Virus record (IMG/VR): IMGVR_UViG_3300020583_000224
Span: 58,713-122,712 of that record
Reading direction: 5' to 3' (one strand)
Origin: a virus
Length of the DNA stretch: 64,000 bases
Shown here: positions 1-64,000 of the stretch, piece after piece
Position numbering within the stretch: position 1 is the stretch's first letter
How the letters are laid out: every line of letters starts with the position of its first letter
Translations under genes and position numbers: made by a program
The notes under the pieces: model-generated
What the model was told of the DNA's origin: nothing
What the model saw: only the letters and a program-made list of their open reading frames with translations
Database searches by the model: none

Positions 1-43
1 TGCGACGGAGGGCGTCGAGGTCTTCGTGCTCGTCCTCACTCAT
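1..43 (-). CDS. Unknown protein, 5' end only (runs off left edge)
   Basis: An ATG at 43-41 opens a minus-strand frame whose first residues are MSEDEHEDLDALRR, an acidic start. The ATG overlaps the stop of the preceding gene (ATGAGTGA), the same coupling used all along this cluster. Only 14 codons are visible, so nothing can be said about function. It shows that the minus-strand operon continues beyond the window. Confidence 0.6.
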   Translation of the reverse strand, partial: MSEDEHEDLDALRR

Positions 44-368
44 TGCCGCCGCCTTCCGTTCCTGCGCTGTCGAGCGTGTCGTTGCTGATCCAGCTATACC
101 CGCAACGACCGCAGCCCCGGTGGAAGTGATTCCGATCCTGCCCGGAGCACATTCCATGACGGAGGCTGTAGCCGCCGTCACACCAGCGCATCGTCGTGTC
201 GGACTCGCCGCACTTCGGGCACGCCAGGATCGGCACGCGCGGCGGGGTGTCCTGTGGTTCTTGGGTCGCCATGCCGAGTCCGGGTCGGAGCAGCACTTCG
301 GGGACAGACAGTTCGCTTACCGTCGTGTCGCCAGACACGTAGCCGCCCTTGGTCTTACCGTCGCCCAT
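36..368 (-). CDS. Small zinc-ribbon protein
   Basis: A protein of 110 residues. The ATG at 368 was preferred over an upstream start at 452 because the extra N-terminus is the out-of-frame tail of the preceding gene. A CPKCG pair near residue 50 and a CGRCGY pair near residue 87, with Cys and His between them, form a zinc-ribbon layout. The spacing resembles that of small phage proteins such as Lar-type ribbons, but no family is claimed. It overlaps the upstream gene by 14 nt, so translation is probably coupled. Confidence 0.75.
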   Translation of the reverse strand: MGDGKTKGGYVSGDTTVSELSVPEVLLRPGLGMATQEPQDTPPRVPILACPKCGESDTTMRWCDGGYSLRHGMCSGQDRNHFHRGCGRCGYSWISNDTLDSAGTEGGGNE

Positions 369-861
369 CGCCGTCTCCGATCGGTTCGAGTTCGATGGTC
401 GCCTCAAGGGGCCTGTCCGACCAGGCGGCGAGAAGGGTGTGCAGAACAGCACCCCGTTCGGCCTCCCGGGTCTCTCCGTCCACGTAGTTGCCTGTGGCGT
501 CGTACCACTTCACGACCGCTCGCACTCGGGCGTCGCGCGTATCGCCACCCCCGCGCTTGACCACGGCCGTGCGGCCTGTGGCCAGGTCGAGGACGCCGAT
601 GTTGTCTGCGCTGACCGCGAAAGCCGTGCTGGGCGGTACGCGGTTGTCCTCGTGGATCAGGCGCGCCCATTCGGGACCAGCCTCGGCCGCGAGCGCTTCC
701 TCGGCGAGTACGCATGCGGCTTCGTCGCGCAGTTCGTTGTACCGGTTGAGGATGTCGGCGAGGCAGCGCCGCACTGACCCGGTCGCGGAGTGCACGATCC
801 CGGCCTGCTCGTCGAGGATCGCGGCGAGTTCGGGCGGGACGGTTTCAGCAGTGAAGGGCAC
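355..861 (-). CDS. Unknown phage protein
   Basis: About 168 residues from a GTG at 861. A TTG at 894, directly after the stop of the upstream gene, would give 179 residues, so the start is uncertain. The N-terminal half is predicted helical with many Ala, Glu and Leu; the C-terminal half has a beta-rich stretch around VRAVVKWYD. There are no cysteine pairs, signal peptide or membrane segment. It is co-transcribed with its neighbours. The function is not recognised. Confidence 0.7.
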   Translation of the reverse strand: MPFTAETVPPELAAILDEQAGIVHSATGSVRRCLADILNRYNELRDEAACVLAEEALAAEAGPEWARLIHEDNRVPPSTAFAVSADNIGVLDLATGRTAVVKRGGGDTRDARVRAVVKWYDATGNYVDGETREAERGAVLHTLLAAWSDRPLEATIELEPIGDGDGRR

Positions 862-894
862 GCGTCCAGTATGAGGCTCGCGGCGGTCGGGCAA

Positions 895-1272
895 TCAGCC
901 ATTCGTCGCAGTGTCGTCGGCCGCGAGCCCGGCGAGCAGTTCGTACGTCCAGCACGGCCAGCCGCCCCACTTCTCGCCGTCTTCGGCCTGGAACTCGCAC
1001 GCTTCGCAGTAGACGCCGGGCATGCGGATCGCCCAACCGCCGCCCGAATCGAGCCGGGGTTCGTGGCCGCCCAGCACTTCGTATGCGGGCTCGTTCGCGC
1101 GGTAGTGCTCGCGCAGCCGCACCCACTCGGCGTGGGCTTGCTCGAACTTGACCTTGAGTACGGCGAGCCGTTCGAGGCGCTGCTGCTCCAGGCGCTGGCG
1201 CCGACGCCACGATTCGCGGCCCTGCTCGGTGAGGTGATCGGGCGGCTCGCTGGCCGTGGCCGACTCAGTCAC
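895..1272 (-). CDS. Coiled-coil protein with C-terminal Cys pair
   Basis: About 125 residues from a GTG at 1272 that overlaps the upstream stop (GTGACTGA). Residues 20 to 65 are a charged helix rich in Arg, Gln, Glu and Leu, likely a coiled coil. The C-terminal part has CEAC and a Trp-rich stretch (KWGGWPCW). Similar short proteins sit in actinophage early operons, but no family is recognised. Confidence 0.75.
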   Translation of the reverse strand: MTESATASEPPDHLTEQGRESWRRRQRLEQQRLERLAVLKVKFEQAHAEWVRLREHYRANEPAYEVLGGHEPRLDSGGGWAIRMPGVYCEACEFQAEDGEKWGGWPCWTYELLAGLAADDTATNG

Positions 1273-1561
1273 CGGCCTGCTCGCACTCGGGCACCGACGC
1301 GTGGTGATACAGCCGTTCCCCGGCCGCGCCGAGCATGCTGGCGAGGTCGCGTGCGGACGCGCCCGGGTTGGCGTTGAACACGTTGGTCGCGAACGCTGCC
1401 GCGCGCAGCAGCACCGCGCCGATCTGCTCGGCGGGGATGCCTTCGAGGTCGCGGCGGAAATCACCGGCGTTCTGCTTGGCTTGCTTGCGCATCGCCGGGG
1501 TCGCGGCGCCCAAGCGCTGGCGGATCGCGGCGGCGTACTGGTCGAGTTCTGGGCTGTTCAC
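1265..1561 (-). CDS. Small helical protein of unknown function
   Basis: 98 residues from a GTG at 1561; the 48 upstream residues are out-of-frame sequence of the neighbouring gene. The protein is Ala-rich and helical throughout (RQRLGAATPAMRKQAKQ), with no Cys pairs or membrane segment. It overlaps the next gene by 8 nt. The function is unknown. Confidence 0.65.
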   Translation of the reverse strand: MNSPELDQYAAAIRQRLGAATPAMRKQAKQNAGDFRRDLEGIPAEQIGAVLLRAAAFATNVFNANPGASARDLASMLGAAGERLYHHASVPECEQAGD

Positions 1562-1605
1562 GCGGCCATCATCTCGCAGCGCAAATGGACTGCAATGTGG
1601 ACCAT

Positions 1606-2100
1606 TTATCCGACTGGCACGCTCCGGGCCGCCGCAAGCCGGGCCTGTGCGGCTTCGGTGAGCGCCCGGTCGGCCGCAGCGCGGTCGGTCTGCGTCCGCC
1701 ACCACGGGTGCGCCTGGATTGCCTTGCCGAGGTTGATGCGCCGGGCGAACGCCTCGTGGGACGCGGCGGCCTGCTCGTCGGCGACCGGCGCGAGTCCGTC
1801 CCGGATGAGAGCGACGATCTGCTCTCCGCTGGGGAAGTCGGCGTGGATCCGCTCGTAGTCGGCGTCGGCCTCGAGGTAGCGCGCCTTAAGGTCGATCAGG
1901 CCAGGTGGCGGCGGTGTCGCGGTAATGGGAACCCCCGGGGTTTGGATGTAGTGGTGCGCGCCATGATGCCAGCGGCCACCGACAATTCCGGGGGAGGCGG
2001 GCAGTCCCACCGCTTTTGCAGGGAACAACGCGCACTGATCAGCGTTGGACCGCGACGAGACTGCCCAGGCCGATCGTACGGGAGGCTGACGGGCCGTCAC
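1606..2100 (-). CDS. Unknown protein, start uncertain
   Basis: The protein-like part starts near ITATPPPPGLIDL (about 1926) and is helical and charged, ending in an Ala/Arg-rich tail. The longest start, a GTG at 2100, has no ribosome site. A GTG at 2007 is possible. An ATT at 1926, preceded by a G run, would fit the gene spacing but is a rare start. The stretch between about 1930 and 2100 is therefore more likely promoter DNA shared with the divergent gene at 2145. No family is recognised. Confidence 0.55.
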   Translation of the reverse strand: MTARQPPVRSAWAVSSRSNADQCALFPAKAVGLPASPGIVGGRWHHGAHHYIQTPGVPITATPPPPGLIDLKARYLEADADYERIHADFPSGEQIVALIRDGLAPVADEQAAASHEAFARRINLGKAIQAHPWWRTQTDRAAADRALTEAAQARLAAARSVPVG

Positions 2101-2144
2101 AAAAGCGCTAGCGTGACCCTCACGAATCGCGGGAGGAGACGGCA

Positions 2145-2558
2145 GTGAGCGACAGCGGCAGCATGCGAGGCGGCCGGGAGGTGCGGCCGTTCATCGAATC
2201 GATCTCCGGCCCGATGCCCGACACCGCCGAGTACAGTGCGATCAAGAACGGGCGCGAACGGCAGTCCAAGTCGTTCCCCGGCGCCGGCAGCGTCCGGTTC
2301 GTCGCCTACCTGTGGCGGGAGATCCAGAAGTACGCGATCATCCGGTCGCTCGAAACCGGCTTCGACGTTCCGAAACAGCACCGGCGGTTCGTCGTGGAAG
2401 GCTTCGAGGACTACGAGACCGCAGTGTCCAACTACGGGCTGGCCGTCGGCTGGCTTGTCGAACTCGTCGAACTGCACGGGCACGGCCTGTTCGATGAGGA
2501 GACGCTCGCGCAGATGGTCGACTCGCTGACGCCCGATGCTGAGGCCGATCCGCGTTAG
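2145..2558 (+). CDS. Unknown protein, lone plus-strand gene
   Basis: 137 residues from a GTG preceded by GGGAGGAGA at good spacing. It is the only plus-strand gene within the first 10 kb, so it must have its own promoter in the short gap to 2100. The sequence is mixed helical with an aromatic centre (YLWREIQKY) and an acidic C-terminus. There are no Cys pairs, membrane segments or recognisable motifs. Its stop overlaps that of the convergent DUF397 gene (TTAG). Confidence 0.8.
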   Translation: MSDSGSMRGGREVRPFIESISGPMPDTAEYSAIKNGRERQSKSFPGAGSVRFVAYLWREIQKYAIIRSLETGFDVPKQHRRFVVEGFEDYETAVSNYGLAVGWLVELVELHGHGLFDEETLAQMVDSLTPDAEADPR

Positions 2559-2761
2559 GCCTGCTCGCCGCCGATGTGGTCGAAGTCCATGCCGCGCATG
2601 CCCGCGCGGAAAGTCGCCCACTCGTCTCGGTCGAACGTGAGCACCGGTCCGTCCGGGTCCTTGCTGTCGCGGATCAGCACGAGCCCGCCGTGCTCGCCAA
2701 CCTCGACGCAAGTGGCATTGTTGGGGCACCTCGCGGCCTTGGCCCAGCGAATCTCACTCAT
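2555..2761 (-). CDS. DUF397 family protein
   Basis: 68 residues. The pattern is that of DUF397: IRWAKAARCPNN, then CVEVGE, VLIRDSKDPDGP and LTFDRDEWATF. In Streptomyces, DUF397 proteins are usually small partners of helix-turn-helix regulators and several act in pairs that influence development. Here no HTH partner is adjacent. The ATG at 2761 overlaps the stop of the upstream gene. The family assignment is by eye but the motif order is clear; the role in this element is inferred. Confidence 0.88.
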   Translation of the reverse strand: MSEIRWAKAARCPNNATCVEVGEHGGLVLIRDSKDPDGPVLTFDRDEWATFRAGMRGMDFDHIGGEQA

Positions 2762-2993
2762 CGTCATCTTCCTGTCCGTTGGCTTCGCGTACCGCCCGGT
2801 GGGTAGCCCGCGGTACGTCAATCGCGGCGCAGTGCTTGAGCCGGAACTGTTCGGCAGTCTCCCAGTCGAGACCTTCGGCGTCCTGCCGTTTCGCGTCGAT
2901 CAACATGACGAGGGCGTCGCGGACCGCGTCCAACTGCACGGGACTGAGGCCGATCAAGTCGAACGTCGCCGGATTGTGGCGCGCATAGAGCAC
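2754..2993 (-). CDS. Small unknown protein
   Basis: 79 residues from a GTG with GGAGGT five bases upstream. It is helical with an acidic tail (GQEDDDE). No known motif is visible. It is translationally coupled to the DUF397 gene, with which it overlaps by 8 nt, so the two may work together, although DUF397 partners are normally HTH proteins and no HTH is seen here. Confidence 0.75.
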   Translation of the reverse strand: MLYARHNPATFDLIGLSPVQLDAVRDALVMLIDAKRQDAEGLDWETAEQFRLKHCAAIDVPRATHRAVREANGQEDDDE

Positions 2994-3049
2994 TCAACAC
3001 CTCCAGGTCTGGGTCAATGCTAGAGGTTCGGTACGGCGAGCAGACCTTT

Positions 3050-3310
3050 TCAGTTGGAAGGTGCCGCGAGCCTGAGGATCCCGGCGGCCGCCTGCTCGAT
3101 CTCGGCGGGAGTCGCGCCGGGCGCGGTGGTGATCTGCTCCATGGCGTCGAGGAACTGCCAGCGCGCGGTCAGTGCCCGGGTGAACGCGAGACTGTCGGCC
3201 ACCGGTTCGTCGCCCGCGTCGCGTGCCTCGTTGTTGACGCGGGCGATCTCGGCCAGGCCGCTGGCCAACTCGTCGAACCACGGCGGGTCCGTGGAATCAG
3301 TGGATCTCAC
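3050..3310 (-). CDS. Small helical protein of unknown function
   Basis: 86 residues from a GTG that overlaps the upstream stop (GTGA). The sequence is an all-helical, Ala- and Glu-rich small protein with a motif WFDELASGLAEI near the N-terminus. There are no cysteines or membrane segments. The function is unknown. Confidence 0.75.
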   Translation of the reverse strand: MRSTDSTDPPWFDELASGLAEIARVNNEARDAGDEPVADSLAFTRALTARWQFLDAMEQITTAPGATPAEIEQAAAGILRLAAPSN

Positions 3311-3528
3311 GGGGCGTCCAGGGCGTTCCTGAGGTCCGCGGCGATCGTGCGCGGGTCGACGCCGGTCGTAGCGAAGCTCTCACGCCACACGTTGACCGCA
3401 GTCTCGAACAGCTCGGCGGAACCGGCCAGGCTGTACGCCTCGCGCCAGGTCGCGGCCGGAATGCCGGTCTCCTGGCTGAGGGCGCCCATCTGAATGTCGG
3501 TGACGGCCTCGGTGTTGCTGCGGGTCAT
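3307..3528 (-). CDS. Small unknown protein
   Basis: 73 residues from an ATG at 3528 with GAGGAGAA upstream; the longer frame to 3645 is a shadow of the HTH gene. The sequence includes QETGIPAATWREAYSLAG, which is helix-turn-helix-like in length but has no clear recognition helix. It is coupled to the next gene through GTGA. Confidence 0.72.
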   Translation of the reverse strand: MTRSNTEAVTDIQMGALSQETGIPAATWREAYSLAGSAELFETAVNVWRESFATTGVDPRTIAADLRNALDAP

Positions 3529-3530
3529 GG

Positions 3531-3935
3531 TCAGTTCTCCTCTTCTGTCTGCATTCCGCGCCGGGTGCACGTGGCGCATACGTCGAAGGGCACGCCGTTG
3601 GGGATGGTCGGGTCGGTCGCGGTCGGGGTTCCGGTTGTGCCGCATGCCGTCGTGACGGTGTCGTGGCCGTCGTTCCAGCGGGCACGGTGTCCGAGCCCGT
3701 CGATGATGGCGAGGATCGGGTATCGGTCGGTGCGTGTTCCGCGTCCGGGCCGGTTGGCATGCGCGGCACGGATCTCGTCTGCGGAGTACAGCGCCTTGGC
3801 GGGCCCTCGCGGGCTGCGCTGGTAGCTGACGGCTTTGACGCCCCAGCGGGACAGGGTGCTGGTCGCGGACTTGTTCGTTGCGGCGCCGATGTGCTCGGCG
3901 GCTTGCGTGATGGTCCAGAGTTCGGGTTCAGGCAT
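3531..3935 (-). CDS. HTH protein with C-terminal Cys pair
   Basis: 134 residues from an ATG with GGAAG upstream. The first 55 residues (ITQAAEHIG, then LSRWGVKAVSYQR and ALYSADEI) look like a winged or MerR-type DNA-binding domain of the kind found in phage Xis and Cox-type proteins. The C-terminal part carries CATCTRRG, one half of a possible zinc site, with a further Cys upstream. It probably binds DNA. The target is unknown. Confidence 0.75.
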   Translation of the reverse strand: MPEPELWTITQAAEHIGAATNKSATSTLSRWGVKAVSYQRSPRGPAKALYSADEIRAAHANRPGRGTRTDRYPILAIIDGLGHRARWNDGHDTVTTACGTTGTPTATDPTIPNGVPFDVCATCTRRGMQTEEEN

Positions 3936-4002
3936 GGGCTTCCGTTCGGCGGCGGGGGGACGCGGCCAGGCGCCGGATCGATCCGGCGCCCGTGCGGTCT
4001 GG

Positions 4003-4278
4003 TCAGGCGGAGGCGTACGGGCCCATGATCGCGATCTTCTCGCCGAGTTCGAACTCGCGGACGTCGCCGTCGTTGCGGGTGACGATCACCAGCGTCGGGG
4101 TGACCATGCCGCCGTCGCGCCAGACCTCGTACTCGGCGAGGCGGATCTCGACCGACTTGATGGTCCAGGCGTTCTCGTAGCCGGGGCGCACGGCCCAGTA
4201 GCGGAATCCGGGGCGCATGTCCTCGACGTTGATGCTCGTGGTCTCGACGATCCCGGCCTGCGTAGCGGTGGCGGTCAT
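4003..4278 (-). CDS. Small unknown protein behind a strong promoter
   Basis: 91 residues from an ATG at 4278 with GAAGGAG upstream. It is beta-rich (YWAVRPGYENAWTIKSVEIRL, in part) with alternating hydrophobics, no cysteines and no membrane segment. It is the first gene after a consensus-like promoter and a 9-bp inverted repeat at 4305-4343, so this gene and those after it can be expressed separately from the upstream part of the cluster. The function is not recognised. Confidence 0.8.
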   Translation of the reverse strand: MTATATQAGIVETTSINVEDMRPGFRYWAVRPGYENAWTIKSVEIRLAEYEVWRDGGMVTPTLVIVTRNDGDVREFELGEKIAIMGPYASA

Positions 4279-4283
4279 GTCCG

Positions 4284-4345
4284 GCTCCTTCGTTGGCGTC
4301 TTCCTGACACTTCTAACTATGACGTATAGACGTGGAAGTGTCAAG
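4284..4345 (-). promoter_or_regulatory. Promoter with overlapping inverted-repeat operator
   Basis: Read on the minus strand, TTGACA is followed after 17 nt by CATAGT, a near-consensus vegetative promoter. A perfect 9-bp inverted repeat (TGACACTTC at 4305-4313 and GAAGTGTCA at 4335-4343) brackets it: one arm covers the -35 box and the other lies just past the -10 box. An inner near-palindrome (CTATGACGTATAG) sits between. This is the expected layout for a repressor-controlled promoter of the 4003-4278 gene. The repressor is unknown. Confidence 0.65.
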
Positions 4346-4350
4346 CGTGC

Positions 4351-4734
4351 CTACGAAGATTCCTCAACCATCCCCGGGTCGTCATCCGCATGCCCGGCAG
4401 CATGCGCCTCGGCCTCGCTGACGGCCAGCTCCCGCGTGGGGATCAGGTCTTTCGTCGTGTGCCCGCAGATCAGGCACGTCCAATACCAGTGATACAGCGT
4501 GCCGAGCTGCCTGCTGTACCGGAAGGCGTGCGGCCACACGCGGTACGTGGCGGGCTCGTACGTGACCTCGACGCGCCCATCCGGCCACTGTGCGAGCGCT
4601 TCGAACCAGACCTCCGTGTAGTCCTGCGCGTGAACGCCTTCGGGCAGTACGGGCCACGCCGGCTTGGGGTTCGCGGCGCGCCAGGCGTCGATCGCGTCGG
4701 ACGCGGCGCGGGCGGCATCGTCCTGACTCGTCAC
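4351..4734 (-). CDS. Unknown protein with zinc-knuckle-like motif
   Basis: 127 residues from a GTG that overlaps the upstream stop (GTGA). The centre is rich in Trp and Tyr (LYHWYWTCLICGHTT) and contains CLICGH, followed by a His-rich helix (EAEAHAAGH), so one metal site is plausible. Nothing else is recognisable. It is co-transcribed with the genes at 4731 and 5084. Confidence 0.72.
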   Translation of the reverse strand: MTSQDDAARAASDAIDAWRAANPKPAWPVLPEGVHAQDYTEVWFEALAQWPDGRVEVTYEPATYRVWPHAFRYSRQLGTLYHWYWTCLICGHTTKDLIPTRELAVSEAEAHAAGHADDDPGMVEESS

Positions 4735-5087
4735 GAGCCATCACCGCCCGCCCGGTCAAGCTCTACCAGATCGGGGTGCGTTGCCATCTCGTCCCACCCG
4801 GCGTACAGGCCGAACGCACGCGGAGCATCCCGCCGCGGCACGAGCCATTCGAGGATCGCGCCGCACGGCAGCTTGTGGAGGGACTCGGCGAGCAGGGCGC
4901 CGTACACGGCCTCGCTGAACTGGATGTCGTGCTGCGGGATGTCGATCGCGAGGATCGGGCCGCGCGAGAGCGGGTTCACGGACGCGTGGAAGTGCACGTA
5001 GCAGCGGATCTCGGTGAGGATCCGTTCGCAGTCCGGGCCGCCGCGCATGAGGATGAAGCAGGCGGTGAACGCGGACGGGGCGGTCAC
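4731..5087 (-). CDS. Unknown phage protein
   Basis: 118 residues from a GTG in a GTGA overlap. It has a mixed alpha/beta composition with the stretch GPILAIDIPQHDIQFSEAVY and several His residues. There is no signal peptide or membrane segment. No family is recognised. Confidence 0.7.
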   Translation of the reverse strand: MTAPSAFTACFILMRGGPDCERILTEIRCYVHFHASVNPLSRGPILAIDIPQHDIQFSEAVYGALLAESLHKLPCGAILEWLVPRRDAPRAFGLYAGWDEMATHPDLVELDRAGGDGS

Positions 5088-5449
5088 GGCGCTTCCCCCG
5101 TCCCGCCGCCGATCCCCTCGATCCGGCCGACGTGGGCTTCGATCTCGCCGTCCGCATTCCGGCCGACCGACACAAGCGCGACCGTGCCGGGCGGCATGCG
5201 CTCATCGACGATGATGCGCCCCGCCCAGTCGACCTTGGCGTTCTCGAGCCCGTAGGTTGGGTCGACCGCGCGGTGGATCTTCGTCGGCAGTTCGTTCAGC
5301 ACGTCGGCCGTGTGCGCGGCGAGTTGGTCGCGGAGGTCTTTCGGCACCCGGATGTCGGCGCACACGGTACTGGCGGCGTTCGCGTACTCGCGCGCCAGGT
5401 GCACGAGGATGTCGGTCAGCCGCCGGTTCGTCAGTTCGTCATCGTCCAC
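5084..5449 (-). CDS. Unknown phage protein
   Basis: 121 residues starting at 5449. The N-terminal 60 residues are helical (LTDILVHLAREYANAAS), the C-terminal half beta-rich (GTVALVSVGRNADGEIEAHVG). It has no cysteine pairs. It overlaps the next gene by 4 nt and lies 4 nt from the preceding stop. The function is unknown. Confidence 0.72.
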   Translation of the reverse strand: MDDDELTNRRLTDILVHLAREYANAASTVCADIRVPKDLRDQLAAHTADVLNELPTKIHRAVDPTYGLENAKVDWAGRIIVDERMPPGTVALVSVGRNADGEIEAHVGRIEGIGGGTGEAP

Positions 5450-5453
5450 GGGT

Positions 5454-5618
5454 TCAGGATCCCACCGTGCAGTCGGGGCACGGGATGCGCGGTACGGGCT
5501 GGACTCGCTGCCACGCCCAGCCGGTAGGCCAGTTCGCCCAGTCGCTGACCCAGCCGAGGTCGAGGCATCGGTGGCAGCGGAACGGCTCGATCGGCCGGCG
5601 CGGCAGGCCGACGGTCAC
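5454..5618 (-). CDS. Very small zinc-ribbon protein
   Basis: 54 residues. The GTG at 5618 overlaps the stop of the upstream gene. The protein is a minimal two-pair zinc ribbon, CHRC near residue 14 and CPDC near residue 48, separated by a Trp-rich linker (WVSDWANWPTGWAW). Such mini-ribbons often bind nucleic acid or protein partners in phage takeover. The role is inferred only. Confidence 0.7.
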   Translation of the reverse strand: MTVGLPRRPIEPFRCHRCLDLGWVSDWANWPTGWAWQRVQPVPRIPCPDCTVGS

Positions 5619-6067
5619 GGCAGCCACGGCGCGTCCGTTAACGGCCGGTGGAAGAACGGCGTGCGCGGATCGGCAGTGGCACACCGGACGCACTGGAGCA
5701 CGGACGCGGTCTCGCCGCAGTAGCCGACCGCGAACACGGCTGGCGCGCCGCAAGCGCACGTGGGCTGTTCGTCGTCCTCGACCGCGTGCAGCCATCGCGT
5801 GCGGGGATGCCCGTCGGGTAGGGCGCTCTGGCTTGCTTCGACCGCGTTGATGGCCCGCGTGACGGCTTGCCGGTGCGCTGGCGTCCCTGGGTTCGGCCAG
5901 TCGAGGGCGAGTTGCTCAGCGGCGACCATGAGGGCGCGGACTGCGGCACCTCGGGCTTCGAGGTCCGGCTCGATCACGGCCATGACGGCGTCGGCTTGGG
6001 CTTCGGGGATCAGGACCCGGCATTCCTCGAGCGCCGCCACGATCCGGGCACGCAGGTCGTCGGTCAC
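5615..6067 (-). CDS. Helical protein with C-terminal zinc ribbon
   Basis: 150 residues from a GTG at 6067 (GTGA overlap); the longer frame is a shadow. Residues 1 to 95 are helical. The C-terminus has CACG and CVRC about 20 residues apart, with a further Cys between, matching a zinc ribbon. It is one of several cysteine-pair proteins in the cluster. Confidence 0.72.
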   Translation of the reverse strand: MTDDLRARIVAALEECRVLIPEAQADAVMAVIEPDLEARGAAVRALMVAAEQLALDWPNPGTPAHRQAVTRAINAVEASQSALPDGHPRTRWLHAVEDDEQPTCACGAPAVFAVGYCGETASVLQCVRCATADPRTPFFHRPLTDAPWLP

Positions 6068-6402
6068 GGCGCGTCTCCGTCCTGGTAGGCGTGGTCGGGC
6101 GCGCCGTCGTCGCAGAGCACGCACCGGCCGTCGTGATGCGCAGAGCGCACGTGGTCGCATCCCGCGCACTTCGGTCGGGGTGGCCGGTCCGCGCCGACGA
6201 TCGCCCAGCCGTGGCCCGGCCCGCAGTACGTCCACACCTGCCCGTCGTCGTCGGCGTGCTTCTGGTCGTACGCCGGGTCGGTGGGGAAGTCGCGGAAGTG
6301 GTACTCGTGCCACCAGAGCCCGAAGTTGACCTCGTCGCGTACCTTGGCCTGGTCTTCGGGCGCCAGGGAGGCGAACCAGGCTTCGAAATCGGTCCCGGTC
6401 AC
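6064..6402 (-). CDS. Small protein with C-terminal zinc ribbon
   Basis: 112 residues from a GTG at 6402. The N-terminal part has an aromatic and acidic stretch (FGLWWHEYHFRDF). The C-terminal part carries CAGCDH and CVLCDD, a treble-clef or ribbon-like pair. It is co-translated with both neighbours through 4-nt overlaps. The function is unknown. Confidence 0.72.
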   Translation of the reverse strand: MTGTDFEAWFASLAPEDQAKVRDEVNFGLWWHEYHFRDFPTDPAYDQKHADDDGQVWTYCGPGHGWAIVGADRPPRPKCAGCDHVRSAHHDGRCVLCDDGAPDHAYQDGDAP

Positions 6403-6707
6403 GGCGCGATCCCTTCGGGCGTTGGCCGCTCGGTGACTACCGCACGCAGTTCGCGGGTGCCGACGAATCCGCGAGCGATCAACTGGTCCATGAGCCACTG
6501 CACATTGTCGGCCTCGGCGCGGGCCTTGTCGCGCTCGGCCTGCATGTCGTCGAGTTGCTTCAGCGCGGCGGCAATGTCGCTGCCGCGCAGCTCGTACGCC
6601 CGGTCGGCGTGGATGCGTTCGATGACGTCGCGGCCGGGCACGAGCCACACGTTGAGGAACGCCCGGAGACGGTCCACGGGGTCGTCGTGCAGGTCATCAG
6701 TCGCCAT
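6399..6707 (-). CDS. Coiled-coil small protein
   Basis: 102 residues from the ATG at 6707, which lies inside the end of the preceding gene (ATGGCGACTGA). The middle (AALKQLDDMQAERDKARAEAD) is a likely coiled coil. There are no cysteines or membrane segment. The function is unknown. Confidence 0.7.
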   Translation of the reverse strand: MATDDLHDDPVDRLRAFLNVWLVPGRDVIERIHADRAYELRGSDIAAALKQLDDMQAERDKARAEADNVQWLMDQLIARGFVGTRELRAVVTERPTPEGIAP

Positions 6708-7089
6708 CAACGGCCTCTGTTCCACCAGGCGCCGTCGGTCGCGCTGGCATCGGATACGGGTAGCGGTGCCCGTCATGTCCGGCAGGGAGCGAGCATGGCT
6801 TGCAGCCCATCTCGGCGAGCATGTCCTCGGGTACGGCGCCGCAGATGGGCTCTTCACCGCGCCACGTGTAGTCAACGCGCACTGCCTTGATCTGCTCGAT
6901 CGTCGCGTCGATCAGGTTCGGGTCGGGGTCGCCGGCGAGTGCGGTCTCGAGAAAGACGGCTGTTGCGACCTCGCGCCGGTTGATAGTGCGTATGAGCGCC
7001 TGGTGTTCGCGGGCCAAGAAACGGCGTGCGGCGGCGCGCGCGGGTTCCACCTGGTCCGGCGTCAGGCTTGCGGGCTGCAGGTCAGTCAT
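6697..7089 (-). CDS. Unknown protein with CxxC near C-terminus
   Basis: 130 residues from an ATG at 7089 that overlaps the upstream stop. An N-terminal helical half is followed by ICGAVP and CKPCSLPAGHDGHRY, so one Cys pair and two His residues may form a metal site. The cysteine arrangement is like that of small actinobacterial proteins of unknown role. The assignment is tentative. Confidence 0.7.
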   Translation of the reverse strand: MTDLQPASLTPDQVEPARAAARRFLAREHQALIRTINRREVATAVFLETALAGDPDPNLIDATIEQIKAVRVDYTWRGEEPICGAVPEDMLAEMGCKPCSLPAGHDGHRYPYPMPARPTAPGGTEAVDGD

Positions 7090-7489
7090 CGTTAGTCTCC
7101 GGTTCGGCGGTGAGCCAGTCGGGCAGCGCGTCAAGGCTCGCATGGCGCCCGACGAGCCAGTTCGCGCATGGGACGCCCGTGTAGTTGATGAACATCCGCG
7201 CGATGTCGCGTGCGTGGTCCCGTTGCGCTTCGGTGACATCGGCGCGGACCGCTTCCGCCGTGGCCTCGCCGCGGGCGTCCACGATCTCCTGCCGCAGCCG
7301 GGCGACCTCGGTGTCCTGGCGTGCGAGCGAGTTGAGCAGTTCCCGGTTGGCGTCGAACGCGTAGGTGCGTTGACGGTCCGATATGTCGAGGTCGTCGAGC
7401 AGTTCGCTGACGGTCTTGCTGGGCCACGACATGTTGCCGGGGTCGTTCGCTATGGCCTGGCGCAGGCCGACGCGCTCATCGGGAGTCAC
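7082..7489 (-). CDS. Coiled-coil protein of unknown function
   Basis: 135 residues from a GTG at 7489 (GTGA overlap). Residues 45 to 100 are strongly helical and charged, probably a coiled coil (RQDTEVARLRQEIVDAR). It has a single Cys and no membrane segment. It lies in the middle of the small-gene cluster. Confidence 0.7.
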   Translation of the reverse strand: MTPDERVGLRQAIANDPGNMSWPSKTVSELLDDLDISDRQRTYAFDANRELLNSLARQDTEVARLRQEIVDARGEATAEAVRADVTEAQRDHARDIARMFINYTGVPCANWLVGRHASLDALPDWLTAEPETNDD

Positions 7490-7956
7490 GACTCGTCCTC
7501 CCCAAGCGGCTTCCACGTGCCGTCAAGATACTTCCAGGCCAGCCGGACCGCCGTGTACAGCGACGACGCGGGAATCTCCTGGATCGAGACGAGCTCCTTC
7601 GACCCGTCGCGGCCCGCTCGCAGCGCCTTGCGGATGTCCTGCCCGGTTATGGCCTTGGTGCGCGGGTTCTCGGGCTTGCGCGGCTCGACTGGCGGAGGGT
7701 CGTAGGCGAGGGTCGCGGTCTGCCCGCACTCAGTGCATTCGACGCGCGTCGTGGACCAGGACAGGGTGCGCGGTTCGGTGCCGGGCGGGTCGCCGGTGTA
7801 TTCGCTGGTCCAGTCGTGGGCGCCTTCGTCGCAGCCGGGGATGTGGATGGCGTCGGCGAGGTCGAGGAGCCGCCCGAACAGGACGGCGCGGTCCCATTCG
7901 GGGGACGGGGTTGCAGCTTTCTCGGCGCGGTCGGCCTCGGGGTCGGCGTTGGTCAT
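7486..7956 (-). CDS. Protein with central zinc site
   Basis: 156 residues from an ATG with CTGGAGGA upstream. The first third is acidic and helical; residues 42 to 80 carry Cys, His and CTECGQ in a zinc-binding arrangement; the C-terminal half is basic then acidic. The 72-nt gap upstream and the good ribosome site suggest this gene opens a transcription unit or follows a processed end. The function is unknown. Confidence 0.75.
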   Translation of the reverse strand: MTNADPEADRAEKAATPSPEWDRAVLFGRLLDLADAIHIPGCDEGAHDWTSEYTGDPPGTEPRTLSWSTTRVECTECGQTATLAYDPPPVEPRKPENPRTKAITGQDIRKALRAGRDGSKELVSIQEIPASSLYTAVRLAWKYLDGTWKPLGEDES

Positions 7957-8028
7957 GCAGTCCTCCAGGGTCTTGGTCCATGGTCGCGCGTCACGGCCTG
8001 TGCCCGCGCGGGTTTCGCGGCGGATCGT

Positions 8029-8544
8029 CTACGGTCGGCTCTCCGGGTTGATGTTGAGGCCGAGGAGCGCGGGATCAAGTTCGGTCTCGAACTCGCCCCA
8101 GGTGCGCCGTACGGTGACGACGATCTCAAGCTCCCCGGCGCTGGTGTTGTCGCGGATCTCGCCGCGCAGCATCGCAGCCAATTGTGCGTCGGTGGCGCGT
8201 TCGAGCGGCACGTATTCGCCGGTGATGCATTCGGTGCAGCCGCAGCCGTAGGGGTCGATCGCGATCGGCCACGGGGCGTCGTCTTGGAGGGCGGCGAGGC
8301 CGGGCGGGGAGATCAGGTAGTACTTGCGGATCGGCCGGTTGGCGCCAGCGCGGATCCACTCGTCCTGCGTCTCTGAGCGTCGGGCGACGAGGCCTTCGGC
8401 TTCCATGCGGGCGAGGAGCGGGTAGATGGTGCCGGAGGGGCGGCCGGTGGTTTGGATGAGGTCGTAGCCGGACATTTCGTCGTCGGCGTTGTAGAGGGCG
8501 CGGAGGATGTCGCGGGCTGCGGGGGTCGTGTTCATCGGGCTCAC
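8029..8544 (-). CDS. PadR-like transcriptional regulator with C-terminal extension
   Basis: 171 residues from a GTG at 8544, or 168 from an ATG at 8535. The first 90 residues match the PadR winged helix: ILRALYNADDEMSGYDLI, TGRPSGTIYPLLARMEAEGL and IRKYYLISPPGLAAL. PadR proteins are usually autoregulatory repressors. Beyond residue 95 there is a non-standard extension with CGCTEC, possibly a metal or effector site. An interleaved palindrome just upstream (8551-8567) is a likely operator. Confidence 0.85.
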   Translation of the reverse strand: MSPMNTTPAARDILRALYNADDEMSGYDLIQTTGRPSGTIYPLLARMEAEGLVARRSETQDEWIRAGANRPIRKYYLISPPGLAALQDDAPWPIAIDPYGCGCTECITGEYVPLERATDAQLAAMLRGEIRDNTSAGELEIVVTVRRTWGEFETELDPALLGLNINPESRP

Positions 8545-8550
8545 AACACA

Positions 8551-8567
8551 GTAGACTACCTATGTAG
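8551..8567. promoter_or_regulatory. Interleaved palindrome upstream of the PadR-like gene
   Basis: GTAG-A-CTAC is followed by CTAC-CTAT-GTAG; the two palindromes share the middle CTAC half-site. The sequence lies 7 nt before the GTG of the PadR-like gene, where a repressor would block transcription. PadR operators are typically short A/T-centred palindromes with TAC or GTA ends, so autoregulation is a reasonable inference. Confidence 0.5.
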
Positions 8568-8731
8568 AGACTTGATCGCCAGTGGATTCCGGCTACCCAC
8601 CGCTGCAACTTGGCCAGTCCACGGCCCACCCCGTGACCTGCACCAACACAAACCGGGTCTCGCGAAACCGCAGGTGGCACTCCGCGGCTGGCCGGGCAGG
8701 GGGCAAGCATCGGCCCGCCTGCGTCAGCCCG

Positions 8732-8929
8732 TCACCACCGCGGTCTCCGGAGCCGCGGTATCCACCGCTGCACCCGGTTGGCGGCCGACACGTGCTCGAG
8801 CCACGCCATGTGGTTGTCGCTGCGCGGTACACGCTCGAGCGTGTACCAGGATCCGACCCAGCCGCGGGTCACGTAGTGGATGTGCGCCTCGGCCGGGCAG
8901 GCGCGGGTGCAGCGGGTACGGCCGGTCAC
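8732..8929 (-). CDS. Small unknown protein
   Basis: 65 residues from a GTG at 8929 that overlaps the upstream stop. It is basic and aromatic (YVTRGWVGSWYTLERVPR) with two Cys residues near the N-terminus. The 187 nt between its stop and the PadR-like gene hold no convincing gene. The function is unknown. Confidence 0.65.
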   Translation of the reverse strand: MTGRTRCTRACPAEAHIHYVTRGWVGSWYTLERVPRSDNHMAWLEHVSAANRVQRWIPRLRRPRW

Positions 8930-9126
8930 CAGAGCCCGCACGCCCGCCACAGCCCGACCGCGACAGCCTCCATGCCGTGCTCGACGAGCCAGCAGCCGAT
9001 GACGTCCACGCGCCGCGTGGCCCGCAACCGCACCCGGGTCTTCAACGGCAGCGGCAGGCGGCGGGACACCTTGCCGGACGCGTGCAGGAACAGGTAGGGC
9101 GCGGGAGGTCGTCTCACGAGTCGCAT
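8926..9126 (-). CDS. Small basic protein
   Basis: 66 residues from an ATG at 9126. It is strongly basic (KVSRRLPLPLKTRVRLRATRR) with a hydrophobic C-terminal helix. The longer frame to 9297 is a shadow of the next gene. It is coupled by GTGA to the gene at 8732. The function is unknown. Confidence 0.65.
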   Translation of the reverse strand: MRLVRRPPAPYLFLHASGKVSRRLPLPLKTRVRLRATRRVDVIGCWLVEHGMEAVAVGLWRACGLW

Positions 9127-9130
9127 GGCT

Positions 9131-9361
9131 TCAGTGTGCCGCAGACTTGTGCTTGACCTGCCCCGGGTCGAAGTCGGTGACCCACTTCTCGTCGTTCGGG
9201 TCCTCGAACTCGACGTACACGGAGAAGCTGTAGGGCACGCCGTCGAGGCCGATGTTCGGACCGGCCGAAACGACGATGCCGTCGCGCACGTCTGCAAGGT
9301 AGCCGCCGCCTGCGTACATGGAGACTTCGACCTCGTCGCCTGGGTTGAACTCGGTCACCAT
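9131..9361 (-). CDS. Small beta-rich protein
   Basis: 76 residues from an ATG at 9361 overlapping the upstream stop (ATGGTGA). The sequence begins FNPGDEVEVSMYAGGGYLAD and is predicted all-beta, like a small SH3-type or Tudor-like barrel. No binding partner can be named. Confidence 0.7.
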   Translation of the reverse strand: MVTEFNPGDEVEVSMYAGGGYLADVRDGIVVSAGPNIGLDGVPYSFSVYVEFEDPNDEKWVTDFDPGQVKHKSAAH

Positions 9362-9579
9362 GCTGGCCCCTCGCACCTTCCGTAGTAGACGTCGTATCCG
9401 ACCGCGCCCTCAACGGTCAGGATCCCGGCCGCGGCTTCGTCCCCGGCCTGGACGTATCCGACGTAGTTCGGGTCGCTGATCGCGTCGGGCGTGGGCGGGA
9501 CACCGAACACGCCGACACCGAGGTCGGTCTCGAGTTCCGCGCGGGTGACGATCCCGCGCTGGCACCGGAGGCGCATCAC
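9355..9579 (-). CDS. Small unknown protein
   Basis: 74 residues from a GTG at 9579 in a GTGA overlap. It is acidic, with two Cys residues at the far ends and a Tyr-rich C-terminus (YDVYYGRC). No family is recognised. Confidence 0.68.
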   Translation of the reverse strand: MMRLRCQRGIVTRAELETDLGVGVFGVPPTPDAISDPNYVGYVQAGDEAAAGILTVEGAVGYDVYYGRCEGPAW

Positions 9580-9896
9580 GTCGTCGGCCGTCGTCTCGCC
9601 GCGATCCGTCCGATGTCGAGCCGGTCACGTTCCAGCCGCTCCTCAAGTTGTACCAGCGTGGACGGGACGAACGCGTCGCAGTCGCACCGTCCGTAGTGCG
9701 TGCCGCCGGGCAGTTCGCGGGCGACGCTGGCCGCGCACGGACCGCGCTCATGGGAGGCGTAGTGGTGGCGGCAGTTCTCGCAGCCGATTGGCAGGTACAT
9801 CGCGCAGTCGGCGCACACGAACCCGCCGCCGGTGAACCGGACGTACGGGTCCTTCAGTTCGCCGCAGCGGAAACAGGCCTCGGTCACGTCACTCAT
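9576..9896 (-). CDS. Cysteine-rich zinc-finger protein
   Basis: 106 residues from an ATG at 9896 that overlaps the upstream stop (ATGAGTGA). It has at least four Cys pairs: CFRCG, CADC, CENCRHH and CDCD with a further Cys and His between, enough for two zinc sites in the first 75 residues. The C-terminal 30 residues form a basic helix. This suggests a nucleic-acid or protein-binding adaptor. No family is recognised. Confidence 0.75.
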   Translation of the reverse strand: MSDVTEACFRCGELKDPYVRFTGGGFVCADCAMYLPIGCENCRHHYASHERGPCAASVARELPGGTHYGRCDCDAFVPSTLVQLEERLERDRLDIGRIAARRRPTT

Positions 9897-10272
9897 TGTC
9901 GCCGTCGGCGATCTCCCGCTGTCGCCGCTCGCATGCGGCCGTGTCCTTGCACAGCCACCGCGGCCCGGCGTTCGGCCCGTACTGGGGTCGTTGCGCGGGC
10001 ATGTACACGTCGGCGACCGTCCAGTCGGCGTCGCACGCACTGCACCGGTAAGTCTTCGGGCGGCTGCCGCTGCGGTCGTGCTTCTCGCGCCACAGTTCGC
10101 TGTAGGCGGCGAGCAGGGCGCGCAGGTACGGGGTGAGGAACGCTTGGGTGAACTGGTCATGGCGCCCGGTCAGGTCCCGGGCTACGTACCGGTTGAGGAC
10201 GTCCACGGCCTGTTCGGGCGTGGGCGGCGGGGCGAGTTCGAACAGTTCGGTGTAGTCGTTGTCGACGGTCAT
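9889..10272 (-). CDS. Protein with C-terminal zinc site
   Basis: 127 residues from an ATG at 10272. The first 75 residues are helical. Residues 75 to 118 hold CSAC and a later Cys pair around a Trp-rich stretch, which fits a zinc ribbon. It lies 3 nt downstream of a 53-aa gene and overlaps the next gene by 8 nt. Confidence 0.73.
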   Translation of the reverse strand: MTVDNDYTELFELAPPPTPEQAVDVLNRYVARDLTGRHDQFTQAFLTPYLRALLAAYSELWREKHDRSGSRPKTYRCSACDADWTVADVYMPAQRPQYGPNAGPRWLCKDTAACERRQREIADGDNE

Positions 10273-10275
10273 AGC

Positions 10276-10437
10276 TCAGTGTCCCGCGGCCGCGTCGTGA
10301 CAGCGGCAGAGGCAGAACCGTGCGCAGTCCGCGCCGAGCGGCGTGAACCCGCCCTGGCAGCCGTGTTCGGCGTCGCCTCTGTCGTGTCGGCCGAGGACGC
10401 AGCGGATCGAGCGGGTGTAATCGAGGCGGATGCGCAT
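10276..10437 (-). CDS. 53-residue Cys/His-rich protein
   Basis: An ATG at 10437 opens a 53-residue frame with HGCQGGF, then CARFCLCRCH near the C-terminus, a compact Cys/His cluster that can bind metal. Codon third positions are G or C throughout, as in the neighbours, and the stop sits 3 nt before the ATG of the next gene. It is the first gene of the minus-strand cluster. Confidence 0.7.
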   Translation of the reverse strand: MRIRLDYTRSIRCVLGRHDRGDAEHGCQGGFTPLGADCARFCLCRCHDAAAGH

Positions 10438-10454
10438 GCGCTGATTGTCCCGCC

Positions 10455-10493
10455 ACCGTTACCGGGCCGCCTCGTCGCCTGCCTGGTAACGGT
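10455..10493. promoter_or_regulatory. Inverted repeat in divergent promoter region
   Basis: A perfect 9-bp inverted repeat, ACCGTTACC at 10455-10463 and GGTAACGGT at 10485-10493, has arms 30 nt apart. It lies between the first gene of the minus cluster (10437) and the plus-strand gene at 10570, where both promoters must be. It is a candidate site for a dimeric repressor that controls both directions. Confidence 0.5.
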
Positions 10494-10569
10494 TGCGCAG
10501 CAAACCGCAGCCAGCCGACACCCCGTCAGTACAGTGCGTCCCGACACACTGACTCACCAGGGGGCAACC

Positions 10570-11076
10570 ATGGCTAAGCGTCCTACCGCACCATCGAACT
10601 CTGTCTCGTTCTGGACCGGGAGCGCGCTCGTGTACTTCGACGGCCACGACCTGACGATCAACCGGCCGTCCGGGTCGATCAAAGGCATCGTGTCGTACCC
10701 CGTGGACCAGATCTCGGGTATCCAGATCACGAAGCCGCCACTGTCGCTGCACGTGTTCCGGATCCTGGTCGCGGGGGAGTCGGCGCCGCGCCGGTCGCAG
10801 GGGATGCTGGAGGTCGCACGGGACCCGTTCGCGGTCCAGTTCAACTCGAGGTGCAAGGCGGAGGCTGAGGCGGTCGCACAGGCCGTACGCGACGCACAGG
10901 CGGCGCTGCGTGCCCCGGACCCGGCCGCGCCGCAGCCGGCCTCGGATGGTCTCGCCGGCCAACTTCAGCAGCTCGCCGCCCTCCACGCGCAGGGCGCGCT
11001 GTCCGACGCCGAGTTCGCTGCCGCTAAGGCGCGGCTGATCGGCGGGGCGCAGGACGAGACGCCGGGGGGTTGGTAG
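10570..11076 (+). CDS. DUF4429/SHOCT-like protein
   Basis: 168 residues from an ATG at 10570. The N-terminal 100 residues are beta-rich (FWTGSALVYFDGHDLTI, then GIVSYPVDQISGIQI), like the PH-type DUF4429 domain. Residues 130 to 162 are a SHOCT motif (LQQLAALHAQGALSDAEF and KARLIG). Such proteins are common in Streptomyces chromosomes, plasmids and phages; SHOCT is thought to mediate oligomerisation. A promoter-like TACAGT lies about 35 nt upstream. Confidence 0.8.
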   Translation: MAKRPTAPSNSVSFWTGSALVYFDGHDLTINRPSGSIKGIVSYPVDQISGIQITKPPLSLHVFRILVAGESAPRRSQGMLEVARDPFAVQFNSRCKAEAEAVAQAVRDAQAALRAPDPAAPQPASDGLAGQLQQLAALHAQGALSDAEFAAAKARLIGGAQDETPGGW

Positions 11077-11081
11077 CACTT

Positions 11082-11120
11082 CGCCGCCTGGCGCACCTCG
11101 GGTAGATGTGCCAGGCGGCG
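11082..11120. terminator. Bidirectional terminator hairpin
   Basis: CGCCGCCTGG at 11082-11091 pairs perfectly with CCAGGCGGCG at 11111-11120, with further pairing inside (CAC with GTG). It lies between the convergent genes ending at 11076 and 11127, so it can stop transcription from both sides. Confidence 0.75.
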
Positions 11121-11126
11121 AGTCTT

Positions 11127-11441
11127 CTACAGGGCGAGCGCCGAACGCAGCCCGGCCGCGACGCGCATCATTGTCTGCGGGGTCAGCGCTCCACCCTCGC
11201 GCTTAACCTCGTCCGGGAACAGTTCGAAGATGTCGTCGCACAGCACCCGGCCGACGAGCGGGTCCTGCGGGGCGAGTTCGACGATGCTCTCCAGCGCAGG
11301 CTTGCTGTCGGTCGTCGTGATGCGCACGACCAGCGCGGTGAGGAGCCGAGTGTTGCGCCCGTTGTTGCTCACGACCAGGAACGGCTTATCACCCTGGCCG
11401 ACGTCGGCGTAGTAGACACGCCCGCGCAGCAGCGCCGCCAT
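11127..11441 (-). CDS. PemK/MazF-family toxin (endoribonuclease)
   Basis: 104 residues. The order RGRVYYADVG, KPFLVVSNNGRN, LTALVVRIT, SIVELAP and GRVLCDDIFEL matches the PemK/MazF fold, whose members cut mRNA at short sequences in the cytoplasm until held by the antitoxin. The length is typical. It starts directly after the antitoxin stop. In a plasmid or prophage this pair would favour maintenance of the element or act in defence. Confidence 0.88.
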   Translation of the reverse strand: MAALLRGRVYYADVGQGDKPFLVVSNNGRNTRLLTALVVRITTTDSKPALESIVELAPQDPLVGRVLCDDIFELFPDEVKREGGALTPQTMMRVAAGLRSALAL

Positions 11442-11444
11442 GGG

Positions 11445-11738
11445 CTAGTCCTTCCCGCCGCGGCGGCGCTGGCGCATGATGGCGTGGAACTCCCGGTCTT
11501 CGTCGGTTTGCGAGGCTGCAAGGGCGGCGTAGCCGTGTTCGGCGACGCGTTCCTTGATGACGCCGAGGCCGAGGCTGAGGGCGGCGTGCAGGGTGGCTGC
11601 TTCGGAGCGGACGGCGACTGGCCCGACTAGTTCGACGAGTGCCTGGTAGGCGGGGCTGCCCTGGTCGCGGGCGGCTTCGACTATGGCGAGCTCGTCGGGG
11701 TCGATGGGGACGTTCCTTCGGGTAGCATCCGTCTTCAT
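11445..11738 (-). CDS. Antitoxin of the MazF-like pair
   Basis: 97 residues from an ATG at 11738. The N-terminus (RRNVPIDPDELAIVEAAR) is consistent with a short strand and helix of a DNA-binding antitoxin; the C-terminus is basic and probably unstructured until bound to the toxin. Its place just before the toxin, and the direct repeats in its promoter, support an autoregulated toxin-antitoxin operon. The exact antitoxin family is not recognised. Confidence 0.75.
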   Translation of the reverse strand: MKTDATRRNVPIDPDELAIVEAARDQGSPAYQALVELVGPVAVRSEAATLHAALSLGLGVIKERVAEHGYAALAASQTDEDREFHAIMRQRRRGGKD

Positions 11739-11749
11739 GGCTCAAAGTC

Positions 11750-11768
11750 TGGCACAAATCGTGGCACA
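11750..11768. promoter_or_regulatory. Direct repeats in the toxin-antitoxin promoter
   Basis: TGGCACA occurs twice, at 11750-11756 and 11762-11768, with a 12-bp period, just upstream of the antitoxin ATG. Repeats at near one-helix-turn spacing are typical binding sites for antitoxin or toxin-antitoxin complexes that repress their own operon. Confidence 0.5.
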
Positions 11769-11771
11769 CTG

Positions 11772-11858
11772 CTAGCGACATGCCATCAAAACGGGGGCCA
11801 TTCTGATATCACCCCTGGTCACCACGGCGGCGTCCAGTCCACCAAGCGGCGCAGTCAC
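11772..11858 (-). CDS. Possible 28-residue leader-type ORF
   Basis: A GTG at 11858 overlaps the stop of another tiny frame (GTGA) and reads 28 codons to a TAG at 11772. The overlap style is that of the real genes here, but the length gives little statistical support and it ends inside the antitoxin promoter. It could be a spacer or a leader peptide. Confidence 0.25.
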   Translation of the reverse strand: MTAPLGGLDAAVVTRGDIRMAPVLMACR

Positions 11859-11917
11859 GGCGTCTCGCCGTGCTCGAAGCGGGCGGCGAGGTGGATATTG
11901 GTCGGCCGAGTAGCCAC
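11855..11917 (-). CDS. Possible 20-residue ORF after the 317-aa gene
   Basis: A GTG at 11917 follows the stop of the 317-aa gene with GGAGG seven bases upstream and reads MATRPTNIHLAARFEHGETP before a stop. The ribosome site is better than expected by chance, but 20 residues is too short for certainty. Confidence 0.3.
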   Translation of the reverse strand: MATRPTNIHLAARFEHGETP

Positions 11918-11918
11918 G

Positions 11919-12872
11919 TCAGCCTCCGATGAACAGTTGCGGAAGCTGGGCAAGGGCGGAGCGGACTTCGCGGTGCCGCTCGCGACGGCCAGCCTCCGCG
12001 CGCACCGCAGCGTCGTAGGCGGCCTTGGCCGCTTCCCATCCCGCGTCACTCGCCCCGATCTCCTCGTCAAGCTTTGAGAGCCAGTCGACGAGTTGAGATC
12101 GGGCTTCGACAACGCTCTCGACGTACATGCGCTGCTTCAGCAGCTCGAGGAGTGGTTCGCCGGCCGCGCGGAGTTCAGCCTCCATGATCTCGTCGGTCGT
12201 GATGATCTGAAAGTCCGAGAAGTCGGGCGCCAGGGAGATCAAGACGCCATCAGAGATGGCCATGAGGATGAGTCTTTCCAGCTCCGAGGGACGCACCCCA
12301 CGGTGCGGTGCCGCGCGGTGCTGCGTCAGCGGCTTCGTTGCCTCGGCTTCGGCGTGGGGGATGTCGAAGCCGAGGCAGGCCACCTTTCGGGCGGCAATCT
12401 GCCAGTTGGCCTGGACATGCACGCCGGTCTCGTCGTTGACGCTCTCGTCGATGGAAAGTGTCTCCGAGCGGGTCGTAACGAGGTCGTTGCAGCGGTTGAG
12501 CCGAGTGGACGTCGGCAGACCGTGGGCCATTCGGCTGACATGGTGTGCTAGTAGTGCGTCGGCCTCGGCGCAGATCAAGGTGCCGAACGTGGCATCTTTC
12601 GCGACATGGGCGCGGCGAAGGTTCTCGCCTCGTTGCCAGACGATGTGCCAGTGGTCGTCACGCGTGCATCCTTCGGGGTGCCAGGTGACGTGTCCCCAGG
12701 GGACGCCGTTGAGGGTGCCGTCCTCGGCGATCAGCGGCTCCTCGATCAGTTGCTTGAAGATGCCTTGGGTGACCTGCCGTGCTCCGATGGTGAGGGTCTT
12801 CACCTCGACGGTCATCGTGGTCACGGACGCGTTGTGCACGGTGAGGCGCTTGCCGCTGGCGGGTTCGTTCAT
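11919..12872 (-). CDS. Unknown 317-residue protein next to the origin-like region
   Basis: The ATG at 12872 has AAGGAG upstream; the remaining frame to 13544 runs through non-coding repeats and a neighbouring gene and is rejected. Residues 1 to 75 are beta-rich (TMTVEVKTLTIG, then GVPWGHVTWHPEG). The C-terminal 90 residues are helical and probably coiled. No catalytic motif is recognised. Its position, transcribed out of the repeat cluster at 12965-13225 and downstream of a replicative ATPase, suggests a replication or copy-control role, which is inference only. Confidence 0.78.
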   Translation of the reverse strand: MNEPASGKRLTVHNASVTTMTVEVKTLTIGARQVTQGIFKQLIEEPLIAEDGTLNGVPWGHVTWHPEGCTRDDHWHIVWQRGENLRRAHVAKDATFGTLICAEADALLAHHVSRMAHGLPTSTRLNRCNDLVTTRSETLSIDESVNDETGVHVQANWQIAARKVACLGFDIPHAEAEATKPLTQHRAAPHRGVRPSELERLILMAISDGVLISLAPDFSDFQIITTDEIMEAELRAAGEPLLELLKQRMYVESVVEARSQLVDWLSKLDEEIGASDAGWEAAKAAYDAAVRAEAGRRERHREVRSALAQLPQLFIGG

Positions 12873-12904
12873 GTCGCTGCTCCTTTGCTGGTTACGGGTC
12901 AGGC

Positions 12905-12950
12905 TTCTTATGCTGACGGCGCGCGCCGACAACGGCGTTCGCGCGTCAAC
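12905..12950 (-). promoter_or_regulatory. Promoter of the 317-aa gene
   Basis: On the minus strand TTGTCG is followed after 16 nt by TAAGAA, a fair vegetative promoter, about 35 nt upstream of the ATG at 12872. The spacer is very GC-rich (GCGCGCGCC). Confidence 0.4.
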
Positions 12951-12970
12951 TTCGACGCGCCCCTTGGGGG

Positions 12971-13220
12971 TGGACCACGAGTCATCCCCCCTTAGGGGGA
13001 CCATGTGGTCCAGTGGTCCACCGCAGGTCAGAGGCTTGGATCTGGCAAGTGGTCCGCGAAAAGTGGACCACCCGTGATCGCAACTCTCTGACCTGGCCAT
13101 ATGGGGTGGTCCAGATCGCCGGTCCACCTGGTCCAAGCCTCTTTCAGTATGAGGGGACTGATTCGCGACGTGTGCTGACCTGCTGGATCCCAATTGGCCC
13201 AGTGGACCATCCGAGGTCAG
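12971..13220. repeat. Iteron-like repeat cluster, candidate replication origin
   Basis: The heptamer TGGTCCA or TGGACCA occurs at 12971, 13006, 13014, 13064, 13107, 13129 and 13203, with one-base variants at 13050 and 13120. AGGTCAG or its complement occurs at 13025, 13088, 13175 and 13214. Two perfect 10-bp inverted repeats nest here: CAGGTCAGAG (13024) with CTCTGACCTG (13086), and GAGGCTTGGA (13031) with TCCAAGCCTC (13132). The 362 nt between the genes at 12872 and 13235 encode nothing else. Beside a DnaB-N/RecA-type ATPase, this is the pattern of a replication origin or partition site. Confidence 0.7.
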
Positions 13221-13234
13221 GCGGCATATGAGAG

Positions 13235-14587
13235 TCACTCGTTCCCCTCGAATCGCAGGGCGTCCCACTCGGCCTTGTGCTCCTCCAGCGCCCGCTGAAT
13301 GCTGCCCTTTGCGGCCTGGAGGATCTCGGCGAGGTCGCGCTGCGAGATCCGCGCCCCGGCCTCGACGCACGTCGCCTTTATGCGCAGCCAGAGCAGGTCC
13401 CTCTCGCGCGTCACGGCGGTCCACGGCCATGCCCCACCCATTTGCAGGATCATCGGCCACTCGCGTTCGTCGCGCTGTCCGCGCCAGTGCTGCAGCTCGC
13501 CCTCGGGGGAGAGGTAGATCCCGAACTCGGGCCAGCGGAGCCACAGGGACGCCCCGTATGGGCGGGTAGGCCGCTTCGCGCCGCCGCTCGCGTGCGGCGA
13601 GTGCGCCTCGAGGATGAGCGCGAACCCGTACTCGGTGCGCAGGCGGTCAAAGAGGCTGGCGGCGTTGCGCGCGGCGGCCTCAGGGTTCTTCGGGTCCTCG
13701 CTGATCAGCTTGTAGAGCGGTCCGCCGATTACGATGTCCGGGTCCACGGCCTTGACAGTCGCCTCGAGAGTTGCCGCATCCTTAGAGTCGGCTAGGTCGA
13801 AGCCAGCCGGGTGGATGACGAGGTGAAGTGCAAGCTTGTCGCTGCCCGTCGCTGCCACGAGAGAACGGATCTTGCGCTTCACTTGGCGGTCGCTGTTTTC
13901 CACGTCAAGCAGCAGCACCCGCAGGGGGGTGATGTCGGGTCCGCCAAACGGGTGGATGCCTGCGGCAAGCTGCACGGCCATCTGTCGCAGCAGCGTCGAC
14001 TTTCCCTTGCCTTCCTGGCCCGTGAGGATGACGCGGTCGCCGCGTTCAAGCAGGCCCGGCACCAGCCAGTCGTACGGCTCGTCTTCGCCAGCGAGGAACT
14101 CGTAGATTGAGGGTGCGGGAAGCCCTTTGTGGCGGCGTCCGCCGTCGGTCTCCCGCTGGAAGTCGGCGAGGAACAGCCGCTCGGCCTCGGGCAGATCCTC
14201 GGGTCGGGTCTCCCGGTAGAGCTGAGCCAGCTTCATCGCGCGGCGTTCGCCCTTGCGGAGCTTGTCGGTGTCGCGCACGCGCTCGGCATAGGCCCCAGCG
14301 TTGGCGGCGAACGGCACTGCCTGAGTGAGGTCGTGCAGGTATGCGGGTCCGCCAATCTTCTGGAGTTCTCCGCAGCGACTCAATTCACCCGCGACGGTGA
14401 CCATGTCCACGGGCTGGCTTTCGCCGTAGAGGTCGAGGATCGCGTTGAAGATCTTCTCGTGGCGGGGGTGGTAGAACTGGTCGCCGTCTTCGAGGACGCA
14501 GATGACCTCCGCGATCGCGTCGCGGCTGAGCATCATGCCGCCGAGCGTCGCCTGCTCAGCCTCGATGTCCTGAGGCGGCTCGTTCAC
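13235..14587 (-). CDS. Replicative ATPase: DnaB N-terminal domain plus RecA-like AAA domain
   Basis: 450 residues from a GTG with GAGGAGA upstream. Residues 1 to 100 resemble the DnaB N-terminal helical domain (EAEQATLGGMML, then GDQFYHPRHEKIFNAI). A RecA-type core follows, with Walker A GQEGKGKST near residue 187 and a Walker B-like VLLLDVENSD near residue 222. A C-terminal HTH-like segment (ISQRDLAEILQAAKGSIQRAL) follows. The layout suggests helicase loading or unwinding at an origin, as in RepA-like plasmid and phage ATPases. The repeat cluster lies directly after the stop. Confidence 0.88.
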   Translation of the reverse strand: MNEPPQDIEAEQATLGGMMLSRDAIAEVICVLEDGDQFYHPRHEKIFNAILDLYGESQPVDMVTVAGELSRCGELQKIGGPAYLHDLTQAVPFAANAGAYAERVRDTDKLRKGERRAMKLAQLYRETRPEDLPEAERLFLADFQRETDGGRRHKGLPAPSIYEFLAGEDEPYDWLVPGLLERGDRVILTGQEGKGKSTLLRQMAVQLAAGIHPFGGPDITPLRVLLLDVENSDRQVKRKIRSLVAATGSDKLALHLVIHPAGFDLADSKDAATLEATVKAVDPDIVIGGPLYKLISEDPKNPEAAARNAASLFDRLRTEYGFALILEAHSPHASGGAKRPTRPYGASLWLRWPEFGIYLSPEGELQHWRGQRDEREWPMILQMGGAWPWTAVTRERDLLWLRIKATCVEAGARISQRDLAEILQAAKGSIQRALEEHKAEWDALRFEGNE

Positions 14588-14657
14588 AGGGCGGTCTCCT
14601 CTGAAGCCGAGGCGAAGATCACGGGGTGGGTGGTGTTCCTGTTTTCCGGCGGACACG

Positions 14658-14688
14658 TACACTGACCGCGTAGCAACCGTGCTGCTAC
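14658..14688 (+). promoter_or_regulatory. Promoter and operator of the GntR regulator
   Basis: A -10-like TACACT at 14658 is followed by an inverted repeat GTAGCA (14670-14675) and TGCTAC (14683-14688), ending 15 nt before the GTG at 14704. The half-sites resemble the TGTAGCGCTACA palindromes upstream of the excisionase-like gene, so the GntR protein probably represses its own gene. Confidence 0.55.
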
Positions 14689-14703
14689 AGCGGCATTGAC
14701 ACC

Positions 14704-15462
14704 GTGGCGCCACAGTTGATCGAGGAGGCGACCCGCCCAGTGGTACAGGACCCATCCCAGGTGAGCGCTCGGCAGATCGCCGCCGAAATGAATGCGCGTA
14801 TCGACGCAGGTGAACTTCGGCCCGGCGACACGCTGCCGACGGTGCGCGAGTTGATGGAGCAGTTCGGCGCGTCCACAAACACCGTTCAGCGCGCACTTCG
14901 CGAACTGAAGGACCGTGGGCTGATCAGCAAACTTGGACGCAACAACGTCGTTCGGCATCCGGTTCAGTTGGTCGAGCGATCGGCGGACTACACGCGCCCG
15001 CTCGGCGAGGGCGAGCCGATCCCGCACAGGGACAAGCCTCGAATCACGGAGGTCGGCCCCACGGGCGCACCGGACTACGTTGCGGACCTCCTCGGCGTTG
15101 CGCCAGGCGACGTGGTGCTGGTCAGGCGTCGCACGATGATCCGCAACGAGGTCGAGCCCGTCGAGTTGGTCTCCTCGTTCTACCCGATGGAGATTGCAGG
15201 CGGCACGGAACTCGCGAAGCGCGCGCTCGTGAAGGGCGGCTCGCCAACGGCGCTTGCCCGCCTGGGCTACTTGTCCGGACCGTCTACCGAGTGGGTGTTC
15301 GGCCGCCTCCCCACGCCGGGAGAAGCGGAGAGACTGAATCTCCCGGCCGGCGCTCCGGTACTCCGGATTCTTCGCCAGATTCGGACGGCCGAAGGACGCC
15401 CGCTCGAGGTGATCGAGATGGTGATGAGTGCCGAGCGGAACGTCTTGAGGTACGAGCTGTAG
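14704..15462 (+). CDS. GntR-family transcriptional regulator with UTRA domain
   Basis: 252 residues from a GTG. Residues 20 to 85 are a GntR winged helix: ARQIAAEMNARIDAGELRPGDTLPT is the usual opening (split here), then VRELMEQFGAS and TVQRALRELKDRGLI. Residues 95 to 250 form a UTRA effector domain (PDYVADLLGV, VVLVRRRTM, SSFYPMEIA, EVIEMVMSA). Regulators of this type (KorSA, TraR) control transfer and excision genes of actinomycete plasmids and integrative elements. Operators are visible before this gene and before the next. Confidence 0.92.
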   Translation: MAPQLIEEATRPVVQDPSQVSARQIAAEMNARIDAGELRPGDTLPTVRELMEQFGASTNTVQRALRELKDRGLISKLGRNNVVRHPVQLVERSADYTRPLGEGEPIPHRDKPRITEVGPTGAPDYVADLLGVAPGDVVLVRRRTMIRNEVEPVELVSSFYPMEIAGGTELAKRALVKGGSPTALARLGYLSGPSTEWVFGRLPTPGEAERLNLPAGAPVLRILRQIRTAEGRPLEVIEMVMSAERNVLRYEL

Positions 15463-15486
15463 CGTCATCCCGCACCCTTCGATTAG

Positions 15487-15515
15487 AGGCCCCGGTCGTT
15501 CTGACCGGGGCTTTC
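15487..15515 (+). terminator. Rho-independent terminator after the GntR gene
   Basis: GCCCCGGTC pairs with GACCGGGGC across a 5-nt loop and is followed by TTTCG. It starts 25 nt after the GntR stop codon. Confidence 0.8.
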
Positions 15516-15518
15516 GCT

Positions 15519-15575
15519 GTCTCCAGAAGAATCTTCATCGCCATTGTAGCGCTACAGAGATTGTAGCGCTATAGT
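15519..15575 (+). promoter_or_regulatory. Promoter with two palindromic operators
   Basis: The perfect palindrome TGTAGCGCTACA (15545-15556) and the near copy TGTAGCGCTATA (15562-15573) are spaced 17 bp apart. The second overlaps a -10-like TATAGT at 15570. Binding here would shut off the excisionase-like gene at 15608. The sites resemble the inverted repeat before the GntR gene, which is the likely repressor. Just upstream, at 15519-15537, is a motif shared with 27207-27225. Confidence 0.65.
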
Positions 15576-15607
15576 CGTCACCAGAGCCACTAAGACAAGG
15601 AGGACCG

Positions 15608-15814
15608 ATGGCGGCGATCACACCGCGACCCGACCTCGGCGTGATGTTCGAGCCTGAGGCGGTAGCCGACGCGTTGCACGTCGGACGCGGCACGGTCTAC
15701 CGCCTGATCCGCAGCGGCGAACTGAAGGCCAAGAAGATCGGCCGGCAGTACCGCATCCCCGAGGCGTCGCTGAACGAGTACCTCGGCCTCGAACAGCTAG
15801 AGCAGTCCGCATAA
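15608..15814 (+). CDS. Excisionase-type helix-turn-helix protein
   Basis: 68 residues from an ATG with AAGGAGG upstream. The sequence FEPEAVADALHVGRGTVYRLIRSG, read in parts, followed by KAKKIGRQYRIP, is the HTH_17/Xis pattern: a small winged helix that bends DNA. In integrative elements such proteins direct the integrase to excise, or act as small activators. No integrase is next to it, so its partner lies elsewhere. It is under the palindromic operators just upstream. Confidence 0.85.
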   Translation: MAAITPRPDLGVMFEPEAVADALHVGRGTVYRLIRSGELKAKKIGRQYRIPEASLNEYLGLEQLEQSA

Positions 15815-15822
15815 CCATCCCC

Positions 15823-15863
15823 GCGGGGTCCGGCGGCTTCCCTCCCCGGCAACCGGACCCCGC
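15823..15863 (+). terminator. Hairpin after the excisionase-like gene
   Basis: GCGGGGTCCGG at 15823-15833 pairs perfectly with CCGGACCCCGC at 15853-15863. There is no T-run, so it may terminate poorly or act as a processing site ahead of the tRNA-like sequence. Confidence 0.55.
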
Positions 15864-15870
15864 ACCACAC

Positions 15871-15949
15871 GCCCTCCGTTGGTCGGAGAGTTCGCTGCCG
15901 TGCCGCACCCGGCAGCGAACGGGCACCGGTTCAACTCCGGTGGAGGGCA
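15871..15949 (+). ncRNA. Degenerate tRNA-like sequence
   Basis: A 7-bp acceptor stem (GCCCTCC at 15871, GGAGGGC at 15942) encloses a correctly placed T arm (ACCGG, loop TTCAACT, CCGGT; 15925-15941) and an anticodon stem GTTCG with CGAAC. The D arm has lost its 5' strand: GTTGGTCGGAGAG, which looks like a D loop, follows the acceptor directly. The anticodon loop holds 21 nt instead of 7; it opens CTGCC, as a glycine GCC loop would, and the extra bases extend the stem. It cannot fold as a normal tRNA and may be a decayed tRNA or a tRNA mimic. Confidence 0.5.
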
Positions 15950-15956
15950 CGTAAAA

Positions 15957-15989
15957 GCCCGGCTGACGGGTCGAGTCCGACAGCCGGGC
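15957..15989 (+). terminator. Hairpin after the tRNA-like sequence
   Basis: GCCCGGCTG at 15957-15965 pairs with CAGCCGGGC at 15981-15989, preceded by AAAA. The loop contains GGGTCGAGTCC, itself like a tRNA T arm. It probably ends or stabilises the upstream RNA. Confidence 0.5.
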
Positions 15990-16021
15990 AAGCCAAACCC
16001 TCCAGCGAAGAGGATCCAGAC

Positions 16022-16264
16022 ATGGACCAGGTTACAGCGACCAGCCGACAGGCCGCGTACGACTACGACCACGCGTTCCTCATGATCGCCGCAGTCGACC
16101 AGGCCGCCGCGTCCGACGACTTCCACGCCGGGATCATCGCCGGATACAACCTGCTCCGGCACCCGTCCGGGGCCGCGAAGTTCACCGCCGCCGTCGAGGC
16201 GCAGCGCCAGCGCATCCAGGACGACGCCGAGCTCGGCGACGACACCGACGGGAGCGCACTCTGA
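16022..16264 (+). CDS. Small helical protein of unknown function
   Basis: 80 residues from an ATG with GAAGAGG upstream. It is helical and acidic at the C-terminus (DDAELGDDTDG). It opens a plus-strand chain of small genes coupled by TGATG or ATGA overlaps. No motif is recognised. Confidence 0.75.
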   Translation: MDQVTATSRQAAYDYDHAFLMIAAVDQAAASDDFHAGIIAGYNLLRHPSGAAKFTAAVEAQRQRIQDDAELGDDTDGSAL

Positions 16265-16419
16265 TGACGCTGCGGAACGGCAACCACTGCTACGGCTACC
16301 GGTGCACCTGCGGCGCCACCGGCTCCGGCTACCCGTCCGAGTCCGCCGCCGCGCGGGCCGAGCGGCACCACGCCGAACGCAACCCGATCGTGCACAAGCC
16401 GAAGGCGGACGCGCGATGA
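16264..16419 (+). CDS. 51-residue Cys-containing protein
   Basis: An ATG at 16264 overlaps the upstream stop (TGATG) and the stop overlaps the next ATG (ATGA). The protein begins MTLRNGNHCYGYRCTCGATG, with three close cysteines that could bind metal, then a basic helix. Both junctions use the coupling typical of this region, which supports it as real. Confidence 0.72.
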   Translation: MTLRNGNHCYGYRCTCGATGSGYPSESAAARAERHHAERNPIVHKPKADAR

Positions 16420-16727
16420 ACCTGACGGACTACGTCCTGGACCGCACCCTGTGCACCCGCTGCGGCAACGAAGGCACGCTCAAGCACGAAGGCAAGTACG
16501 AGGGCTGCCCCGACTGCCCGCGAGGCCAGGAAGTCAACCGGCAACTCGCCGAGATCAAGACCGAGCAGGACCGCACCAACGCCGACCACGACGAGTCGGA
16601 CGAGCCGTACGGCTTCTGCTTCCTGCACGGCGAGGAATGGGGCAAAGGCGGCGGCTGCGAAGGCTGCTCCGACGAGAACCGCGACACGCGCCGCGCCGCC
16701 TACGCAGAAAGGCGGGCCGCGTCATGA
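16416..16727 (+). CDS. Zinc-binding protein with two Cys clusters
   Basis: 103 residues from an ATG at 16416; the longer upstream frame is a shadow. CTRCG and CPDCPRG in the first 40 residues, then CFLHGEEWG and CEGC near residue 80, make two likely zinc sites around a charged helical middle. The role is unknown. Confidence 0.78.
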   Translation: MNLTDYVLDRTLCTRCGNEGTLKHEGKYEGCPDCPRGQEVNRQLAEIKTEQDRTNADHDESDEPYGFCFLHGEEWGKGGGCEGCSDENRDTRRAAYAERRAAS

Positions 16728-17023
16728 ACGCCGACCAGCAGCACGCCAAGAACGCGCCCCTGACGGCGCTCGCCCACTGCGGCATCGACACCGACACCGC
16801 CGACCAGTACGTTGCGGACGCGATCCCGAGTGTCCACTCCGAGACCGTCGCCCGCTGGATCACCCTCGCCTACCAGGCTGGGCAAGGCGCCCTCGCCGCC
16901 GACGTCCGCGCCCTGAAACTCCGCGTCACGGCGATCGAGGCGGCCGGCGCCGACCACGCCCCGCCGATGGCCGTCGACTTCGACGCGCTACGCCCGATCG
17001 CCGAACGGAGGACCAACTCGTGA
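16724..17023 (+). CDS. Small helical protein of unknown function
   Basis: 99 residues from an ATG at 16724 (ATGA overlap). It is predicted helical, with an Ala-rich middle (GALAADVRALKLRVTAIEAAG). There are no cysteine pairs or membrane segments. Its stop overlaps the next GTG. Confidence 0.75.
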   Translation: MNADQQHAKNAPLTALAHCGIDTDTADQYVADAIPSVHSETVARWITLAYQAGQGALAADVRALKLRVTAIEAAGADHAPPMAVDFDALRPIAERRTNS

Positions 17024-17511
17024 ACCGCCTCACCGCCTGGATCAAGACCGTCATCGTCGGTCACCGCAAGCACCTCACCGACGAGCAGCTCGCGGGAGAC
17101 GACTGCGCCCTGTGCGGTCGCCGGTTCCTCACCTACCGCACCTCGTACGGCTGGATCGGGCTGCCGTTCCTCGGCCGCCGCGCCTGGGCGTGCGAAACCG
17201 CGTGCACCATCACCGCAGTCGAAGACATCGAGGCACTGTTCCGTGCGGCGATCCCGGCCCAGCAGCGCGTGGACTTCTACCACCTCGGCATCGACGACAT
17301 CCAACTCGTCACCGCCCCGGACGGCAGCGACATGGTCGACGAGGACTACGTGGCGGGGATCGCCGCACAGCCCCACGTCGAGGTCGAGATCGTCCACGCG
17401 GGCGGGATCCTGACCACGCGCCCACTGCCCGAGCAGTACGCCGGATACATCGCCGTACAGGCGCAGAAGCTCGGGTTCACGGCCATGATCAGCGAGGGGG
17501 CAGTGCGATGA
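17020..17511 (+). CDS. Unknown protein with N-terminal Cys pairs
   Basis: 163 residues from a GTG at 17020 (GTGA overlap). CALCGRRF near residue 30 and CETAC near residue 59 could form a zinc site. The remainder is mixed alpha/beta (DFYHLGIDDIQLVTAPDG). No family is recognised. Confidence 0.75.
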   Translation: MNRLTAWIKTVIVGHRKHLTDEQLAGDDCALCGRRFLTYRTSYGWIGLPFLGRRAWACETACTITAVEDIEALFRAAIPAQQRVDFYHLGIDDIQLVTAPDGSDMVDEDYVAGIAAQPHVEVEIVHAGGILTTRPLPEQYAGYIAVQAQKLGFTAMISEGAVR

Positions 17512-17933
17512 GCGCGGCAACCAAGACCCGGCACCTCGTGGCCGTCCCCGACGCGCCCGCCCCGACCGCGCCCAGCGACGTGGAAGTCGCCCGGTTCTAC
17601 GTCGAGCAGCAGGCGACGCTCACCGAGCAGCACCAGGCCGCGCATGTTGCGCTCGCAGTACCCGACGTGGAGCAGGATCTGCTCGACGCTGTAGCGGACA
17701 CCGTGCGTGCGCTCGAGCAGCCCGGCGCCAACCGTCACGCGCTCCTGGCCGATCTCGCCCGGCGCATGTACCGGCACGGGCACGTCGACGGGGCAGCAGA
17801 CCGGAAGCCCGGCGAACGGCACCTGAAGCTCGCCGACAGCGTGCTCGCCGAAGTCGTCGTCCTCGAGCAGCGCGACCGGCAGGCGTTGCGCGCCACCGAG
17901 CACGCGATCAAGCGCGGGACGGTGAAGGCGTGA
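17508..17933 (+). CDS. Helical protein of unknown function
   Basis: 141 residues from an ATG at 17508; the longer frame is a shadow. An N-terminal Pro/Ala-rich stretch is followed by helical sequence (EVARFYVEQQATL, then LLADLARRMYRHGH). There are no cysteines or membrane segment. It is coupled at both ends. Confidence 0.73.
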   Translation: MSAATKTRHLVAVPDAPAPTAPSDVEVARFYVEQQATLTEQHQAAHVALAVPDVEQDLLDAVADTVRALEQPGANRHALLADLARRMYRHGHVDGAADRKPGERHLKLADSVLAEVVVLEQRDRQALRATEHAIKRGTVKA

Positions 17934-18118
17934 GCAGCCGGACCGCCACCCAGACCGCCGACCACGCGCAGCTCAGCCGCGCCTACTACGAGCACTGCCA
18001 GAACTGCCCCTGCTGCCGCCGCGGCCAGACCTGGTGCGAGACCGGCACCGCGATCCTCGCCGCCATAGCCACCACCCGCGCCGACAGCGACCTGCCCGGC
18101 TACGGAGAAGGAGCCTGA
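17930..18118 (+). CDS. Small Cys-rich protein
   Basis: 62 residues from a GTG at 17930. CQNCPCCRRGQTWC in the centre packs five cysteines into 14 residues, likely a metal site. The flanks are helical. The function is unknown. Confidence 0.72.
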   Translation: MSSRTATQTADHAQLSRAYYEHCQNCPCCRRGQTWCETGTAILAAIATTRADSDLPGYGEGA

Positions 18119-18119
18119 C

Positions 18120-18353
18120 ATGCGCCGACTACTCCTCGCCGCGACAGCCGCGCTGCTCCTTGCTACGGCCGGCTGCAACCTGAGCCTTGACCCGACCAAC
18201 GTCACCGGCACCGTCACCTCCCACGATGTCAGGTACAACCCCGCAACCAAGGTCAACAACTACTACCTCACCATCGCGGGCACCGAGTACCGCGTCAACT
18301 ACGACACCTACAACCACTGCCGCGACGGCCAGCAGTACCCCAAGTGCAAGTGA
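18120..18353 (+). CDS. Small lipoprotein
   Basis: 77 residues. A positively charged start (MRRLLLAATAALLLATAGC) leads into a hydrophobic stretch ending in a lipobox with Cys19, so the protein is probably exported and lipid-anchored outside the membrane. The mature part is beta-rich with two further Cys that may form a disulfide. Lysogeny-expressed lipoproteins can alter phage adsorption or superinfection; that role here is only a guess. Confidence 0.78.
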   Translation: MRRLLLAATAALLLATAGCNLSLDPTNVTGTVTSHDVRYNPATKVNNYYLTIAGTEYRVNYDTYNHCRDGQQYPKCK

Positions 18354-18378
18354 CCCGCATCAAGAAGGAGAACTGACC

Positions 18379-18534
18379 ATGGCCCTGCGCATCAGCTGGT
18401 CCAACCGAGGCGGACTCCGCCTCACCGAACGCAAGCGGATCGGACGCCTCAGCGTCGGTGAGTCGATCCCACTCACGAAGTCGAAGAACGGCCGCAAGCG
18501 ACGCACCCGCCGCTGGATCTCGTTCCGGCTCTAA
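18379..18534 (+). CDS. Small basic protein
   Basis: 51 residues from an ATG with GAAGGAG upstream. It is strongly basic (LRLTERKRIGRLS, then KSKNGRKRRTRRW) with a short beta-like start, which suggests nucleic-acid binding. Short proteins of this kind, beginning with a LRISWS-like strand, occur in Streptomyces mobile elements, but no family is claimed. Confidence 0.72.
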   Translation: MALRISWSNRGGLRLTERKRIGRLSVGESIPLTKSKNGRKRRTRRWISFRL

Positions 18535-18572
18535 CCCCAACCCGCCAGCCGAAACCAATGAAGGGGCAGTGC

Positions 18573-18743
18573 ATGCCGTCCGAAGCCGATTTCAACACTG
18601 CCAGCAGGCGCCTCGACCGCCTCGAGGCCGCGGGCGCGCCACCCGCGGACATCGCGGCCGCCCGCGCCGAATACGACCGCATCGACGAGCAACTCACCAT
18701 CCAGCAACTCAACGCGCCCCGAACCAGGGCCGGGCAGTCCTGA
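18573..18743 (+). CDS. Small helical protein
   Basis: 56 residues from an ATG at 18573, chosen over 18558 because GAAGGGG lies at proper distance. It is one long charged helix pair (ASRRLDRLEAAGAPPADIAAARAEY, in part). The function is unknown. Confidence 0.68.
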   Translation: MPSEADFNTASRRLDRLEAAGAPPADIAAARAEYDRIDEQLTIQQLNAPRTRAGQS

Positions 18744-18775
18744 CCGGACGGCCCCGCTACCCCGAAAGGAACACC

Positions 18776-19036
18776 ATGACCGACGCGTCCACCACCCCGC
18801 TCGACATCGTCGCCAGCCCCGACGACGACGAGTTCTACGAGCCCAGCGACGAACTCGTCAAGCACCTCGCCGACCACGTCACCGAGGTCTACGGCGCCAG
18901 CGCCCGGCTCCCCGAAGTCGGGATGCTCATGGATACCTGGCCCGAGACCCGGAACCTCGACGACGGGCAGCAGGAGGCCCTCGCCGAAGCGCTCGTCGAC
19001 GAACTCGCCGCCCGCGACAACGGAAGGCGCCGGTAA
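18776..19036 (+). CDS. Small acidic protein
   Basis: 86 residues from an ATG with GAAAGGA upstream. It is very acidic (SPDDDEFYEPSDEL) and helical. It has no metal or membrane motif. Acidic small phage proteins can mimic DNA, but nothing specific supports that here. Confidence 0.7.
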   Translation: MTDASTTPLDIVASPDDDEFYEPSDELVKHLADHVTEVYGASARLPEVGMLMDTWPETRNLDDGQQEALAEALVDELAARDNGRRR

Positions 19037-19041
19037 CCGCC

Positions 19042-19212
19042 ATGCGCAACCCGTTCCGCACCGACCCCGACGTCCAAGCCGCCCGAGGCGACCTCGCCGA
19101 GTACATGGACACCGCCAAGCGCTTCGGCAACTACGAGGAGACCCCCGAGTTCGCCGCCGCCAACCGCGCCGTCATCGACGCCGAGAACCGCGCTAAGGCG
19201 CGCCGCCGCTGA
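19042..19212 (+). CDS. Small unknown protein
   Basis: 56 residues from an ATG at 19042, just after the preceding stop. It is helical with a basic C-terminus (NRAKARRR). Codon third positions are almost all G or C. No family is recognised. Confidence 0.6.
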   Translation: MRNPFRTDPDVQAARGDLAEYMDTAKRFGNYEETPEFAAANRAVIDAENRAKARRR

Positions 19213-19313
19213 CCGGACGGGCCAGGTCGAGCAGCGACCACGCGGACGCTGCTCACCTAGTCCGGCCGGACCGGACCGCAGACCAAGCCGACCCCACCGA
19301 AGGAGAACCAGCC

Positions 19314-19487
19314 ATGGCCAAGAAGACCCAGGAAGAGCTGATCGTCGCCTACTCCGGCGCCGCAGCCCGAACCGGACAGCCCGCCTACAACCCCAACTCC
19401 ACCGAGCAGCAGGTCCAGCAGGCCACAGACAACATGCGCGCCGCCGAGCGGAACCTCGAGCGGCTGCGCAACGGGCACATCGAGTAG
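19314..19487 (+). CDS. Small helical protein
   Basis: 57 residues from an ATG with AAGGAG upstream. It is rich in Gln, Asn and Ala (STEQQVQQATDNMRAAERNLE) with a coiled-coil-like pattern. The function is unknown. Confidence 0.68.
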   Translation: MAKKTQEELIVAYSGAAARTGQPAYNPNSTEQQVQQATDNMRAAERNLERLRNGHIE

Positions 19488-19595
19488 CAGCGGTCGGCGG
19501 ACCACGATCGCCGGCGGCCCTGAGCTCTCTCCAGGACCGCCGGTCCGCGCGGCCAACCGGCCCGAACCCAACCACTACGCCGAAGGAGGCGCCCA

Positions 19596-19889
19596 ATGCT
19601 CGCGATCACCGTTCTACTACTCGCCGTCGGGGCACTGCTCGCCGCCCTCGGCACCATCGGGTTCGCCCTCGTCTGGCAGGCCCCGTCGCACGACGACCTC
19701 GCCATGGCGCGCAAGACCGCCACGATCGGGCGATGGCTTACCGTCCCCGGACTGTGCCTGTTCGCCGGACACTACGCGGCGGCCGGCCCGGGCCTGTACG
19801 CGCTCATGCTCGTCGTCGCCTTGACCGTAGCCAGCTTCATCACCAAGTCCACGACCCGGCCCGTCGCCGCGACAGGAGCAGCCCGGTGA
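19596..19889 (+). CDS. Small membrane protein
   Basis: 97 residues from an ATG with GAAGGAGG upstream. Hydrophobic segments at about residues 2-27, 47-62 and 66-85 suggest three membrane passes with short loops. Its stop overlaps the GTG of the next gene (GTGA), so the two are co-translated. The role is unknown. Confidence 0.78.
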   Translation: MLAITVLLLAVGALLAALGTIGFALVWQAPSHDDLAMARKTATIGRWLTVPGLCLFAGHYAAAGPGLYALMLVVALTVASFITKSTTRPVAATGAAR

Positions 19890-20527
19890 ACCCCCGCGAG
19901 CAAGCCCAAGCCATCACCGACCTCGCAGGCATCGAGGGCGGCGGCAAAAACACCGAAGCGTTCACCCGGTTCTTCCGCAGGGGATCGCGGACCGGCTGGA
20001 ACAGCCTCACCCAGGACGACTTCGCCATGGTCGAGGACGCGTTCGCCGACGCCGCGGGCGGGCCCCGTCGCAAGCGCAAGCACCCGCTCGTCTGGAAGAT
20101 CGGCTTCTGGTGGCACTGGCACGTCACCTCGCCGATCATCTACCCGCTCATCGAGGCGCCCTTTACCGCCTGCCGCAAGATCTACTGGCACGCCTGGAGG
20201 AAACGCCACGGCGGCGAAGTCATGGTCCCCGACTGGCGCGACGACGGCGAGGCGTACATCGCATTCATGCCCTGGGTCGAGGCCAACGCCCAGCGCCGCC
20301 AACTCGTCGCGAACCTGCCGCTGCGCCACCGCATAGCCGACCGTCTCAATCGCCTGCACGTCGCCTGGGGCTGGTGCTGCCCCGACTGCGGCATTGACTT
20401 CGCCGAGCCCGAGCACCTCGAGCCGCGCGACGTCCGGGCGTTCGCGGCCCTCGACGCCCACGTCGCAGAAGCCCACGGAGGTGCGGCACCCGAAGAAGCC
20501 GAGGCCGCCCAACTGTTCTGGATCTAG
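19886..20527 (+). CDS. Unknown protein with aromatic helix and C2-type finger
   Basis: 213 residues from a GTG at 19886. Residues 65 to 110 are aromatic and hydrophobic (VWKIGFWWHWHV, then IIYPLIEAPF) and may lie at the membrane. Near residue 165, CCPDCG with later His residues (HVAEAH) resembles a C2H2-like finger. Coupling to the membrane protein just before it suggests they act together. Confidence 0.75.
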   Translation: MNPREQAQAITDLAGIEGGGKNTEAFTRFFRRGSRTGWNSLTQDDFAMVEDAFADAAGGPRRKRKHPLVWKIGFWWHWHVTSPIIYPLIEAPFTACRKIYWHAWRKRHGGEVMVPDWRDDGEAYIAFMPWVEANAQRRQLVANLPLRHRIADRLNRLHVAWGWCCPDCGIDFAEPEHLEPRDVRAFAALDAHVAEAHGGAAPEEAEAAQLFWI

Positions 20528-20575
20528 CGCGCCTAGACCTCAAGCCGACCAACCACCACGAAGGAGACCACGACC

Positions 20576-20782
20576 ATGGCATGGCGAACGAAGAACGGGC
20601 AGACCAGCGAGCCCAACTACGACCGGCGCGGCACCGACGTGCGCCACGGCGTCGAGATCAAGGACTACAGCGAGCCCTGGCGCCAGGCCGAGCGCATCAA
20701 CAAGCGCGAAGCCATGACCCCCGAAGAGCGGCAGGCCGAGAGCCGCGAGATCTCGCGCAGGCTGTTCTCCCGCGACGACTGA
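20576..20782 (+). CDS. Small charged protein
   Basis: 68 residues from an ATG with AAGGAG upstream. It is hydrophilic throughout, with acidic and basic clusters and a helical C-terminus (TPEERQAESREISRRLF). No motif is recognised. Confidence 0.7.
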   Translation: MAWRTKNGQTSEPNYDRRGTDVRHGVEIKDYSEPWRQAERINKREAMTPEERQAESREISRRLFSRDD

Positions 20783-20835
20783 CCACACGAACTCCGCCTA
20801 CCCAAGAGCACGTCACCACCGAGAGGACCGCGGCC

Positions 20836-21102
20836 ATGCATGAGCCGCACGCACCGTTCTGCACCAACCATGCCGAAGGTATCTGCCGGGCCGATGACCT
20901 CACGTCCGGCAAGTGGGAGATCGGGCTGTCCGAGGTGGACGGCGAGGCCACCGTGTACGTGTGGCATCCCGAGATCATCCCCGACGAGACGAGCGGCACA
21001 TTGCGCCCCGCCGAAGCTATCGAACTCGGACGCGCCCTCGTCGCGCAGGGCACTCGGGGCTTACTCCAAGGCGGCGCCGCCGCCTCAGCGGATGCCGTGT
21101 AG
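20836..21102 (+). CDS. Small protein, last of the plus-strand run
   Basis: 88 residues from an ATG at 20836. CTNHAEGIC near the N-terminus could bind metal; the middle is beta-rich (GEATVYVWHPE). Its 3' end overlaps the convergent GIY-YIG gene by 18 nt, so that gene may have been placed after this operon was formed. Confidence 0.7.
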   Translation: MHEPHAPFCTNHAEGICRADDLTSGKWEIGLSEVDGEATVYVWHPEIIPDETSGTLRPAEAIELGRALVAQGTRGLLQGGAAASADAV

Positions 21103-21993
21103 GGCCTTCGTGATCCACCGCACCACCGCCCTGCTTGCCGCGCCCAGGCCGAAGACGGCAAGCAGACCATCGGACCGGGTGTACTGCGCGAGATGGACGG
21201 CGGTCGTGATGCAAATGCCCAACAGGACGAAGATGTCGACTTCCAGCACCGCCACTGCTATCCGGAGTCCATCCACCTTCGCCCTGCGCCGGCGCCACCA
21301 CGGCAGGCCGACAACTTCGACGGGCGGGGCATCTGGGGCAACCCAAACTTCGAGGTTCGGCTCAGGGCAACCGTCCGGGTCGTGAAGGCTGAGTGTGAAG
21401 GACCCTGGGGCAAGCCCGTAGTCCTCCGTCAGGATGCTGCCCGCCACGTCGTAGATCTCACTCTTAGATCCCGGCTTGACCAGTGGTCCGCACGTCCAAT
21501 AGCCGAGCTCGGTGATCTGCGGAAACCATATCCGTACGCAATCCGGATCGAGCCCCTCCTGATTCGACGAGACGACTGCCGCATAATGCGGCGCGGCATT
21601 CCCGCGAGCCCAGCCCCCGCCCCGATGCTGCATGGCGGACGCGAGCAGCCCCAGCCTCCACGGCCGCGGTTCGTGATGCCCCGGACTGCTGCTCGGCTCC
21701 CAACCCAACCGGTAGTCGTAGTCCCGACTCTTGTTGTAGATCGGGTTCTCGTACTTGAACGCGCAGTACTCCTCGATCGCCGCGCCAAGCCGGGACGTGT
21801 GCCAAACCGCCGTGCGCCAGTGGACCTCATTCCACCAGTCCTTGTCGCGCGCATGCTCGCGCCAGCGCTTGTCCGTGTCGTGGGCGATACCTACGTAGAG
21901 CAGACGCCCGGTGCGATCGTAGAACCGGTAGACGGCCGTCTTGCGCGCCGGTCCACAGTGCAGCGATGAACAGATCCCCACTACTCCCACCAC
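21085..21993 (-). CDS. GIY-YIG nuclease-domain protein with C-terminal membrane segments
   Basis: 302 residues from a GTG at 21993. Residues 19 to 92 match GIY-YIG: AVYRFYD stands for GIY, LLYVGIA for YIG, KRWREH holds the catalytic Arg, and AAIEEYCAFKYENPIYN has the metal-binding Glu and Asn. Residues 245 to 300 hold two hydrophobic stretches (VDIFVLLGICITTAV and LLAVFGLGAAS), unusual for a homing enzyme. Base composition is less GC-rich than in its neighbours and it opposes the surrounding genes. It is probably a mobile nuclease; a membrane role in DNA entry or exclusion is an alternative. Confidence 0.8.
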   Translation of the reverse strand: MVGVVGICSSLHCGPARKTAVYRFYDRTGRLLYVGIAHDTDKRWREHARDKDWWNEVHWRTAVWHTSRLGAAIEEYCAFKYENPIYNKSRDYDYRLGWEPSSSPGHHEPRPWRLGLLASAMQHRGGGWARGNAAPHYAAVVSSNQEGLDPDCVRIWFPQITELGYWTCGPLVKPGSKSEIYDVAGSILTEDYGLAPGSFTLSLHDPDGCPEPNLEVWVAPDAPPVEVVGLPWWRRRRAKVDGLRIAVAVLEVDIFVLLGICITTAVHLAQYTRSDGLLAVFGLGAASRAVVRWITKALHGIR

Positions 21994-22020
21994 CTGGTGG
22001 CACCCGGCGCGATTTGAAGC

Positions 22021-22281
22021 TCAGCCGCGAGTTTCGCGCCCCTCTGCGATCCGCTGTGCGGCTGACCGCTTGATCCCGAGCAGCCGGGCGACGGTTGCAT
22101 GCGAGTCGCCGCGCTCCCGCATTTCGAGCACGCCTGACCTGCGCACTTCCGCGGCGGCGATGACGTCGTCTTGCAGCTCACGCAGGATGTCCTGCGCCTT
22201 GAGGGCGCGCTCGGCCGGATCCTCGATGGCGCGTACCGCCTCGAGCCTGTCTCTGATCTCACGCATCTCTTCATCCGGCAC
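22021..22281 (-). CDS. Small helix-turn-helix protein
   Basis: About 86 residues from a GTG at 22281, or 81 from an ATG at 22266; longer frames run into the divergent gene. A charged helix (IRDRLEAVRAIEDPAERAL) is followed by a clear HTH: EMRERGDSHATVARLLGIKRSAAQRIAEG. Proteins of this build are common in actinomycete mobile elements. It is divergent from the SpdB-like gene with an 87-nt shared promoter region, so it may regulate the transfer genes. Confidence 0.8.
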   Translation of the reverse strand: MPDEEMREIRDRLEAVRAIEDPAERALKAQDILRELQDDVIAAAEVRRSGVLEMRERGDSHATVARLLGIKRSAAQRIAEGRETRG

Positions 22282-22368
22282 GAGTCGTAGTGTAAGCCCA
22301 TGAGCAAAGTGTACAGGGAGGGGGTACAGTAGAGATCGACGTATTCGAACACGAAGGAGCGAACCGCC
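22282..22368. promoter_or_regulatory. Divergent promoter region of HTH and SpdB-like genes
   Basis: TGTAC and GTACA form an inverted repeat in GTGTACAGGGAGGGGGTACAG, followed by a plus-strand -10-like TACAGT. GAAGGAG precedes the ATG at 22369. The repeat is a plausible operator for the divergent HTH protein. Confidence 0.45.
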
Positions 22369-23415
22369 ATGGACGGCGAGACCCCCACCACCCCGGCGCC
22401 CCCCACGCCGCTCGGGGGATGGTGGATCGCGGCCGTCGCCGTGATCGGCACGATGGCCGCGCTCATCGCGATCGGCGGCATGATCCTGTCTTTCCGCGCC
22501 GTCTCCCAAGAGATGACCCCTGCGTTCGGCACCCAGTGGGCATGGCTCGTACCCGTCGTCATCGACCTGTCCGTGTTCGTGTTCTCCGGCGTCGACCTCG
22601 TCCTGAACCGGCTCCGCATGAACCACCCGCTCGCCCGGTTCACCGTGTACGGTGCGACGTTCGGAACCGTCTGGCTGAACTACTCCGCCGGCGGTTCGGT
22701 CGCTGGCCGAACCGCCCACATCCTCATGCCGAGCATCTGGGTCGTGTTCGTCGAACTCATGCGGCACGTGGTTCGGCGGCTAACCGGCCTGGCCGACGGA
22801 TCCCTGCGCGAACCCGTCCCGACGGTTCGATGGATCCTCGCCCCGTGGCGAACCGTGAACCTCTGGCGGCGCATGGTCCTGTGGGGCACGAACTCCTACC
22901 CGAAGGCCCTCGCGCAGGAGAAGGGGCGCCTGGCCGCTATCGCGGTTCTGCGAACCGAACACGGGCCGTTCTGGCGCTGGCGCGTCGCGCCACTGGTTCG
23001 CCTGCAGCTCAGTCTTGGCGAACCCGTTCAGGCTCCCGAACTTGCTGCGGCCGAACCTGCCGAACCGGACCGCGAGGCCGAACCGGAGACCCCGAACCTT
23101 CCCGCAGTTCCGAACCGAACCACCGCCGCCGGTCGCGCCGAACGTTCTGCGCCGCGCCGAACCAGCCCGCGCCCGAACGGTTCCGGGAGCGTCTCCCCGC
23201 TCATGTCGCGACCCGAACGCGTCGAGATCATCCGGCAGTGGATCGACCAGGCGGGCGGCCTCGAGGCCGTGCCGCTCAGCCGAATCATGACCGAATTCGG
23301 GTGCGCCAAGTCCACCGCCTCCGGCCTGCGCGCCGAGGCAGATCCCAGCCCTGCAACCCAAAGCGCGACGACGCCTAACGAAGACGACGAAGCTGATCGA
23401 GAGGACGCCGCCTGA
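22369..23415 (+). CDS. SpdB-like (DUF2637-type) membrane protein with C-terminal HTH
   Basis: 348 residues. Four hydrophobic segments in the first 140 residues (WIAAVAVIGTMAALIAIGG, LVPVVIDLSVFVFSGV and others) match the DUF2637 layout of plasmid-spread proteins in Streptomyces. A Pro/Glu-rich linker follows. Residues 285 to 330 (EIIRQWIDQAGG, then RIMTEFGCAKSTASGL) form an HTH. Spd proteins help plasmid DNA move through mycelial cross-walls after TraB-driven transfer. The stop overlaps the ATG-like start of the translocase gene, so they form an operon. Confidence 0.85.
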   Translation: MDGETPTTPAPPTPLGGWWIAAVAVIGTMAALIAIGGMILSFRAVSQEMTPAFGTQWAWLVPVVIDLSVFVFSGVDLVLNRLRMNHPLARFTVYGATFGTVWLNYSAGGSVAGRTAHILMPSIWVVFVELMRHVVRRLTGLADGSLREPVPTVRWILAPWRTVNLWRRMVLWGTNSYPKALAQEKGRLAAIAVLRTEHGPFWRWRVAPLVRLQLSLGEPVQAPELAAAEPAEPDREAEPETPNLPAVPNRTTAAGRAERSAPRRTSPRPNGSGSVSPLMSRPERVEIIRQWIDQAGGLEAVPLSRIMTEFGCAKSTASGLRAEADPSPATQSATTPNEDDEADREDAA

Positions 23416-25631
23416 TGGCACGACACGACACGACACGCGGCTACCTCGAGGCTCAGCCGCTCCAAATTCCCGATAGCGCCCAGCAATCCACCCTTCCCGT
23501 CGCGTGGCATGGCGCGCCTCCGGCCGTCACGCAACATGGAGAACTCGCAGCTCAGGCGCCGAATCAGGCTGCTCCGCAGTCGTACTACTCGGTCAGTCCG
23601 GGCCAGATCCTCCCACACGCGCAGGCCCACGACCTCCCCTGGCACATGGCCGGACTGCTCGACCACGAACTGCCCCGCCCGAAGCCCGAATGGGTCAAAC
23701 TCCTCAACGACTACCACGTGCCCGGGGTCGCCGGGACGCTCGTGTTCACGGCGTTCGGGTGGATGGCGCACAAGGAGCCGATGCACCCGTGGATGGCCGG
23801 GCTGTTCATCGGCGTGGGCGTCACCGGGCTCGTCGGCGCCTGGTGGGCGCACCACGAGCACGGCCAGGACGCGGACCCGCACTTCACCAAGGGCCTGGCG
23901 GGTCTTGGCGTTGCCGCCATCTGCGGCGGTGCCGCCGTTGGCGCCGGGCCCACGGGGATCTCGTTCATGCTGGCGTTCGCGCTGGCGGTCGGCGCCGTCG
24001 TCGGCGTTCACCAGTACCGCGAGCACAAGCGCCACGTGAAGGCGGTGACGGCAGTCGAGTTCCACGCTGCCGTCAACCAGGGGAAGGTTCACGTGGTCGG
24101 CCCCGGGCCGGCGGCGGCAACGTCGAACATTGTGGACGGTCGGGTGCTATCCCAGGAGGAGGCGCTGCTGCACCGGGCGTTCGCGGACATGGGCATCGAG
24201 CCGATCACGCTGCGCGGGTTCGAGCGCCTCGACAAGGACGCGTTCAACGTGATCGTCGGACTGCCGGGTACTTCCACGAACGACCCGGAGACGGTGATCG
24301 GCAAGCGGGAGGTGCTCAAGTCGAACCTGCGCGCCCGGCAGATCGCGGTGGAGGCGAGCTCCGAGCACGGCCACGAGATCAAGCTCATGGTGCGCTACGG
24401 CGCGACCAACCCGCTGCTCGAGACCATCGCCTGGAAGGGCCCCAACACCGACGACGTCGCCGAGCCGATCAGGACCAGCGTCGATTTGCACGGCGACGAA
24501 GTCATGGTGCGATTCGCCAACCGGCACACCCTCTACGCGGGTAAGACCCGGCGCGGAAAGTCGGCCGGCATCGCCTCGGCCATTTGCTCAATCGGCGCCA
24601 CGAAGAATGCTCAGCTCTGGCTAATGGATTTGAAGCCGGGTCAGGTCTCGCTCGGCCCGTTCGCCGCGATGGCGGCCCAGTCGGTCGAGGGCAGGAACCA
24701 GCAGGAGTGCGTGGAAAGGGCGTCCCTGATGATTCTCGCCGCCGTCGCGGCGATGGAGGAGAACGGGCAAATCCTCAAGGACGAGCGGGAGTCGACCGGG
24801 AAGCCGGTGTACGAGTGGGATGTCAACAGGCACGGCGCGGCGATCGTCCTGGTCATCGACGAGCTTGCCTACCTGCTGCGGCTGGACCCGGAGATCTACG
24901 AGGGCTGGGTTACGATCATGCAGGTCGGGGCGGGCCTCGGCGTGTGGGTGATCGGCGCTACGCAGTCTCCGTCGGCGAAGGCCCTCGGCGGCACCACTGA
25001 CGGCTCCAGTCAGTTCGGCAACGTGTTCTGCTACCAGTGCAAGGGCGCGACCCAGGCCGGGATCATCCTGGGCCAGGGGTCGTGGAGTGAGGGTTGGAAG
25101 CCGAACGAGCGGAACCTGCCGCTGCAGGGCATGCACCTGCTGCGCACCCCGGAGCACATCCACCCCGTGGTCATGCGGAACGAGTTCGTCGAGCCGGGCG
25201 ACGCGATGGACATTGCCGACCGGTACGCCGACTCCATTCCGGCGCTGCATCCGCGGACGGCGGCGGCGGTCGATCGCGTACTGAACATGGGGCTGCCGAC
25301 GAAGAGCGGGCCGGGCCCTGGTCGCGGCGGGAAGCCGTCCGGGCCCGTCGACAGCGAGATCGTGTACACGCGCCCGTATCTCGTGCCGGAGTATCCCGAC
25401 GGCGACGTGGTCGAGGCGCACCACCGCGCGGCGTGGGAGGCCTTCAAGGAGATGGGTTCGGCAACGATCGACGAGCTCAAGGCACTCCGACTCGACCAGC
25501 ACCGTTCACGCGAGTCGTGCAAGACCGCCTTGCAGGTGTTCGTCAGGCACGGCGGCGCGACCTCAGAGATGGACGGCCGTACCGAGCGATTCCACTGCCT
25601 TGTCGGTTCCGAGCGCCGCAAGGAGGCGTGA
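23415..25631 (+). CDS. FtsK/SpoIIIE-type DNA translocase (TraB-like)
   Basis: 738 residues. Hydrophobic segments between residues 100 and 200 anchor it in the membrane. The motor domain has Walker A GKTRRGKS near residue 376, VIDELAYLLRLD as Walker B near residue 480, and GVWVIGATQSPSAKA as the sensor stretch. The C-terminal 70 residues form a winged helix (ATIDELKALRLDQHRSRESC). In actinomycete plasmids and integrative elements one such hexameric pump moves double-stranded DNA between cells. A virion-encoding element has no obvious need for it. Confidence 0.9.
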   Translation: MARHDTTRGYLEAQPLQIPDSAQQSTLPVAWHGAPPAVTQHGELAAQAPNQAAPQSYYSVSPGQILPHAQAHDLPWHMAGLLDHELPRPKPEWVKLLNDYHVPGVAGTLVFTAFGWMAHKEPMHPWMAGLFIGVGVTGLVGAWWAHHEHGQDADPHFTKGLAGLGVAAICGGAAVGAGPTGISFMLAFALAVGAVVGVHQYREHKRHVKAVTAVEFHAAVNQGKVHVVGPGPAAATSNIVDGRVLSQEEALLHRAFADMGIEPITLRGFERLDKDAFNVIVGLPGTSTNDPETVIGKREVLKSNLRARQIAVEASSEHGHEIKLMVRYGATNPLLETIAWKGPNTDDVAEPIRTSVDLHGDEVMVRFANRHTLYAGKTRRGKSAGIASAICSIGATKNAQLWLMDLKPGQVSLGPFAAMAAQSVEGRNQQECVERASLMILAAVAAMEENGQILKDERESTGKPVYEWDVNRHGAAIVLVIDELAYLLRLDPEIYEGWVTIMQVGAGLGVWVIGATQSPSAKALGGTTDGSSQFGNVFCYQCKGATQAGIILGQGSWSEGWKPNERNLPLQGMHLLRTPEHIHPVVMRNEFVEPGDAMDIADRYADSIPALHPRTAAAVDRVLNMGLPTKSGPGPGRGGKPSGPVDSEIVYTRPYLVPEYPDGDVVEAHHRAAWEAFKEMGSATIDELKALRLDQHRSRESCKTALQVFVRHGGATSEMDGRTERFHCLVGSERRKEA

Positions 25632-27100
25632 TGGCGCGCCGTAAGCGTTCGACCCTCGACCGGATGGCTTTTCACATGAAGCCGAACCGGGTCCTGGCGC
25701 GCTATCTGAGCGGCGGCAGGCACCAGACCTTCAAGTCGATCGCGAAGTCGCCGTTCAAGGAGCGCACGGTCCACACCGCGAAGTCGGGTCGGCACGCGTA
25801 TCAGCAGCAGATGGCCCGGGAGCGGAAGGCGCGGGCGGCCACCGCCGCAAGGCAGCGCAAGCAGGCAGTAGCGGACCAGCGGGGCGCTCGCGCCCAGATG
25901 CGCCAGCAGCAGCCGAAGCCGCCGCGCACTTCCCGGCAGCCGATCGCGGTCGACCCGCGCACCGGCAAGCCGATCACCTGGGCGCAGGCGCAGAAAGCCG
26001 CCCGGGACGCGAACGCGCGCGCCGACCGGCTCGCGGCCGGGCACGACGGCGACGCCCCGGCACGCCGCCCGCGCCGGCCGAAGCCCGAACCGGCCACGCC
26101 GCTCGCCCGCGCGATTGCCGAGGTGCAGAAGAACAAGAAGAAGCCGGCCAAACCCGCACCGAAGAAGCAGCCCCGGAAGAAGCCGACCTCAGCCAAGCGC
26201 GCGACGGCGAAGCGGCGTCCCGCGAAGAAGGGGAAGGGTGTCGCGGCGACGGTCGCGGACCTGATCCCCGGCCAGGCGATCCTCGCCGCGACGATGCCCG
26301 GTCGCGACACGCCCGGCGCCGGGCCGAAGCCCGTGAACCCTCGGACCCGCGCCTCCCGCACCGCACGCAGGGGCATCTACGGGGAGGTGCTCAAGCGCAC
26401 CTGCGAATGCGGCGGCACCGGCCGCATCCCGATCTATAACAATCAGGGCGACCCGGCGGGCTCCACCTCGTGCCCCGAGCACGGCCGCGCCGGGGACGCC
26501 CGTGGCGCGAAGCGTTGGACGGCGAAGCGGGCGATCCGCGACTCGGGACTGCCGGGGCTCGGCGCGTGGCTCGAGAAGCGGCGCACGAAGAAGCGCGGCA
26601 ACTCCGACGCGCGGCAGCACAGGGCATGGGAACTGGCTCAGGGCGAACTCAGAATGGCCGGGCCAACCCTCGAATGCGAATGGTGCGAGGACGGCCTGGT
26701 GAACCGGCAGTTGACCGACCGGCTGCGCAAACAGCACATCATGAAGGCCCGCGCCGACGCTGCGGCCCTGATCCGTGCCGCGCAAGCCCACAACGCCGAG
26801 GTCGCCGACACCGGTGAGGGCAGGCAGGTGAAGGTCCCGAAGATGCCGACGGAGAAGCAGTTGCAGACTGATGCGCGCCGCACCTTCCCGTACGATCACT
26901 GCTCCGTCTGCAAGGGCCTGGGCCGTGTCGCGACCGGTGTACGGCTGCTGCAGGACGGGTCCCAGCCGGTGGCCGAGTGGCGTGCTGCGGCTGGGTTGAA
27001 GGACGGTCACCGGTCGACGGCGCGGCAGCGGTCGACGGGACGGCGCCCGACGGAGAATGCGGCGCGGGTGGAGCGGCGCCGGATCGTGCCTCGACTGTAG
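25631..27100 (+). CDS. Large basic protein with DnaJ-like zinc motifs
   Basis: 489 residues. The ATG overlaps the translocase stop (TGATG). The N-terminal 240 residues are extremely basic and rich in Lys, Arg, Ala and Pro (KKPAKPAPKKQPRKKP), as in histone-like tails. The C-terminal half carries three Cys pairs of DnaJ type: CECGGTGR near 258, CEWCEDG near 357 and CSVCKGLG near 424. This suggests a DNA-binding partner of the translocase, perhaps for recognising or coating transferred DNA. No named family is recognised. Confidence 0.8.
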   Translation: MARRKRSTLDRMAFHMKPNRVLARYLSGGRHQTFKSIAKSPFKERTVHTAKSGRHAYQQQMARERKARAATAARQRKQAVADQRGARAQMRQQQPKPPRTSRQPIAVDPRTGKPITWAQAQKAARDANARADRLAAGHDGDAPARRPRRPKPEPATPLARAIAEVQKNKKKPAKPAPKKQPRKKPTSAKRATAKRRPAKKGKGVAATVADLIPGQAILAATMPGRDTPGAGPKPVNPRTRASRTARRGIYGEVLKRTCECGGTGRIPIYNNQGDPAGSTSCPEHGRAGDARGAKRWTAKRAIRDSGLPGLGAWLEKRRTKKRGNSDARQHRAWELAQGELRMAGPTLECEWCEDGLVNRQLTDRLRKQHIMKARADAAALIRAAQAHNAEVADTGEGRQVKVPKMPTEKQLQTDARRTFPYDHCSVCKGLGRVATGVRLLQDGSQPVAEWRAAAGLKDGHRSTARQRSTGRRPTENAARVERRRIVPRL

Positions 27101-27108
27101 GAAAATAT

Positions 27109-27122
27109 TTAGCATTGCTAAG
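27109..27122. promoter_or_regulatory. TTAGC-N3-GCTAAG inverted repeat
   Basis: TTAGCATTGCTAAG sits in an A/T-rich island (GAAAATATTT) right after the stop of the basic protein. A closely similar site (ATAGCTACGCTAAG) lies at 28228 before the regulator at 28267. It may be an operator for that regulator. Confidence 0.45.
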
Positions 27123-27127
27123 CATCT

Positions 27128-27161
27128 GGGTCGGGGTGGCGCTGTGCCACCCCGACCCTTT
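27128..27161 (+). terminator. Rho-independent terminator after the transfer operon
   Basis: GGGTCGGGGTGGC pairs perfectly with GCCACCCCGACCC across a 5-nt loop and is followed by TTTCC. This 13-bp stem is one of the strongest hairpins in the window and closes the SpdB-FtsK operon. Confidence 0.88.
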
Positions 27162-27206
27162 CCGTGTGCTGCGGCGTGGGGTGACGTGCCGCCAGGGCTT
27201 GGCGAA

Positions 27207-27266
27207 GTCTCTAGAAGAATCTTGAGCTACACCCTTGACGATACCACCGGGGGGTGGCATCATAGT
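27207..27266 (+). promoter_or_regulatory. Promoter with shared upstream motif
   Basis: TTGACG at 27235 is followed after 17 nt by CATCAT, with CATAGT three bases further on. CCACC and GGTGG flank the spacer as an inverted repeat. The motif GTCTCTAGAAGAATCTTGA at 27207-27225 is almost identical to 15519-15537 before the excisionase-like gene. It drives the small-gene run from 27303. Confidence 0.6.
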
Positions 27267-27302
27267 ACTTAGAGGGAGACGCCGACCGGAAGGAAACCAG
27301 AA

Positions 27303-27554
27303 ATGACCGCCACCGCCACCAAGATCCAGCCGGAGATCGAAGACGGAGAGTGCGTCAACTGCGGAGTCCCGGAAGACGAGATCTGCGAGCGGTGTGGATG
27401 CGACTGCGGCCACGGCCCTGACGGGCTGAAGCTCTTCGGGGGCCCCGATAGCGAGTACTGCCCGCACGGCTGCAAGACCGCCTACGGCGACGGCGAGGAG
27501 ACCTGGGCTGCGGACGAAGCCCAGCGGCGGGAGCTGGAAGGATGGCAGGCCTGA
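27303..27554 (+). CDS. Small Cys-rich protein
   Basis: 83 residues from an ATG with GGAAGGAAA upstream. CVNCG, CERCGCDCGHG and CPHGC in the first 60 residues provide eight cysteines and two His, enough for two zinc ions. It follows a promoter directly, so it is the first gene of its operon. It may be a small regulator. No family is recognised. Confidence 0.78.
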   Translation: MTATATKIQPEIEDGECVNCGVPEDEICERCGCDCGHGPDGLKLFGGPDSEYCPHGCKTAYGDGEETWAADEAQRRELEGWQA

Positions 27555-27883
27555 TGGGCGGGCAGGACGCCGGGGCGCGGGGAGTACCCGGCCCCACCCT
27601 GGGGTCGATCTTGGGAGATGCCGACGCCGCCCTCACGCACCTCGCCGCCACCCACACCCCGCTCGCCCGCGCCCAAGAACTCAAGCGCTGGACCGAAGCC
27701 GTCCAAGCCCTCAGCAAGCGCATCGGCGACGACACCACCGAAGCCGTCTGGCAAGCCGCGCAATCGCAGCCCTCCGCCGACGTGGCCGCCGCACTCGGCG
27801 TCTCCAAGTCCGCCGTCGACAACCGGGTCAACGCGTACCGCAAAGCGCACCCGGACGCGCCCCGAAAGGACCCCCGACCGTGA
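27554..27883 (+). CDS. HTH protein, sigma-region-4-like
   Basis: 109 residues from an ATG at 27554 that overlaps the upstream stop (TGATG); an ATG at 27542 is possible but lies too close to its Shine-Dalgarno. Residues 70 to 98 (PSADVAAALGVSKSAVDNRVNAYRKAH, in part) form an HTH with a clear recognition helix. It is probably a DNA-binding regulator. It is coupled to the next gene by GTGA. Confidence 0.75.
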   Translation: MGGQDAGARGVPGPTLGSILGDADAALTHLAATHTPLARAQELKRWTEAVQALSKRIGDDTTEAVWQAAQSQPSADVAAALGVSKSAVDNRVNAYRKAHPDAPRKDPRP

Positions 27884-28215
27884 ACGCTCCCAGCCTCGCT
27901 GCCGACCACGCCTACTACTGCGCCCCGGCCGAACGCCACGACACGTACGACACGTGGGCCGAGTTCGCCGACCTGGAAGCAGGCGCCGACCACGACCGGA
28001 ACCTGCTGTTCCGCTGGGACTGGATCCCGGGCGACGGGTACGGCGCGGCCAGCCTCGAACTGTTCTTCGCCCTACAGGGCAAGGGCGAGCTGCGGTCCGT
28101 CACGGTCGCGGTGCTCGCCGAGGACGAGACGGCGGTCCGCGCGTACCTGCAGCCGCGGCTCGAGCACCTGGCGGGCCTGTGGGCGCCGCTCTCGCTGTCG
28201 GCCGCCGGGGCATGA
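27880..28215 (+). CDS. Unknown protein
   Basis: 111 residues from a GTG at 27880 (GTGA overlap). An acidic, aromatic first half (YDTWAEFADLEAGADHDRN, in part) is followed by a beta-rich middle and a helical end. No motif is recognised. Confidence 0.72.
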   Translation: MNAPSLAADHAYYCAPAERHDTYDTWAEFADLEAGADHDRNLLFRWDWIPGDGYGAASLELFFALQGKGELRSVTVAVLAEDETAVRAYLQPRLEHLAGLWAPLSLSAAGA

Positions 28216-28227
28216 CAGGGTGACCCG

Positions 28228-28260
28228 ATAGCTACGCTAAGTATTTCCCCCACCTAAACT
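28228..28260 (+). promoter_or_regulatory. Leaderless promoter with inverted-repeat operator
   Basis: A -10-like TAAACT at 28255-28260 ends 6 nt before the ATG at 28267, so the transcript would begin at or near the start codon, a common arrangement in Streptomyces. ATAGCTACGCTAAG at 28228-28241 lies over the -35 area and resembles the site at 27109. Confidence 0.5.
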
Positions 28261-28266
28261 GACCCC

Positions 28267-28827
28267 ATGGACGGCGAGTCGACGCGCGCCAGAATCCGCG
28301 AACTCGTAGGCGACGGCGCGGCCACCCTCCAGCAGATCGCCGACAGCCTCGGGATCCGCATGCAGACTGTCGCCGGGCACATCGCGCGCATGCCGGATGC
28401 GGCCGGGATCCGCGCGGCTATGGACCGCAACAAGCCGGCGCCGCGCACCCTGACTGCGTTCGGCGAGGCCAAGACCGTGACCGCCTGGTCGAGGGACCCG
28501 CGCAGCCGCATATCACGGAACACGCTGCGCACGCGGCTCGCCGATGGCTGGAGTCTCGAGGACGCGCTCACCACCGGACCCAGGAGGCGCGGGCAGACGG
28601 TGACGCTCACCGTCGAGGAGGCTGCCGCGTTGAAGGCCGCGGCAGGCCGGGTGCGTGCACTGCCGCAGGTGCACAGGAACACGACCGCCGACGCGCCGGA
28701 ACGGGCTGCGACCAGAGAGCTGCGCGAGCTGATCCGGCAGGCAGCCGAGCGGGCGTCCATCGGCGAGATCGCGCGGGCGGCCGGGCTTAGCTACCAGCAG
28801 GCGTGGCGGCACCTTCGGCGCGCATAA
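28267..28827 (+). CDS. DNA-binding protein with two HTH motifs
   Basis: 186 residues from an ATG without ribosome site, consistent with a leaderless transcript. The first HTH is near the N-terminus (ATLQQIADSLGIRMQTVAGHIARM, in part); the second is at the C-terminus (ASIGEIARAAGLSYQQAWRHLRR, in part). Between them is a central segment ending VTLTVEEAAALKAAA. It is probably a regulator of this region, perhaps of its own promoter through the TAGC-N3-GCTAAG sites. Confidence 0.8.
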   Translation: MDGESTRARIRELVGDGAATLQQIADSLGIRMQTVAGHIARMPDAAGIRAAMDRNKPAPRTLTAFGEAKTVTAWSRDPRSRISRNTLRTRLADGWSLEDALTTGPRRRGQTVTLTVEEAAALKAAAGRVRALPQVHRNTTADAPERAATRELRELIRQAAERASIGEIARAAGLSYQQAWRHLRRA

Positions 28828-28895
28828 GGTCCGTAGGGCCGCACTTCGACACCGAAGGAAACTGACTCCAAGGTTAGGAAACAGGAAACCCCTTC

Positions 28896-28965
28896 CGCCC
28901 GCTGTCGGCGGGCGAGAGAATCAGAACAAGAAGACGGGTCGCCACCGACGCTACGGCGACGACCC
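28896..28965 (+). other. Structured intergenic segment
   Basis: The 177 nt between 28827 and 29005 hold a 7-bp hairpin (CGCCCGC at 28896, GCGGGCG at 28908) and an imperfect one (GGGTCGCC at 28936, GGCGACGACCC at 28955), after an A-rich, GGAAA-rich stretch. No gene is seen. It may be a leader or terminator pair before the RapZ-C-like gene. Confidence 0.4.
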
Positions 28966-29004
28966 AGCCCCCTCCGTACCAGACACGAAGGAGACACGCA
29001 CATC

Positions 29005-29448
29005 ATGACCGACCCCAAGCCCCGGGCCAAGCCCCGGGTTTTGATCACCAGCTACGGCGTGCTGCACGGCGTCCCGCCCGCACCCCGGCATCACGCGATG
29101 CCCGTCGAGGTCGACCTCGCCGACGCGCTGCGCAACCCGCACGACGACCCCGGCATGCGGTACCTGACCGGGCTCGACCCCAAGGTCGCCGCGCACGTCA
29201 TGACGACCCCCGGCGCTACTGACTACCGCGACCAGGCCGTCCACGAGATCCAGGTGCGCATCAGCCTCGGCGTGGACCCTGTCGAAGTGTTCGTCTACTG
29301 CCGCGGCGGACGCCACCGTTCCGTCGCGATGGCCGAAGCGATCGGTTCCGCGCTATCGGCCCGGGCCGTCCGCGTGACCATCGAGCACCGCGACATCGAC
29401 AAGCCCGTCGTCCAAGCCATCCCCGCAACCAGCGCCAAGGAGGCGTGA
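29005..29448 (+). CDS. RapZ C-terminal-domain-like protein
   Basis: 147 residues from an ATG with GAAGGAG upstream. VLITSYGVLHG, VDLADALRNPHDD, MRYLTGLDPKVAAHV and VYCRGGRHRSVAMAEAI match the C-terminal half of RapZ/YvcJ without its P-loop kinase part. In RapZ this domain binds small RNAs or UDP-sugars and presents RNA to RNase E. A stand-alone phage copy could redirect host RNA turnover or sense cell-wall precursors. The domain match is strong; the function is inferred. Confidence 0.85.
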   Translation: MTDPKPRAKPRVLITSYGVLHGVPPAPRHHAMPVEVDLADALRNPHDDPGMRYLTGLDPKVAAHVMTTPGATDYRDQAVHEIQVRISLGVDPVEVFVYCRGGRHRSVAMAEAIGSALSARAVRVTIEHRDIDKPVVQAIPATSAKEA

Positions 29449-29450
29449 CC

Positions 29451-29636
29451 ATGTCGAGGCGCAGCCGGAACGAGGAGAACAACGAGCGCTGGGAGAACAT
29501 GGTCACCCAGGCAGGCAGCTTCGTCGCCGCGGCAAGCGACGCCCGCGCCCGCGGCGACAACCGGAACGCCGACCACTGGACGCACATGGCCGACGTGTCC
29601 CTGAACCTCGCAGAAACGGTCCGCGAGGACCGGTAG
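29451..29636 (+). CDS. Small hydrophilic protein
   Basis: 61 residues from an ATG at 29451 with AGGAGG at good spacing; a GTG at 29445 is an alternative. It is helical and charged, with many Asn, Arg and Ala (ENNERWENMV). It is co-transcribed with the RapZ-C-like gene. The function is unknown. Confidence 0.72.
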   Translation: MSRRSRNEENNERWENMVTQAGSFVAAASDARARGDNRNADHWTHMADVSLNLAETVREDR

Positions 29637-29661
29637 TCCGGCAGGCCATTCGACCGCTCCT

Positions 29662-29799
29662 CGTGATCCCGGTTGCCCGCGTGGTGCCGGGATCACGCGC
29701 GTCAGGGGGCGCACTTCGAGACAACTTGCGCCCCGCGCCCCGTAGCCCCACAATCGCGCTAGACGATCACGCCCGCCCCGATGACCAGTCAGGGCGGGC
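29662..29799. other. Cluster of three perfect inverted repeats
   Basis: In the 219-nt gap between 29636 and 29856 lie three successive hairpins: CGTGATCCCGG with CCGGGATCACG (29662-29697, 11 bp), GGGGCGCA with TGCGCCCC (29706-29734, 8 bp) and GCCCGCCC with GGGCGGGC (29771-29799, 8 bp). The first may terminate the upstream operon. Three in a row is more than termination needs, so a cis site for replication, transfer or packaging is possible. Confidence 0.55.
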
Positions 29800-29855
29800 T
29801 ACGCGGATCACGGGCGTCTCCCCAAATGCTAACGCGCACCATCGGGAGCCGCCGC

Positions 29856-30731
29856 ATGCCCAGAGACCACCGCGCCGCACGACCCTACTGGGTGCACAGC
29901 GACCCCGAACCGGCCCCCGAAACCACCGCGCCGGACGCCACCCCTTGCGTAGGACGATGCAACGCAGCCTGGCGCGCCGCGGAGCAGCGCAAGGCCGACA
30001 GGGGGACCGAGCACACCCTCAAGCCGCGCGCCGGCTATCCGATCTGGTGCCCGCCCTGCGCCACCTCCATCCGCGGCGCCCTCGGCGACATGCCCGAACT
30101 CGCGGTACGCCTCCACGTCGAGATCTCCGCGGGCGCCAGCGCCACCGCCCTCGACGACGACCTGAACGTCACCGGCTCCCGCGAACGCGCCCTGCACGAG
30201 CACGAGGCCATTGTGTTCACCCTCGAAGAAGCCGCCGGATTCCTCACCGACTGGGAAGACACCGTCCGTGCCCAGCGAGACCTGCCGCCGCGCACCAGCG
30301 GCCACCAGCAATCGAAGCAGGCGAAAGCAGTAGAGACCTCAAGCCGGTTCCTCCAACGCCACCTCGCATGGCTGCTCGACGAACACCCCGACACCGCGCC
30401 CGAAGGCGACGAGCGGCTCGCGAGCGAAGGCTTCGGACTCGACCTGCTCGCCATGCACCGCAAAGCCCAAGCCATGACCAAGACCGGCGAGGTGCGCCCC
30501 GAACCCTGCGAAGGCGTCTTCTGCCCCAGTTGCGACCTGCGCTCCCTCGAGTGGGAAGTCGATCCGGACACGAACGCCGCGACCGGCTACGTCCGGTGCC
30601 GCGTGTGCCGGCCCCGCTTCGTAATGACAGCCGACGAATACCACCAGTGGACGAAGATGGAAGACCACGACGCACGCAAGCGCGGCCTCGCGACCCCGGC
30701 GGTGCTCGCGAAGGCGGGGCTCGCGCGGTGA
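29856..30731 (+). CDS. Unknown protein with several Cys pairs
   Basis: 291 residues from an ATG at 29856 with GGGAG upstream. Cysteines near residues 33 and 37 and a CPPC pair near residue 64 form one possible zinc site; CPSC near 220 and CRVC near 243 form a second. The middle is helical (EEAAGFLTDWEDTVRAQ). The build suggests a nucleic-acid or scaffold protein. Its stop overlaps the next GTG. No family is recognised. Confidence 0.78.
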   Translation: MPRDHRAARPYWVHSDPEPAPETTAPDATPCVGRCNAAWRAAEQRKADRGTEHTLKPRAGYPIWCPPCATSIRGALGDMPELAVRLHVEISAGASATALDDDLNVTGSRERALHEHEAIVFTLEEAAGFLTDWEDTVRAQRDLPPRTSGHQQSKQAKAVETSSRFLQRHLAWLLDEHPDTAPEGDERLASEGFGLDLLAMHRKAQAMTKTGEVRPEPCEGVFCPSCDLRSLEWEVDPDTNAATGYVRCRVCRPRFVMTADEYHQWTKMEDHDARKRGLATPAVLAKAGLAR

Positions 30732-30991
30732 CCAGGCCCGAGTTCGATCCGGATGATCCGCTATTCCGGCCGATCAGCATCAAGCAGGCCATGGAGTTGA
30801 CGCGCCGGTCCGACGACACGATCAACCGGTGGATCAAGGACGGGCATCTGCGCGTCATCCACCTCAAGGACCCGCCGGAGGAAGCGCTGATCGAGCGCGA
30901 GGTCGTGGACACCGCGATTCAGAAGCGGAAGAACGCCCACCGCGGCAGGCCCCGCCCGAAGCGCGGTGAAGCCACTGGCGACACGGCTTGA
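30728..30991 (+). CDS. Excisionase-type (MerR-like) HTH protein
   Basis: 87 residues from a GTG at 30728 (GTGA overlap). ISIKQAMELTRRSDDTINRWIKDGHL, read in parts, then RVIHLKD and LIEREVV fit a small winged helix of the HTH_17/Xis type, with a basic tail. It is the second such protein in the window. Its gene ends about 180 nt before tRNA-like sequence, where an attachment site might be, which fits an excisionase role. Confidence 0.78.
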   Translation: MTRPEFDPDDPLFRPISIKQAMELTRRSDDTINRWIKDGHLRVIHLKDPPEEALIEREVVDTAIQKRKNAHRGRPRPKRGEATGDTA

Positions 30992-31123
30992 CTCGCAGGT
31001 CACTCGCGTGCGACATTCTCGGTGCGGGAGTATGTCCGCACGCAAGTTCGCCCGGCCAGCGTGGCCGGGGAAGTGGTGCTCGTCCAGGGTCCGGCCGGAC
31101 CGGATCGAGCGCCCAGCCTTGAG

Positions 31124-31147
31124 AGCCCCGCCAAGCGCGGGGCTTTC
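31124..31147 (+). terminator. Rho-independent terminator
   Basis: AGCCCCGC at 31124-31131 pairs with GCGGGGCT at 31137-31144 and is followed by TTTC. It ends the operon of the excisionase-like gene. Confidence 0.78.
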
Positions 31148-31173
31148 GGCTTCCGCAGTATTCTGCACGTGTC

Positions 31174-31254
31174 GGCGGAGGCGAGGGTTCGAATCCCTAC
31201 CGCCACACGGTAACCAATCCGTAGTGGCGCAGCTCGCCCTGGTCGAGCGCCGCC
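31174..31254 (+). other. tRNA half-like sequences in swapped order
   Basis: 31174-31207 looks like a tRNA 3' half: anticodon-stem strand GGCGG, T arm GAGGG-TTCGAAT-CCCTA (four pairs), acceptor strand CCGCCAC. After 16 nt, 31224-31254 looks like a 5' half: acceptor GTGGCGC (six of seven pairs with CCGCCAC), D arm GCTC with GAGC around a GG-containing loop, then CCGCC, which pairs with GGCGG. The 3' half comes first. This could be a permuted tRNA, an attachment-site relic or decayed tRNA DNA. The rest of the 444-nt gap (30992-31435) holds the terminator at 31124 and no gene. Confidence 0.4.
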
Positions 31255-31435
31255 GACCTCCAGTCAGGCCTGGGCTGCCGTCCGCGAGGACCGCGGCCCA
31301 TCGCCCTTTTCGGGCCGTGGGTGCGCCGCGACCATGGCTATCCGCGCGCACCAGGAACAGCGGTTCGAACCCGCACACGGCGCTAAGGATCGCGGTCCCG
31401 ACCCGGGTCTGACCGCCCGCAGTCGGAGGCGAGCC

Positions 31436-31957
31436 ATGGCCGACGAGTGGACCGTAGACACGCTGAAGCTGTACGCGGACGCGGCCATCGCGCACGCCAG
31501 CGACGTTGCCCGCATCGCGATCGAAGCAGCGGAGAAGCTCTCCAGTCAACGCTTCGAGGACCAGCAGATCGCGGTCACTGCGGCGCTGGCTGCGCAGAAG
31601 GAAGCCGTCGCTGCGGCGCTTACGGCCGCAGACCGGGCTGTCGCGAAAGCGGAAACCGCAGCTGAGAGACGCTTCGCCTCAGTGAACGAGTTCCGAGCTC
31701 AACTGAGCGACCAGGCGTCGACGTTCATGTCCCGCGCTGAGGCCCTGCTGCAGATCAACGCGAACGCCGAGAAGATCGACGCGTTGTCTGCGCGCATGGA
31801 CCGCGGTGAAGGCGGCCACGCCGGCGCAGCGGAGTCTCGTAGCGAGCAGCGCCAGTCGCAGGCCGCAGGGATCAGCCAGGGCGTACTGGTGTCCATGGGG
31901 ATCGCGATCTTAATCTCGCTTGCGGCGCTCATCACTTCGATCGTGATGCACCACTGA
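31436..31957 (+). CDS. Coiled-coil protein with C-terminal membrane anchor
   Basis: 173 residues from an ATG with GGAGGCGAG upstream. Residues 15 to 120 are Ala/Glu/Lys-rich helices (AAERRFASVNEFRAQLSDQ); residues 149 to 170 form one hydrophobic segment (LVSMGIAILISLAALITSIV). This is the shape of small tail-anchored phage proteins near lysis genes. A holin-like or other membrane role is possible but not shown. Confidence 0.78.
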   Translation: MADEWTVDTLKLYADAAIAHASDVARIAIEAAEKLSSQRFEDQQIAVTAALAAQKEAVAAALTAADRAVAKAETAAERRFASVNEFRAQLSDQASTFMSRAEALLQINANAEKIDALSARMDRGEGGHAGAAESRSEQRQSQAAGISQGVLVSMGIAILISLAALITSIVMHH

Positions 31958-31967
31958 GGCGGGTGTC

Positions 31968-32258
31968 GTGACCGTCACCGACCACCTGCCCGGCGATGAC
32001 CCGGTCCGGCTCGATGCGGACAACGCGTACCGGCTGTACTGGCGCGCCGATCGTCCCGGCCCGGCCGGGCTCGTCTGGTCGCACCGTCTCGACGACGGCC
32101 GCTGGTGCTCGGTCGAGATCCCGCTCCGAGGCCACGGTCACGGACGCGGCGAGTGGACCGTGATCCTCGACGAACCGCTCACTGTCACCCCAGCACTCCG
32201 ATGCGCGTGTGGCCGCAAGGGCTGGCTGGACGGCGGGACGTGGAGGCCAGCGAAGTGA
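31968..32258 (+). CDS. DUF6527-like small protein
   Basis: 96 residues from a GTG at 31968. The C-terminus ALRCACGRKGWLDGGTW resembles the DUF6527 ending, in which two Cys precede a short Trp motif. The first part is acidic and beta-rich. The next gene has a similar C-terminus, so they are probably diverged copies. DUF6527 genes occur near phage endolysin and tail genes. The function is unknown. Confidence 0.65.
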   Translation: MTVTDHLPGDDPVRLDADNAYRLYWRADRPGPAGLVWSHRLDDGRWCSVEIPLRGHGHGRGEWTVILDEPLTVTPALRCACGRKGWLDGGTWRPAK

Positions 32259-32506
32259 CCGACAAGCCACTTCCTCGAGTCGAGCGCGATCCAGACGACG
32301 ACCACCCCGTGTTCTTCCACCACTGCACGGCGCCCTGGCTTCGCGATGACTCACCGTCCAGGCGCCTCGGCGGGAAGCTGCCGCTCGGCCCGAACGGCTG
32401 GGAATGGCAGGACGATGGGTCGCTTCGGCCGTCGATCCAGTGCCTTGAGGGCTGCGGCACGCACGGTTTCTGGGACGGTCCAGAGCGAGGCTGGCGGCCG
32501 GCGTGA
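32255..32506 (+). CDS. DUF6527-like small protein, second copy
   Basis: 83 residues from a GTG at 32255 (GTGA overlap). WQDDGSLRPSIQCLEGCGTHGFW follows the same pattern as the preceding protein: a strand, two Cys and a Trp-containing end. It also carries FFHHC near residue 22. The similarity in ending suggests duplication. Confidence 0.68.
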   Translation: MTDKPLPRVERDPDDDHPVFFHHCTAPWLRDDSPSRRLGGKLPLGPNGWEWQDDGSLRPSIQCLEGCGTHGFWDGPERGWRPA

Positions 32507-32531
32507 GCCGCTCGGGAAGACGCGGGCGGCC

Positions 32532-32657
32532 TTGTGCCGCGTCGTCCTGCACCTCCTGATCCCGATCTTGGTCCTCACCGTGGTTTGCGAGGGGCTCGTC
32601 GTCCTGACGCTGCTGCGTATCGCCACGGCGCTCCTGAACTTCCTGGCCAGCAACTGA
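32532..32657 (+). CDS. Small hydrophobic protein, uncertain start
   Basis: The frame from a TTG at 32532 encodes about 41 residues, nearly all hydrophobic (LLIPILVLTVVCEGLVVLTLL), enough for one or two membrane passes. No ATG or GTG lies in frame nearby and no ribosome site is clear, so the start is a guess. A small holin or membrane peptide would fit the neighbourhood. Confidence 0.4.
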   Translation: MCRVVLHLLIPILVLTVVCEGLVVLTLLRIATALLNFLASN

Positions 32658-32741
32658 ACCATCCACGCACCAAAAAGGACCAGCGCCATCAGCACCGCAC
32701 TGCTCGACAGGCCCACCCGAGCCGACGCCGGGGACCGAACC

Positions 32742-32942
32742 ATGCGATACCGGCCCCCGCGCCCCGGCGACCTCCTCACCGTCCGCAGCAGCAACCCGTA
32801 CCTCGACGAGGCGCAAGTGGTCGTCGAGACGGTGGCAGACAACGGCGGGTTCTTACTCATCTCCGGCACCTGGGGCACGCACGACCTCGAGGTCGTCCTG
32901 CGCAGGGTTGGCGAACCGCACCTTCAACCACAGGAGAACTAA
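32742..32942 (+). CDS. Small beta-rich protein; possible ATC start upstream
   Basis: 66 residues from the ATG at 32742, which has no ribosome site. An ATC codon at 32688, in frame and preceded by AAAAAGGA at good spacing, would add 18 residues (start STALLDRPTRADAG). That N-terminus reads like coding sequence, so a rare ATC start, or a mutated ATG, is possible. The protein is beta-rich (PGDLLTVRSSNPY, then VVVETVADNGGFLLIS). The function is unknown. Confidence 0.65.
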   Translation: MRYRPPRPGDLLTVRSSNPYLDEAQVVVETVADNGGFLLISGTWGTHDLEVVLRRVGEPHLQPQEN

Positions 32943-33209
32943 ATGTCCTTCCTCACTCCCGTCATCGACGAGCTCCACGCCATCTGGGCGAAGCTCGAGG
33001 CCGAGGGCCACGCGGTCGCGGCCGACGTCAAGTCCGTGCTCGACAAGCTGAAGGCGGACGCCCCGGCCGTCGAGCAGGAGGCCGTCGCGGACGCCGAGAA
33101 GGTGGCTGCCGACGCGGAGACCGCGGCCAAGCCCGTCGTCGCCGAAGCCGTCAAGGCCGCCGAGACCGTCGCGTCCGAGGCCGCGGCCGACGTCGCCAAG
33201 TCCGCCTGA
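32943..33209 (+). CDS. Ala/Glu-rich helical protein
   Basis: 88 residues from an ATG that follows the preceding stop directly, with CAGGAGA upstream. From residue 25 on it is almost only Ala, Val, Glu, Asp and Lys in a heptad-like pattern (AEKVAADAETAAKPVVAEA), a long amphipathic helix or coiled coil. Similar Ala-rich proteins occur in actinophage genomes. The function is unknown. Confidence 0.75.
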   Translation: MSFLTPVIDELHAIWAKLEAEGHAVAADVKSVLDKLKADAPAVEQEAVADAEKVAADAETAAKPVVAEAVKAAETVASEAAADVAKSA

Positions 33210-33247
33210 GCGACCGCCGCACACCACCCACCAAGGAACGAGACACC

Positions 33248-33481
33248 ATGAGCGAGACCCAAGACAGGCGCTACCGCGTCACCTGGCGCAGCACCACACC
33301 GGCTGGCATCGGTAGCACCAGCCTCGAATTCCTCGAAGAGCGCACGATCATCGCCGCCTACTACCGGCGGGACGAAGACCGAATGGTGTTCAAGCGCGCC
33401 GACGGCATGCAGGCGTTCGACGTGGCCGCGGACCTCGTCGAGACGATCGAGGTCGTCGAGGACGCGGCGGTGAGCGCGTAA
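33248..33481 (+). CDS. Small beta-rich protein
   Basis: 77 residues from an ATG with AAGGAACGAG upstream. Alternating strands (YRVTWRSTTPAG, SLEFLEERTI, RMVFKRADG) end in an acidic tail. Its last base is the A of the next ATG. No family is recognised. Confidence 0.73.
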   Translation: MSETQDRRYRVTWRSTTPAGIGSTSLEFLEERTIIAAYYRRDEDRMVFKRADGMQAFDVAADLVETIEVVEDAAVSA

Positions 33482-33831
33482 TGCTTACTGGCCGTGCCGC
33501 GCTTCTGCGCCCCGACATCAACGACCTCCACGTCACCGAGGTCGTGCTCGTCGCGCCCGAGGACGCCACCCAGCCCTACATGACTGACGGCGAGTACGCG
33601 CTACTGCTACGCCAGTGGTCCCGGCAGAGCAACACCAAGCGGGTCAACGCGTCCCGTGCACGCAACGCCAGCCGGGACATCCCCACCTCCGGGGCCGAAC
33701 GCCGCCGGGCGAAGAACCACCGGCAGCGCGGCCTCTGCCTCGAACACGTCGCCGCCACTACGCGGTGCACGCACGCGGCGGTCGACGGAACCGGCCGCTG
33801 CGAGCGGCACGCCCCGGACGAGGACGCGTGA
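33481..33831 (+). CDS. Small protein with C-terminal Cys/His cluster
   Basis: 116 residues. A beta-rich start is followed by a basic middle (SRARNASRDIPTSGAERRRAKNH, in part) and CLEHVAATTRCTHAAVDGTGRCERH, read in parts, whose spaced Cys and His pairs resemble a zinc knuckle seen in small phage DNA-binding proteins. The function is unknown. Confidence 0.73.
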   Translation: MLTGRAALLRPDINDLHVTEVVLVAPEDATQPYMTDGEYALLLRQWSRQSNTKRVNASRARNASRDIPTSGAERRRAKNHRQRGLCLEHVAATTRCTHAAVDGTGRCERHAPDEDA

Positions 33832-34235
33832 ACGCCGTGATGCTCGACGACAAGAACTTCCGCCGCGTCATCATCACCTGGCCCGCCCCGACCACTGCGG
33901 GCGTGCTGCCGATCTACGGCGTGACGCTGACCGACGCGGACAGCGGCGAACAGATCGTCTCCGGCCTGAAGCTGGCCCTCACCCTGGGCACCGACACCAG
34001 TTACGACGGCAACATCATCGAGGCCGAAGTCACCGCACTGGTCGACGAAGACGGCCACTTGCTGCCCGCTGGCAAGCGGCCCGTCATCACCGAGGAATAC
34101 GCGGCCCACCGCGCCGCGGCGCCAGAGAAGTTCACCGACGCGTACGGCGAGCACGAAGCCGCATTCAAGGGCCAAGAGCTCCGTACCGGGGTCTTCAAGT
34201 TCGCGGTCGCCGAGATGCGCATCCAGGAGGCCTGA
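33828..34235 (+). CDS. Unknown protein before the membrane and amidase genes
   Basis: 135 residues from a GTG at 33828 (GTGA overlap), or 131 from an ATG at 33840. It is beta-rich with repeated strand-turn patterns (GVTLTDADSGEQIVSGLKLAL, in part) and a helical end. It may be a small structural or regulatory protein. Confidence 0.72.
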   Translation: MNAVMLDDKNFRRVIITWPAPTTAGVLPIYGVTLTDADSGEQIVSGLKLALTLGTDTSYDGNIIEAEVTALVDEDGHLLPAGKRPVITEEYAAHRAAAPEKFTDAYGEHEAAFKGQELRTGVFKFAVAEMRIQEA

Positions 34236-34402
34236 TGCTCGCCATTATTGCCGCAGTCCTGTTCGGAGTCGGCTTTGTGCTCGACGGCGCGGGCGACCAC
34301 ACGAACACGTGGCTCTCGCCCGGCGCGCTCGTCCTCGCCGGACTCGCGCTGCTCGCACTACACCTCAGTGGGGTGACATGGACGCGCAGGCCTCCGCAGT
34401 AG
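34235..34402 (+). CDS. Small two-pass membrane protein (holin candidate)
   Basis: 55 residues from an ATG overlapping the upstream stop (TGATG). Two hydrophobic stretches, LAIIAAVLFGVGFVL and ALVLAGLALLALHL, are separated by a short polar loop, and the end is basic (TWTRRPPQ). It overlaps the start of the amidase-like gene. This is a typical small-holin layout next to a lysis-type enzyme, but the evidence is positional. Confidence 0.65.
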   Translation: MLAIIAAVLFGVGFVLDGAGDHTNTWLSPGALVLAGLALLALHLSGVTWTRRPPQ

Positions 34403-34887
34403 AGCCGCAGCCTGGGGACATCGGCGTAACTCAGATCGGCGGCGACGTCGGCCGACTCATCCGCTTCGGCCAGTGGCTCAACGGCGACGGGTTCGCCAAC
34501 TACGAGCATTGCTTCGTGTTCGTCGGCGATGGCCAGATCGTGGAAGCAGAGCCCGACGGCGCGCGGATCGCTGATCTAGCCGAGTACGACGCACGCACCA
34601 CTGTGTGGGTCCGTTGCCCCGACCAATACCGGACCGCAGTCGCCGAAGCGGCACGCGCCTTCATCGGACGCCCGTACGGGTTCCTCGACTACGCGGTCAT
34701 CGCCGCCCACCACTGGCACCTGCCGATCCCGGGCCTAAGTCGGGTCGCAGCCAGCACCCGGACGATCATCTGCTCGGCGCTCGCCGTCGCAGCCGCGCGC
34801 GCTGGCGGATGGGACCTGCTCGGCACAGAACCCGCCGGGTACATCACACCCGCAGACCTTGCGGCGCTCGCCGACCCGCTGAGCTGA
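34378..34887 (+). CDS. Permuted NlpC/P60-like cysteine amidase
   Basis: 169 residues from an ATG inside the end of the membrane-protein gene. PGDIGVTQIGGDVGRLIRFGQW, read in parts, then NYEHCFVFVGDGQIVEAEPDGARI and RPYGFLDYAVI, with a later IICSALA, follow the permuted papain-like fold (YiiX/LRAT type): His in NYEH and Cys in IICSALA as the catalytic pair. Such enzymes cut amide or ester bonds in peptidoglycan, lipids or proteins. Next to a holin-like gene it may be the lysis enzyme. Confidence 0.75.
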   Translation: MDAQASAVEPQPGDIGVTQIGGDVGRLIRFGQWLNGDGFANYEHCFVFVGDGQIVEAEPDGARIADLAEYDARTTVWVRCPDQYRTAVAEAARAFIGRPYGFLDYAVIAAHHWHLPIPGLSRVAASTRTIICSALAVAAARAGGWDLLGTEPAGYITPADLAALADPLS

Positions 34888-34922
34888 CGGCCGTTCACCG
34901 ATCGCAGCAAGGGCGGTGACCC

Positions 34923-37900
34923 GTGCCGCTGCCCGGCGACCTCAACAAGATCAGCGTCACGGCGACCTATCAGGACGCTGCGGGCAACCCGCTCGCCGGG
35001 ACCGTCACGTTCACCCCGTCGGCAGACCTCGCTGACTCGACCGGACGCGTCATCCTGCGTGCCGAGCCGATCCCCGCACAGGTCGTTGGCGGCGTCATGA
35101 GCCCGCCATCGCTCGCCTGCACGGATAACGCAAATATCGCCCCGACCGGGTGGACTTGGGCCGTCGTCGAGTACATCTCCGGCGCCAGCGCGAACGTCGC
35201 CACCCGCTCCTACTCGGTCCTGCTGCCGCACACTCTCGGTAGCACCGTGGATCTTTCGACGCTCTCCCCGGTCGTGCCGCAGCCCGGCGTCACCAACTAC
35301 CTGCTCGCGACGAACAACCTCAGCGACCTGTCGAATGCGGCGACCGCCCGCACAAACCTGGGCCTCGGCACCGCCGCGACATCTGCCGCGACGGCGTTCG
35401 CGCAGACCGCGAACAACCTCTCGGATCTGGCCTCGGCGTCCACGGCGCGCACGAACCTGGGGCTCGGGGGAGCGGCCACCGAGAACGTCGGAACCGGCGC
35501 GGGCACTGTCGCGGCCGGGAATGACAGTCGGATCACCGGGGCGCTGCAAACGACCGGCGGCACGATGTCCGGGCCGATCGCCATGGGCAGCAACAAGGTC
35601 ACCGGCTTGGCGAATGGCACCGCCGGGTCTGATGCGGCGGCGTTCGGGCAGATTCCCACCTCGGCCAGCGGCATCGGCGGCCTGCTCGCCGCGAACAACC
35701 TGAGCGACGTTGCGAACGTCACGACGGCGCGCGGGAACCTCTCGGCCGCCGCGTCCGGCTCGAACTCGGACATTACCGCGCTCACCGGTCTGACCACGGC
35801 GCTGCCTGTCTCCGAGGGTGGTACCGGGTCCACGACCGGCCCTGCGGCTCAGGTCGCGCTCGGCGGCGTGTCCTGGTTCAACGTCCAAGCCCCCGCCTAC
35901 GGGGCCAAGGGCGACGGCAACATGGTCGCCGACGCGGCGATGACCGCGACGAGCGCGACGCTCACCTCCGCGACCGCGAACTTCACCGCAGGGGATGTCG
36001 GCAAGCTGGTCCAGGTGCGCGGCGCCGGCGCCGCGGGCGCCGACCTGAACACGACGATCAGCGGGTTCACCAACTCGACGACCGTCACGCTCACGGTCGC
36101 CGCTGGAACCACCGTCAGCGCGGCCACGGCCGTGTACGCCACGGACTCCGCCGCAGCCTGCCAGTCCGCGTTCACCGCCGCGCAGGGCGTGTACTACGGC
36201 ACGACCTACGTGCCGCCGGGCATCTACATGTGGTCGACGTTCGTGTCGATCAGCAAATGCATGCGGATCATGGCGAACGGCGCGCTGATCATCACGACGA
36301 ACTCCGGCGCCCTGAACCTCACCAACACGTTCTTGAGCCCCACGCCCGGGGTGTTCGGGCGCGGCAACGGCCTGGTCATCGAGGGCCTGGAGCTCGACTG
36401 CACCGGCGGCCACAACATCTACAACGTCAACCTGAGCAACTTCAGTTGGCGCGACATGGTCCTCACGCAGCGCTCCTCGAACTTCAGCGCCGTCTGGCAC
36501 GACACGACCGGCACGAACTTCATCGGCGGCGACATCCGCAACGTCCTGACGTACGTGTACGGCTCGGCGCGCACTATCCAGGCCTGGCACCTCGTCTCCC
36601 ACGTCGGCGGCGGCCTCGCCCTGACGAAATGGACCAGGTGCCTGTTCCAGAACCAGGGCGCCGACACCGCGCAGTTCCTGCTGTGGACCGAGGCACGCGG
36701 CGGCACGAACTACACCAACGGGCTCGAGCTCGACAGCTGCGTGTTCACTTCCGCCACTGGCGGCGGCGCCGCGTTCTGGAGCGCGCAGGGCGTCGTGCTC
36801 GTCAACTGCCGGGTCGTCAACTCGAACAACACTGTCAACGGCAACTCGATCTACCGGGTCGGCACCAACACCGGCTCCGGCGTGTCCACGTACACCAGTC
36901 AGGGCGTCACGATCGTCGGCTGCGGCAGGGACCTGCCCGGTCCTGACGGCTCGACCACGTGGGACGTGCACCTCGACTCGACCGTCGACCAGGTCGTCAT
37001 CGAGGCCTACGAGTGCAGGTTCCGCAGCACGGACGCGGCGAAGACCCCGTTCTTCAACCTCAACTCGGCGACCCACGTGCTCGTGCTCGACTGCCCGACC
37101 GCGGTCATCACCAACCCGGGCAACGCCATCCAGATCCCGGTCACCGGCGACGGCAACACGCCCGGCACCGGCGACGGCGCGGTCAGCATCCCGTCGCTCA
37201 CCCTCGGCGCGGCGCTCCCGATCGGGTCCGGCGGCACCGGACAGGCCACCCCGCAGGCCGCGATCAACGCGCTCACGGGCACGCAGTCCGCAGGCAAATA
37301 CCTGCGTTCGGACGGCACCAACGCGAGCCTCGCTTCGATCCAGGCAGCCGACCTGCCCGCCGCGACCACCTCGGTTCAGGGCGCGGTCGTCATCGACGGC
37401 ACCGCCGCCGACATCGCCGCCCTCGGCACCCAAGCCGCAGGCGCCATCGGGAAGTCTGCGGACGCGGGCCACGTCCACCCCACCGCGGGCCTGGTCGACA
37501 CCGCCACCACGCAGAACGTCGGCGGCACGAAGACGTTCACCGGCGAAATCGTCGTTCCGACCCCGGTCAACGCCGGCGACGCCGTCACCAAGGCGTACGC
37601 GGACGCGATCTCCCTCGGCCTGTCCATCAAGGGGTCGGTGCAAGAAGCAACGGCCGCAGCGCTGCCCGCGAACACGTACAGCAACGGCGCCTCGGGCGTC
37701 GGGGCGACACTGACCGGCAACGCCACCGGGACGCTGACGGTCGACGGCGTGACGGTCGCACTCAACGACCGGGTCCTGGTGCAAAACGAGGCGACCGGCG
37801 CGAACAACGGCATCTACCTGTGCACCACGGCCGGGGCGACCGGAGTCGCCTACGTCCTGACCCGCGCCACCGACATGAACACCGCCGCGAAGATCCCCGG

Positions 37901-39056
37901 GGCGTTCACGTTCGTGGAGGCTGGCACCGTGAACTCGGGCGCCGGGTTCGTAGTGGCCTCCGCCGGGCCGTTCACGGTCGGCACGGCTGCGATCAGCTTC
38001 ACCCAGTTCTCCGGAGCCGGGGAGATCACGGCCGGGACCGGCCTGTCCAAGTCCGGCAACACGATCTCGCTCTTCACGCCGGTGGCCTCCGGCAATCTTC
38101 CGGGAGCGACCGCCAGCGCTCAGGGCGCCGTCATCCTTGACGGTACCGCGACGGACATCGCGCCCCTGGGGACCCAGGCCGCTGGTGCGGTCGGCAAAGC
38201 GGCCGACGCCGGGCACGTGCATCCCCTGTCCGCGACGGGCAACGTCCAGACCTTCACAGCGAACGGCACCTGGAATAAGCCAGCGACAGCGACGCAGGTC
38301 ACGGTGATCCTCATCGGCGCGGGTGGCGGCGGAGGATCCGGCGCGGTCGAGAACTCGGGCACGGTCGCCTCCGGCGGCGCCGGTGGCGGCGGCGGCGGTT
38401 ACACGATCAAATCGTTCCCGGCCGCGCTGCTCAGCTCCACCGAGACCGTCACCGTCAGCGCAACCGGCGGAACCGGCGGCGCCGCGGTCGGCACCGCCGC
38501 CTCGGCGGGCAACGCGGGCGGGGCTGGTGGCGCCACCAGCTTCAAGAGCACCTCATGGGCAGTCGCCAACGGCGGTGCGGGCGGCGGCGCAGGCACCACA
38601 GGCGCCGCCACCGGCGGAACCGGCGGCGTCGGGTCCATCAACGGCGGCACCGGCGCAAGCTCCAACGCGGCTGGCGGTGCAGGCGGCACCGGGTCCGGCT
38701 CCAACCAAGGCGGCTCCGGCGGCGGCGCGGGCGGCGGCATGGCCACCACCCCCGCCAACGTCGCAGGCGGCGCGGGCGGCTTGATTCAGTCCTCGTCCGG
38801 CAACCTGGGCGGCACCGCAGGCACATCAGGCGGCGGCTCGGGCGGCGCAGGCAACTCGGCCGGCGTCAACGCGCCCGTCGCAGGAACCGGCGGAGGCGGC
38901 GGAGGAACCCTCACCGCTGGAACCGGCGGCAGCGGCGGCCTAGGCGGCAACTACGGCGGAGGCGGTGGCGGCGGCGCAGGAGCCACCACGGGCCAGAGTT
39001 CGGGTGCAGGCGGAAACGGCGCAGGCGGACTCGCCGTCATCATCTCCCTGAATTAG
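34923..39056 (+). CDS. Large tail fibre with pectate-lyase-like and glycine-rich domains
   Basis: 1377 residues from a GTG. Residues 1 to 110 form an attachment domain. Repeats NNLSDL with TARTNLGLG follow near 128, 161 and 258. From about 318 (APAYGAKGDG) to 800 is a right-handed beta-helix of pectate-lyase type, often with polysaccharide-binding or cutting activity. Two linkers with GTQAAGA and DAGHVHP (near 830 and 1075) and GGTGQATPQAAIN follow. The last 250 residues are glycine-rich (GGAGGGGGGY) and probably form a trimeric tip. It recognises the host surface. It lies upstream of the packaging genes, away from the other tail genes. Confidence 0.88.
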   Translation: MPLPGDLNKISVTATYQDAAGNPLAGTVTFTPSADLADSTGRVILRAEPIPAQVVGGVMSPPSLACTDNANIAPTGWTWAVVEYISGASANVATRSYSVLLPHTLGSTVDLSTLSPVVPQPGVTNYLLATNNLSDLSNAATARTNLGLGTAATSAATAFAQTANNLSDLASASTARTNLGLGGAATENVGTGAGTVAAGNDSRITGALQTTGGTMSGPIAMGSNKVTGLANGTAGSDAAAFGQIPTSASGIGGLLAANNLSDVANVTTARGNLSAAASGSNSDITALTGLTTALPVSEGGTGSTTGPAAQVALGGVSWFNVQAPAYGAKGDGNMVADAAMTATSATLTSATANFTAGDVGKLVQVRGAGAAGADLNTTISGFTNSTTVTLTVAAGTTVSAATAVYATDSAAACQSAFTAAQGVYYGTTYVPPGIYMWSTFVSISKCMRIMANGALIITTNSGALNLTNTFLSPTPGVFGRGNGLVIEGLELDCTGGHNIYNVNLSNFSWRDMVLTQRSSNFSAVWHDTTGTNFIGGDIRNVLTYVYGSARTIQAWHLVSHVGGGLALTKWTRCLFQNQGADTAQFLLWTEARGGTNYTNGLELDSCVFTSATGGGAAFWSAQGVVLVNCRVVNSNNTVNGNSIYRVGTNTGSGVSTYTSQGVTIVGCGRDLPGPDGSTTWDVHLDSTVDQVVIEAYECRFRSTDAAKTPFFNLNSATHVLVLDCPTAVITNPGNAIQIPVTGDGNTPGTGDGAVSIPSLTLGAALPIGSGGTGQATPQAAINALTGTQSAGKYLRSDGTNASLASIQAADLPAATTSVQGAVVIDGTAADIAALGTQAAGAIGKSADAGHVHPTAGLVDTATTQNVGGTKTFTGEIVVPTPVNAGDAVTKAYADAISLGLSIKGSVQEATAAALPANTYSNGASGVGATLTGNATGTLTVDGVTVALNDRVLVQNEATGANNGIYLCTTAGATGVAYVLTRATDMNTAAKIPGAFTFVEAGTVNSGAGFVVASAGPFTVGTAAISFTQFSGAGEITAGTGLSKSGNTISLFTPVASGNLPGATASAQGAVILDGTATDIAPLGTQAAGAVGKAADAGHVHPLSATGNVQTFTANGTWNKPATATQVTVILIGAGGGGGSGAVENSGTVASGGAGGGGGGYTIKSFPAALLSSTETVTVSATGGTGGAAVGTAASAGNAGGAGGATSFKSTSWAVANGGAGGGAGTTGAATGGTGGVGSINGGTGASSNAAGGAGGTGSGSNQGGSGGGAGGGMATTPANVAGGAGGLIQSSSGNLGGTAGTSGGGSGGAGNSAGVNAPVAGTGGGGGGTLTAGTGGSGGLGGNYGGGGGGGAGATTGQSSGAGGNGAGGLAVIISLN

Positions 39057-39075
39057 GCGGCGAGGGGCGGTGACG

Positions 39076-39435
39076 ATGGCCGAACTCCCCGCCGCAGCGG
39101 CAGACGAGATCGCACGGCGCAAAGCCAAAGCCCGCGGCCGGGCACGGCTGAAAGCGCTCGGCATCGACGTCGACACCCTCACCCACGAACAGATCCGCGA
39201 GGCGTACGAAACCTACCGGCAGGCCTACATCGATATGGCCGAGGCCGGGCGGCACATGGAACCCGTCCGGATCGATGGGGATCCGCTGTCAGGAGCCTGC
39301 TTCCACAGTCGTTACGGTCAACTCATTGATGCGATCAGAGACTTTCACGGCGGCCAGCACCCCGAAGGCTGGTCGCCGCCACGGGTCAAATGGCCGACGC
39401 ACCACGAACGCGCGGCAGGCATGCGGGGCAAGTGA
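39076..39435 (+). CDS. Small protein before the terminase genes
   Basis: 119 residues from an ATG at 39076 with GAGGGG upstream; a GTG at 39070 is possible. The N-terminus is basic and helical (DEIARRKAKARGRARLKALG), followed by an aromatic stretch (YETYRQAYIDMAEAG). It lies just before the small terminase gene and may help in packaging, but no family is recognised. Confidence 0.68.
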   Translation: MAELPAAAADEIARRKAKARGRARLKALGIDVDTLTHEQIREAYETYRQAYIDMAEAGRHMEPVRIDGDPLSGACFHSRYGQLIDAIRDFHGGQHPEGWSPPRVKWPTHHERAAGMRGK

Positions 39436-39450
39436 GCAGGAGGCCGAGCC

Positions 39451-40182
39451 GTGATCGAGCGGGCACTGAAGGACGACACCCCCTGCGCCGCCACGTGGCC
39501 CATCACCGGGAAACCGTGCAGGCACCTGCCCATGCCCGGCCTCGACGTGTGCGAAGCCCATCATCCCGACGGCGACCAGCGCGTCCCCCCGCCGTCCGAA
39601 ACAGTCCGGTGCACCGGCACCAACCGGGAATCCGGGGAACGCTGCCGGCGGCCACACCGGCCCGGCGGGAAAGTCTGCAATAAGCACGGCGGCAACGCCC
39701 GTGCCCCCCGCGAAGCCGCCGACCGGCGCGTGGCGATCAAGAAGGCGAGGGAGCGGATGGAAACCTACGGCGCACCCGTCAAAATCGCTCCCGAGCACGC
39801 GCTCCTCGCAGAGATCCACCGCACCGCCGGACACGTCGCCTGGCTCGAACAGCAGGTGCACGCGCTTACCGAGGGCGAGCTCGTGTGGGGCATCACCCGC
39901 GTCAAGGAAGGCGGCGAGGACCGGGGTATCACCGAAGAGGCGGTGCCGCACGCGCTCCTGAAGCTGTACCAGGAAGAACGCGCCCACCTCGTGAAAGCCT
40001 GCGCCGCAGCGCTCCGCGCGGGCATCGAGGAGCGGCAGGTCAAGCTCGCGGAGTCCCAGGGGGCCCTTGTTGCCCAGACGATCCGGGCGATCCTCGGCGA
40101 CCTGAACCTGAACGCGACACAGAAGGCGCTCATCCCCATCATCGTCCCGCAGCGCCTGCGCGAACTCGCGCTCACCAACTGA
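39451..40182 (+). CDS. Probable terminase small subunit
   Basis: 243 residues from a GTG. The N-terminus holds Cys/His clusters (CAATWPITGKPCRH, CEAHH, RCRRPHRPGGKVCNKHGG), then a basic helix (VAIKKARERME) and a long helical C-terminus. Small terminase subunits of actinophages often begin with such clusters ending in KHGG. It lies directly before the large subunit, where a small subunit binds the packaging site and loads the motor. The assignment rests on position and build. Confidence 0.72.
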   Translation: MIERALKDDTPCAATWPITGKPCRHLPMPGLDVCEAHHPDGDQRVPPPSETVRCTGTNRESGERCRRPHRPGGKVCNKHGGNARAPREAADRRVAIKKARERMETYGAPVKIAPEHALLAEIHRTAGHVAWLEQQVHALTEGELVWGITRVKEGGEDRGITEEAVPHALLKLYQEERAHLVKACAAALRAGIEERQVKLAESQGALVAQTIRAILGDLNLNATQKALIPIIVPQRLRELALTN

Positions 40183-40195
40183 ACCAGAGGGCGGG

Positions 40196-42805
40196 ATGAC
40201 CGCCACCGTGGAGTGGGTCGAATACGCCGCCCGCGCGTTCGAAGTCGTCAGGCCCCCGGCGTGGCGCGACATCGCAAGACCCGAGCAGCTCGCACCCGAG
40301 GGCGACTGGCTCGTCTGGGCGTATATCGCCGGGCGAGGTTGTGTCGCAGGCGATACTCGAATCTACCTGCCGCTTGAGGATCGGCACGAGCGGATCGACA
40401 TCCTAGCCTCAGCGGGCCGCGCAATCACGGTCCTCGCCCTGGCATCCAGTGGACCGCGTCCGGTCGCCACGGACGGCGCCCCATTCGTCAAGGGCGTCGC
40501 GCCGCTGTACGAGGTGACGACGTCCGACGGGCACGTCATCACCGCGACGGATCGGCATCGGTTCCTTGGTCCGCAAGGATGGCTGCGACTCGCTGACGTG
40601 CGCGCCGGACAGCTTCTTGCCGCAGGAGCTCCCGTTGCACAGCAGGCAGCTTCTTGCGGCCAGTCAACGTCGCCCGCAGGTGGTCCGCGTTCGACGGGAA
40701 CACCCGCAGGTTCGCCGGATCGTTGTCCGACGTGTCTCCGTTGCGATGGTCAACGACCTCTCCCGGGAGCAGCATTCGGCCTAGTTCGCGTTCCATCACC
40801 AAGCGGTGCATCCGCACGTACCCCTTCACTGCTTGAGGGTGGTCCGGCTGGTGCTGCAGGATGTAGCCCTGCTCATCTACCGCATAGCCTCCGCGCCAGA
40901 ACGGGTTCCGCTCCGGCCGGGCTTTCGCAGGAAGACGATCTAGTCCAAGCTCGACCAGTCGATCCCGGACCGTCTCGTCGTTACAGCCCAGCGCTGCAGC
41001 CATCTCCCGGCACGACATGCCCTGCGCATGAAGGTCGCGGAGATCGCCCTCGGGGATTTGAAGACGCCTGGCTTTCGACTGCTTTGCCCGCTGCTGCGGA
41101 GTCTTCTCGCGGCCTCGAAGCTGGACGCCAGCCCGCTCAAGACGCCGCTGCACGGTCTGGTGCGACACTCCAGCGTCTTTGGCTATGCCCTTCGCCGACT
41201 CGCCAGCCTCATAGCGAGCCCGCATCTCCTCGGCGGTCAACTGCGCCAGAAACTCCTGGCGCAGCGTCACGCCGGCTTCTCGCAGTCGCCGGGCAACCGT
41301 TTGCGGTGTGGTCTGGTACTCGATCGCGATCGACCGCATCGGCTGGCCAGCCAGATACTGAGCTAGCGCCTCAGGCGGCAACGAAATCTTTGGCATGTTT
41401 GGATTGTATCGCCTGGACGCGGGTTGTGACGGTACGACCTGTAGGAACGGGCGTCTTCTACGACCTCACGGTTCCCGGTGCGGAGAACTACGCAGCCGAG
41501 GGAATGTGGCACCACAACAGCGGAAAGACGCGCTCCGCCGCCGAATGGGTCCACGAGAAGGCCACGCTCAACCCGGGCGCCCGCATTGCCCTCGTCGGCC
41601 GCACTCCGGCTGACGTCCGCGATGTCATGATCGAGGGCGAGTCGGGGATTCTTGCCTGCGCGGGCGAGGATCGCCCCATCTATGAGTCGACCAAGCGGAA
41701 GCTGACGTGGGCCAACGGGTCCACTGCGCACGCCTACTCTGCCGAAGTCCCCGACCAGCTCCGAGGCCCGCAGCACGGGTTTGCGTGGTGCGATGAGCCT
41801 GCCGCCTGGACGGATGCCCGCAAGGGCGACGTGCTCGACACGGCGTGGAACAACCTGCTGCTCGGCCTGCGTCTCGGGGCGAACCCGCAGTGCGTGGCCA
41901 CCACGACCCCGAAGCCCAACGCGCTGATCCGCACCCTGCTCGGCCGCGCCTCCACCGTCGTCAGCCGCGGCTCGACCTACGACAACCTCGCCAACCTCGC
42001 GCCCTCCTTCCGCGAGCACGTGCTCGCCACCTATGAGGGCACCAGGATCGGCCGCCAGGAGCTCCTCGGCGAACTGCTCGAGGACGTCGAAGGCGCCCTG
42101 TGGACGCTCGACCGGATCGACGCTGGCCGAGTCGCGGTCGCGCCCGACATGGTGCGCGTCGTCGTAGCCGTAGACCCGTCCGGCGGATCCGGGCCCAACA
42201 ACGACGAGCAGGGCATCGTCGTCGCTGGCCTCGGCGTTGACGGCGCCCTGTACGTGCTCGCGGACCGGTCGTGCAAGCTGTCCCCGCACGGCTGGGCGTC
42301 GAGGGCGATTGCGGCTTACCGCGAGTTCGCGGCCGACCGTATCGTGGCTGAGCGCAACTTCGGCGGCGAGATGGTCGAGTCGACGATCCTCCAGGTCGAC
42401 AAACTCGTGCCCGTCAAGGTGATCACCGCATCGCGGGGCAAGGTGCAGCGCGCCGAGCCGATCGCCGCGCTCTACGAGCACACGCCCGCCCGCGTCCACC
42501 ATGTTGGGGCGCTGCCTCAACTCGAGGACCAGCTCACCACCTGGACCCCGCAGGACGGCACGAGCCCCGACAAACTCGATGCGATGGTGTGGGCCTTGAC
42601 CGAGTTGACGGATGGCCTCGGCGCGGACGCGTGGATCGAGTACATGAAGCGCCGCGCCGAAGAGGTGGGCATGCAGCCGCGCGAGCGGGCGCCAGAGGTC
42701 CTCGAACCGCCCGAGCCGCGGCGCGATCCCGAACCTGAACCGGATGACCCGGTAGCCCGCCTGCGTGCCGCCCGTACTGCCGCACTCCGCGCCCAACGCA
42801 GATAA
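40196..42805 (+). CDS. terL: Terminase large subunit precursor containing an intein
   Basis: 869 residues as translated; removal of the intein (Cys49 to Asn441) leaves about 476 residues, the usual length. The intein splits Walker A: AGRG before it and SGKTR after it. CDEPAAW near precursor residue 527 is the Walker B region. The RNase H-like nuclease begins near 655 with VAVDPSGGSG and includes DAMVWALTEL near 796. The enzyme cuts concatemeric DNA and pumps it into the capsid; without splicing the ATPase site cannot form. The 3' extein matches the style of its neighbours, while the intein centre does not. Confidence 0.93.
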   Translation: MTATVEWVEYAARAFEVVRPPAWRDIARPEQLAPEGDWLVWAYIAGRGCVAGDTRIYLPLEDRHERIDILASAGRAITVLALASSGPRPVATDGAPFVKGVAPLYEVTTSDGHVITATDRHRFLGPQGWLRLADVRAGQLLAAGAPVAQQAASCGQSTSPAGGPRSTGTPAGSPDRCPTCLRCDGQRPLPGAAFGLVRVPSPSGASARTPSLLEGGPAGAAGCSPAHLPHSLRARTGSAPAGLSQEDDLVQARPVDPGPSRRYSPALQPSPGTTCPAHEGRGDRPRGFEDAWLSTALPAAAESSRGLEAGRQPAQDAAARSGATLQRLWLCPSPTRQPHSEPASPRRSTAPETPGAASRRLLAVAGQPFAVWSGTRSRSTASAGQPDTELAPQAATKSLACLDCIAWTRVVTVRPVGTGVFYDLTVPGAENYAAEGMWHHNSGKTRSAAEWVHEKATLNPGARIALVGRTPADVRDVMIEGESGILACAGEDRPIYESTKRKLTWANGSTAHAYSAEVPDQLRGPQHGFAWCDEPAAWTDARKGDVLDTAWNNLLLGLRLGANPQCVATTTPKPNALIRTLLGRASTVVSRGSTYDNLANLAPSFREHVLATYEGTRIGRQELLGELLEDVEGALWTLDRIDAGRVAVAPDMVRVVVAVDPSGGSGPNNDEQGIVVAGLGVDGALYVLADRSCKLSPHGWASRAIAAYREFAADRIVAERNFGGEMVESTILQVDKLVPVKVITASRGKVQRAEPIAALYEHTPARVHHVGALPQLEDQLTTWTPQDGTSPDKLDAMVWALTELTDGLGADAWIEYMKRRAEEVGMQPRERAPEVLEPPEPRRDPEPEPDDPVARLRAARTAALRAQRR
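40340..41518 (+). mobile_element. Intein in the terminase Walker A motif, with an antisense endonuclease gene in its centre
   Basis: 393 codons. Block A is CVAGDTRIYL at the start; block B is TSDGHVITATDRHRF near precursor residue 112; block F is VGTGVFYDLTVPGAENYAAEG (in part) and block G is MWHHN, with Ser442 as the first C-extein residue. These are all parts of a class 1 splicing domain. Between blocks B and F, where an endonuclease domain normally sits, the plus frame is open for about 280 residues but is low-complexity (Pro, Ala, Ser, Arg). The opposite strand there encodes an HNH endonuclease. Confidence 0.92.
40539..41396 (-). CDS. HNH homing endonuclease encoded antisense inside the intein
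   Basis: 285 residues from an ATG at 41396, with TACAAT about 12 nt upstream as a possible -10 box. The N-terminal half has several resolvase-like HTH units (QPMRSIAIEYQTTPQTVARRL, ESAKGIAKDAGVSHQTVQRRL and MSCREMAAALGCNDETVRDRL, each in part). The C-terminal part is an HNH domain: MHRLVMERELGR, then GEVVDHRNGDTSDNDPANL and NADH. It differs from its surroundings in codon use. It fills the intein endonuclease slot on the opposite strand, so it probably cuts intein-free terminase genes and drives homing of the whole intein. Confidence 0.9.
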   Translation of the reverse strand: MPKISLPPEALAQYLAGQPMRSIAIEYQTTPQTVARRLREAGVTLRQEFLAQLTAEEMRARYEAGESAKGIAKDAGVSHQTVQRRLERAGVQLRGREKTPQQRAKQSKARRLQIPEGDLRDLHAQGMSCREMAAALGCNDETVRDRLVELGLDRLPAKARPERNPFWRGGYAVDEQGYILQHQPDHPQAVKGYVRMHRLVMERELGRMLLPGEVVDHRNGDTSDNDPANLRVFPSNADHLRATLTGRKKLPAVQRELLRQEAVRRARQRVAAILADQGTDADPSR

Positions 42806-42817
42806 AGGGGGCCCGGC

Positions 42818-45800
42818 GTGCCCGATGTGATCACCGCTGCGGCCACGCCCAACACTCCCCGGATTCGGGTGCGTGAGCGCATCGGCGGCGGGTTCATGCG
42901 CCTCGCAAAGGTATTCGGCACCGCAGTCCCCGCGGACATTGCCGCAGCCGAGACCGCCGCCGGCATGGACTCGTCCACCCCGTTCTCCCCGGGCGCGCCC
43001 CTCTCGCCCTACGACGGATACTCGCGCACCCCGCGCAGCCAGAACTTCGTCCCCCAAGTCAACGTCACCACCCGGCCGCGCACCCACGAACGCGTCTCGT
43101 TCGAAACCCTCAAGGGCCTGATCGACGCCTACGACATCGCCACCATGGCGATCTGGCACCGCATCGACTCGCTGCGCTCCCTCGACTGGTCGCTCGTCGC
43201 GGCCGACGGATTCGAGGGCGACGTGGCCGACGCGGTCGCGATCGGCATGTCCGTGCTCGCCAAGCCCGACGGGCAAACCCCGTTCGGGGCGTGGCTCGCC
43301 GAATGGGTGTACGACATCCTCGCGTTCGACGCCGGCACCCTGTGGCGGATGCGGAACCGGGCCGGGCAGGTCGTCGGGCTGCGCGTGGTTGACGGCAGCC
43401 TGATCGCGCCGCTGCTCGACGACTGGGGCAACACGCCCCAGGCCCCGGCCCCGGCGTTCGTGCAATACATCAACGGCTTGCCGTGGAACTGGCTGACCAC
43501 GAACGACCTGATCTACAGGCCGTTCCGCAAGCGTCCCGACTCCCCGTACGGGCGGCCGCCGCTCGAGTCGATCCTGCTCAATGCGAACACCGACCTGCGG
43601 TTCCAGGCGTACTTCCTGCAGCGGTTCACCGAAGGCAACCTGCCCGCCGCGTTCGCCAGCGCCCCGGACTCGTGGACCCCGCAGCAGATCGAGCAGTTCC
43701 AGGAGTACTGGGACGGGTTCATCCTCGGCGACCAGTCGTTCAAGTCGCAGATCCGGTGGATCCCCCCCGGCTCGAAGATCGAGTGGAGCAACGAGAAAGA
43801 CTTCACCGACGCGTTCTCGCTGTTCATGATGCGCAAGACGCTCGCCGCATACCACGTGGTGCCGTCCGACATGGGCATCACCGACACCGTCAACAAGTCA
43901 ACCGGTGAAACCCAGCGCGACGTCCAGCACCGCATCGGCGACGTGCCCCTCGCCCGGCACGTCTCCGACATCCTCACCGCGTTCCTCCAAGACGACCTGC
44001 ACCTGCCCGTCAAGCACCAGTTCGACTTCGGCGAGGAACAAGACGACCGGCTCCAGTTGGCGCAAGCCGACGACATCTACATCAAGAACGGCACCGTCTC
44101 CAACTCCGACATCCGGGAACTGCGGTTCGGCCTCTCGGAGCCCGAAGGCAAGCGGGTCCCGCGGTTCGTCTACTCCAACCGCGGCGGACCCATCCCACTG
44201 TCTGCGCTCGAAGCCGTGGCGGGGCCGATCGACTTCGAATCCGGCGCCCCGCAGCCTGGCGCGCCGCTGCCGCACACCGTGTTCCAGCCCGTCGAAGGCG
44301 TCGAAGGCAACCCGCCGACCCCGCGTCCGCCGCTCGCGGTCGAGCAGTACGGTCCGGGCGCGCTGCCCGTCGCGGCACCGCAGTCCGTGCCCGCGCTGCC
44401 GGTTGCACCCGTGCAGGCCGAATTGAAGGCGGCCCCGGTCGCGAAGGACGGGCCTACTGCGGGAATCACGGCAGCGACCGGGATCACGTCCTACGACCTC
44501 GTCGGACGCCACGACGACGAAGACGACGACGAGGACGAGGCTGTCGCCAAGGAACTCGCCGCATACCGGCGTTTCGCCAAGGCCCGGCGCCGCGACGGCA
44601 GATGGCGCGACTTCCAGTTCCAGGCCGTAGACGCCGCCACCGCGCGCAGCCTCAACGAGGCCGGCCACCAGTCCGTGCTCGCCAAGCAGTCCGGCATCCC
44701 GGGACTGACCAAGCGCTCCGGCATGATCTCGCTCGACCTGCCCGCAGGCCTCGTGCCGACCGTACCGGGCGGCGTGAACGACCACCATGTGACCGTCGTG
44801 TACCTCGGTCCGGACGTGGCGAATGAAGAGTTCGACACCGCCTGCGACCGCGCCGAAGCCGCGGCAGCAGCCTGCCCCGGACCGCTCACCGGCACCATCG
44901 CAGGGATCGACACGTTCCCGCCGTCCAGCGGCAGCGATGGCAAGATTCCCGCGTTTGTGCCCGTCACGCTGCCCGGCGTCGAGCAGGTACGCGCGTCGCT
45001 CGAAGACCTCTCAGCGAGTGAGCACACCGACTACCACCCGCACGTGACGCTCGCATACCTCGACGAAGGCGACCCGCTGCCGGACCCCGTGCCGCCGACG
45101 CTCGTCACCTTCACCCACCTTACTGTGCACCGCGGCGACGAGACCCGCAGCTTCCCGCTCGGGCCGCGCATGCTCGGCCTGGCGAAGGCCGCGGCGGGAA
45201 GTGAACCGGGCCCAAAAGCTGACGCCTCCGCCAAGGAGGCGTCCAGCCACTGGCCCGGATGGGACTACGACGAGACCGCCGCAGACCACTGGGCACGGAA
45301 ACTCGCCGACGGCTACGTTGCCGCGTTGAGCGTCGCCCGGGCGCAGCGGATCGCGGCCAGCTTCCTCGCCGCGCACCCCGGCGACGGCGAGAAGCACACC
45401 AAGGCCGAAACCGCCGCGATCGCCGCAGCGCTACTCGCAGCGGCCCTCGCGCACCTCGAGGACCAAAACCTCGACCTCACCAGCGCCGCCACCGCAACAC
45501 TCCAAGGCCTCTACACCGACGCCTACCTGATCGGCGCCGCCAGCGGCAACGCAGTCATCGACGGCGGCAAGCCCGTGCTCACAGGCTGGTCGCCAGGCAA
45601 GACCGACGAAGCGCACGGGCTCATCGAGGCGCTCGCGCTCGGCACCGGCCTGTCCGCGCTGCTGCGGCGCGCGCCCGAAACCGCGGCGGCCATGTCCAGC
45701 ACGCGCATGGCCGTGCTCGCCAGCGCGCTCGCGGCAGGCGCGGCAGCCGGACAATCAGCCGCGATCATCGCAGGGTCGCTCATCGCAGTACTCAAGGCGG

Positions 45801-46045
45801 GGTGGCGGTCGCTGACCGCTGCCATCACCGAAGTCACCAGCGCATCCAGCGCAGGCGCGAGCGACGCCTACCAGAAGCGCGGCATCACCCTCTACGAGTG
45901 GGCCCTCGACCCCAGCGTCAACAACTGTCCGATCTGCATAACGAACGCCAACTCGGCGCCCCGAAAGTTCGGGCAGAAATGGCCCAGCGGCCAGGCCGCC
46001 CCGCCAATCCACGGCCGCTGCCGCTGCGCGCTCGTCCCGGCCTAG
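42818..46045 (+). CDS. Portal protein fused to 2H-phosphoesterase and MuF-like domains
   Basis: 1075 residues from a GTG with AAAGGGGG upstream. Residues 80 to 470 are a portal: FVQYINGLPWNWLT, LIYRPFRKRPDSPYG, AYHVVPSDMGITD and RDVQHRIGDV are typical. Residues 635 to 775 match the 2H phosphoesterase fold, with HVTVVYLG at 657 and HVTLAYLD at 742 as the two HxT motifs. Residues 860 to 1075 are MuF-like and end in CPICITN and HGRCRC. The portal forms the DNA gate; MuF assists head assembly and can be injected. The central 2H domain is unexpected. Confidence 0.9.
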   Translation: MPDVITAAATPNTPRIRVRERIGGGFMRLAKVFGTAVPADIAAAETAAGMDSSTPFSPGAPLSPYDGYSRTPRSQNFVPQVNVTTRPRTHERVSFETLKGLIDAYDIATMAIWHRIDSLRSLDWSLVAADGFEGDVADAVAIGMSVLAKPDGQTPFGAWLAEWVYDILAFDAGTLWRMRNRAGQVVGLRVVDGSLIAPLLDDWGNTPQAPAPAFVQYINGLPWNWLTTNDLIYRPFRKRPDSPYGRPPLESILLNANTDLRFQAYFLQRFTEGNLPAAFASAPDSWTPQQIEQFQEYWDGFILGDQSFKSQIRWIPPGSKIEWSNEKDFTDAFSLFMMRKTLAAYHVVPSDMGITDTVNKSTGETQRDVQHRIGDVPLARHVSDILTAFLQDDLHLPVKHQFDFGEEQDDRLQLAQADDIYIKNGTVSNSDIRELRFGLSEPEGKRVPRFVYSNRGGPIPLSALEAVAGPIDFESGAPQPGAPLPHTVFQPVEGVEGNPPTPRPPLAVEQYGPGALPVAAPQSVPALPVAPVQAELKAAPVAKDGPTAGITAATGITSYDLVGRHDDEDDDEDEAVAKELAAYRRFAKARRRDGRWRDFQFQAVDAATARSLNEAGHQSVLAKQSGIPGLTKRSGMISLDLPAGLVPTVPGGVNDHHVTVVYLGPDVANEEFDTACDRAEAAAAACPGPLTGTIAGIDTFPPSSGSDGKIPAFVPVTLPGVEQVRASLEDLSASEHTDYHPHVTLAYLDEGDPLPDPVPPTLVTFTHLTVHRGDETRSFPLGPRMLGLAKAAAGSEPGPKADASAKEASSHWPGWDYDETAADHWARKLADGYVAALSVARAQRIAASFLAAHPGDGEKHTKAETAAIAAALLAAALAHLEDQNLDLTSAATATLQGLYTDAYLIGAASGNAVIDGGKPVLTGWSPGKTDEAHGLIEALALGTGLSALLRRAPETAAAMSSTRMAVLASALAAGAAAGQSAAIIAGSLIAVLKAGWRSLTAAITEVTSASSAGASDAYQKRGITLYEWALDPSVNNCPICITNANSAPRKFGQKWPSGQAAPPIHGRCRCALVPA

Positions 46046-46086
46046 ACCACGGCGAGGGCCATCTAGCCTGAGGAACGGGGGCGCCC

Positions 46087-46659
46087 ATGTGCCTATCGTG
46101 CGGATGTGGCTTGACGGAGAACGACCACGGCGACCCGCGGCACCTGACCCTCGCAGCTCTGCAAGCCGCAGCCGACGCGTCCGGCGTCAGCCTCGCCGTC
46201 GCCGCATCGAACATCCTGCGCACCGTCACCGGGACGCTCGGCGACGACGAGCCGCAGGACGGCCCCCCCGACCAGTTCCTATATGGGGTTGCATACCAGG
46301 CGGGCCCCGATCCACGGATCCGGATGGGCGCGGACGGCGGCCGAGACTACTTCGCTCCGCGATCTCTGGAGCTAGCTGCATGGTCATTCATGTTGGGTGG
46401 CCACCAGCACGGCCTGTTCCACGCCGACGGTACCGAAGGCGCGGCGCGAACCGTCGAATCGGGCATCTACCGGAACCCGATCCCGTGGGTCATCGACGAC
46501 GACCTGATCGTGCGTAAGGGCGACTGGACGATTGGGGTCCTTGTGGACGACGAGGGCTGGGCCTTGCACAAGCAGGGGAAGATCGGCGGCCTGTCGCCGC
46601 AGGGTGGCGGCAAGCGACGGCGCCCCAAGCCCCGCTCCAATCCTTTCGGCATCACGTAG
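46087..46659 (+). CDS. XkdF-like head protein
   Basis: 190 residues from an ATG. It begins with MCLSCGCG, a Cys cluster. The part from about residue 90 (SFMLGGHQHGLFH, then VESGIYRNPIPW and KGDWTIGVLVDDEGWALHKQGKIGG, in parts) follows the XkdF pattern of PBSX-like phages, thought to be the head maturation protease. It lies between the portal and the scaffold-type gene, where a prohead protease is expected. Confidence 0.72.
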   Translation: MCLSCGCGLTENDHGDPRHLTLAALQAAADASGVSLAVAASNILRTVTGTLGDDEPQDGPPDQFLYGVAYQAGPDPRIRMGADGGRDYFAPRSLELAAWSFMLGGHQHGLFHADGTEGAARTVESGIYRNPIPWVIDDDLIVRKGDWTIGVLVDDEGWALHKQGKIGGLSPQGGGKRRRPKPRSNPFGIT

Positions 46660-46669
46660 GAGCTGAGCC

Positions 46670-48649
46670 ATGACCGAAGAGATCCCCGAGGACATGACTG
46701 AGATCTACGACGCTGACGTCCCGCGCGTGGACCTCGTTGGCGCCGCAGCCAATGGAATTCCCCGGTTCCTGATCGCGAAGGGCCAGGACGGTGCCGGACT
46801 CTTCGACCCGGGCTATGTGCGCAACCTGATCGCTAAGTCGGAACCCGAGACCACGGAGACGGTGACCATGAGCGGTAGTCCCGCGGCGATCGCGGCCCTC
46901 ATCCACGGCGCGCCCGTCCGCAAGGCCGAGACGCCTGCGGCCGAGGACGACGTGGCCAAGGCTGAGGCCTCTACCAAGTCGATGAACGACCGACCTGACA
47001 GCGACTTCGCGTACGTGGAGCCCGGCGGCAAGAAGGACGAGTCCGGCAAGACTGTGCCGCGCTCGCTGCGCCACTTCCCGATCTACGACGCCGCGCACGT
47101 CCGCAACGCCCTGTCGCGGGCACCGCAGTCCCCGTTCGGCGACAAGGCCATGCCCAAGATTCGGGCCGCAGCCAAGAAGTTCGACATCGACGTGTCCAAG
47201 GAGACCGCCGCAGCCCCCGAGCAGACCGAGGTGACGAAGGACATGGACATGCCGATGGACGACGAAGGCGGCATGGACCCGACCGTCGTCCTCGCCGAAC
47301 CCGAGGAGACGCCCGACGGCGACGCCGGCGACCCCGGATCCCCGGCGTGGGAGGCGATCGACGCGGCCACCGCCCGCAAGTGGACCGCCATCGCAGCCCG
47401 CCTCCGCAGCGCCCTCGGCGTCATGGCCGACCGCGAATCCCTCGAGGCCGCGACCGTCGACCCCGACGACGCCGAAGCCGCCATGGACCTCGACGACGCG
47501 GCATGCGCCGTCGACTACGTCATCGACACGCTCGCCGGGTTCGCCGTAGACGAGCAGGCCGAAGCCGACGACGCCGTCATGGCGATGGTCGGCAAGTCCA
47601 TCGGCGCCCTCGACACCGCGCACCTCGACACCGTCGAATCCCTCGGTGCCGTACGCAAGGCCGGCCGCACCCTGTCCGCGAGCAACGAATCCGCGCTGCG
47701 GCAGGCGATCCAGGCCCTACAGCAGATCCTCGCGAGCCTCCCGGCCGCACCCGTCACGAAGGAGGCCGGGGAGCCGGTCGCCAAGACCGCCAACGAGGAG
47801 AGCGATATGCCGACCCCCACCCCGTCCGAAGACGTCACCGCAGCGTCCGGCCAGGAGCCCGCCATGGGCGCCGCGTCGCTCGAGCCGAAGCCCGTCGCCG
47901 GACAGGCCGTCACCGAGATGGCCAAGGCCGCCGAGCCCGCGCCGGTCGCCAAGGCCGAGAAGACCCCGCAGGTCGCGATCTACGACGCCAACGGCAACCT
48001 CGTCGGCACCGTCGACCCGGCTGAGATCACCATGCTCGCCCCCGCCAAGGCCCCCGAGGCCGCCGCCAAGGCCGACGACGGCGCGATGCCGGAAGAGCCC
48101 GCCGCACCCGCGGCCGAGGCCCCCGCCGCCACCCCCACAGACCTGACGCCCGCCCCCGCGGCGTCCGTCGGCACCCCCGCCGACGCAGTACCGGCCGACG
48201 ACGACACCGTCGCCAAGGCCGCCGACACCAGCACCACCGAGGACCCGCAGAACGTGCTCAAGGGCAGCATCACGGAACTGGTCAAGGCAGCGTACGCCGA
48301 GCAGAGCGCCCCCACGGGCGAGCTCATCAAGTCGCTGGAGGACCGGAACCGCAAGCTGGAGGAGCAGAACGCGGCACTCGTGAAGCACACCGCCGCCCTC
48401 GAGGAGCGGCTCACGAAGGTCGAAAACCAGCCCGCCGTCATGGCCATCGCGTCCAACGGCGCCATCCCGCCCGCGCACCTCATGCGCGGCCAGGACCACG
48501 GCGCGCCCGCCGACATCAGCAAGGCCCAGGCCCTGCGCACGGCGTTCAAGGCGACCGACGACGCGCCCACGCAGCAGTCCCTCGCCCGCGACATGAACGC
48601 CCTCGCGATCGAGCAGCTGCAGGCCATCCACGCGGCAGGCCCGCGCTAA
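46670..48649 (+). CDS. Scaffold/maturation-type head protein
   Basis: 659 residues from an ATG with GGAGCTGAG upstream. It begins VPRVDLVGAAANGIPRFLIAK, a signature of XkdF-type proteases. Residues 105 to 180 (SDFAYVEPGGKKDE, then RHFPIYDAAHVRNALSRA and PKIRAAAKKFDI) look like the DUF6582 domain. From residue 200 to 560 it is Ala/Pro/Glu-rich and disordered. Near 550 there is a coiled coil (SLEDRNRKLEEQNAALVKH). The form suits a scaffold removed by proteolysis before capsid expansion. Confidence 0.75.
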   Translation: MTEEIPEDMTEIYDADVPRVDLVGAAANGIPRFLIAKGQDGAGLFDPGYVRNLIAKSEPETTETVTMSGSPAAIAALIHGAPVRKAETPAAEDDVAKAEASTKSMNDRPDSDFAYVEPGGKKDESGKTVPRSLRHFPIYDAAHVRNALSRAPQSPFGDKAMPKIRAAAKKFDIDVSKETAAAPEQTEVTKDMDMPMDDEGGMDPTVVLAEPEETPDGDAGDPGSPAWEAIDAATARKWTAIAARLRSALGVMADRESLEAATVDPDDAEAAMDLDDAACAVDYVIDTLAGFAVDEQAEADDAVMAMVGKSIGALDTAHLDTVESLGAVRKAGRTLSASNESALRQAIQALQQILASLPAAPVTKEAGEPVAKTANEESDMPTPTPSEDVTAASGQEPAMGAASLEPKPVAGQAVTEMAKAAEPAPVAKAEKTPQVAIYDANGNLVGTVDPAEITMLAPAKAPEAAAKADDGAMPEEPAAPAAEAPAATPTDLTPAPAASVGTPADAVPADDDTVAKAADTSTTEDPQNVLKGSITELVKAAYAEQSAPTGELIKSLEDRNRKLEEQNAALVKHTAALEERLTKVENQPAVMAIASNGAIPPAHLMRGQDHGAPADISKAQALRTAFKATDDAPTQQSLARDMNALAIEQLQAIHAAGPR

Positions 48650-48673
48650 CTGGCGCACCTCCAGCCCACCCCG

Positions 48674-48707
48674 AAGCCCCCGTAGACGCCGCGCGTCCGG
48701 GGGCTTT
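48674..48707 (+). terminator. Terminator before the capsid gene
   Basis: AAGCCCCCG pairs with CGGGGGCTT, with GACGC and GCGTC pairing inside, and TTTCG follows. It may separate scaffold from capsid transcription or attenuate read-through. Confidence 0.75.
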
Positions 48708-48730
48708 CGCATGCCCGAAAGAAGGCACAC

Positions 48731-50227
48731 GTGAGCAACACCATGCAAGACGTGACCGAGGAGACCCTCGCCGCGATCACCAAGGCCCAGACCACGGGCA
48801 TCATGGAAGCCACCGGCTTCTACTCGTACGACCTGTCCGGCCTGATCAGCCTGATTCCGGTGGTCACGCCGTTCCGTGACCACGTCGCCCGCAAGCAGTC
48901 CCCTGACGGGAACCCCTTCGCGATCTGGAGGGCGATCCTCAACCTGACGGACTCGCAGCCCGACGGCTCCATGGGCTTCGACTACGCGGCCAACGAGGTC
49001 ATCGTCTCCGAGCAGGACTTCCAGTCCCGCTACAAGCCGACCGGCTACGCCGGGTTCGTCACCCAGGACGCGTTCGACCTCGCCAAGGGGTACACGGACG
49101 TCTACGCCGAGTCGACGTTCAACACCCTCAACCAGGTCCTGATCATGGACGACCGCAAGATGCTCGGCGCGCAGTCTTTCGCGCTGGCGGCGGCCACCGC
49201 CCCGACGCTGACCCAGCACACGACCGGTGGCACCATCGGCACCGTCACCTCGTACGTCGGCGTCGCTGCCCGTACCGGCAGCGGCTACTACTACGGGTCC
49301 GGCAATAGCCAGGGCGCGAGCAACTCGACCACGTTCGGCTCCGGCACCACCAACTCGATCACCGCGACCACCGCGGCCGTGAGGGGTGCGGTCTGCTACG
49401 ACTGGTTCTACTCGGCCAACGGCACGACCTGGTACTACTACACCACCACCACCGTCAACACGGTGACGATCACCACGCCGATCACGTCGAACAACGCGCT
49501 CCCCACCACCCTGCCCGACCTGCAGCAGACCTGGTGGAAGGGCTCGAACTCCTCCGCGATCCCCACCTACAACGGCTCCGCCGACAACGGTTCGGCCAAC
49601 AGCACCGACTACGACGGATTCCTCTCCAGCCTGTCCGGCGACTACAACACCGCCGGCCAGTGGGTGCAGCCCGGCACCGGCACCACCAACCCGTCGGTGT
49701 GGAACTCGCTCAACGGTGCCGGCCTGACGCTGTCCGGCGGCTCCGTCAACGAGATCGAGAACGACCTGTTCCTGCCGCTGTGGAACCAGGTCAAGTGCTC
49801 CCCGACCGCGCTGATGATGAACGCCGCGCAGGCGCAGGAGATCGCGAACCTCGTGCTCGGCTCGAACTCGGCGACCACGTTCCTGAACACCGACGCCTCG
49901 GGCCGTATCTCGGTCACGGCCGGCGGCCGTGTCGGCGAGCTCGTCAACGCCCCCGCTGGCGGTGTGACGGTGCCGATCGAGGTGCACGTCTCCCTGCCCC
50001 CGGGTACGATCATCGCGCGCTCCGACCGGGTTCCGTTCCCGCAGGCGAACATCAGCTCCGTGCTGGAGTTCCGCACCCTGCGTGACACCGCGCAGTTCGA
50101 CTACGGCATCTCCCGGGTCGCGGGCACCGCCGGTGGCGGGCCAAGGCGTGAATATGAAATCCGCACCATCGGAGCCATGATCAACAGGGCTCCCGTGGCG
50201 GCAGGCGTGCTCAGCAACATTGCCTGA
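48731..50227 (+). CDS. Major capsid protein (HK97-like fold)
   Basis: 498 residues from a GTG with GAAAGAAGG upstream. The opening (LSGLISLIPVVTPFRDHVARK, in part) and the end (ISSVLEFRTLRDTAQFDYGISR, in part, then IRTIGAMINRAPVA) suit the E-loop and P-domain of an HK97-type capsid. Residues 170 to 330 form a Ser/Thr/Tyr/Asn-rich insertion (GSGYYYGSGNSQG, VCYDWFYSANGTTWYYY), probably a surface domain. Position after scaffold and before a decoration protein, with strong terminators on both sides, supports the call. Confidence 0.88.
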   Translation: MSNTMQDVTEETLAAITKAQTTGIMEATGFYSYDLSGLISLIPVVTPFRDHVARKQSPDGNPFAIWRAILNLTDSQPDGSMGFDYAANEVIVSEQDFQSRYKPTGYAGFVTQDAFDLAKGYTDVYAESTFNTLNQVLIMDDRKMLGAQSFALAAATAPTLTQHTTGGTIGTVTSYVGVAARTGSGYYYGSGNSQGASNSTTFGSGTTNSITATTAAVRGAVCYDWFYSANGTTWYYYTTTTVNTVTITTPITSNNALPTTLPDLQQTWWKGSNSSAIPTYNGSADNGSANSTDYDGFLSSLSGDYNTAGQWVQPGTGTTNPSVWNSLNGAGLTLSGGSVNEIENDLFLPLWNQVKCSPTALMMNAAQAQEIANLVLGSNSATTFLNTDASGRISVTAGGRVGELVNAPAGGVTVPIEVHVSLPPGTIIARSDRVPFPQANISSVLEFRTLRDTAQFDYGISRVAGTAGGGPRREYEIRTIGAMINRAPVAAGVLSNIA

Positions 50228-50246
50228 GTAACCACATACTGATACA

Positions 50247-50276
50247 CCCGGCCGAGAGTGGTCACTCTCGGCCGGG
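50247..50276 (+). terminator. Very strong hairpin after the capsid gene
   Basis: CCCGGCCGAGAGTG pairs perfectly with CACTCTCGGCCGGG with only GT between, so the effective loop is four bases or more. It stands 20 nt after the capsid stop and probably protects or ends the abundant capsid mRNA. Confidence 0.85.
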
Positions 50277-50349
50277 GGCTGCCCGGGGGCACCGCCGCCC
50301 GGCATCACCCCGTCGAGGCCGCGCGGCCTCTCCAGGCCGGAGGTTCCCT

Positions 50350-51033
50350 ATGCCCATCAACCAGATCGTCACCGGTGGCCCGAACGGACTGCTCGCAGTC
50401 GAGACCGTCGGCGACGCCATGCAGGGCCCGCTCACCCTCGACAACCAGGCCACCGCGCCCGCCGCAGCGGCAGGCGGCGCAGTGCTGTACGCGACGGGCG
50501 GCGTAGTCACCTACATCAACCCGCAGGGCCTGGTGAACACGATCGTCGGCTCCCAGGGCGGCCTGACCGCTGCCGGGTCCGCGATCACGACCACGACCTC
50601 GGAGACTGTGCTCCAGTCGATGAGCCTGCCCGCGAACGACGCGATCGCGGGCGCGGTGTACAAGATGGCCGGCTGGGGCGTGTTCTCTTCGACGGCCAGC
50701 CCGGGCAACACGGTGTTCACGCTGAGGCTCGGCGGCGTTGCGGGCACGTCGCTGGCGGCGAGCGCGAACATCGCGCTGACGGCTTCGCTGACGAACGCGC
50801 AGTTCAACTACGAGGCGCGGCTGAATTTCCTGTCGCCGACCTCGGTGACGTGCGACCTGGAGATCACGCTCAACACCGCTGCGGGTGGCGCGGCGTCGGA
50901 GTTCCTGGTGGCTTCGACGGCTGCGGTGACGGTGTCGCTGTCGACGGCGAAGGCGTGGGTTCTGGACATCACGCCGGGTGCGTCCGGCAACTCCATCCAG
51001 CTGCTCGGCGGGTGGACGGAAAGGGTCGCATAA
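50350..51033 (+). CDS. Capsid decoration or head-fibre protein
   Basis: 227 residues from an ATG with CCGGAGG upstream. A short N-terminal segment with GDAMQGPLTLDN, typical of fibre-type linkers, is followed by a beta-sandwich of about 150 residues (LPANDAIAGAVYKMAGWGVFSS, in part) as in head-fibre and trimeric tip domains. It lies immediately after the capsid gene and ends in its own terminator, so it is made in quantity. The exact place on the virion is inferred. Confidence 0.75.
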   Translation: MPINQIVTGGPNGLLAVETVGDAMQGPLTLDNQATAPAAAAGGAVLYATGGVVTYINPQGLVNTIVGSQGGLTAAGSAITTTTSETVLQSMSLPANDAIAGAVYKMAGWGVFSSTASPGNTVFTLRLGGVAGTSLAASANIALTASLTNAQFNYEARLNFLSPTSVTCDLEITLNTAAGGAASEFLVASTAAVTVSLSTAKAWVLDITPGASGNSIQLLGGWTERVA

Positions 51034-51044
51034 TCATACATTGA

Positions 51045-51075
51045 CAGGCCGGAAGCGGTGATCGTTTCCGGCCTG
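51045..51075 (+). terminator. Terminator after the decoration gene
   Basis: CAGGCCGGAA at 51045-51054 pairs with TTCCGGCCTG at 51066-51075, 12 nt after the stop codon. Confidence 0.8.
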
Positions 51076-51112
51076 CCTCTCGCCCGAACTACTACGATCA
51101 AGGGAGCGCTCG

Positions 51113-51559
51113 ATGCGCCTTTACAACACTGAGGGCGCGACCCAGGTCGACGACCCCGATTTCGGCACGTTCAAGCCGGACGCGAACGGTGCGTTCGATG
51201 GCCTGCCCGACCCGATGTACGCGAAGCTGCACGGCCGTCCGGGCTGGGAGAACGAGGCGGAGCGCGCGGCCCGACTGGCGGCGGAGCAGATGGAGAAGCT
51301 GCGCGACCCGGCAACGATGCTCGCGGAACTGCAGAAGATGACCGCTGGTCAAGGCGCCTTGGCGTCGCTGCTGGCGACCGCGCTCGGCGTGGGGCAGGCC
51401 CAGTCTGCCGATGCGCCGACGGCGCCGGCCCCGGCCGTTGCTGAGGTGCCGCCGGTCGAACCTGTGGCCAAGTCGGACGAGCCGGAGCAGCCCGCCCCGG
51501 CGCCCGCGAAGTCTTCGCGCGCCTCGAAGAAGGCCGCAGCCACACCGCCTACCGCCTGA
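51113..51559 (+). CDS. Unknown head-region protein
   Basis: 148 residues from an ATG with GGGAGC upstream. The first 50 residues (MRLYNTEGATQV, then FGTFKPDANGAFDGLP) are compact; the middle is helical; the last 50 residues are Ala/Pro/Glu/Lys-rich and disordered. Proteins of this build lie after the capsid gene in many actinophages. Its role in assembly is unknown. Confidence 0.75.
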   Translation: MRLYNTEGATQVDDPDFGTFKPDANGAFDGLPDPMYAKLHGRPGWENEAERAARLAAEQMEKLRDPATMLAELQKMTAGQGALASLLATALGVGQAQSADAPTAPAPAVAEVPPVEPVAKSDEPEQPAPAPAKSSRASKKAAATPPTA

Positions 51560-51673
51560 GGCGGTCCTGGATCCGCGATCCGGCCAGGTCGAAAGTGGTA
51601 GAATTCTGACATCAGACCCCGGCGACTGCGTCAACAGTCCCGGGGCGTGGCCGACCTGAGGGAACAGGACGAC

Positions 51674-52687
51674 ATGGCAAAGGGTACATGCAGCATTGAT
51701 GGCTGCGACAGGCCGAGACGCTCACGCGGCTGGTGCGTGATGCACTATGACAGGTGGCGCAGACACGGCGACCCCGAGGTGCTCCTTCGAGAAGCTGATG
51801 CCTGCGCCTTTCACGACTGCGAGCGGCAGCGGAAGACGCACGGGTACTGCTACACCCACTACCGGCAGGTCAAAGCTGGCGCGCCGCTCCGGCCGATCGG
51901 CAGCCCGAAGCCCAAGCGGTTGTGCTCGATCGACGAATGCGGAAGTCCGCATGTGGGCCTCGGATACTGCAACATGCACCTTCTGCGTCTGCGCCTACAC
52001 GGGAATGTCGACCACGTCAGAAGGCCAGAAGATGCTCACAGGAAGTACACGCTTGATGCGGCATTCTTCGAGCAGATTCGAACCGAGGCGCAGGCGTACT
52101 GGCTCGGATTCGTTACGGCCGACGGCTGCGTCTCTCAGTCGCCCCGAACGAACACGCTGATCGTGACCTTGCAGTTGCGCGATGTTGACCACCTTGTGCG
52201 CATGAACGCGGACCTGGCCTCCGACCGCCCTCTGTACTTTCCGCCGAATAAGGCCGCTGCCACCGCATCCTTCGACTCGCTTCAACTGATCGAAGGCCTG
52301 ATCCGCTTGGGCGTGGGTCCTCGCAAGAGCGGCGTAGTTGAGCCGTGGGACGGGCCAGCCGATCTCATGCCGCACTACTGGCGCGGTTTGTTCGACGGCG
52401 ACGGGACGATTCACAAGGGCAGGCAGTGGGCCGTCGGCATTAGCGGCAGCAGAGCGTGTGTCGAAGGATTTGCGGAATGGGGCCGTTCAGTTAGCGGATC
52501 GCGGGCGCAGTCTCGGCGGGCTCGCGACAGAACGTGGGCCTGGACTCTGTCTGGCAGCCATGGCCCGCAGTCTCTGGCGTCGGCGATGTTCGCCGATACG
52601 ACCGTGTCGCTCGTTCGTAAGCAGCGCATGGCCGACGAGTTGATCTCGGCGACCTTTCCCGCGAGCGGACGGCTGCGGATGACGTAG
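51674..52687 (+). CDS. Free-standing LAGLIDADG homing endonuclease with N-terminal zinc repeats
   Basis: 337 residues from an ATG at 51674. The N-terminus has three repeats of Cys-Cys-Cys-His type: [38 protein letters not shown] and [19 protein letters not shown], each followed by a basic helix, likely zinc fingers for target reading. Two LAGLIDADG helices follow: [10 protein letters not shown] near residue 150 and [10 protein letters not shown] near 237. The gene is less GC-rich than its neighbours and sits between head genes that are normally adjacent, as a free homing endonuclease would. Confidence 0.9.
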
Positions 52688-52705
52688 AAACTTGGGGGTG
52701 CCACG

Positions 52706-53683
52706 ATGCCCCTCGGCACTCCGTATATCAACCAGCAGACGCTGAATGATGCGGCCACGGGCGTTTCCTGGTCGTCTATCCCCACTCCCCAGGCGCCACT
52801 GCCAGCACAGGAAGCCGAGCAACTGGCGATCTGCTGGCGTGCAACTTCGATAGTTGATACATACTGCCACCAGGTTCTCCGCGCGACGGTCGCCAACGAG
52901 CAGCTGACCGGCCCTGGCGCCCCGCGCTTCGGCTTCATGCCGGGCACGGACCAGTTCATGTTGACGATGCGCCAGTGGCCGATTTCGGCGATTCTGGCGA
53001 TCCAGTACGCCTACAACCGGCCTCCGCTGACGTGGTCAACGGCGCCTTCGACGTCGTATCTGATCAACCATCCGCTGGTGGGGGAGTACACGGATACGGC
53101 GTCGGCGACGGCGCCGGATGGCGGCTGGTCGATTCAGTTGGATCCGTGCGGGATCGGTTCGTCGTCGGGCGTGTTCGGTGGGCGCCTGGTGCGCGGCCGC
53201 TGGCGCCGCAACCATCTGCGGCTGTTGGTGTCGTACACGAACGGCTGGCCGCACGCGTCGTTGACGTCGCCGGCCGCGGCGGGCGCTTCGACGATCTCCG
53301 TGGATGACGTGACGGGATGGGTGGGCGCGTCGGGTTTCGCGTATGACGGTTCGGCGACGGAGCAGGTTGCAGCCACGGCAGTCTCGGGGGCTTCGCCACT
53401 GGCGTTGCCGAACGGCGTGGGCACGGCGCAGACGGGTCCGGGCACGGTCACTCTGTCGTCGCCGCTGTCGTATGCGCATGGCACCGGCACCCTGGTCTCG
53501 GCGCTGCCTGCGAACGTGATGCAGGCGACGATTCTGGTGGCGACGTCGCAGGTGCTGGATTCGGGGATCGAGTCGATCAGCGCGCAGACCTTGTCAGGTT
53601 CGACGTCGCTGGGCGGCAAGGGTGTGTCGGATCTGATCGGGCAGATCAAGGATCTGCTGGACCCGTACCGGCGGGTGATCTAG
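52706..53683 (+). CDS. Head-tail connector protein with an extra beta domain
   Basis: 325 residues from an ATG. The first 130 residues (ICWRATSIVDTYCHQVLRATV, in part) and the last 30 (GVSDLIGQIKDLLDPYRR) fit an adaptor of the gp6 type. Residues 185 to 275 (GASTISVDDVTGWVG, then TVTLSSPLSYAHGTGTLV) are an insertion that resembles one in the tail tube protein. It joins portal to tail; the insertion is probably on the outside. Confidence 0.75.
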   Translation: MPLGTPYINQQTLNDAATGVSWSSIPTPQAPLPAQEAEQLAICWRATSIVDTYCHQVLRATVANEQLTGPGAPRFGFMPGTDQFMLTMRQWPISAILAIQYAYNRPPLTWSTAPSTSYLINHPLVGEYTDTASATAPDGGWSIQLDPCGIGSSSGVFGGRLVRGRWRRNHLRLLVSYTNGWPHASLTSPAAAGASTISVDDVTGWVGASGFAYDGSATEQVAATAVSGASPLALPNGVGTAQTGPGTVTLSSPLSYAHGTGTLVSALPANVMQATILVATSQVLDSGIESISAQTLSGSTSLGGKGVSDLIGQIKDLLDPYRRVI

Positions 53684-53698
53684 ATTCCTCTCAACTCT

Positions 53699-54166
53699 GT
53701 GCAACAGTATGTTCACGGCTTGATAGACGGTCTGCAGGTTCCATGGGACGGCATCCCGGCGGTCACCGCTTACATCACCCCGCCGGCGCCGGGCGCGTTC
53801 AACGGTCCGATCGCCCTGATCGCAGGAGCCCGCGCCCAGGCGTCGCGCGAGACGATGCCGCGTGGCGCGGGGTTCAAGAACCTGCTGTGGACGGTTGAGG
53901 TGTACCTGCACTACCAGTCGCCGCCGACCGCGCCCGATCTGGACCAGGTGTTCCCGATCATCGTGGATGCGGTGATGGTGCAGATGTGGACGACGAAGAT
54001 GCCGCTCAAGATCGATGACCCGACGACGGGCTACTCGTCGGCGACGATGTCCGTCGGCGAGCGGTTCACGCTCGATTTCCCGCCAGTGCGTACCGCGAAC
54101 AAGTCGCAGACCTACGTGTACGTCGCCAGGATCCAGTTCGAGGTGAAGGAACTCCTCCAAGCCTGA
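53699..54166 (+). CDS. Probable head-tail joining or tail terminator protein
   Basis: 155 residues from a GTG at 53699, which lacks a clear ribosome site. The sequence is alpha/beta (VEVYLHYQSPPTAPDLDQVFPIIVDAV, in part) in the style of tail terminator and minor tail proteins. It lies between the connector and the gp10-like gene, where siphoviruses encode the joining proteins. The call rests on order. Confidence 0.68.
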   Translation: MQQYVHGLIDGLQVPWDGIPAVTAYITPPAPGAFNGPIALIAGARAQASRETMPRGAGFKNLLWTVEVYLHYQSPPTAPDLDQVFPIIVDAVMVQMWTTKMPLKIDDPTTGYSSATMSVGERFTLDFPPVRTANKSQTYVYVARIQFEVKELLQA

Positions 54167-54179
54167 TCGGCGGTGGCTC

Positions 54180-54623
54180 GTGGCGTCGGATCCGCTGCTC
54201 GGGATCGGCATGTCGGGGGATTCGTCGAAGCTGAGCGGCCTCGACGTGACCGCAGCCATGGCGGAGTGGGCGAAGACCTGGTCCGTGATGGTCACGGTGG
54301 AACTGGTCGGCGAAGCCCCGGTCGGCAAGGACGAGAACGCGGGACGCCTGCGGGATTCGATCGGCCTGCCGGACATCGAGTCCGGCGGCGGCAAGGTGTC
54401 GATGACGTGGACGTCGGATGTGCCGTACGCAGGGTTCGTGATCGAGGGCACGCAGCCGCATCCGATCTACCCGGTGAATGTGCGGGCGCTGCATTGGGAC
54501 GACGTGTTCGCGGCGCATGTGAATCATCCGGGCACGAAGCCCGACCCGTTTCCGCAGCGCGCGATCGACCGGCTGCTGCCGGAGTTGACGACGTCGCTGG
54601 CCGCGATCTTCAAGGAGCTCTAA
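54180..54623 (+). CDS. HK97 gp10-like tail-component protein
   Basis: 147 residues from a GTG at 54180. The part GRLRDSIGLPD, then PYAGFVIEGTQPHPIYPV and FPQRAIDRLLPEL, follows the gp10 pattern: a short strand region with YAxxVExGTxPH and a helical end. In HK97-like phages this protein joins head and tail. Its stop overlaps the next ATG (TAATG). Confidence 0.82.
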   Translation: MASDPLLGIGMSGDSSKLSGLDVTAAMAEWAKTWSVMVTVELVGEAPVGKDENAGRLRDSIGLPDIESGGGKVSMTWTSDVPYAGFVIEGTQPHPIYPVNVRALHWDDVFAAHVNHPGTKPDPFPQRAIDRLLPELTTSLAAIFKEL

Positions 54624-54913
54624 TGCCTGCTGCTGCCCGTAAGTCTGCTGATGCCGCTTCCGCCGCTGTCGAGGCTGGGGCCGCGCCTGCGACGGAAGCG
54701 GGGCCGTCGGCGCCGGTGGCCGAAGCGGCGCCCGTCGAGGCGGCGGCCGAGGAGGAGTTCCGGCCGCCGGTGACGGTGGTGTTCCTCGGCCATGCGCAGT
54801 CGTCGGTGGCCGGCGTGGGCCTCGTCGAGCCGGGCGAGCAATACCTGGTGCCCGCGGCGCTCGCGGCCGAGCTGGTGCGCGGCGGCTTGTTCGCGCTGAC
54901 CGAGTCCGCCTGA
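54623..54913 (+). CDS. Small tail-region protein with disordered N-terminus
   Basis: 96 residues from an ATG that shares its A with the stop before. The first 45 residues are Ala/Glu/Pro-rich; the remainder is a compact beta-type domain (VTVVFLGHAQSSVAG, then GEQYLVPAALAAELVRGG). It lies before the tail tube gene. The function is unknown. Confidence 0.75.
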   Translation: MPAAARKSADAASAAVEAGAAPATEAGPSAPVAEAAPVEAAAEEEFRPPVTVVFLGHAQSSVAGVGLVEPGEQYLVPAALAAELVRGGLFALTESA

Positions 54914-54934
54914 CGTTCGGTCCGATCCGTTTCG

Positions 54935-54957
54935 ACCCCGCCGTGTGCGGGGTTTTT
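54935..54957 (+). terminator. Rho-independent terminator before the tail tube gene
   Basis: ACCCCGC pairs with GCGGGGT across CGTGT and is followed by TTTTG. This is the best U-tract among terminators in this window. Confidence 0.9.
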
Positions 54958-55023
54958 GTCTTTCTCGCCCTGCGCTGCTTGGCGAGCAGTTCCTGATGCC
55001 CTGAGCGCAGAAAGGCGGCCAGC

Positions 55024-56265
55024 ATGACCACGGCGGTGACAGCCAAGTTCGGTGCGATGTCCGACACCGGCATGGTGCAGGAGGCGGTGTTCGGTCAGCC
55101 GTTGTCGGCGAAGACGTATTTCCCGATGACCGGCAACGGCATGAACATCGACCCGGGCCTGTTCTCCCCGAAGCTGATGTTCGGGCACCGTGACGCGAAC
55201 AGCTTCGCGCTGAACGGCCAGTTCAAGAACGCGGGCACGCTTGCGGGTCCGGTGTGGCCGACGAACGCCGCGAGCCTGATTCCGGGTGCGATCGGCCCGG
55301 ACGCGCAGCCCGGGTACGGGGTGACGGGTACGGCGGGCACGGGTTCGACGACCCTGTCGGCGTCGTCGGCGGCGAACGCGACGTCGGTGACGGTGACTTC
55401 GGCGACGGGCTTCACGGTCGGGCAGATCGTGCAGATCGACATCAACAACACTGCGACGCCGACGACTGCGGAGTGCCGCAAGATCTCGGCGATCGTGAGC
55501 AACACGCTCACGCTGGATGTGGCGTTGACGTACGCGCACGCGTCCGGGGTGGCGCTGATCGGGGTGCAGGCTCCGGGCACGGGCCTGTTCGCGCATTCGA
55601 TCCAGCAGGCTGTGGCGCTCTCGTCGTACACGATCGAGAAGAACCTGGGCGGTCCGGCGTCGCTGGGCGGCCAGTCGATCCTGTTCGCGGGTTCCCGCGT
55701 GAACAAGCTGTCGATCAACGTGACGGCGACGGACGCCGAGGCGGCATTGTCGGCGGACATGGTGGCGCAGTCGGCGGCGGTGCTGGATTCGCCGACGAAC
55801 CCGGTCGTGATCAACGAGATGCCCTACGTGTTCAGCGAGGGCACGCTGTCGCTGTTCGGGCAGACGGTGGCGCAGGCCTCGGGTTTCACGATGGACATCG
55901 ACAACAAGCTGATCAGCACGTACACGTTCAACGGCAGCCACAACCTGCAGTTCCTGACGCCGGGGATGCTGGAGGTCATGGGCAAGATCGACCTGGTGTG
56001 GCAGTCGTTCGACGACTCGACCTGGGGCTACTGGACTCAGGCGCTGAACGGCGGCCACGGCGTGCTCAGCTTCACCCTCGCGCACCCGACGACCGGCGGC
56101 TCGGTCTCCTTCTCCTGCCCGAACGTGTACATCAAGACGGATGTCGAGGACCCGAAGCCCGAGGACATCGTCATGGAGTCCCTGAACTACCTGGCCTTCC
56201 TGAACCTCGCGACGAACAACACCATCAGCGCGACGATCACCGACTCGTCCTACCTGCCGCTCTGA
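55024..56265 (+). CDS. Major tail (tube) protein
   Basis: 413 residues from an ATG with GAAAGG upstream. Residues 1 to 80 and 190 to 413 form a beta-rich tube domain. Residues 108 to 188 are an inserted domain (ATSVTVTSATGFTVGQIVQID, in part, then NTLTLDVALTYAHASGV) similar to that in the connector at 52706. The gene lies just before the chaperone pair and the tape measure, the usual place of the tail tube gene. Confidence 0.82.
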   Translation: MTTAVTAKFGAMSDTGMVQEAVFGQPLSAKTYFPMTGNGMNIDPGLFSPKLMFGHRDANSFALNGQFKNAGTLAGPVWPTNAASLIPGAIGPDAQPGYGVTGTAGTGSTTLSASSAANATSVTVTSATGFTVGQIVQIDINNTATPTTAECRKISAIVSNTLTLDVALTYAHASGVALIGVQAPGTGLFAHSIQQAVALSSYTIEKNLGGPASLGGQSILFAGSRVNKLSINVTATDAEAALSADMVAQSAAVLDSPTNPVVINEMPYVFSEGTLSLFGQTVAQASGFTMDIDNKLISTYTFNGSHNLQFLTPGMLEVMGKIDLVWQSFDDSTWGYWTQALNGGHGVLSFTLAHPTTGGSVSFSCPNVYIKTDVEDPKPEDIVMESLNYLAFLNLATNNTISATITDSSYLPL

Positions 56266-56331
56266 TCCACCGCCTTCCCGCCGCGCCCGCGCACACCCGT
56301 GCCGGGCGCTTCGCCATCCCTAAGGACAACC

Positions 56332-56928
56332 ATGGGCTTCCTTTCCCGCTACGCCGGTACCGAGAAGGTCGACGTGACCGACCTCGGCCCGGGCGACGGC
56401 ACCGAGTACTGGGTCGAGATCCGCTCCACGCTCTCCGGCGACGAGTGGGACCAGGCGGACGCGCTGCACGTGAAGACCGCCGCGAACATGAAGATGGGCG
56501 GCAAGGCGGCCAAGGCCGCGCGGGCGGCGGCGGCGAAGCGCCGTGCCGCGATGGCGAACGGCAACGGGCAGGTCGAGGACGACGACGACCTGACCGCGCT
56601 GCTCTCCTTCGACACGCGCGCCTACCGGCAGTTCCTGTTCGAGCGCGCGATCGTCGGCTGGAACCTGACGGACCAGTACGGCCGCCCGCTGCCGCTGAAG
56701 GACCCGGACGGCCGCGCGGCGTCGATCCGCGCGCTGCCGGGCGAGGTGCGGGACCGCCTGTATGAACTGATCGAGGCGAACCGGCCGAAGAAGCGCAGCG
56801 CCGACGAGGATGCCGAGTTTCCAGACGATCTGCCGGTCGGCGGCGAGGCGCGGGAAATCGGCTCATCCGCTGATCCAGGAGATCTGGATGCGGGAGATCT
56901 GGTGGTCGCGCACTGGGCTGACAGTTGA
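56332..56928 (+). CDS. Tail assembly chaperone, shorter form
   Basis: 198 residues from an ATG with TAAGGA upstream. An acidic and helical protein with a basic middle (AAKAARAAAAKRRAAMANG), then FDTRAYRQFLFERAIVGWNLTD (in part). Position between tube and tape measure, and the overlapping second frame, identify it as the G-type chaperone that binds the tape measure during tail assembly. The last 35 residues are replaced in the frameshifted form. Confidence 0.82.
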   Translation: MGFLSRYAGTEKVDVTDLGPGDGTEYWVEIRSTLSGDEWDQADALHVKTAANMKMGGKAAKAARAAAAKRRAAMANGNGQVEDDDDLTALLSFDTRAYRQFLFERAIVGWNLTDQYGRPLPLKDPDGRAASIRALPGEVRDRLYELIEANRPKKRSADEDAEFPDDLPVGGEAREIGSSADPGDLDAGDLVVAHWADS

Positions 56929-57100
56929 GTCTGCACGGTCGCTGTATGACGTGCAGGAGTTCGCGGACGCGTTGACGTTCTGGTCGATCGAGGCCGAGGA
57001 GCGCAACTCCAAGGGTTCGGGTGGCGGCCAGGATCCTGAGGCGGTTGATGCCGCGTTCGCCCGGCTTCCGAGGATCGAGCGGCCTCCGACGGCCGGCTGA
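56810..57100 (+). CDS. Tail assembly chaperone, frameshift extension
   Basis: This frame is open from about 56772 to 57100 and overlaps the preceding gene by up to 156 nt. It encodes HPLIQEIWMREIWWSRTG (in part) and LYDVQEFADALTFWSIEA (in part), the compact helical T domain. An ATG at 56810 has no usable ribosome site. The preceding frame must shift by +1 (or -2) to enter it. The best site is TTT-C at 56818-56821, where a phenylalanine tRNA can move from UUU to UUC. The fused protein would be about 255 residues. Confidence 0.72.
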   Translation: MPSFQTICRSAARRGKSAHPLIQEIWMREIWWSRTGLTVESARSLYDVQEFADALTFWSIEAEERNSKGSGGGQDPEAVDAAFARLPRIERPPTAG

Positions 57101-57126
57101 CGTGCACGGGGCGGGGGTGGCGCGCC

Positions 57127-60100
57127 GTGTCGGAGTCCAGCGTCACCGTCCTGCTGATGCTCGAGGCGATCGACAAGGCGTCGCAGATCATCGAGGGGAT
57201 TTCGGGGAAGCTCGAGGGTCTCGGCCAGAAGGCTCAGGACGCTGCGGCGAAGGCGTCGATGACCGGCGAGGAGCTTGAGGCCGCGCAGGTCAAGGCCGAG
57301 GCTGCGGCGAACGCCTATACGGCCGCCGTGGCGGAGCAGGACGCTGCGCAGGCGCGTCTGCTGGAGTCGACGCAGGCGGTGCGTGAGGCGCAGACTGCGG
57401 CGGCGGAGTCGGCGGCGCGCCTGGCCGAGGCCGACGCGGCGGTGGCGTCGGGGGTGGAGGAGGCGGCGAACGCCGCGCAGGTCTCGTATGCGGATATCGC
57501 GGCGGCTGCGGACGCTTCGGCGGCGGCGGTGAAGACCGCGATCGCCGAGCAGACGGTGGCGCTCGACGGGCTCAGCGCCGCGCAGAAGGAGGCTGCGGCG
57601 CGGGCGGACGAGTCGGCGGCGGCGCAGGACGCGGCGAACACGTCGGTGGACGCGAGCGGCGGCCTGATGAAGGGCGCCGCGATGGGCGCCGCGGTGACGG
57701 CTGCCGCGGTCGCGGGGATCGGCTACGAGTCGATCAAGGCTGCGGGCAACTTCCAGTCGCTGACCGAGCATCTGGTGACGGACGCGGGCGAGTCGCAGGC
57801 GAATCTCGCGAAGGTGCAGGCGGGGATCTTGTCGATCTCCACGGCGACGGGCACGTCGAGCACCGAACTGGTCAACGGCATGTACCACATCGAATCAGCG
57901 GGTTTCCATGGTGCCGCCGGTTTGACGATGCTGAAGACCGCCGCCGAGGGCGCGAAGGTGGGCAACGCCGACCTCGACACGGTCAGCAAGGCCCTGGTCG
58001 GGTCGATGAACGCCTACGGGATGTCCGCTGGCCAGTCGACGTCGATGATGAACCAGCTGATCGCGACGGTCGGCGCGGGCGACATGCGCATGGAGGACCT
58101 TGCCTCCTCGATGTCGTCGGTGACCGCTTCGGCCGCCGCCGCGCACATCCAGTTCTCACAGGTCGCGGGCGCCATCGCGACGATGACCGCGCAGGGCATG
58201 AGCGCGAATCAGGCGACCCAGGATTTGAACCACACGATCGGCGCGATGTCGAACCCCAACGCCGTGCAGATCAAGGAAATGCAGGCGATGGGCCTGTCGT
58301 CGAACCAGGTCGCGTCGGATCTGGGAAAGCAGGGGCTCACCGGCACGTTCCAGGAACTGACGGCCGCGGTGGCGAAGCACGTGCAGGGCGGGCAGGTCCT
58401 GATCTCGACTTTCCAGTCGAGCCAGCAGGCCGCGGCCGACGCCAACGTGATGATCAAGTCGATGCCGTCGTCGCTGCAGAAGCTCGCCGACGCGTACCTC
58501 GCGGGCAGTGTCACACAGAAGCAGTGGACTACCACGCTGCAGGGGCTGCCGCCGATCCAGGCGAAGATGATGGGCAGTTTCGCGACCCTCGCCGACAAGA
58601 CGCACGCGTTCAACGCGCAACTGACTTCCGGCTCGCCCGCCGCGCAGACGTACAACGCGGCGATGTCGAAGATGATGGGCGGCACCGTCGGCCTGAACAC
58701 CGCGTTGATGCTGACGGGCACGCACGCGGCGACGTTCTCGCAGAACGTCGCGACCGTGCAGAAGGCCGCGGACTCGAGCAGCGGCAGTGTCGCGAACTGG
58801 GCTGCGATCCAGGGCACGATGAACCAGAAGCTGGATCAGCTGAAGGCGGGTGTCCAGGCGGCTGCGATCGGCCTGGGCACGGCGCTGATCCCGATGGTCA
58901 CGAAGATCCTCGACCTCATCATGAAGATCGTGACGCCGATCGTGGACTGGATCGACCACAACCAGAAGCTCGCCGCGATGATCCTGCTCGTCGTCGGGGC
59001 GATCGCGACCGCCATCACCGTGTTCGTGATGGCCGCGAAGGTGATCGAGGCCATCTCGGCCGCGATCAAGGTGTTCCAGGTCGCACTGGCGGGCCTCGAG
59101 TTCAACCCGGTGATCCTGGCGATCACCGCGATCGCGATCGTCGCCCTGCTGATCATCACGCACTGGTCGACGGTCAAGCGGTGGATGTCCGACTTCTGGG
59201 ACTGGCTGAAGCGGATGTTCTCCGACGCGGTCACGTTCGTCAAAAGCCACGTGCAGGAGATCGCCGCGGGCCTGGTGCTGCTGCTCGGCCCGATCGGGCT
59301 GATGATCGCCGCCGTGCTGGAGATCGCCACGCATTGGCGGCAGGTCGAGGCGGTCCTCAAGGAAGTCTGGAACTGGATGAAGGGCGCCGCCAAGGACGTC
59401 GCCGACTTCGTCTCCGGGGCTTTCAGGGCGTCCGTGGCGTTCGTGACCGGCCTGTGGAAGGGCTTCGTCAACGACCTGAAGGCCCTCTGGGGTCTGCTGA
59501 AGGACGCGTGGAACTCGACCGGCGGGAAGCTGGTCACCGATATCGCGCACGCCTGGGACGAGGTGTCCGCGGCGTTCGACAAGGAATGGTCGAAGATCAC
59601 CTCGGATCTGTCGTCGATCTGGGGTTCGATCGTGCAGATCTGGAACGCGACCGGGGGCGCGCTGATCTCCGCGATCGAGCAGGCCACTCGGGACGTCGTC
59701 GAGTTCCTCGAGTCGCACTGGTCGCAAATCAAGGGGATCATCCAGGGCGCGTTGCAGCCGCTCGTCACGATCGTGCGCGCCGCGTGGGACTTCATCAAGG
59801 GCGTGTTCACGGCGGCGTTCGGCTTCATCCGCGGGATCGTGGTCAGCCAGTGGGACGTCATCAAGGGCGTCTTCGACGCCGCATGGGCGTTGATCCGCGG
59901 CGTCGTGCAGGTCGGCTGGGATCTGATCACCGGGATCTTCACTGCCGCCTGGGCCGTGGTCTCCGGGATCGTCAAGGCCGGCTGGGACTTCGTGTCCGGG
60001 ATCTTCCATGCGGCGGCCGACGTGATCGTCGGCGTGATCAAGGCCCTGTGGGACGCGGTCACCACGACGATCAACGTCGCGCTCGACGTGATCAAGGGTG

Positions 60101-60873
60101 TTCTCAGGGCCTTCGCGGATCTGGTGACCGGCCAGTGGGGCAAGCTGTGGGGCGACGTCAAGTCGACGTTCTCGGCCGTGTGGAATGACATCTCCGGGTT
60201 CTTCAAGAAGATCCTCGGGGACATCGAGACGACCGTGTCGGGCGCGGTGTCCTCGATCTGGCGCGGGTTCATCGGCGCGATCGAGTCCGCCCTGTCGGGG
60301 ATCGGCAAGGCGCTGGACGACGTATGGCACACGATCATGAACGCTTTTTCCGACGCGGGCACGTGGCTGGCGCAGGCGGGCCAGGACATCATCAATGGCC
60401 TGATCAACGGCGTGAAGAACATGGCGGGGCAGGCCGTCCAGGCGGTCAAGAACGTCGGCCACGACATCATCAACGCCGCCAAGACCGTCCTGTCGATCTT
60501 CTCGCCGTCGAAGGAGTTCTCGACCATCGGCGAGATGACGATGGCGGGCATGGTCCAGGGCATCGTCGGCGCGGCGCCGACGGTGAACAAGGCGATGCGC
60601 AACGCTATGGGCGGCCTGACCGGACCGTCGATCACAGCGTCCGTGGTGGCGAACGCGCAGGCGACGGGCACGCAGTTGGGTGTCGCGGTCGCGTCCGGGC
60701 TCGGCGGCGCCGCGTCGATGGGCGGCGCGGCTTCCGGCGGCGTCACGATCGTCGTCGAGGGCGGCAATACGCTGATGTCGGATTCGGACTTCGACAAGTT
60801 CGCGCAGAAGGTCGGCACCCGGGTCGTGGCGTCGCTCGGCCCGCAGGGCGGCGTAAAGACGTTGCTGAGGTGA
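57127..60873 (+). CDS. Tape measure protein
   Basis: 1248 residues from a GTG. The first 170 residues are coiled coil (EELEAAQVKAEAAANAY). Residues 195 to 600 form the phage TMP domain (NFQSLTEHLV, AESAGFHGAAGL-like stretch, GIATMTAQGM). Hydrophobic segments lie near 617-650, 661-680 and 711-733. From about 870 to 1000 runs a repeated WDFIKGVF-type pattern. It sets tail length and may pass through the membrane during DNA entry. By length it predicts a tail near 190 nm if the usual relation of about 0.15 nm per residue holds. Confidence 0.93.
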   Translation: MSESSVTVLLMLEAIDKASQIIEGISGKLEGLGQKAQDAAAKASMTGEELEAAQVKAEAAANAYTAAVAEQDAAQARLLESTQAVREAQTAAAESAARLAEADAAVASGVEEAANAAQVSYADIAAAADASAAAVKTAIAEQTVALDGLSAAQKEAAARADESAAAQDAANTSVDASGGLMKGAAMGAAVTAAAVAGIGYESIKAAGNFQSLTEHLVTDAGESQANLAKVQAGILSISTATGTSSTELVNGMYHIESAGFHGAAGLTMLKTAAEGAKVGNADLDTVSKALVGSMNAYGMSAGQSTSMMNQLIATVGAGDMRMEDLASSMSSVTASAAAAHIQFSQVAGAIATMTAQGMSANQATQDLNHTIGAMSNPNAVQIKEMQAMGLSSNQVASDLGKQGLTGTFQELTAAVAKHVQGGQVLISTFQSSQQAAADANVMIKSMPSSLQKLADAYLAGSVTQKQWTTTLQGLPPIQAKMMGSFATLADKTHAFNAQLTSGSPAAQTYNAAMSKMMGGTVGLNTALMLTGTHAATFSQNVATVQKAADSSSGSVANWAAIQGTMNQKLDQLKAGVQAAAIGLGTALIPMVTKILDLIMKIVTPIVDWIDHNQKLAAMILLVVGAIATAITVFVMAAKVIEAISAAIKVFQVALAGLEFNPVILAITAIAIVALLIITHWSTVKRWMSDFWDWLKRMFSDAVTFVKSHVQEIAAGLVLLLGPIGLMIAAVLEIATHWRQVEAVLKEVWNWMKGAAKDVADFVSGAFRASVAFVTGLWKGFVNDLKALWGLLKDAWNSTGGKLVTDIAHAWDEVSAAFDKEWSKITSDLSSIWGSIVQIWNATGGALISAIEQATRDVVEFLESHWSQIKGIIQGALQPLVTIVRAAWDFIKGVFTAAFGFIRGIVVSQWDVIKGVFDAAWALIRGVVQVGWDLITGIFTAAWAVVSGIVKAGWDFVSGIFHAAADVIVGVIKALWDAVTTTINVALDVIKGVLRAFADLVTGQWGKLWGDVKSTFSAVWNDISGFFKKILGDIETTVSGAVSSIWRGFIGAIESALSGIGKALDDVWHTIMNAFSDAGTWLAQAGQDIINGLINGVKNMAGQAVQAVKNVGHDIINAAKTVLSIFSPSKEFSTIGEMTMAGMVQGIVGAAPTVNKAMRNAMGGLTGPSITASVVANAQATGTQLGVAVASGLGGAASMGGAASGGVTIVVEGGNTLMSDSDFDKFAQKVGTRVVASLGPQGGVKTLLR

Positions 60874-60877
60874 GTTG

Positions 60878-62266
60878 ATGGTCGCGCCTCCGCACTTGAC
60901 GCTCACCGTCACCCCGCCGGGCGGTTCGCCCACCGACTATACGACGCACCTGTCGTGGGCTGGCGCCCAGCAGTCGATGACGATCACCCAGAATTTCGGG
61001 CGGCAGGGCGACACCTGCGTCCTGCCGGTCGTCGAGGACTGGGCGGCGCACGGCACCCCGACGATCGCGTTCCACGGCCAGTCGCAGGTGTCGCTGTACG
61101 ACAACATCGCAAGCCAGAACCTGTTCGCCGGGGTCGCGAACTCGGTCACCCAGTCGACGATCGTCAACAAGACCCTGAACGAATGGGACCTGGGCTGCGT
61201 CGACTACACGCTGTACGCGGACAACAAGGACGTGCACGGGATCTTCTACGGCTGGACCGTGGACGCGATCGTGGTCTCGCTCGTCGCGCAGGCGGACTGC
61301 GGTATTACGGCGGCGACGGTGGCGGACGGCGGTTTCGTCGAACCGGGCCCGCAACTCGCCTCGTACGTCCTGAACTTCAATCCGCTGTCGACGGCGTGGC
61401 GCCAGTTGGCGAACCTCGCCGGCTCAACCAGCCCCTGGGGCTGGTTCGTCGATCAGAACCTCGAATTGCACTTTTTCCCGGGCGCCGAGGCTCAGTCGTC
61501 CGGCGTGACGTTCACGACGTCGCCGACGACGGCCGGGTCGCTGACCGAGGGCCACATCCTGCTGGACTCGCAGAACGCCTACCAGCAGGACGGCACGTCG
61601 CTGTCGAACCGGATCCTGGTGCAGGGCGCGAACCAGACGATCCCGTACGGGTCTACGACGAAGCCCCCGACGGACACGTGGCTCGCGGACGGCACCCAGT
61701 CGGCGTGGCCGCTGCGGTACACCGTGTCCGGCACGCCGATTCTGCACATCAACGATGTCGCTACCACGGTCACCGTGGCGCAGAAGGGCACGAACGCGAG
61801 CGGCCCGTGGGTCGTCGAGCAGAACTCCATCGGCCAATATTTCCTGGTAGCCGACTCCGCGCCAAGCGGCGGTACAGAGATCGACATCTGGTACACGTAC
61901 CTGGTGCCGGTGGTCGCGCAGGCCTCCGATCAGGCGTCGATCAGCCAGTACGCGGGCCCGAACGGCGGCGTGTACGGCCAGTTCGTGTCGGACTCGTCGC
62001 TGACGACGGTGCCGATGGCGCTGGCGCGGGCGCAGCAGATGCGCACCGAGTACGCGTTCGTCGTCGAGAGGTTCACGTTCAACACGTCGCAGGACTGGAT
62101 CGGCTGGGTGCGGGCGGGCTGGACGTGCTTCATCGTGAACATGTTCGCCTACGACATCCAATCCTCCGCGTGGGGCGTCAGCGACACGTTCGTGATCGTC
62201 GCGAACACCGTGACGTTCGGGGGCGGCGGGTACCGCACCATGCAGCTCACGACGGTCCGGATCTAG
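60878..62266 (+). CDS. Distal tail or baseplate hub protein
   Basis: 462 residues from an ATG at 60878; a TTG three bases upstream is an alternative. The first 100 residues (LTLTVTPPGGSPTDYTTHLSWAGA, in part) and the order of beta-rich domains match minor tail proteins found after the tape measure. The middle (NRILVQGANQTIPYGS) resembles the gp27-type hub. It likely closes the tail tip and holds the fibres. Confidence 0.78.
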   Translation: MVAPPHLTLTVTPPGGSPTDYTTHLSWAGAQQSMTITQNFGRQGDTCVLPVVEDWAAHGTPTIAFHGQSQVSLYDNIASQNLFAGVANSVTQSTIVNKTLNEWDLGCVDYTLYADNKDVHGIFYGWTVDAIVVSLVAQADCGITAATVADGGFVEPGPQLASYVLNFNPLSTAWRQLANLAGSTSPWGWFVDQNLELHFFPGAEAQSSGVTFTTSPTTAGSLTEGHILLDSQNAYQQDGTSLSNRILVQGANQTIPYGSTTKPPTDTWLADGTQSAWPLRYTVSGTPILHINDVATTVTVAQKGTNASGPWVVEQNSIGQYFLVADSAPSGGTEIDIWYTYLVPVVAQASDQASISQYAGPNGGVYGQFVSDSSLTTVPMALARAQQMRTEYAFVVERFTFNTSQDWIGWVRAGWTCFIVNMFAYDIQSSAWGVSDTFVIVANTVTFGGGGYRTMQLTTVRI

Positions 62267-62275
62267 GGGGCCGCG

Positions 62276-62491
62276 ATGACCTCGGGCGTCTACCGGCCGC
62301 TGACCTGGGTCGACCTGCTGCAGTCCATCAACGGCCAGAACTCGGCGACCGCCGACACGTCCACGGCCGGACTCGGGTACGTCGCCGAGGCCGACGAGGA
62401 GACCACGTGGGCTGATGCCGCGACGGGGCTCGTGGTGACCGGCTCCCCTGGCTGGGATCAAGAAGTTTGGGGAGCGAGTGTCTACCAGTGA
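62276..62491 (+). CDS. Small tail-tip protein
   Basis: 71 residues from an ATG with GGGGGCCG upstream. It is acidic with several Trp residues (RPLTWVDLLQSING, then ETTWADAATGLVV). It sits between the hub protein and the next minor tail protein, with its end overlapping the next GTG. No family is recognised. Confidence 0.7.
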   Translation: MTSGVYRPLTWVDLLQSINGQNSATADTSTAGLGYVAEADEETTWADAATGLVVTGSPGWDQEVWGASVYQ

Positions 62492-63116
62492 GGTCCGCGC
62501 CCAGGCGCATGAGCCGCTCCCGATCCGCGGTCGCCTGGCCGCGACCGTCGTGCGCGGCGACCCGCTCACGACCGCGGACCTCGCCGAGTACCTCGAGTTG
62601 ACGATGCGCCAGGGTGTGCCCGGCCCGGAGGCGCTGGCCCGGATCCTCGGGTCGCCGGACGCGGTCGGCGAGCACCGCGAGGGCGGCAACGTCATGTGCA
62701 CCAGCGGGTACGGCGCCCTGGCCGCCGCGCTCGTCTGGTCGGGGCTGCAGGACCAGGCCGCGAACCTGGGGCTGACTTCGCCGACGTTCCTCACGCCCCT
62801 GTACGGCGCGGTCGGCTCGGGCACGGGCACGCCGGTGAAGTCGGATACGGCGCTGTTCACGGAGCTCGGGCGGCAGACGGTGGGGGCGGGCGGCTCGAAC
62901 CCGGCGTCATCCTCGATCGCCGCGTACTGCACGTGGCTGTTCTACTTCCCGCAGCCGGCGTCGGCGTGGACGGTCGCGGAGGCCGGGCTGTTCGCGGGTG
63001 CGACGAGTGTCGCGAACTCCGGGACGATGATCGACCACTGGGCGTTCTCGCCGACGATCGCGGTGCCGACCAACGACAGCCTGCTCTTGCAAATCAGCCT
63101 ATTGATTGGCCCGTAG
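62478..63116 (+). CDS. Minor tail protein
   Basis: 212 residues from a GTG that lies inside the end of the preceding gene. The C-terminal 140 residues are beta-rich (FLTPLYGAVGSGTG, AYCTWLFYFPQPASAW) as in tip proteins of the upper-baseplate type. It is part of the tail operon. The function is deduced from order. Confidence 0.72.
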   Translation: MSTSEVRAQAHEPLPIRGRLAATVVRGDPLTTADLAEYLELTMRQGVPGPEALARILGSPDAVGEHREGGNVMCTSGYGALAAALVWSGLQDQAANLGLTSPTFLTPLYGAVGSGTGTPVKSDTALFTELGRQTVGAGGSNPASSSIAAYCTWLFYFPQPASAWTVAEAGLFAGATSVANSGTMIDHWAFSPTIAVPTNDSLLLQISLLIGP

Positions 63117-63124
63117 GGGGGCGC

Positions 63125-63877
63125 ATGGCGACTCCTGCTTGGCTCGCGGCCACGGCGGGCCAGCGCCCGCAGCCCGGCCAGATCAACCAGCTGCTCGCCT
63201 CCCATTCGGTGACGTGGATCTACTCCGGCAACGTGCTGCAGGCCGGGCAGACGACCGGCACGGGACTGTACGTCTCTACGGCCGCCCAGTACCTGACGCA
63301 GGAGTTCACGACCGGCGCCGCGCAGACCGCGATCGGCAACGTGCACCTGCAGATCTCCGCGGTCGGCGGCTCCCCGGTCACGGCGGCGATCACGCCGCTG
63401 CAGGTCGCGCTGTACGCCTCGAGCGCGGGCCTGCCGACCGGCCCGGCGCTCGCGGCCACGACGCTCGCGGAGCAGTACGTGTACTCCGGGAGCGTCCTGC
63501 TGTCGGTGCCGCTGGGCGCGACCGGGCTGACGCCTTCGACGCCGTACCAGATCGTGGTCGCCGCGGCCGGGACGGGCACGTCGTACTACGCGTGGCAGCG
63601 GTCGAACCAAACCTCGGGCGCCGCCACGTCGCCTGACGGGGTGACGTGGACGGCGCAGCCCTACGGGCTGATGTTCGAGGTGCTCGACCTGTCGGGCACG
63701 ACGGGTCCGCCCCTGTACGCGATCGAGGACTCGGGCGCCCGGGTGGCGCACTTGACCTACAACACGGCCGGGCAGTTGGCGGGGATCACTGAGTCGACGG
63801 CGGCGCAAGGCGGCGGCTCGCTCTATTCGACGCGCACTTTGTCCTACAGCAACGGCCTGCTGATCGGGGTGAGTTGA
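63125..63877 (+). CDS. Minor tail protein, receptor-binding region
   Basis: 250 residues from an ATG at 63125. The middle (ITPLQVALYASSAGLPTG, then TPYQIVVAAAGTG) is a jelly-roll-like domain of the kind seen in phage tail proteins that bind carbohydrate. The last 60 residues (YNTAGQLAGITES, then RTLSYSNGLLIGVS) form a short repeat resembling a fibre shaft. Its stop overlaps the ATG of the spike gene. Confidence 0.75.
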   Translation: MATPAWLAATAGQRPQPGQINQLLASHSVTWIYSGNVLQAGQTTGTGLYVSTAAQYLTQEFTTGAAQTAIGNVHLQISAVGGSPVTAAITPLQVALYASSAGLPTGPALAATTLAEQYVYSGSVLLSVPLGATGLTPSTPYQIVVAAAGTGTSYYAWQRSNQTSGAATSPDGVTWTAQPYGLMFEVLDLSGTTGPPLYAIEDSGARVAHLTYNTAGQLAGITESTAAQGGGSLYSTRTLSYSNGLLIGVS

Positions 63878-64000
63878 TGCCTTACCTCGCAGCGAATGTC
63901 AGCGTCATGGACTTCGGCGCCGACCCGACGGGCGTGGCCGACTCCACTTCCGCGTTCAACCAGGCGCTCGCCTACGTTGCAGGACTCGGCGGCGGCGTGG
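63877..64000 (+). CDS. Tail spike, pectate-lyase fold, cut by right edge
   Basis: An ATG overlaps the previous stop (TGATG) and opens a frame that reaches the end of the window after 41 codons. VSVMDFGADPTGVADSTSAFNQAL, read in parts, is the standard opening of a beta-helix spike with polysaccharide-degrading or binding function. It is a second such protein besides the fibre at 34923. The 3' part is not visible. Confidence 0.82.
   Translation, partial: MPYLAANVSVMDFGADPTGVADSTSAFNQALAYVAGLGGGV

Follow-up and report, generated by a model that had tools for sequence, protein, structure and literature searches.

Is a 250-nt non-coding interval crowded with short repeats (positions 12971-13220) a replication origin, and if so, which of the neighbouring proteins recognises it? 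The interval lies in a window of 64,000 nucleotides, which is the whole stretch analysed here and corresponds to positions 58,713-122,712 of a 122,712-bp IMG/VR virus record. The two ends of that record share 142 nt apart from 1 mismatch, which makes it probable that the record is nearly complete and either circular or terminally redundant. From sequence comparison we consider it probable that the 250 nt form the iteron array of a plasmid-type origin, and that the adjacent ATPase, which has a DnaB_N domain and a RepA-type core, binds them through its own C-terminal helix-turn-helix (HTH) as the initiator.

Repeats in the intergenic gap

The repeats described in the original prediction are present as described. 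Seven exact copies of TGGWCCA begin at 12971, 13006, 13014, 13064, 13107, 13129 and 13203, with a variant, TGGCCCA, at 13195; the pairs 13006/13014 and 13195/13203 are each 8 nt apart. AGGTCAG occurs four times and in both orientations (AGGTCAG at 13025 and 13214, CTGACCT at 13088 and 13175), and both perfect 10-bp inverted repeats were found (I8, 12969/13013; I9, 13064/13104). All of these lie in a 362-nt intergenic gap (12873-13234), flanked as claimed by the gene for the DnaB_N and AAA_25 ATPase on one side and that for a 317-residue protein on the other, both on the minus strand. The features are as follows.

12971-13209, no strand: heptamer array (seven TGGWCCA and one TGGCCCA)
12986-12999, no strand: G+C hairpin CCCCCTAAGGGGGG at the far end of the array, with a second hairpin at 12960-12970
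13021-13033, minus: best copy of the second motif, CTCTGACCTGCGG
13088-13095, plus: degenerate copy of the second motif, CTGACCTG
13175-13182, plus: degenerate copy of the second motif, CTGACCTG
13214-13220, minus: degenerate copy of the second motif, CTGACCT
13235-14587, minus: candidate initiator helicase of 450 residues, with DnaB_N, a RepA/RecA-type ATPase and a C-terminal HTH (from Pfam, model and structural matches)
13238-13405, minus: HTH tail of the ATPase, residues 395-450 (from model helices and HTH matches of relatives)
13280-13309, minus: predicted recognition helix, residues 427-436, of which K427 and G428 covary with the heptamer
11919-12872, minus: 317-residue protein with no Pfam or PHROGs match, an unlikely initiator

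With seven TGGWCCA and four AGGTCAG-type sites this was the richest 250-nt interval; in 60 first-order simulated sequences of 64 kb, no more than two sites of either type fell within 250 nt, and the cluster of TGNNNCA sites is the only one in the whole 122.7-kb record. Multiple short repeats beside the gene for a replication protein are what is found at iteron-type origins. The G+C content of the 250 nt is 60%, the lowest 30-nt stretch has 47%, and there is no marked AT-rich stretch. An Rfam search of the array region gave no credible match. GC skew across the whole genome, which had been proposed as a check, peaks 2.5 kb from the array; because the peak coincides with a switch in gene strand it is uninformative, and speaks neither for nor against an origin.

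Short C/G hairpins occupy 12960-12999 and take the form CCCCCTTACGGGGG in many relatives with a tailed ATPase. Hairpins of the C4+/G4+ kind, like that at 12986-12999, were found at 15 of the 23 tail-bearing loci checked; they are possible terminators or priming sites.

The ATPase, its tail and the heptamer

The ATPase matched the Pfam families DnaB (2.9e-30) and AAA_25 (4.9e-25). DnaB_N is present and the core is of the AAA_25 type, DnaB_C (PF03796) being absent among matches up to E 0.1. No D5/SF3-type helicase domain was matched either, the best matches being DnaB_N, AAA_25, DnaB and RSF1010 RepA. The helicases SaPI Rep and SCCmec Cch2 belong to superfamily 3 (SF3), as does the motor of P4 alpha, and with no D5/SF3 match the ATPase is not of the SaPI Rep/P4 alpha family by descent. 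An AlphaFold model (mean pLDDT 88) superimposed on the N-domain of M. tuberculosis DnaB with a Z score of 23.6 (138 residues aligned, rmsd 1.5) and on RSF1010 RepA with a Z score of 19.9 (220 residues aligned, rmsd 3.0, 16% identity), the sequence match to the latter reaching only E 0.014. The structure search with the whole model covered residues 2-416 well and the tail barely. In the model the tail forms helices at residues 395-410, 416-423, 427-436 and 438-449 in an HTH arrangement, and the tails of relatives match HTH_IclR/MarR_2, those of L123 (24.3 bits) and L126 (23.0 bits) both exceeding the HTH_IclR cutoff of 22. A helicase-type motor with an AAA_25/RepA-like core and a C-terminal HTH are thus joined in one chain, and the repeats lie directly downstream of its gene; both are features of self-targeting initiator helicases, the origin role here being putative.

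The viral and plasmid relatives of the ATPase fall into two groups, with and without the HTH tail, and the tailed ones come mostly from viral contigs. An array was found within 500 nt 3' of the ATPase gene at 18 of 25 tailed loci and at none of 119 tailless ones (Fisher 1.3e-17, although kinship among the sequences means that they do not count as independent). Because the tailed proteins themselves were the source of the tail model, it defines the groups and does not test them. Among the seven tailed loci without a TGNNNCA array in this range, L016, L119 and L131 have arrays further downstream and L118 has CGTACCA. L127, L137 and L358 carry the tail, with no array found in records that are possibly incomplete; L358 was the one additional tail-bearing protein from further viral scans. 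In annotated phages, relatives among the matches listed align only to about residue 405, and no tailed one was recognised. A profile HMM search for the tailed ATPase in 396 Actinomycetota genomes (E<=1e-60) gave no match, and is uninformative as it had no positive control.

At the tailless viral loci examined, repeats lay upstream of the ATPase gene, mostly inside a separate upstream gene, an arrangement that recalls lambda O. The rep1/rep2 system described for linear plasmids of Streptomyces (PMC13152386) agrees with this. Such upstream repeats were seen in L020, L038, L051, L055 and others, at about 3500-5000. At L021 (4008-5891) a TGAATCA array follows a gene whose product has a weak Toprim match ahead of the ATPase core and the HTH tail; this protein possibly unites primase, helicase and initiator.

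The heptamer varies between lineages (TGGACCA, TGAATCA, TGGGACA, TGGCCCA, TGACTCA, TGAAACA, TGATCCA, TGTCACA, TGGAACA), the TG...CA frame being mostly kept, with a single CGTACCA; the TGNNNCA form was recognised only after inspection of the data. Across 22 arrays, differences in the heptamer followed differences in the predicted recognition helix (Mantel r 0.35, p 5e-5) and not those in the ATPase core (r 0.007, p 0.48), and the correlation with the helix persisted when the core was accounted for (r 0.35, p 5e-5). In a scan of 380 columns K427 ranked first and G428 second, with family-wise p values of 0.0025 and 0.005. These p values rest on shuffling and are approximate, since the sequences are related. 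Lysine accompanied TGGACCA in 6 of 6 proteins with a core identity of only 37-57%, and glutamine accompanied TGAATCA in 3 of 3; an exception is L140, which has lysine with TGGGACA. Guessing the heptamer by nearest neighbour succeeded in 11.6 of 16 cases with the helix, against 5 of 16 with the core. The structural model, made without the covariation data, begins its helix at residue 427. A blind prediction of TGAATCA for L137, which has glutamine, failed, no array being found at that locus.

Spacing is alike even where the heptamer differs (17-9-10-14-32-9-16 in L121, 17-9-10-15-33-8-17 in L123). Covariation together with steady spacing is the pattern expected of a protein-DNA contact and supports recognition: because the repeat covaries, in 22 related viruses, with the pair of residues at the start of the predicted recognition helix, the ATPase seems to recognise the repeats itself.

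AGGTCAG, the second motif of the array, is the core of CTCTGACCTGCGG(AAAC), whose 17-mer form is CTCTGACCTGCGGAAAC. Downstream of the ATPase gene, TGACCTGC was found at 17 of 25 tailed loci as against 9 of 119 untailed ones (p 4e-10). Actinobacterial phages and genomes are strongly enriched in the exact 17-mer (loci L141-L220 and L283-L319): it occurs in at least 120 stretches of viral contigs and in 42 of 101 Streptomyces genomes, compared with none in either set for the reversed control. It is found near iterons, amid quite different repeats, downstream of tRNA genes and, in L293 and L305 among others, as one half of a perfect hairpin, and is therefore not specific to this type of origin. 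A literature search for the motif yielded nothing relevant. At L012, two TGACCTGC sites flank a tRNA-like 3' end, a candidate attP, after an integrase-like gene (10524-12160).

Genetic context and competing explanations

Phage and plasmid genes occur together on this element. The record encodes a terminase, tail proteins and an RDF-like protein; integration may be possible too, given an integrase-like gene adjacent to a tRNA-like 3' end. The plasmid-like genes in the window are:

14704-15462, plus: GntR/UTRA regulator, divergent from the ATPase gene
11127-11441, minus: PemK/MazF-like toxin (Pfam PF02452, 1.6e-10)
22369-25631, plus: DUF2637 protein and FtsK/SpoIIIE-like ATPase, a plasmid-transfer-like backbone

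On pSCL1 and similar Streptomyces plasmids the homologous ATPase likewise has a GntR gene nearby, and pSCL1 has a DUF2637 gene as well. The toxin gene, together with a small ORF beside it (11445-11738), is a probable plasmid-maintenance or addiction module. The record has a second helicase, a canonical DnaB (DnaB_N and DnaB_C) downstream of an O-like gene (L013, 12147-14979; genome 32147-34979), likely the lytic replication module. Terminase and tail genes thus share one element with GntR, FtsK-like, DUF2637 and MazF-like genes, and these plasmid-like surroundings, the phage genes and the separate DnaB module make it plausible that this is a phage-plasmid which replicates by one module in the lytic cycle and by another for maintenance. 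The array looks like the origin of an actinobacterial virus-plasmid hybrid.

It is conceivable that the ATPase binds the array, yet that the role of the module lies in lytic growth, for example as a control site or an additional lytic origin, and not in plasmid-like maintenance. The phage structural genes, the integrase-like gene near the tRNA-like 3' end and the RDF-like gene fit such a role and keep a separate plasmid state hypothetical, and the viral provenance of most tailed relatives points the same way. On the other side stand the canonical DnaB with its upstream O-like gene, already in the record, and the best annotated relatives of the ATPase, which Streptomyces plasmids encode in the neighbourhood of a GntR gene. 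Deletion of repA in mycobacteriophage Miko is reported to have cost prophage or plasmid stability while plaque formation stayed normal (PMC7157519). We regard a lytic role as a real possibility, if an unlikely one.

An array that is bound could also be an operator with no origin function, through which the downstream gene or the ATPase gene is controlled, be it by the ATPase's own HTH or by some other regulator. Covariation speaks for recognition and not for its purpose, the array lies upstream of the gene for the 317-residue protein, and a GntR regulator is near. Yet the array is 3' of the ATPase gene, away from its promoter; the genes downstream in viral relatives include no homologue of the 317-residue protein; array-bearing viral relatives have no GntR homologue nearby; and 4-13 sites per array with similar spacing would be unusual for an operator. 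This explanation appears improbable.

The suggestion that the 317-residue protein is the initiator that binds the repeats, part of the original prediction, has in its favour that its gene adjoins the array, which is adjacency only. No homologue was present in the fetched flanks of the viral ATPase relatives checked, those bearing arrays included; L017 and L018 lack one in theirs although their arrays are of TGGACCA as here. Relatives of the 317-residue protein occur in unrelated plasmid and chromosomal contexts with no such arrays, no known DNA-binding domain was found in it, and its low-confidence model has no apparent HTH. We therefore think an initiator role for this protein very improbable, and the ATPase the better candidate. 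The family of the 317-residue protein (L095-L113) is uncharacterised and actinobacterial; its members share a conserved N-terminal region (residues 10-90 or so) and, at the C terminus, an LPQLFI motif.

Finally, TGGTCCAC resembles the actinobacterial DnaA box TTGTCCACA, but to explain the TGGWCCA repeats chiefly as degenerate DnaA boxes, or as plain promoter elements serving a host protein, is hardly credible because the heptamer differs between relatives, which have TGAATCA, TGACTCA or TGGGACA at the same position, changes that a conserved host protein would not follow.

A candidate self-targeting helicase

Comparison of the relatives thus supports the part of the original prediction that saw origin-type iterons beside a replication protein, and an iteron-type origin recognised by the ATPase is the best reading. 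In the mechanism that we infer, HTH tails would bind to TGGWCCA heptamers, frequently in pairs spaced by 8-10 nt, and so gather a ring of ATPase motor domains at the origin; the motor would open and unwind the origin DNA, and the DnaB-type N-domain would recruit the host primase, allowing autonomous replication.

The closest parallels in mode of action are proteins with an unrelated motor. SaPI Rep has a C-terminal domain and iterons directly downstream of its gene, and with SCCmec Cch2 it belongs to the D5-type group of helicases (PMC7581432). It is alike in the proposed mode of action, but its hosts are different and its motor is D5/SF3-type, whereas the motor here is of the DnaB_N and RepA/RecA kind that is usually targeted by separate initiators or loaders. 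P4 alpha, a single protein that binds origin repeats by a winged-helix domain and then unwinds (PMC4234260), resembles the proposed one-protein recognition and unwinding; it has its own primase domain (PMC4234260), whereas the N-domain of the ATPase is DnaB-like without a primase. Ring helicases fused to origin-binding domains are also described for SV40 and papilloma viruses (PMC3401641).

Systems with a similar or homologous motor divide the work. RSF1010 uses three polypeptides, RepC to bind the iterons, RepA to unwind and RepB' to prime (PMC4234260); the ATPase core resembles RepA in fold, and iterons are recognised at initiation, as is proposed here, but RSF1010 splits recognition (RepC) from the motor (RepA), whereas here both would be in one chain. 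The rep1-rep2 type plasmids pSCL1, that of S. mobaraensis and that of NBC_01650 encode a homologous ATPase (37-44% identity) with a GntR gene close by, but that ATPase has no HTH tail and a separate gene lies upstream; upstream of the ATPase here there is no separate Rep1 gene, only the divergent GntR gene. The mixture of phage and plasmid genes is likened by description to Streptomyces pZL12 and pSLE1, which combine phage structural genes and plasmid functions in one element (PMC4487206). A literature search covering few subscription papers found no described self-targeting case with a DnaB/RepA-type motor. We propose a self-targeting initiator helicase composed of an N-domain like that of host DnaB, a motor like RSF1010 RepA and an HTH.

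More tentatively, a DnaB/RepA-type helicase family of RecA fold may have become its own origin-recogniser by gaining a C-terminal HTH, its specificity evolving through one or two helix residues against TGNNNCA while an invariant actinobacterial site, CTCTGACCTGCGG, probably the target of a host factor, stayed fixed in the same arrays. If true, a replicative helicase of a class that as a rule relies on separate proteins for initiation and loading would here target itself, and nature would have supplied some ten heptamer specificities together with a candidate two-residue code. Exchanging the tail of 55 residues, or individual residues, would then open origin recognition, incompatibility and helicase loading to experiment; actinobacterial vectors could gain small orthogonal replicons, and, if the reading holds, the CTCTGACCTGCGGAAAC element becomes a concrete question.

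Follow-up and report, generated by a model that had tools for sequence, protein, structure and literature searches.

Why does a phage head protein carry a 2H phosphoesterase domain between its portal part and its MuF-like part, and what could such an enzyme do there? The question is raised by one gene in a 64,000-nucleotide stretch of viral DNA (positions 58,713 to 122,712 of IMG/VR record IMGVR_UViG_3300020583_000224; hereafter, the window), which belongs to a soil phage that probably infects Streptomyces-like bacteria. An earlier note on this DNA had pointed to Acb1, a phage 2H protein that destroys cyclic nucleotide signals of anti-phage defence, and had suggested that a particle-borne copy of the domain could act on the signal as soon as the DNA enters, or on RNA in the head. 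All coordinates below are those of the window, and all features given lie on its + strand.

Materials and methods

Relatives of the 2H domain were searched for with two patterns, one containing the first HxT motif and the other the RSGMISLD stretch; the second HxT motif was in neither. The 2H conservation alignment comprised 65 rows, 60 of them distinct. It was built without L036, L049, L051, and L054 (same contigs as L006, L005, L003, and L008), without L044 (architecture and coordinates as in L040, on another contig), without L032 and L033 (the window itself), and without matches scoring 100 bits or less. The tree of 46 portals left out L024, L026, and L101, which had no cassette match (the first two stop where their portal does), and any locus scoring below 300 for the portal. 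The 40-row tree additionally left out L099, L021, L030, L029, L028, and L022, which are near copies or partial. Architectures were counted over 67 loci, without L001, L002, L032, L033, L036, L049, L051, and L054 and without 2H matches of 60 bits or less (L100; L101 had none); the near copies L044, L072 and L073, L098, and L099 were kept. The comparison of DNA breakpoints covered five pairs. The Acb1 features compared were the base-stacking aromatics Y12, W74, F107, and W147, the residue E141, and the C-terminal lid.

Results

The fusion protein (42818..46045) is a single ORF of 1075 aa with a GTG start. Its portal domain (residues ~30-470, 42905..44227) matched phrog_2662 over residues 70-477 (E 1.7e-60) and, in a Pfam search with the whole protein, Phage_portal (PF04860) above the cut-off at residues 144-435 (E 3.3e-11). 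With the portals of the Arthrobacter phages Sonali and Mufasa8, it shares 45% and 41% identity, respectively. The C-terminal part (residues 815-1075, 45260..46042) is a mostly helical, MuF-like minor head domain, ending in a CxxC and an HxxCRC motif. Phage_Mu_F was matched below the cut-off at residues 969-1072 (E 0.0075, Pfam, whole protein); the assignment is better backed by PHROG minor-head and head-protease families (phrog_115/2841/595; E 1.7e-7 to 4.5e-6). The ORF, the Pfam portal and PF13563 matches, and the PHROG head families thus agree with the earlier claim that a 2H domain lies buried in a portal-MuF fusion. The protein thereby combines an enzyme domain and a portal/MuF head domain in one polypeptide, which is a feature of polyvalent or head-packaged effectors.

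A Pro/Ala/acid-rich linker, read directly from the sequence, leads from the portal to the cassette (44228..44695), and a probable flexible linker leads from the 2H domain to MuF (residues 785-809, 45170..45244). In the full-length model (mean pLDDT 64.2, pTM 0.34, portal part poorly predicted), the MuF-like block has a pLDDT of 78-96, and residues 519-574, 587-601, and 785-809 fall below 50. The 2H domain is flanked on either side by stretches that lack confident structure, which suggests linkers; this is weak evidence, as pLDDT stays under 50 in much of the portal region too.

The gene is preceded by the terminase large subunit with an intein (40196..42805; PF03237, PF17289, PF14890) and followed by an XkdF-type head maturation protease (46087..46659; PF14550, E 1.8e-5), a probable scaffold or protease-linked head protein (46670..48649; position and a weak phrog_3017 match), and a probable major capsid protein (48731..50227; position as in Sonali and Mufasa8, and phrog_13692, for which no function is named). 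The phage also has a second, solo Nudix gene.

The 2H domain itself occupies residues 627-781 (44696..45160). PF13563 (2_5_RNA_ligase2, cut-off 27 bits) was matched at residues 657-764 of the whole protein with 29.2 bits (E 1.1e-6) and by the isolated domain with 33.8 bits (E 4.2e-8); at E ≤ 0.01, it was matched by 59 of the 61 alignment members, the window among them. The AlphaFold (AF2) model of 44660-45190 (pLDDT 89.9, pTM 0.83) has two beta-alpha-beta lobes, so that the two-lobed fold whose absence was to refute the claim is present. Among the 28 PDB matches of this model at E ≤ 0.001 were drCPDase, LigT, rotavirus VP3 phosphodiesterase, and Usb1 and, by title, a phosphoesterase, TT0787, and a 2'-5' RNA ligase-like protein. 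Structure Z-scores were 15.3 for drCPDase, 14.1 for LigT, 13.9 for Usb1, 12.0 for Arabidopsis cyclic phosphodiesterase, and 10.4 for Acb1. Against PDB sequences, phmmer with the 2H domain gave 0 matches at E ≤ 1, and a profile of A2 gave two, the best being 2fyh at 0.37.

The two HVT motifs, reported earlier at residues 657 and 742, are found at H657-V658-T659 (44786..44794) and H742-V743-T744 (45041..45049). At the first, H and T are each present in 64/64 rows with a residue there, although the conservation of this motif and of the RSGMISLD stretch is partly built in, since both were in the search patterns. At the second, H is kept in 63/64 rows (R in L093) and T in 63/64 (I in L062); loss of one His in most relatives, named in advance as a refutation, did not occur. 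In Streptomyces phage Xkcd426, a single HxT motif is left in the matching region. Because L093, L062, and Xkcd426 miss a motif residue or a motif, 2H activity is probably not kept in every phage. Median dN/dS by simple count was 0.37 for 2H, 0.37 for portal, 0.24 for Nudix, and 0.72 for MuF; these values come from overlapping pairs at high G+C, with codon bias lowering dS and portal genes with an insert represented by just one of two segments, and are taken solely as a sign of constraint.

A curated Pfam match, two conserved HxT/S motifs, and a two-lobed duplicated beta-alpha-beta fold together characterise the 2H superfamily, and the evidence for the domain is far beyond chance. A chance HVT pair is rejected because PF13563 is above its cut-off and the predicted fold is confident. 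By these sequence criteria, the head protein of the window contains an intact 2H phosphoesterase domain. Its natural extent is slightly wider than the borders first assigned to it, 44720-45145, both for the core given above and for the exchanged unit described below.

In the nearest relative, L004, whose portal is 82% identical to that of the window, a Nudix hydrolase stands in place of the 2H domain. On blastn comparison, the two flanks are 79.9% and 80.9% identical, and the 550-bp stretch between them is unaligned. This exchanged unit (44659..45208) corresponds to 7851-8358 of L004, the Nudix-coding stretch there. Such a clean replacement, with ~80-85% DNA identity on both sides, was seen in two of the five pairs compared (window/L004 and L003/L015); in the other three, the downstream flank near the cassette aligned in pieces only or not at all.

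The exchange recurs across the portal tree. Over 40 phages, whose 2H:Nudix proportions are not natural frequencies because the relatives came from two queries (the portal fusion and the 2H domain), the cassette state changes at least 12 times, and at least 11 changes for the 2H label are forced by well supported branches. The window and L004 are joined at 100/96. The label is mildly clustered: 12 changes compare with a shuffled mean of 15.0, a value as low occurring in 13/200 shuffles (2/200 on the 46-row tree). The tree is a gene tree, since the portal gene may itself recombine. 2H and Nudix occur in tandem in L006, L094, L095, and L096 (the 2H domains of the last three being identical); because some phages carry both, the two are not simple substitutes. 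The Nudix catalytic box is kept in 22 of 23 relatives, and in L117 no cassette was seen. Judged from these comparisons, the slot has been refilled repeatedly in evolution with 2H or Nudix, sometimes with both. We regard the 2H domain as an exchangeable cassette, and its swap for Nudix in near relatives as the most informative fact about it.

The portal-fusion search alone returned 29 loci, 23 with Nudix, three with 2H, one with both, and two ending before the slot. Nudix occupies the same slot in 6/7 genome-contig loci (Streptomyces, Kitasatospora, Catenulispora), the best segments of these six being 46-61% identical to the window chassis, and in the cultured Arthrobacter phages Sonali and Mufasa8. 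The 2H profile gave 15 pattern matches and no relative among bacterial genome contigs. The 2H subfamily is in the same ORF as portal and/or MuF in 46 of the 67 loci counted. Among the remaining 21, L067 has a portal-MuF ORF adjoining the 2H gene, and a head or packaging gene was nearby in 10 of the 14 scanned. L077 has a solo 2H gene, with no portal/MuF match in the locus and a UvsX-like recombinase as the one scanned neighbour. The payload follows MuF in some relatives and precedes it in the window; Streptomyces griseus phage YDN12, a cultured phage, has the order MuF-2H. Other fusion partners are ADP-ribosyltransferases (L067 and L042) and, in L055, an acetyltransferase match below the cut-off.

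The link to Acb1 is unsupported in the form proposed. The Pfam Acb1 model PF23474 gave 15.4 bits for the window domain (cut-off 27) over only 16 residues, and matched 9/61 alignment members weakly (best E 4.5e-4). The suggested structural comparison with Acb1 and LigT bore out the 2H fold for both and placed LigT closer than Acb1; CPDase, LigT, and Usb1 all rank above Acb1. The HxT motifs of T4 gene 57B lie at 44 and 113, in agreement with the text available from PMC9117128. Profile alignment (hhalign) to this protein covered 14 residues round the second motif, a weak test, as E. coli LigT likewise aligned over only 15, at the first motif only. The HxT/HxT tetrad of Acb1 is present in the window domain. 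In a low-identity alignment, the W74 position is aromatic in 65/65 rows, the base-stacking F107 position is His in 54/64 and Phe in 3/64, and the W147 C-terminal lid has no clear counterpart. A specific Acb1 identity is thus unsupported by Pfam, by the structure ranking, or by the T4 57B profile alignment.

Discussion

The observation behind this analysis is real, and its interpretation is partly supported. On balance we lean towards reading the 2H domain as an enzymatic payload in a fixed, exchangeable portal/MuF slot, borne in the particle and acting on a nucleotide at entry. The payload would sit within a single head protein, with the portal part before it and the MuF part after it. Known portals have twelve subunits, and up to one copy per subunit could be carried inside the particle, because the portal keeps MuF proteins within the head. 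The payload would enter the cell together with the DNA or shortly ahead of it, possibly once the linkers have been cleaved, and hydrolyse a small nucleotide whose phosphodiester is 2',3'-cyclic, 2'-5', or cyclic 3'-5'. An enzyme carried pre-made would most likely serve to degrade a defence nucleotide of the host, or to mend or modify the end of a nucleotide, ahead of phage gene expression, and a swap between two unrelated nucleotide-cutting enzymes would follow which host nucleotide matters.

A bolder form, which we hold tentatively, is that the slot is dedicated to particle-borne counter-defence enzymes and refilled by recombination, that 2H and Nudix disarm different nucleotide signals at DNA entry, and that the repeated exchange records an arms race with host signalling systems. 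On this view, what fills the slot would predict the nucleotide defence of the host. Should the slot exist as such in particles, these phages would provide a natural set of matched proteins differing mainly in the payload enzyme, on which the published idea of head-packaged enzymes against nucleotide immunity becomes directly testable; further entry-time enzymes could then be looked for in portal-MuF proteins by reading the slot content from WRDFxF to W(P/H)GW.

The best surviving alternative, rather unlikely in our view, is RNA-end or ADP-ribose chemistry: the domain would open RNA 2',3'-cyclic phosphates or ADP-ribose 1'',2''-cyclic phosphate, with Nudix in the same NAD/ADP-ribose network. 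The nearest structures, which include drCPDase, LigT, Usb1, and Arabidopsis cyclic phosphodiesterase, fit this, as do the Nudix exchange and co-fusion, the ADP-ribosyltransferase fusions in L067 and L042, and the solo Nudix gene of the window phage. However, no tRNA was found in either the window or the remainder of the record, and no KptA match in the record; nothing therefore points to an RNA-repair set, and RNA repair is weakened. The search for T4-type RNA ligase (PF09511) was silent, as were its controls.

We consider it improbable that the domain is a particle-borne, Acb1-like enzyme cutting CBASS cyclic di- or trinucleotides on entry. The shared fold, the HxT/HxT pair, and the few weak Pfam matches point that way, but the domain is below the Acb1 cut-off, the PDB ranking favours CPDase, LigT, and Usb1, and the F107 and W147 positions differ or lack a clear counterpart in the low-identity alignment. 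Nudix enzymes are not expected to open cyclic di- or trinucleotide rings, and the replacement by Nudix also argues against it. Less probable again is a toxin-like effector, a metal-independent, Usb1-like RNase against host RNA; Usb1 is among the best structures, and in PMC5512222 2H domains fused to portal or MuF are suggested to work as RNases, but no toxin-specific feature was seen and a fold match alone cannot tell RNase from CPDase. A structural spacer, in which the domain would serve head assembly as a folded bulge and catalysis would be irrelevant, is very improbable: the domain is mostly in or near head proteins and a motif residue is lost in Xkcd426, L093, and L062, but 63-64 of the 64 rows retain the catalytic residues, L117 shows no cassette, and a specific structural role would hardly allow replacement by an unrelated enzyme fold with a kept catalytic box.

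Among known systems, the phage polyvalent proteins (Iyer et al., 2017, PMC5512222; PMC9503650) are like the window protein in domain kinds, head context, proposed packaging, and nucleotide target, as far as the available text of these papers goes. There, 2H and Nudix domains fused to portal or MuF were already proposed to be packaged and possibly to act on immune nucleotides, so that a particle-borne 2H enzyme against immune nucleotides is a published prediction. The portal-2H-MuF order and the recurrent Nudix exchange at one site were not found in that text, and no Nudix/2H exchange was found in the accessible parts of the open-licence literature, including PMC7824862, PMC10792529, PMC9117128, PMC7302621, and PMC6316719. 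Acb1 (T4 gene 57B) shares the 2H fold and the HxT/HxT pair but is a solo protein, and the window domain falls below its cut-off, with base-stacking positions that differ or cannot be aligned. The RNA 2',3'-cyclic phosphodiesterases drCPDase, LigT/ThpR, and YjcG are among the best structural matches, but they are cellular solo enzymes with 16-20% identity to the window domain.

MuF polymorphic toxins of temperate phages reportedly also combine a MuF carrier with a variable enzyme domain. In these, according to PMC6316719, the toxin is at the C terminus of MuF. The same paper offers a precedent for loading through the portal: in phage SPP1, the portal gp6 brings the MuF protein gp7 into the procapsid, a route that toxin-MuF fusions are proposed to share. 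The window protein has no variable domain C-terminal to MuF; unlike those toxins, its payload lies ahead of MuF and is linked to the portal as well. VIP2-MuF of Microbacterium phages, as described in the accessible text of PMC7302621, is likewise an actinophage, MuF-fused enzyme with an enzyme-free homologue in a related phage, but its payload is an ADP-ribosyltransferase. Closest are Sonali, Mufasa8, and the Streptomyces, Kitasatospora, and Catenulispora loci, which have the same chassis and slot as the window, with Nudix rather than 2H as the payload.

Head module and identity of the 2H domain

The record is 122,712 bp long, and the window is its right-hand 64 kb. The head module comprises the terminase (40196-42805, plus strand), the portal fusion (42818-46045, plus strand), and an XkdF-type protease (46087-46659, plus strand), followed by a 659-aa head protein and the probable major capsid protein. 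A portal domain, a low-complexity linker, the 2H domain (residues 627-781), and a MuF domain succeed one another in the 1075-aa fusion. The terminase is interrupted by an intein (PF14890, residues 102-441). Inside it, on the minus strand, a 285-aa ORF (40539-41396) combines helix-turn-helix domains with an HNH_3 endonuclease domain; therefore, the antisense strand of the intein may encode a homing nuclease. Directly before the packaging genes is a 1377-aa ORF (34923-39056) with a strong coding signal and no Pfam match at E ≤ 0.01. The 738-aa protein at 23415-25631, whose FtsK/SpoIIIE-like match was slightly under the cut-off (E 5.2e-5), is possibly a DNA translocase.

An earlier note had placed a 2H domain with motifs at residues 657 and 742 in this fusion. 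Both HxT motifs were located there, and the domain is a true 2H domain, as judged by a Pfam match above the PF13563 cut-off, a confident two-lobed model, and a conserved HxT pair. PF13563 was matched at E ≤ 0.01 by 59 of 61 alignment members, including the window. The model predicted from the 61 sequences (pLDDT 89.9, pTM 0.83) has two beta-alpha-beta lobes. The closest solved structure was Deinococcus radiodurans CPDase (Foldseek E 1.3e-6; VIA Z 15.3), followed by LigT (Z 14.1), human Usb1 (13.9), and YjcG (13.8); rotavirus VP3 phosphodiesterase (11.3), phage FBB1 Acb1 (10.4), and penguinpox cGAMP PDE (9.8) ranked lower. In an alignment of 65 rows (60 distinct), H657 and T659 were each kept in 64/64 rows that are not gapped there, the search pattern partly favouring this first motif. 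H742 and T744 of the second motif, which was not favoured, were each kept in 63/64; the exceptions were Arg in locus L093 and Ile in locus L062, respectively.

Relationship to Acb1

The earlier note had further suggested an Acb1-like role. The window domain is equipped to function as a 2H enzyme, but it did not reach the Pfam Acb1 model (15.4 bits; cut-off, 27), and Acb1-like working is a candidate. T4 gene 57B, which we take to be Acb1, has its motifs at positions 44 and 113, in agreement with that assignment. Only 14 residues were aligned with 57B by hhalign; LigT did no better (15) in the same test. Among the Acb1 residues W74, F107, and W147, as given in PMC9117128, the W74 position was aromatic in 65/65 rows and the F107 position was His in 54/64 and Phe in 3/64, in a low-identity alignment that held no clear counterpart of W147.

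Exchange of Nudix and 2H domains within the portal gene

A search with the whole fusion recovered 29 viral relatives, 27 of which reach the slot between the portal and MuF parts. The slot holds a Nudix hydrolase in 23, a 2H domain in 3, and both in 1. By regular expression, the Nudix box is complete in 22 of the 23 (deviating: L020). The window's nearest relative, locus L004, shares 82% of portal residues and carries a Nudix domain (PF00293, E 8.2e-19). Their DNA aligned upstream at 79.9% (window 42908-44658) and downstream at 80.9% (45209-46064); the intervening 550 bp of the window was unaligned, and L004 has 508 bp of Nudix-coding DNA there. Likewise, L003 (2H) and L015 (Nudix) aligned at 85.0% up to L003 position 7818 and at 80.6% from 8410, with nothing aligned between. 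Judging from these alignments, the cassette and its linkers look to have been replaced allelically, in frame, within one gene. In the pairs L086/L010, L005/L011, and L005/L014, the upstream flank aligned as far as the cassette; the downstream flank aligned in short pieces or farther off, leaving the right border undefined.

A second exchanged stretch lies in the protease region, which separates the portal fusion from the following head gene: window 46065-46747 and L004 9212-11032 are also unaligned between aligned sides. The record has, at another place, a solo Nudix gene (G000:C1:55199-55753, minus strand). By sequence comparison, it is not a recently displaced cassette copy, because the cassette Nudix profile gave it 40 bits, versus 248 bits for the L004 cassette.

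A careful maximum-likelihood tree was built from 40 portals (20 with 2H, 18 with Nudix, and 2 with both). The three cassette states need 12 changes on this tree, and the branches with good support require no fewer than 11 changes of the 2H label and 9 of the Nudix label. Three sister pairs with unlike payloads were strongly supported (window/L004, 100/96; L003/L015, 100/99; L086/L010, 99/97). A quicker 46-row tree also gave 12 changes. The label was mildly clustered on the 40-portal tree (12 changes versus a shuffled mean of 15.0; as low in 13/200). Among 2H-bearing phages with scored portals, 2H domains were more alike than portals in 160 of 231 pairs, the ten most extreme having portals 41-46% and 2H domains 68-75% identical; at the opposite end, portal identity exceeded 2H identity by up to 16 points.

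Other settings of the 2H subfamily

Searching with the 2H alignment yielded 68 viral loci; after removal of double contigs and addition of the window, 67 had a 2H domain at >60 bits. The domain shares an ORF with portal and/or MuF in 46 and lies in an ORF without these in 21. The 46 comprised 21 portal-2H-MuF, 4 portal-Nudix-2H-MuF, 9 portal-MuF-2H, 2 portal-MuF-2H-Nudix, and 10 with another or an incomplete order. Among the 21, L067 has a portal-MuF ORF immediately upstream. The nearest one or two proteins were scanned at 14 of the 21 loci, and at 10 of them they matched a portal, terminase, protease, or capsid family; L042, L070, L074, and L077 had none in these neighbours. The scan left out L041, L046, L084, L097, L072, and L073, the last two of which look like L070 copies. 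An ADP-ribosyltransferase and 2H share one ORF directly after a portal-MuF ORF (L067:3141-5744), and a rifampin ADP-ribosyltransferase-like domain (Arr-ms) is fused to 2H in one phage protein (L042:4488-5618). L055 had an acetyltransferase match below its cut-off. Large in-frame inserts interrupt the portal domain at L008:4313-5542 (with a LAGLIDADG domain), L031:5840-6934 (Hint match below cut-off), L080, and L085; those of L008 and L031 are probable portal inteins.

Proposed working and prior literature

The analyses show an intact enzyme fold with its residues, a location between portal and MuF, and repeated exchange with another nucleotide enzyme. The full-length model suggests an independent 2H domain flanked on either side by low-confidence stretches (pLDDT < 50 at residues 519-574, 587-601, and 785-809), parts of the portal being equally low. 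The domain would lie inside the head, by analogy with phage SPP1, in which portal gp6 carries the MuF protein gp7 into the procapsid (PMC6316719); it would then be delivered at infection and act on a nucleotide phosphodiester. In fold, 2',3'-cyclic phosphodiesterases come closest to the model, a resemblance that does not fix the substrate. Its partner enzymes, Nudix and ADP-ribosyltransferase, point toward the network of NAD/ADP-ribose and nucleotide signals that PMC9503650 discusses.

Iyer et al. 2017 (PMC5512222) describe phage proteins in which a 2H domain is joined to MuF or portal, and they propose that it either acts as an RNase or destroys immune nucleotides. PMC9503650 repeats the proposal for 2H and adds that Nudix occurs in fusions with MuF, portal, and the capsid-processing peptidase, and PMC7302621 reports portal-MuF and VIP2-MuF fusions in Microbacterium phages. 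Because the first two propose it for head-fused 2H domains, the main idea of the earlier note is already published, as a prediction; its observation stands and its interpretation is supported in part. Recurrent Nudix/2H replacement at one fixed site was not found in the portions of the literature searched. The exchange offers a matched natural experiment for the published prediction, in which activity and packaging remain predicted.

Hosts and comparison with cultured phages

Among genome contigs, the fusion occurred at seven loci: four in Streptomyces and one each in Kitasatospora, a Catenulispora bin, and a betaproteobacterial bin. The first six have Nudix in the slot. Since these genera carry the fusion, the window's host is probably a Streptomyces-like actinobacterium. 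The betaproteobacterial locus (L117:5923-8310) joins portal and MuF, and neither Nudix nor 2H was matched in between; this argues that the portal-MuF chassis can do without a payload.

Among the predicted structures of phage proteins that resemble the 2H model are those of long actinophage proteins bearing the names RNA ligase, putative structural protein, or capsid morphogenesis protein. Public records list actinophage head-linked 2H proteins as RNA ligase, aldolase class I, or head maturation protease and T4 57B as RNA ligase, names that hide the family. More distant 2H domains belong to the head modules of other actinophages, namely Salgado, Kovu, YDN12, GTE6, and Valary. In Arthrobacter phages Salgado and Kovu, the domain is fused to an XkdF-type protease. 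A tblastn search with the Kovu domain matched 97 phage records (75 Gordonia), and many of the 60 matches listed were annotated RNA ligase. The region of Streptomyces phage Xkcd426 gp12 (L119:2655-6188), a MuF protein, that was matched by the Kovu domain keeps the first HxT motif only, had no Pfam 2H match at E ≤ 0.01, and is possibly a decayed payload. Two HxT motifs with PF13563 scores below the cut-off were found in Streptomyces phage YDN12 gp12 (E 5e-4), where 2H follows MuF, in a 950-aa protein of Gordonia phage GTE6 annotated head maturation protease, and in Gordonia phage Valary, where 2H is a 192-aa gene between structural genes. The cultured Arthrobacter phages Sonali and Mufasa8 encode portal-Nudix-MuF, and their annotated head-gene order is much like that of the window.
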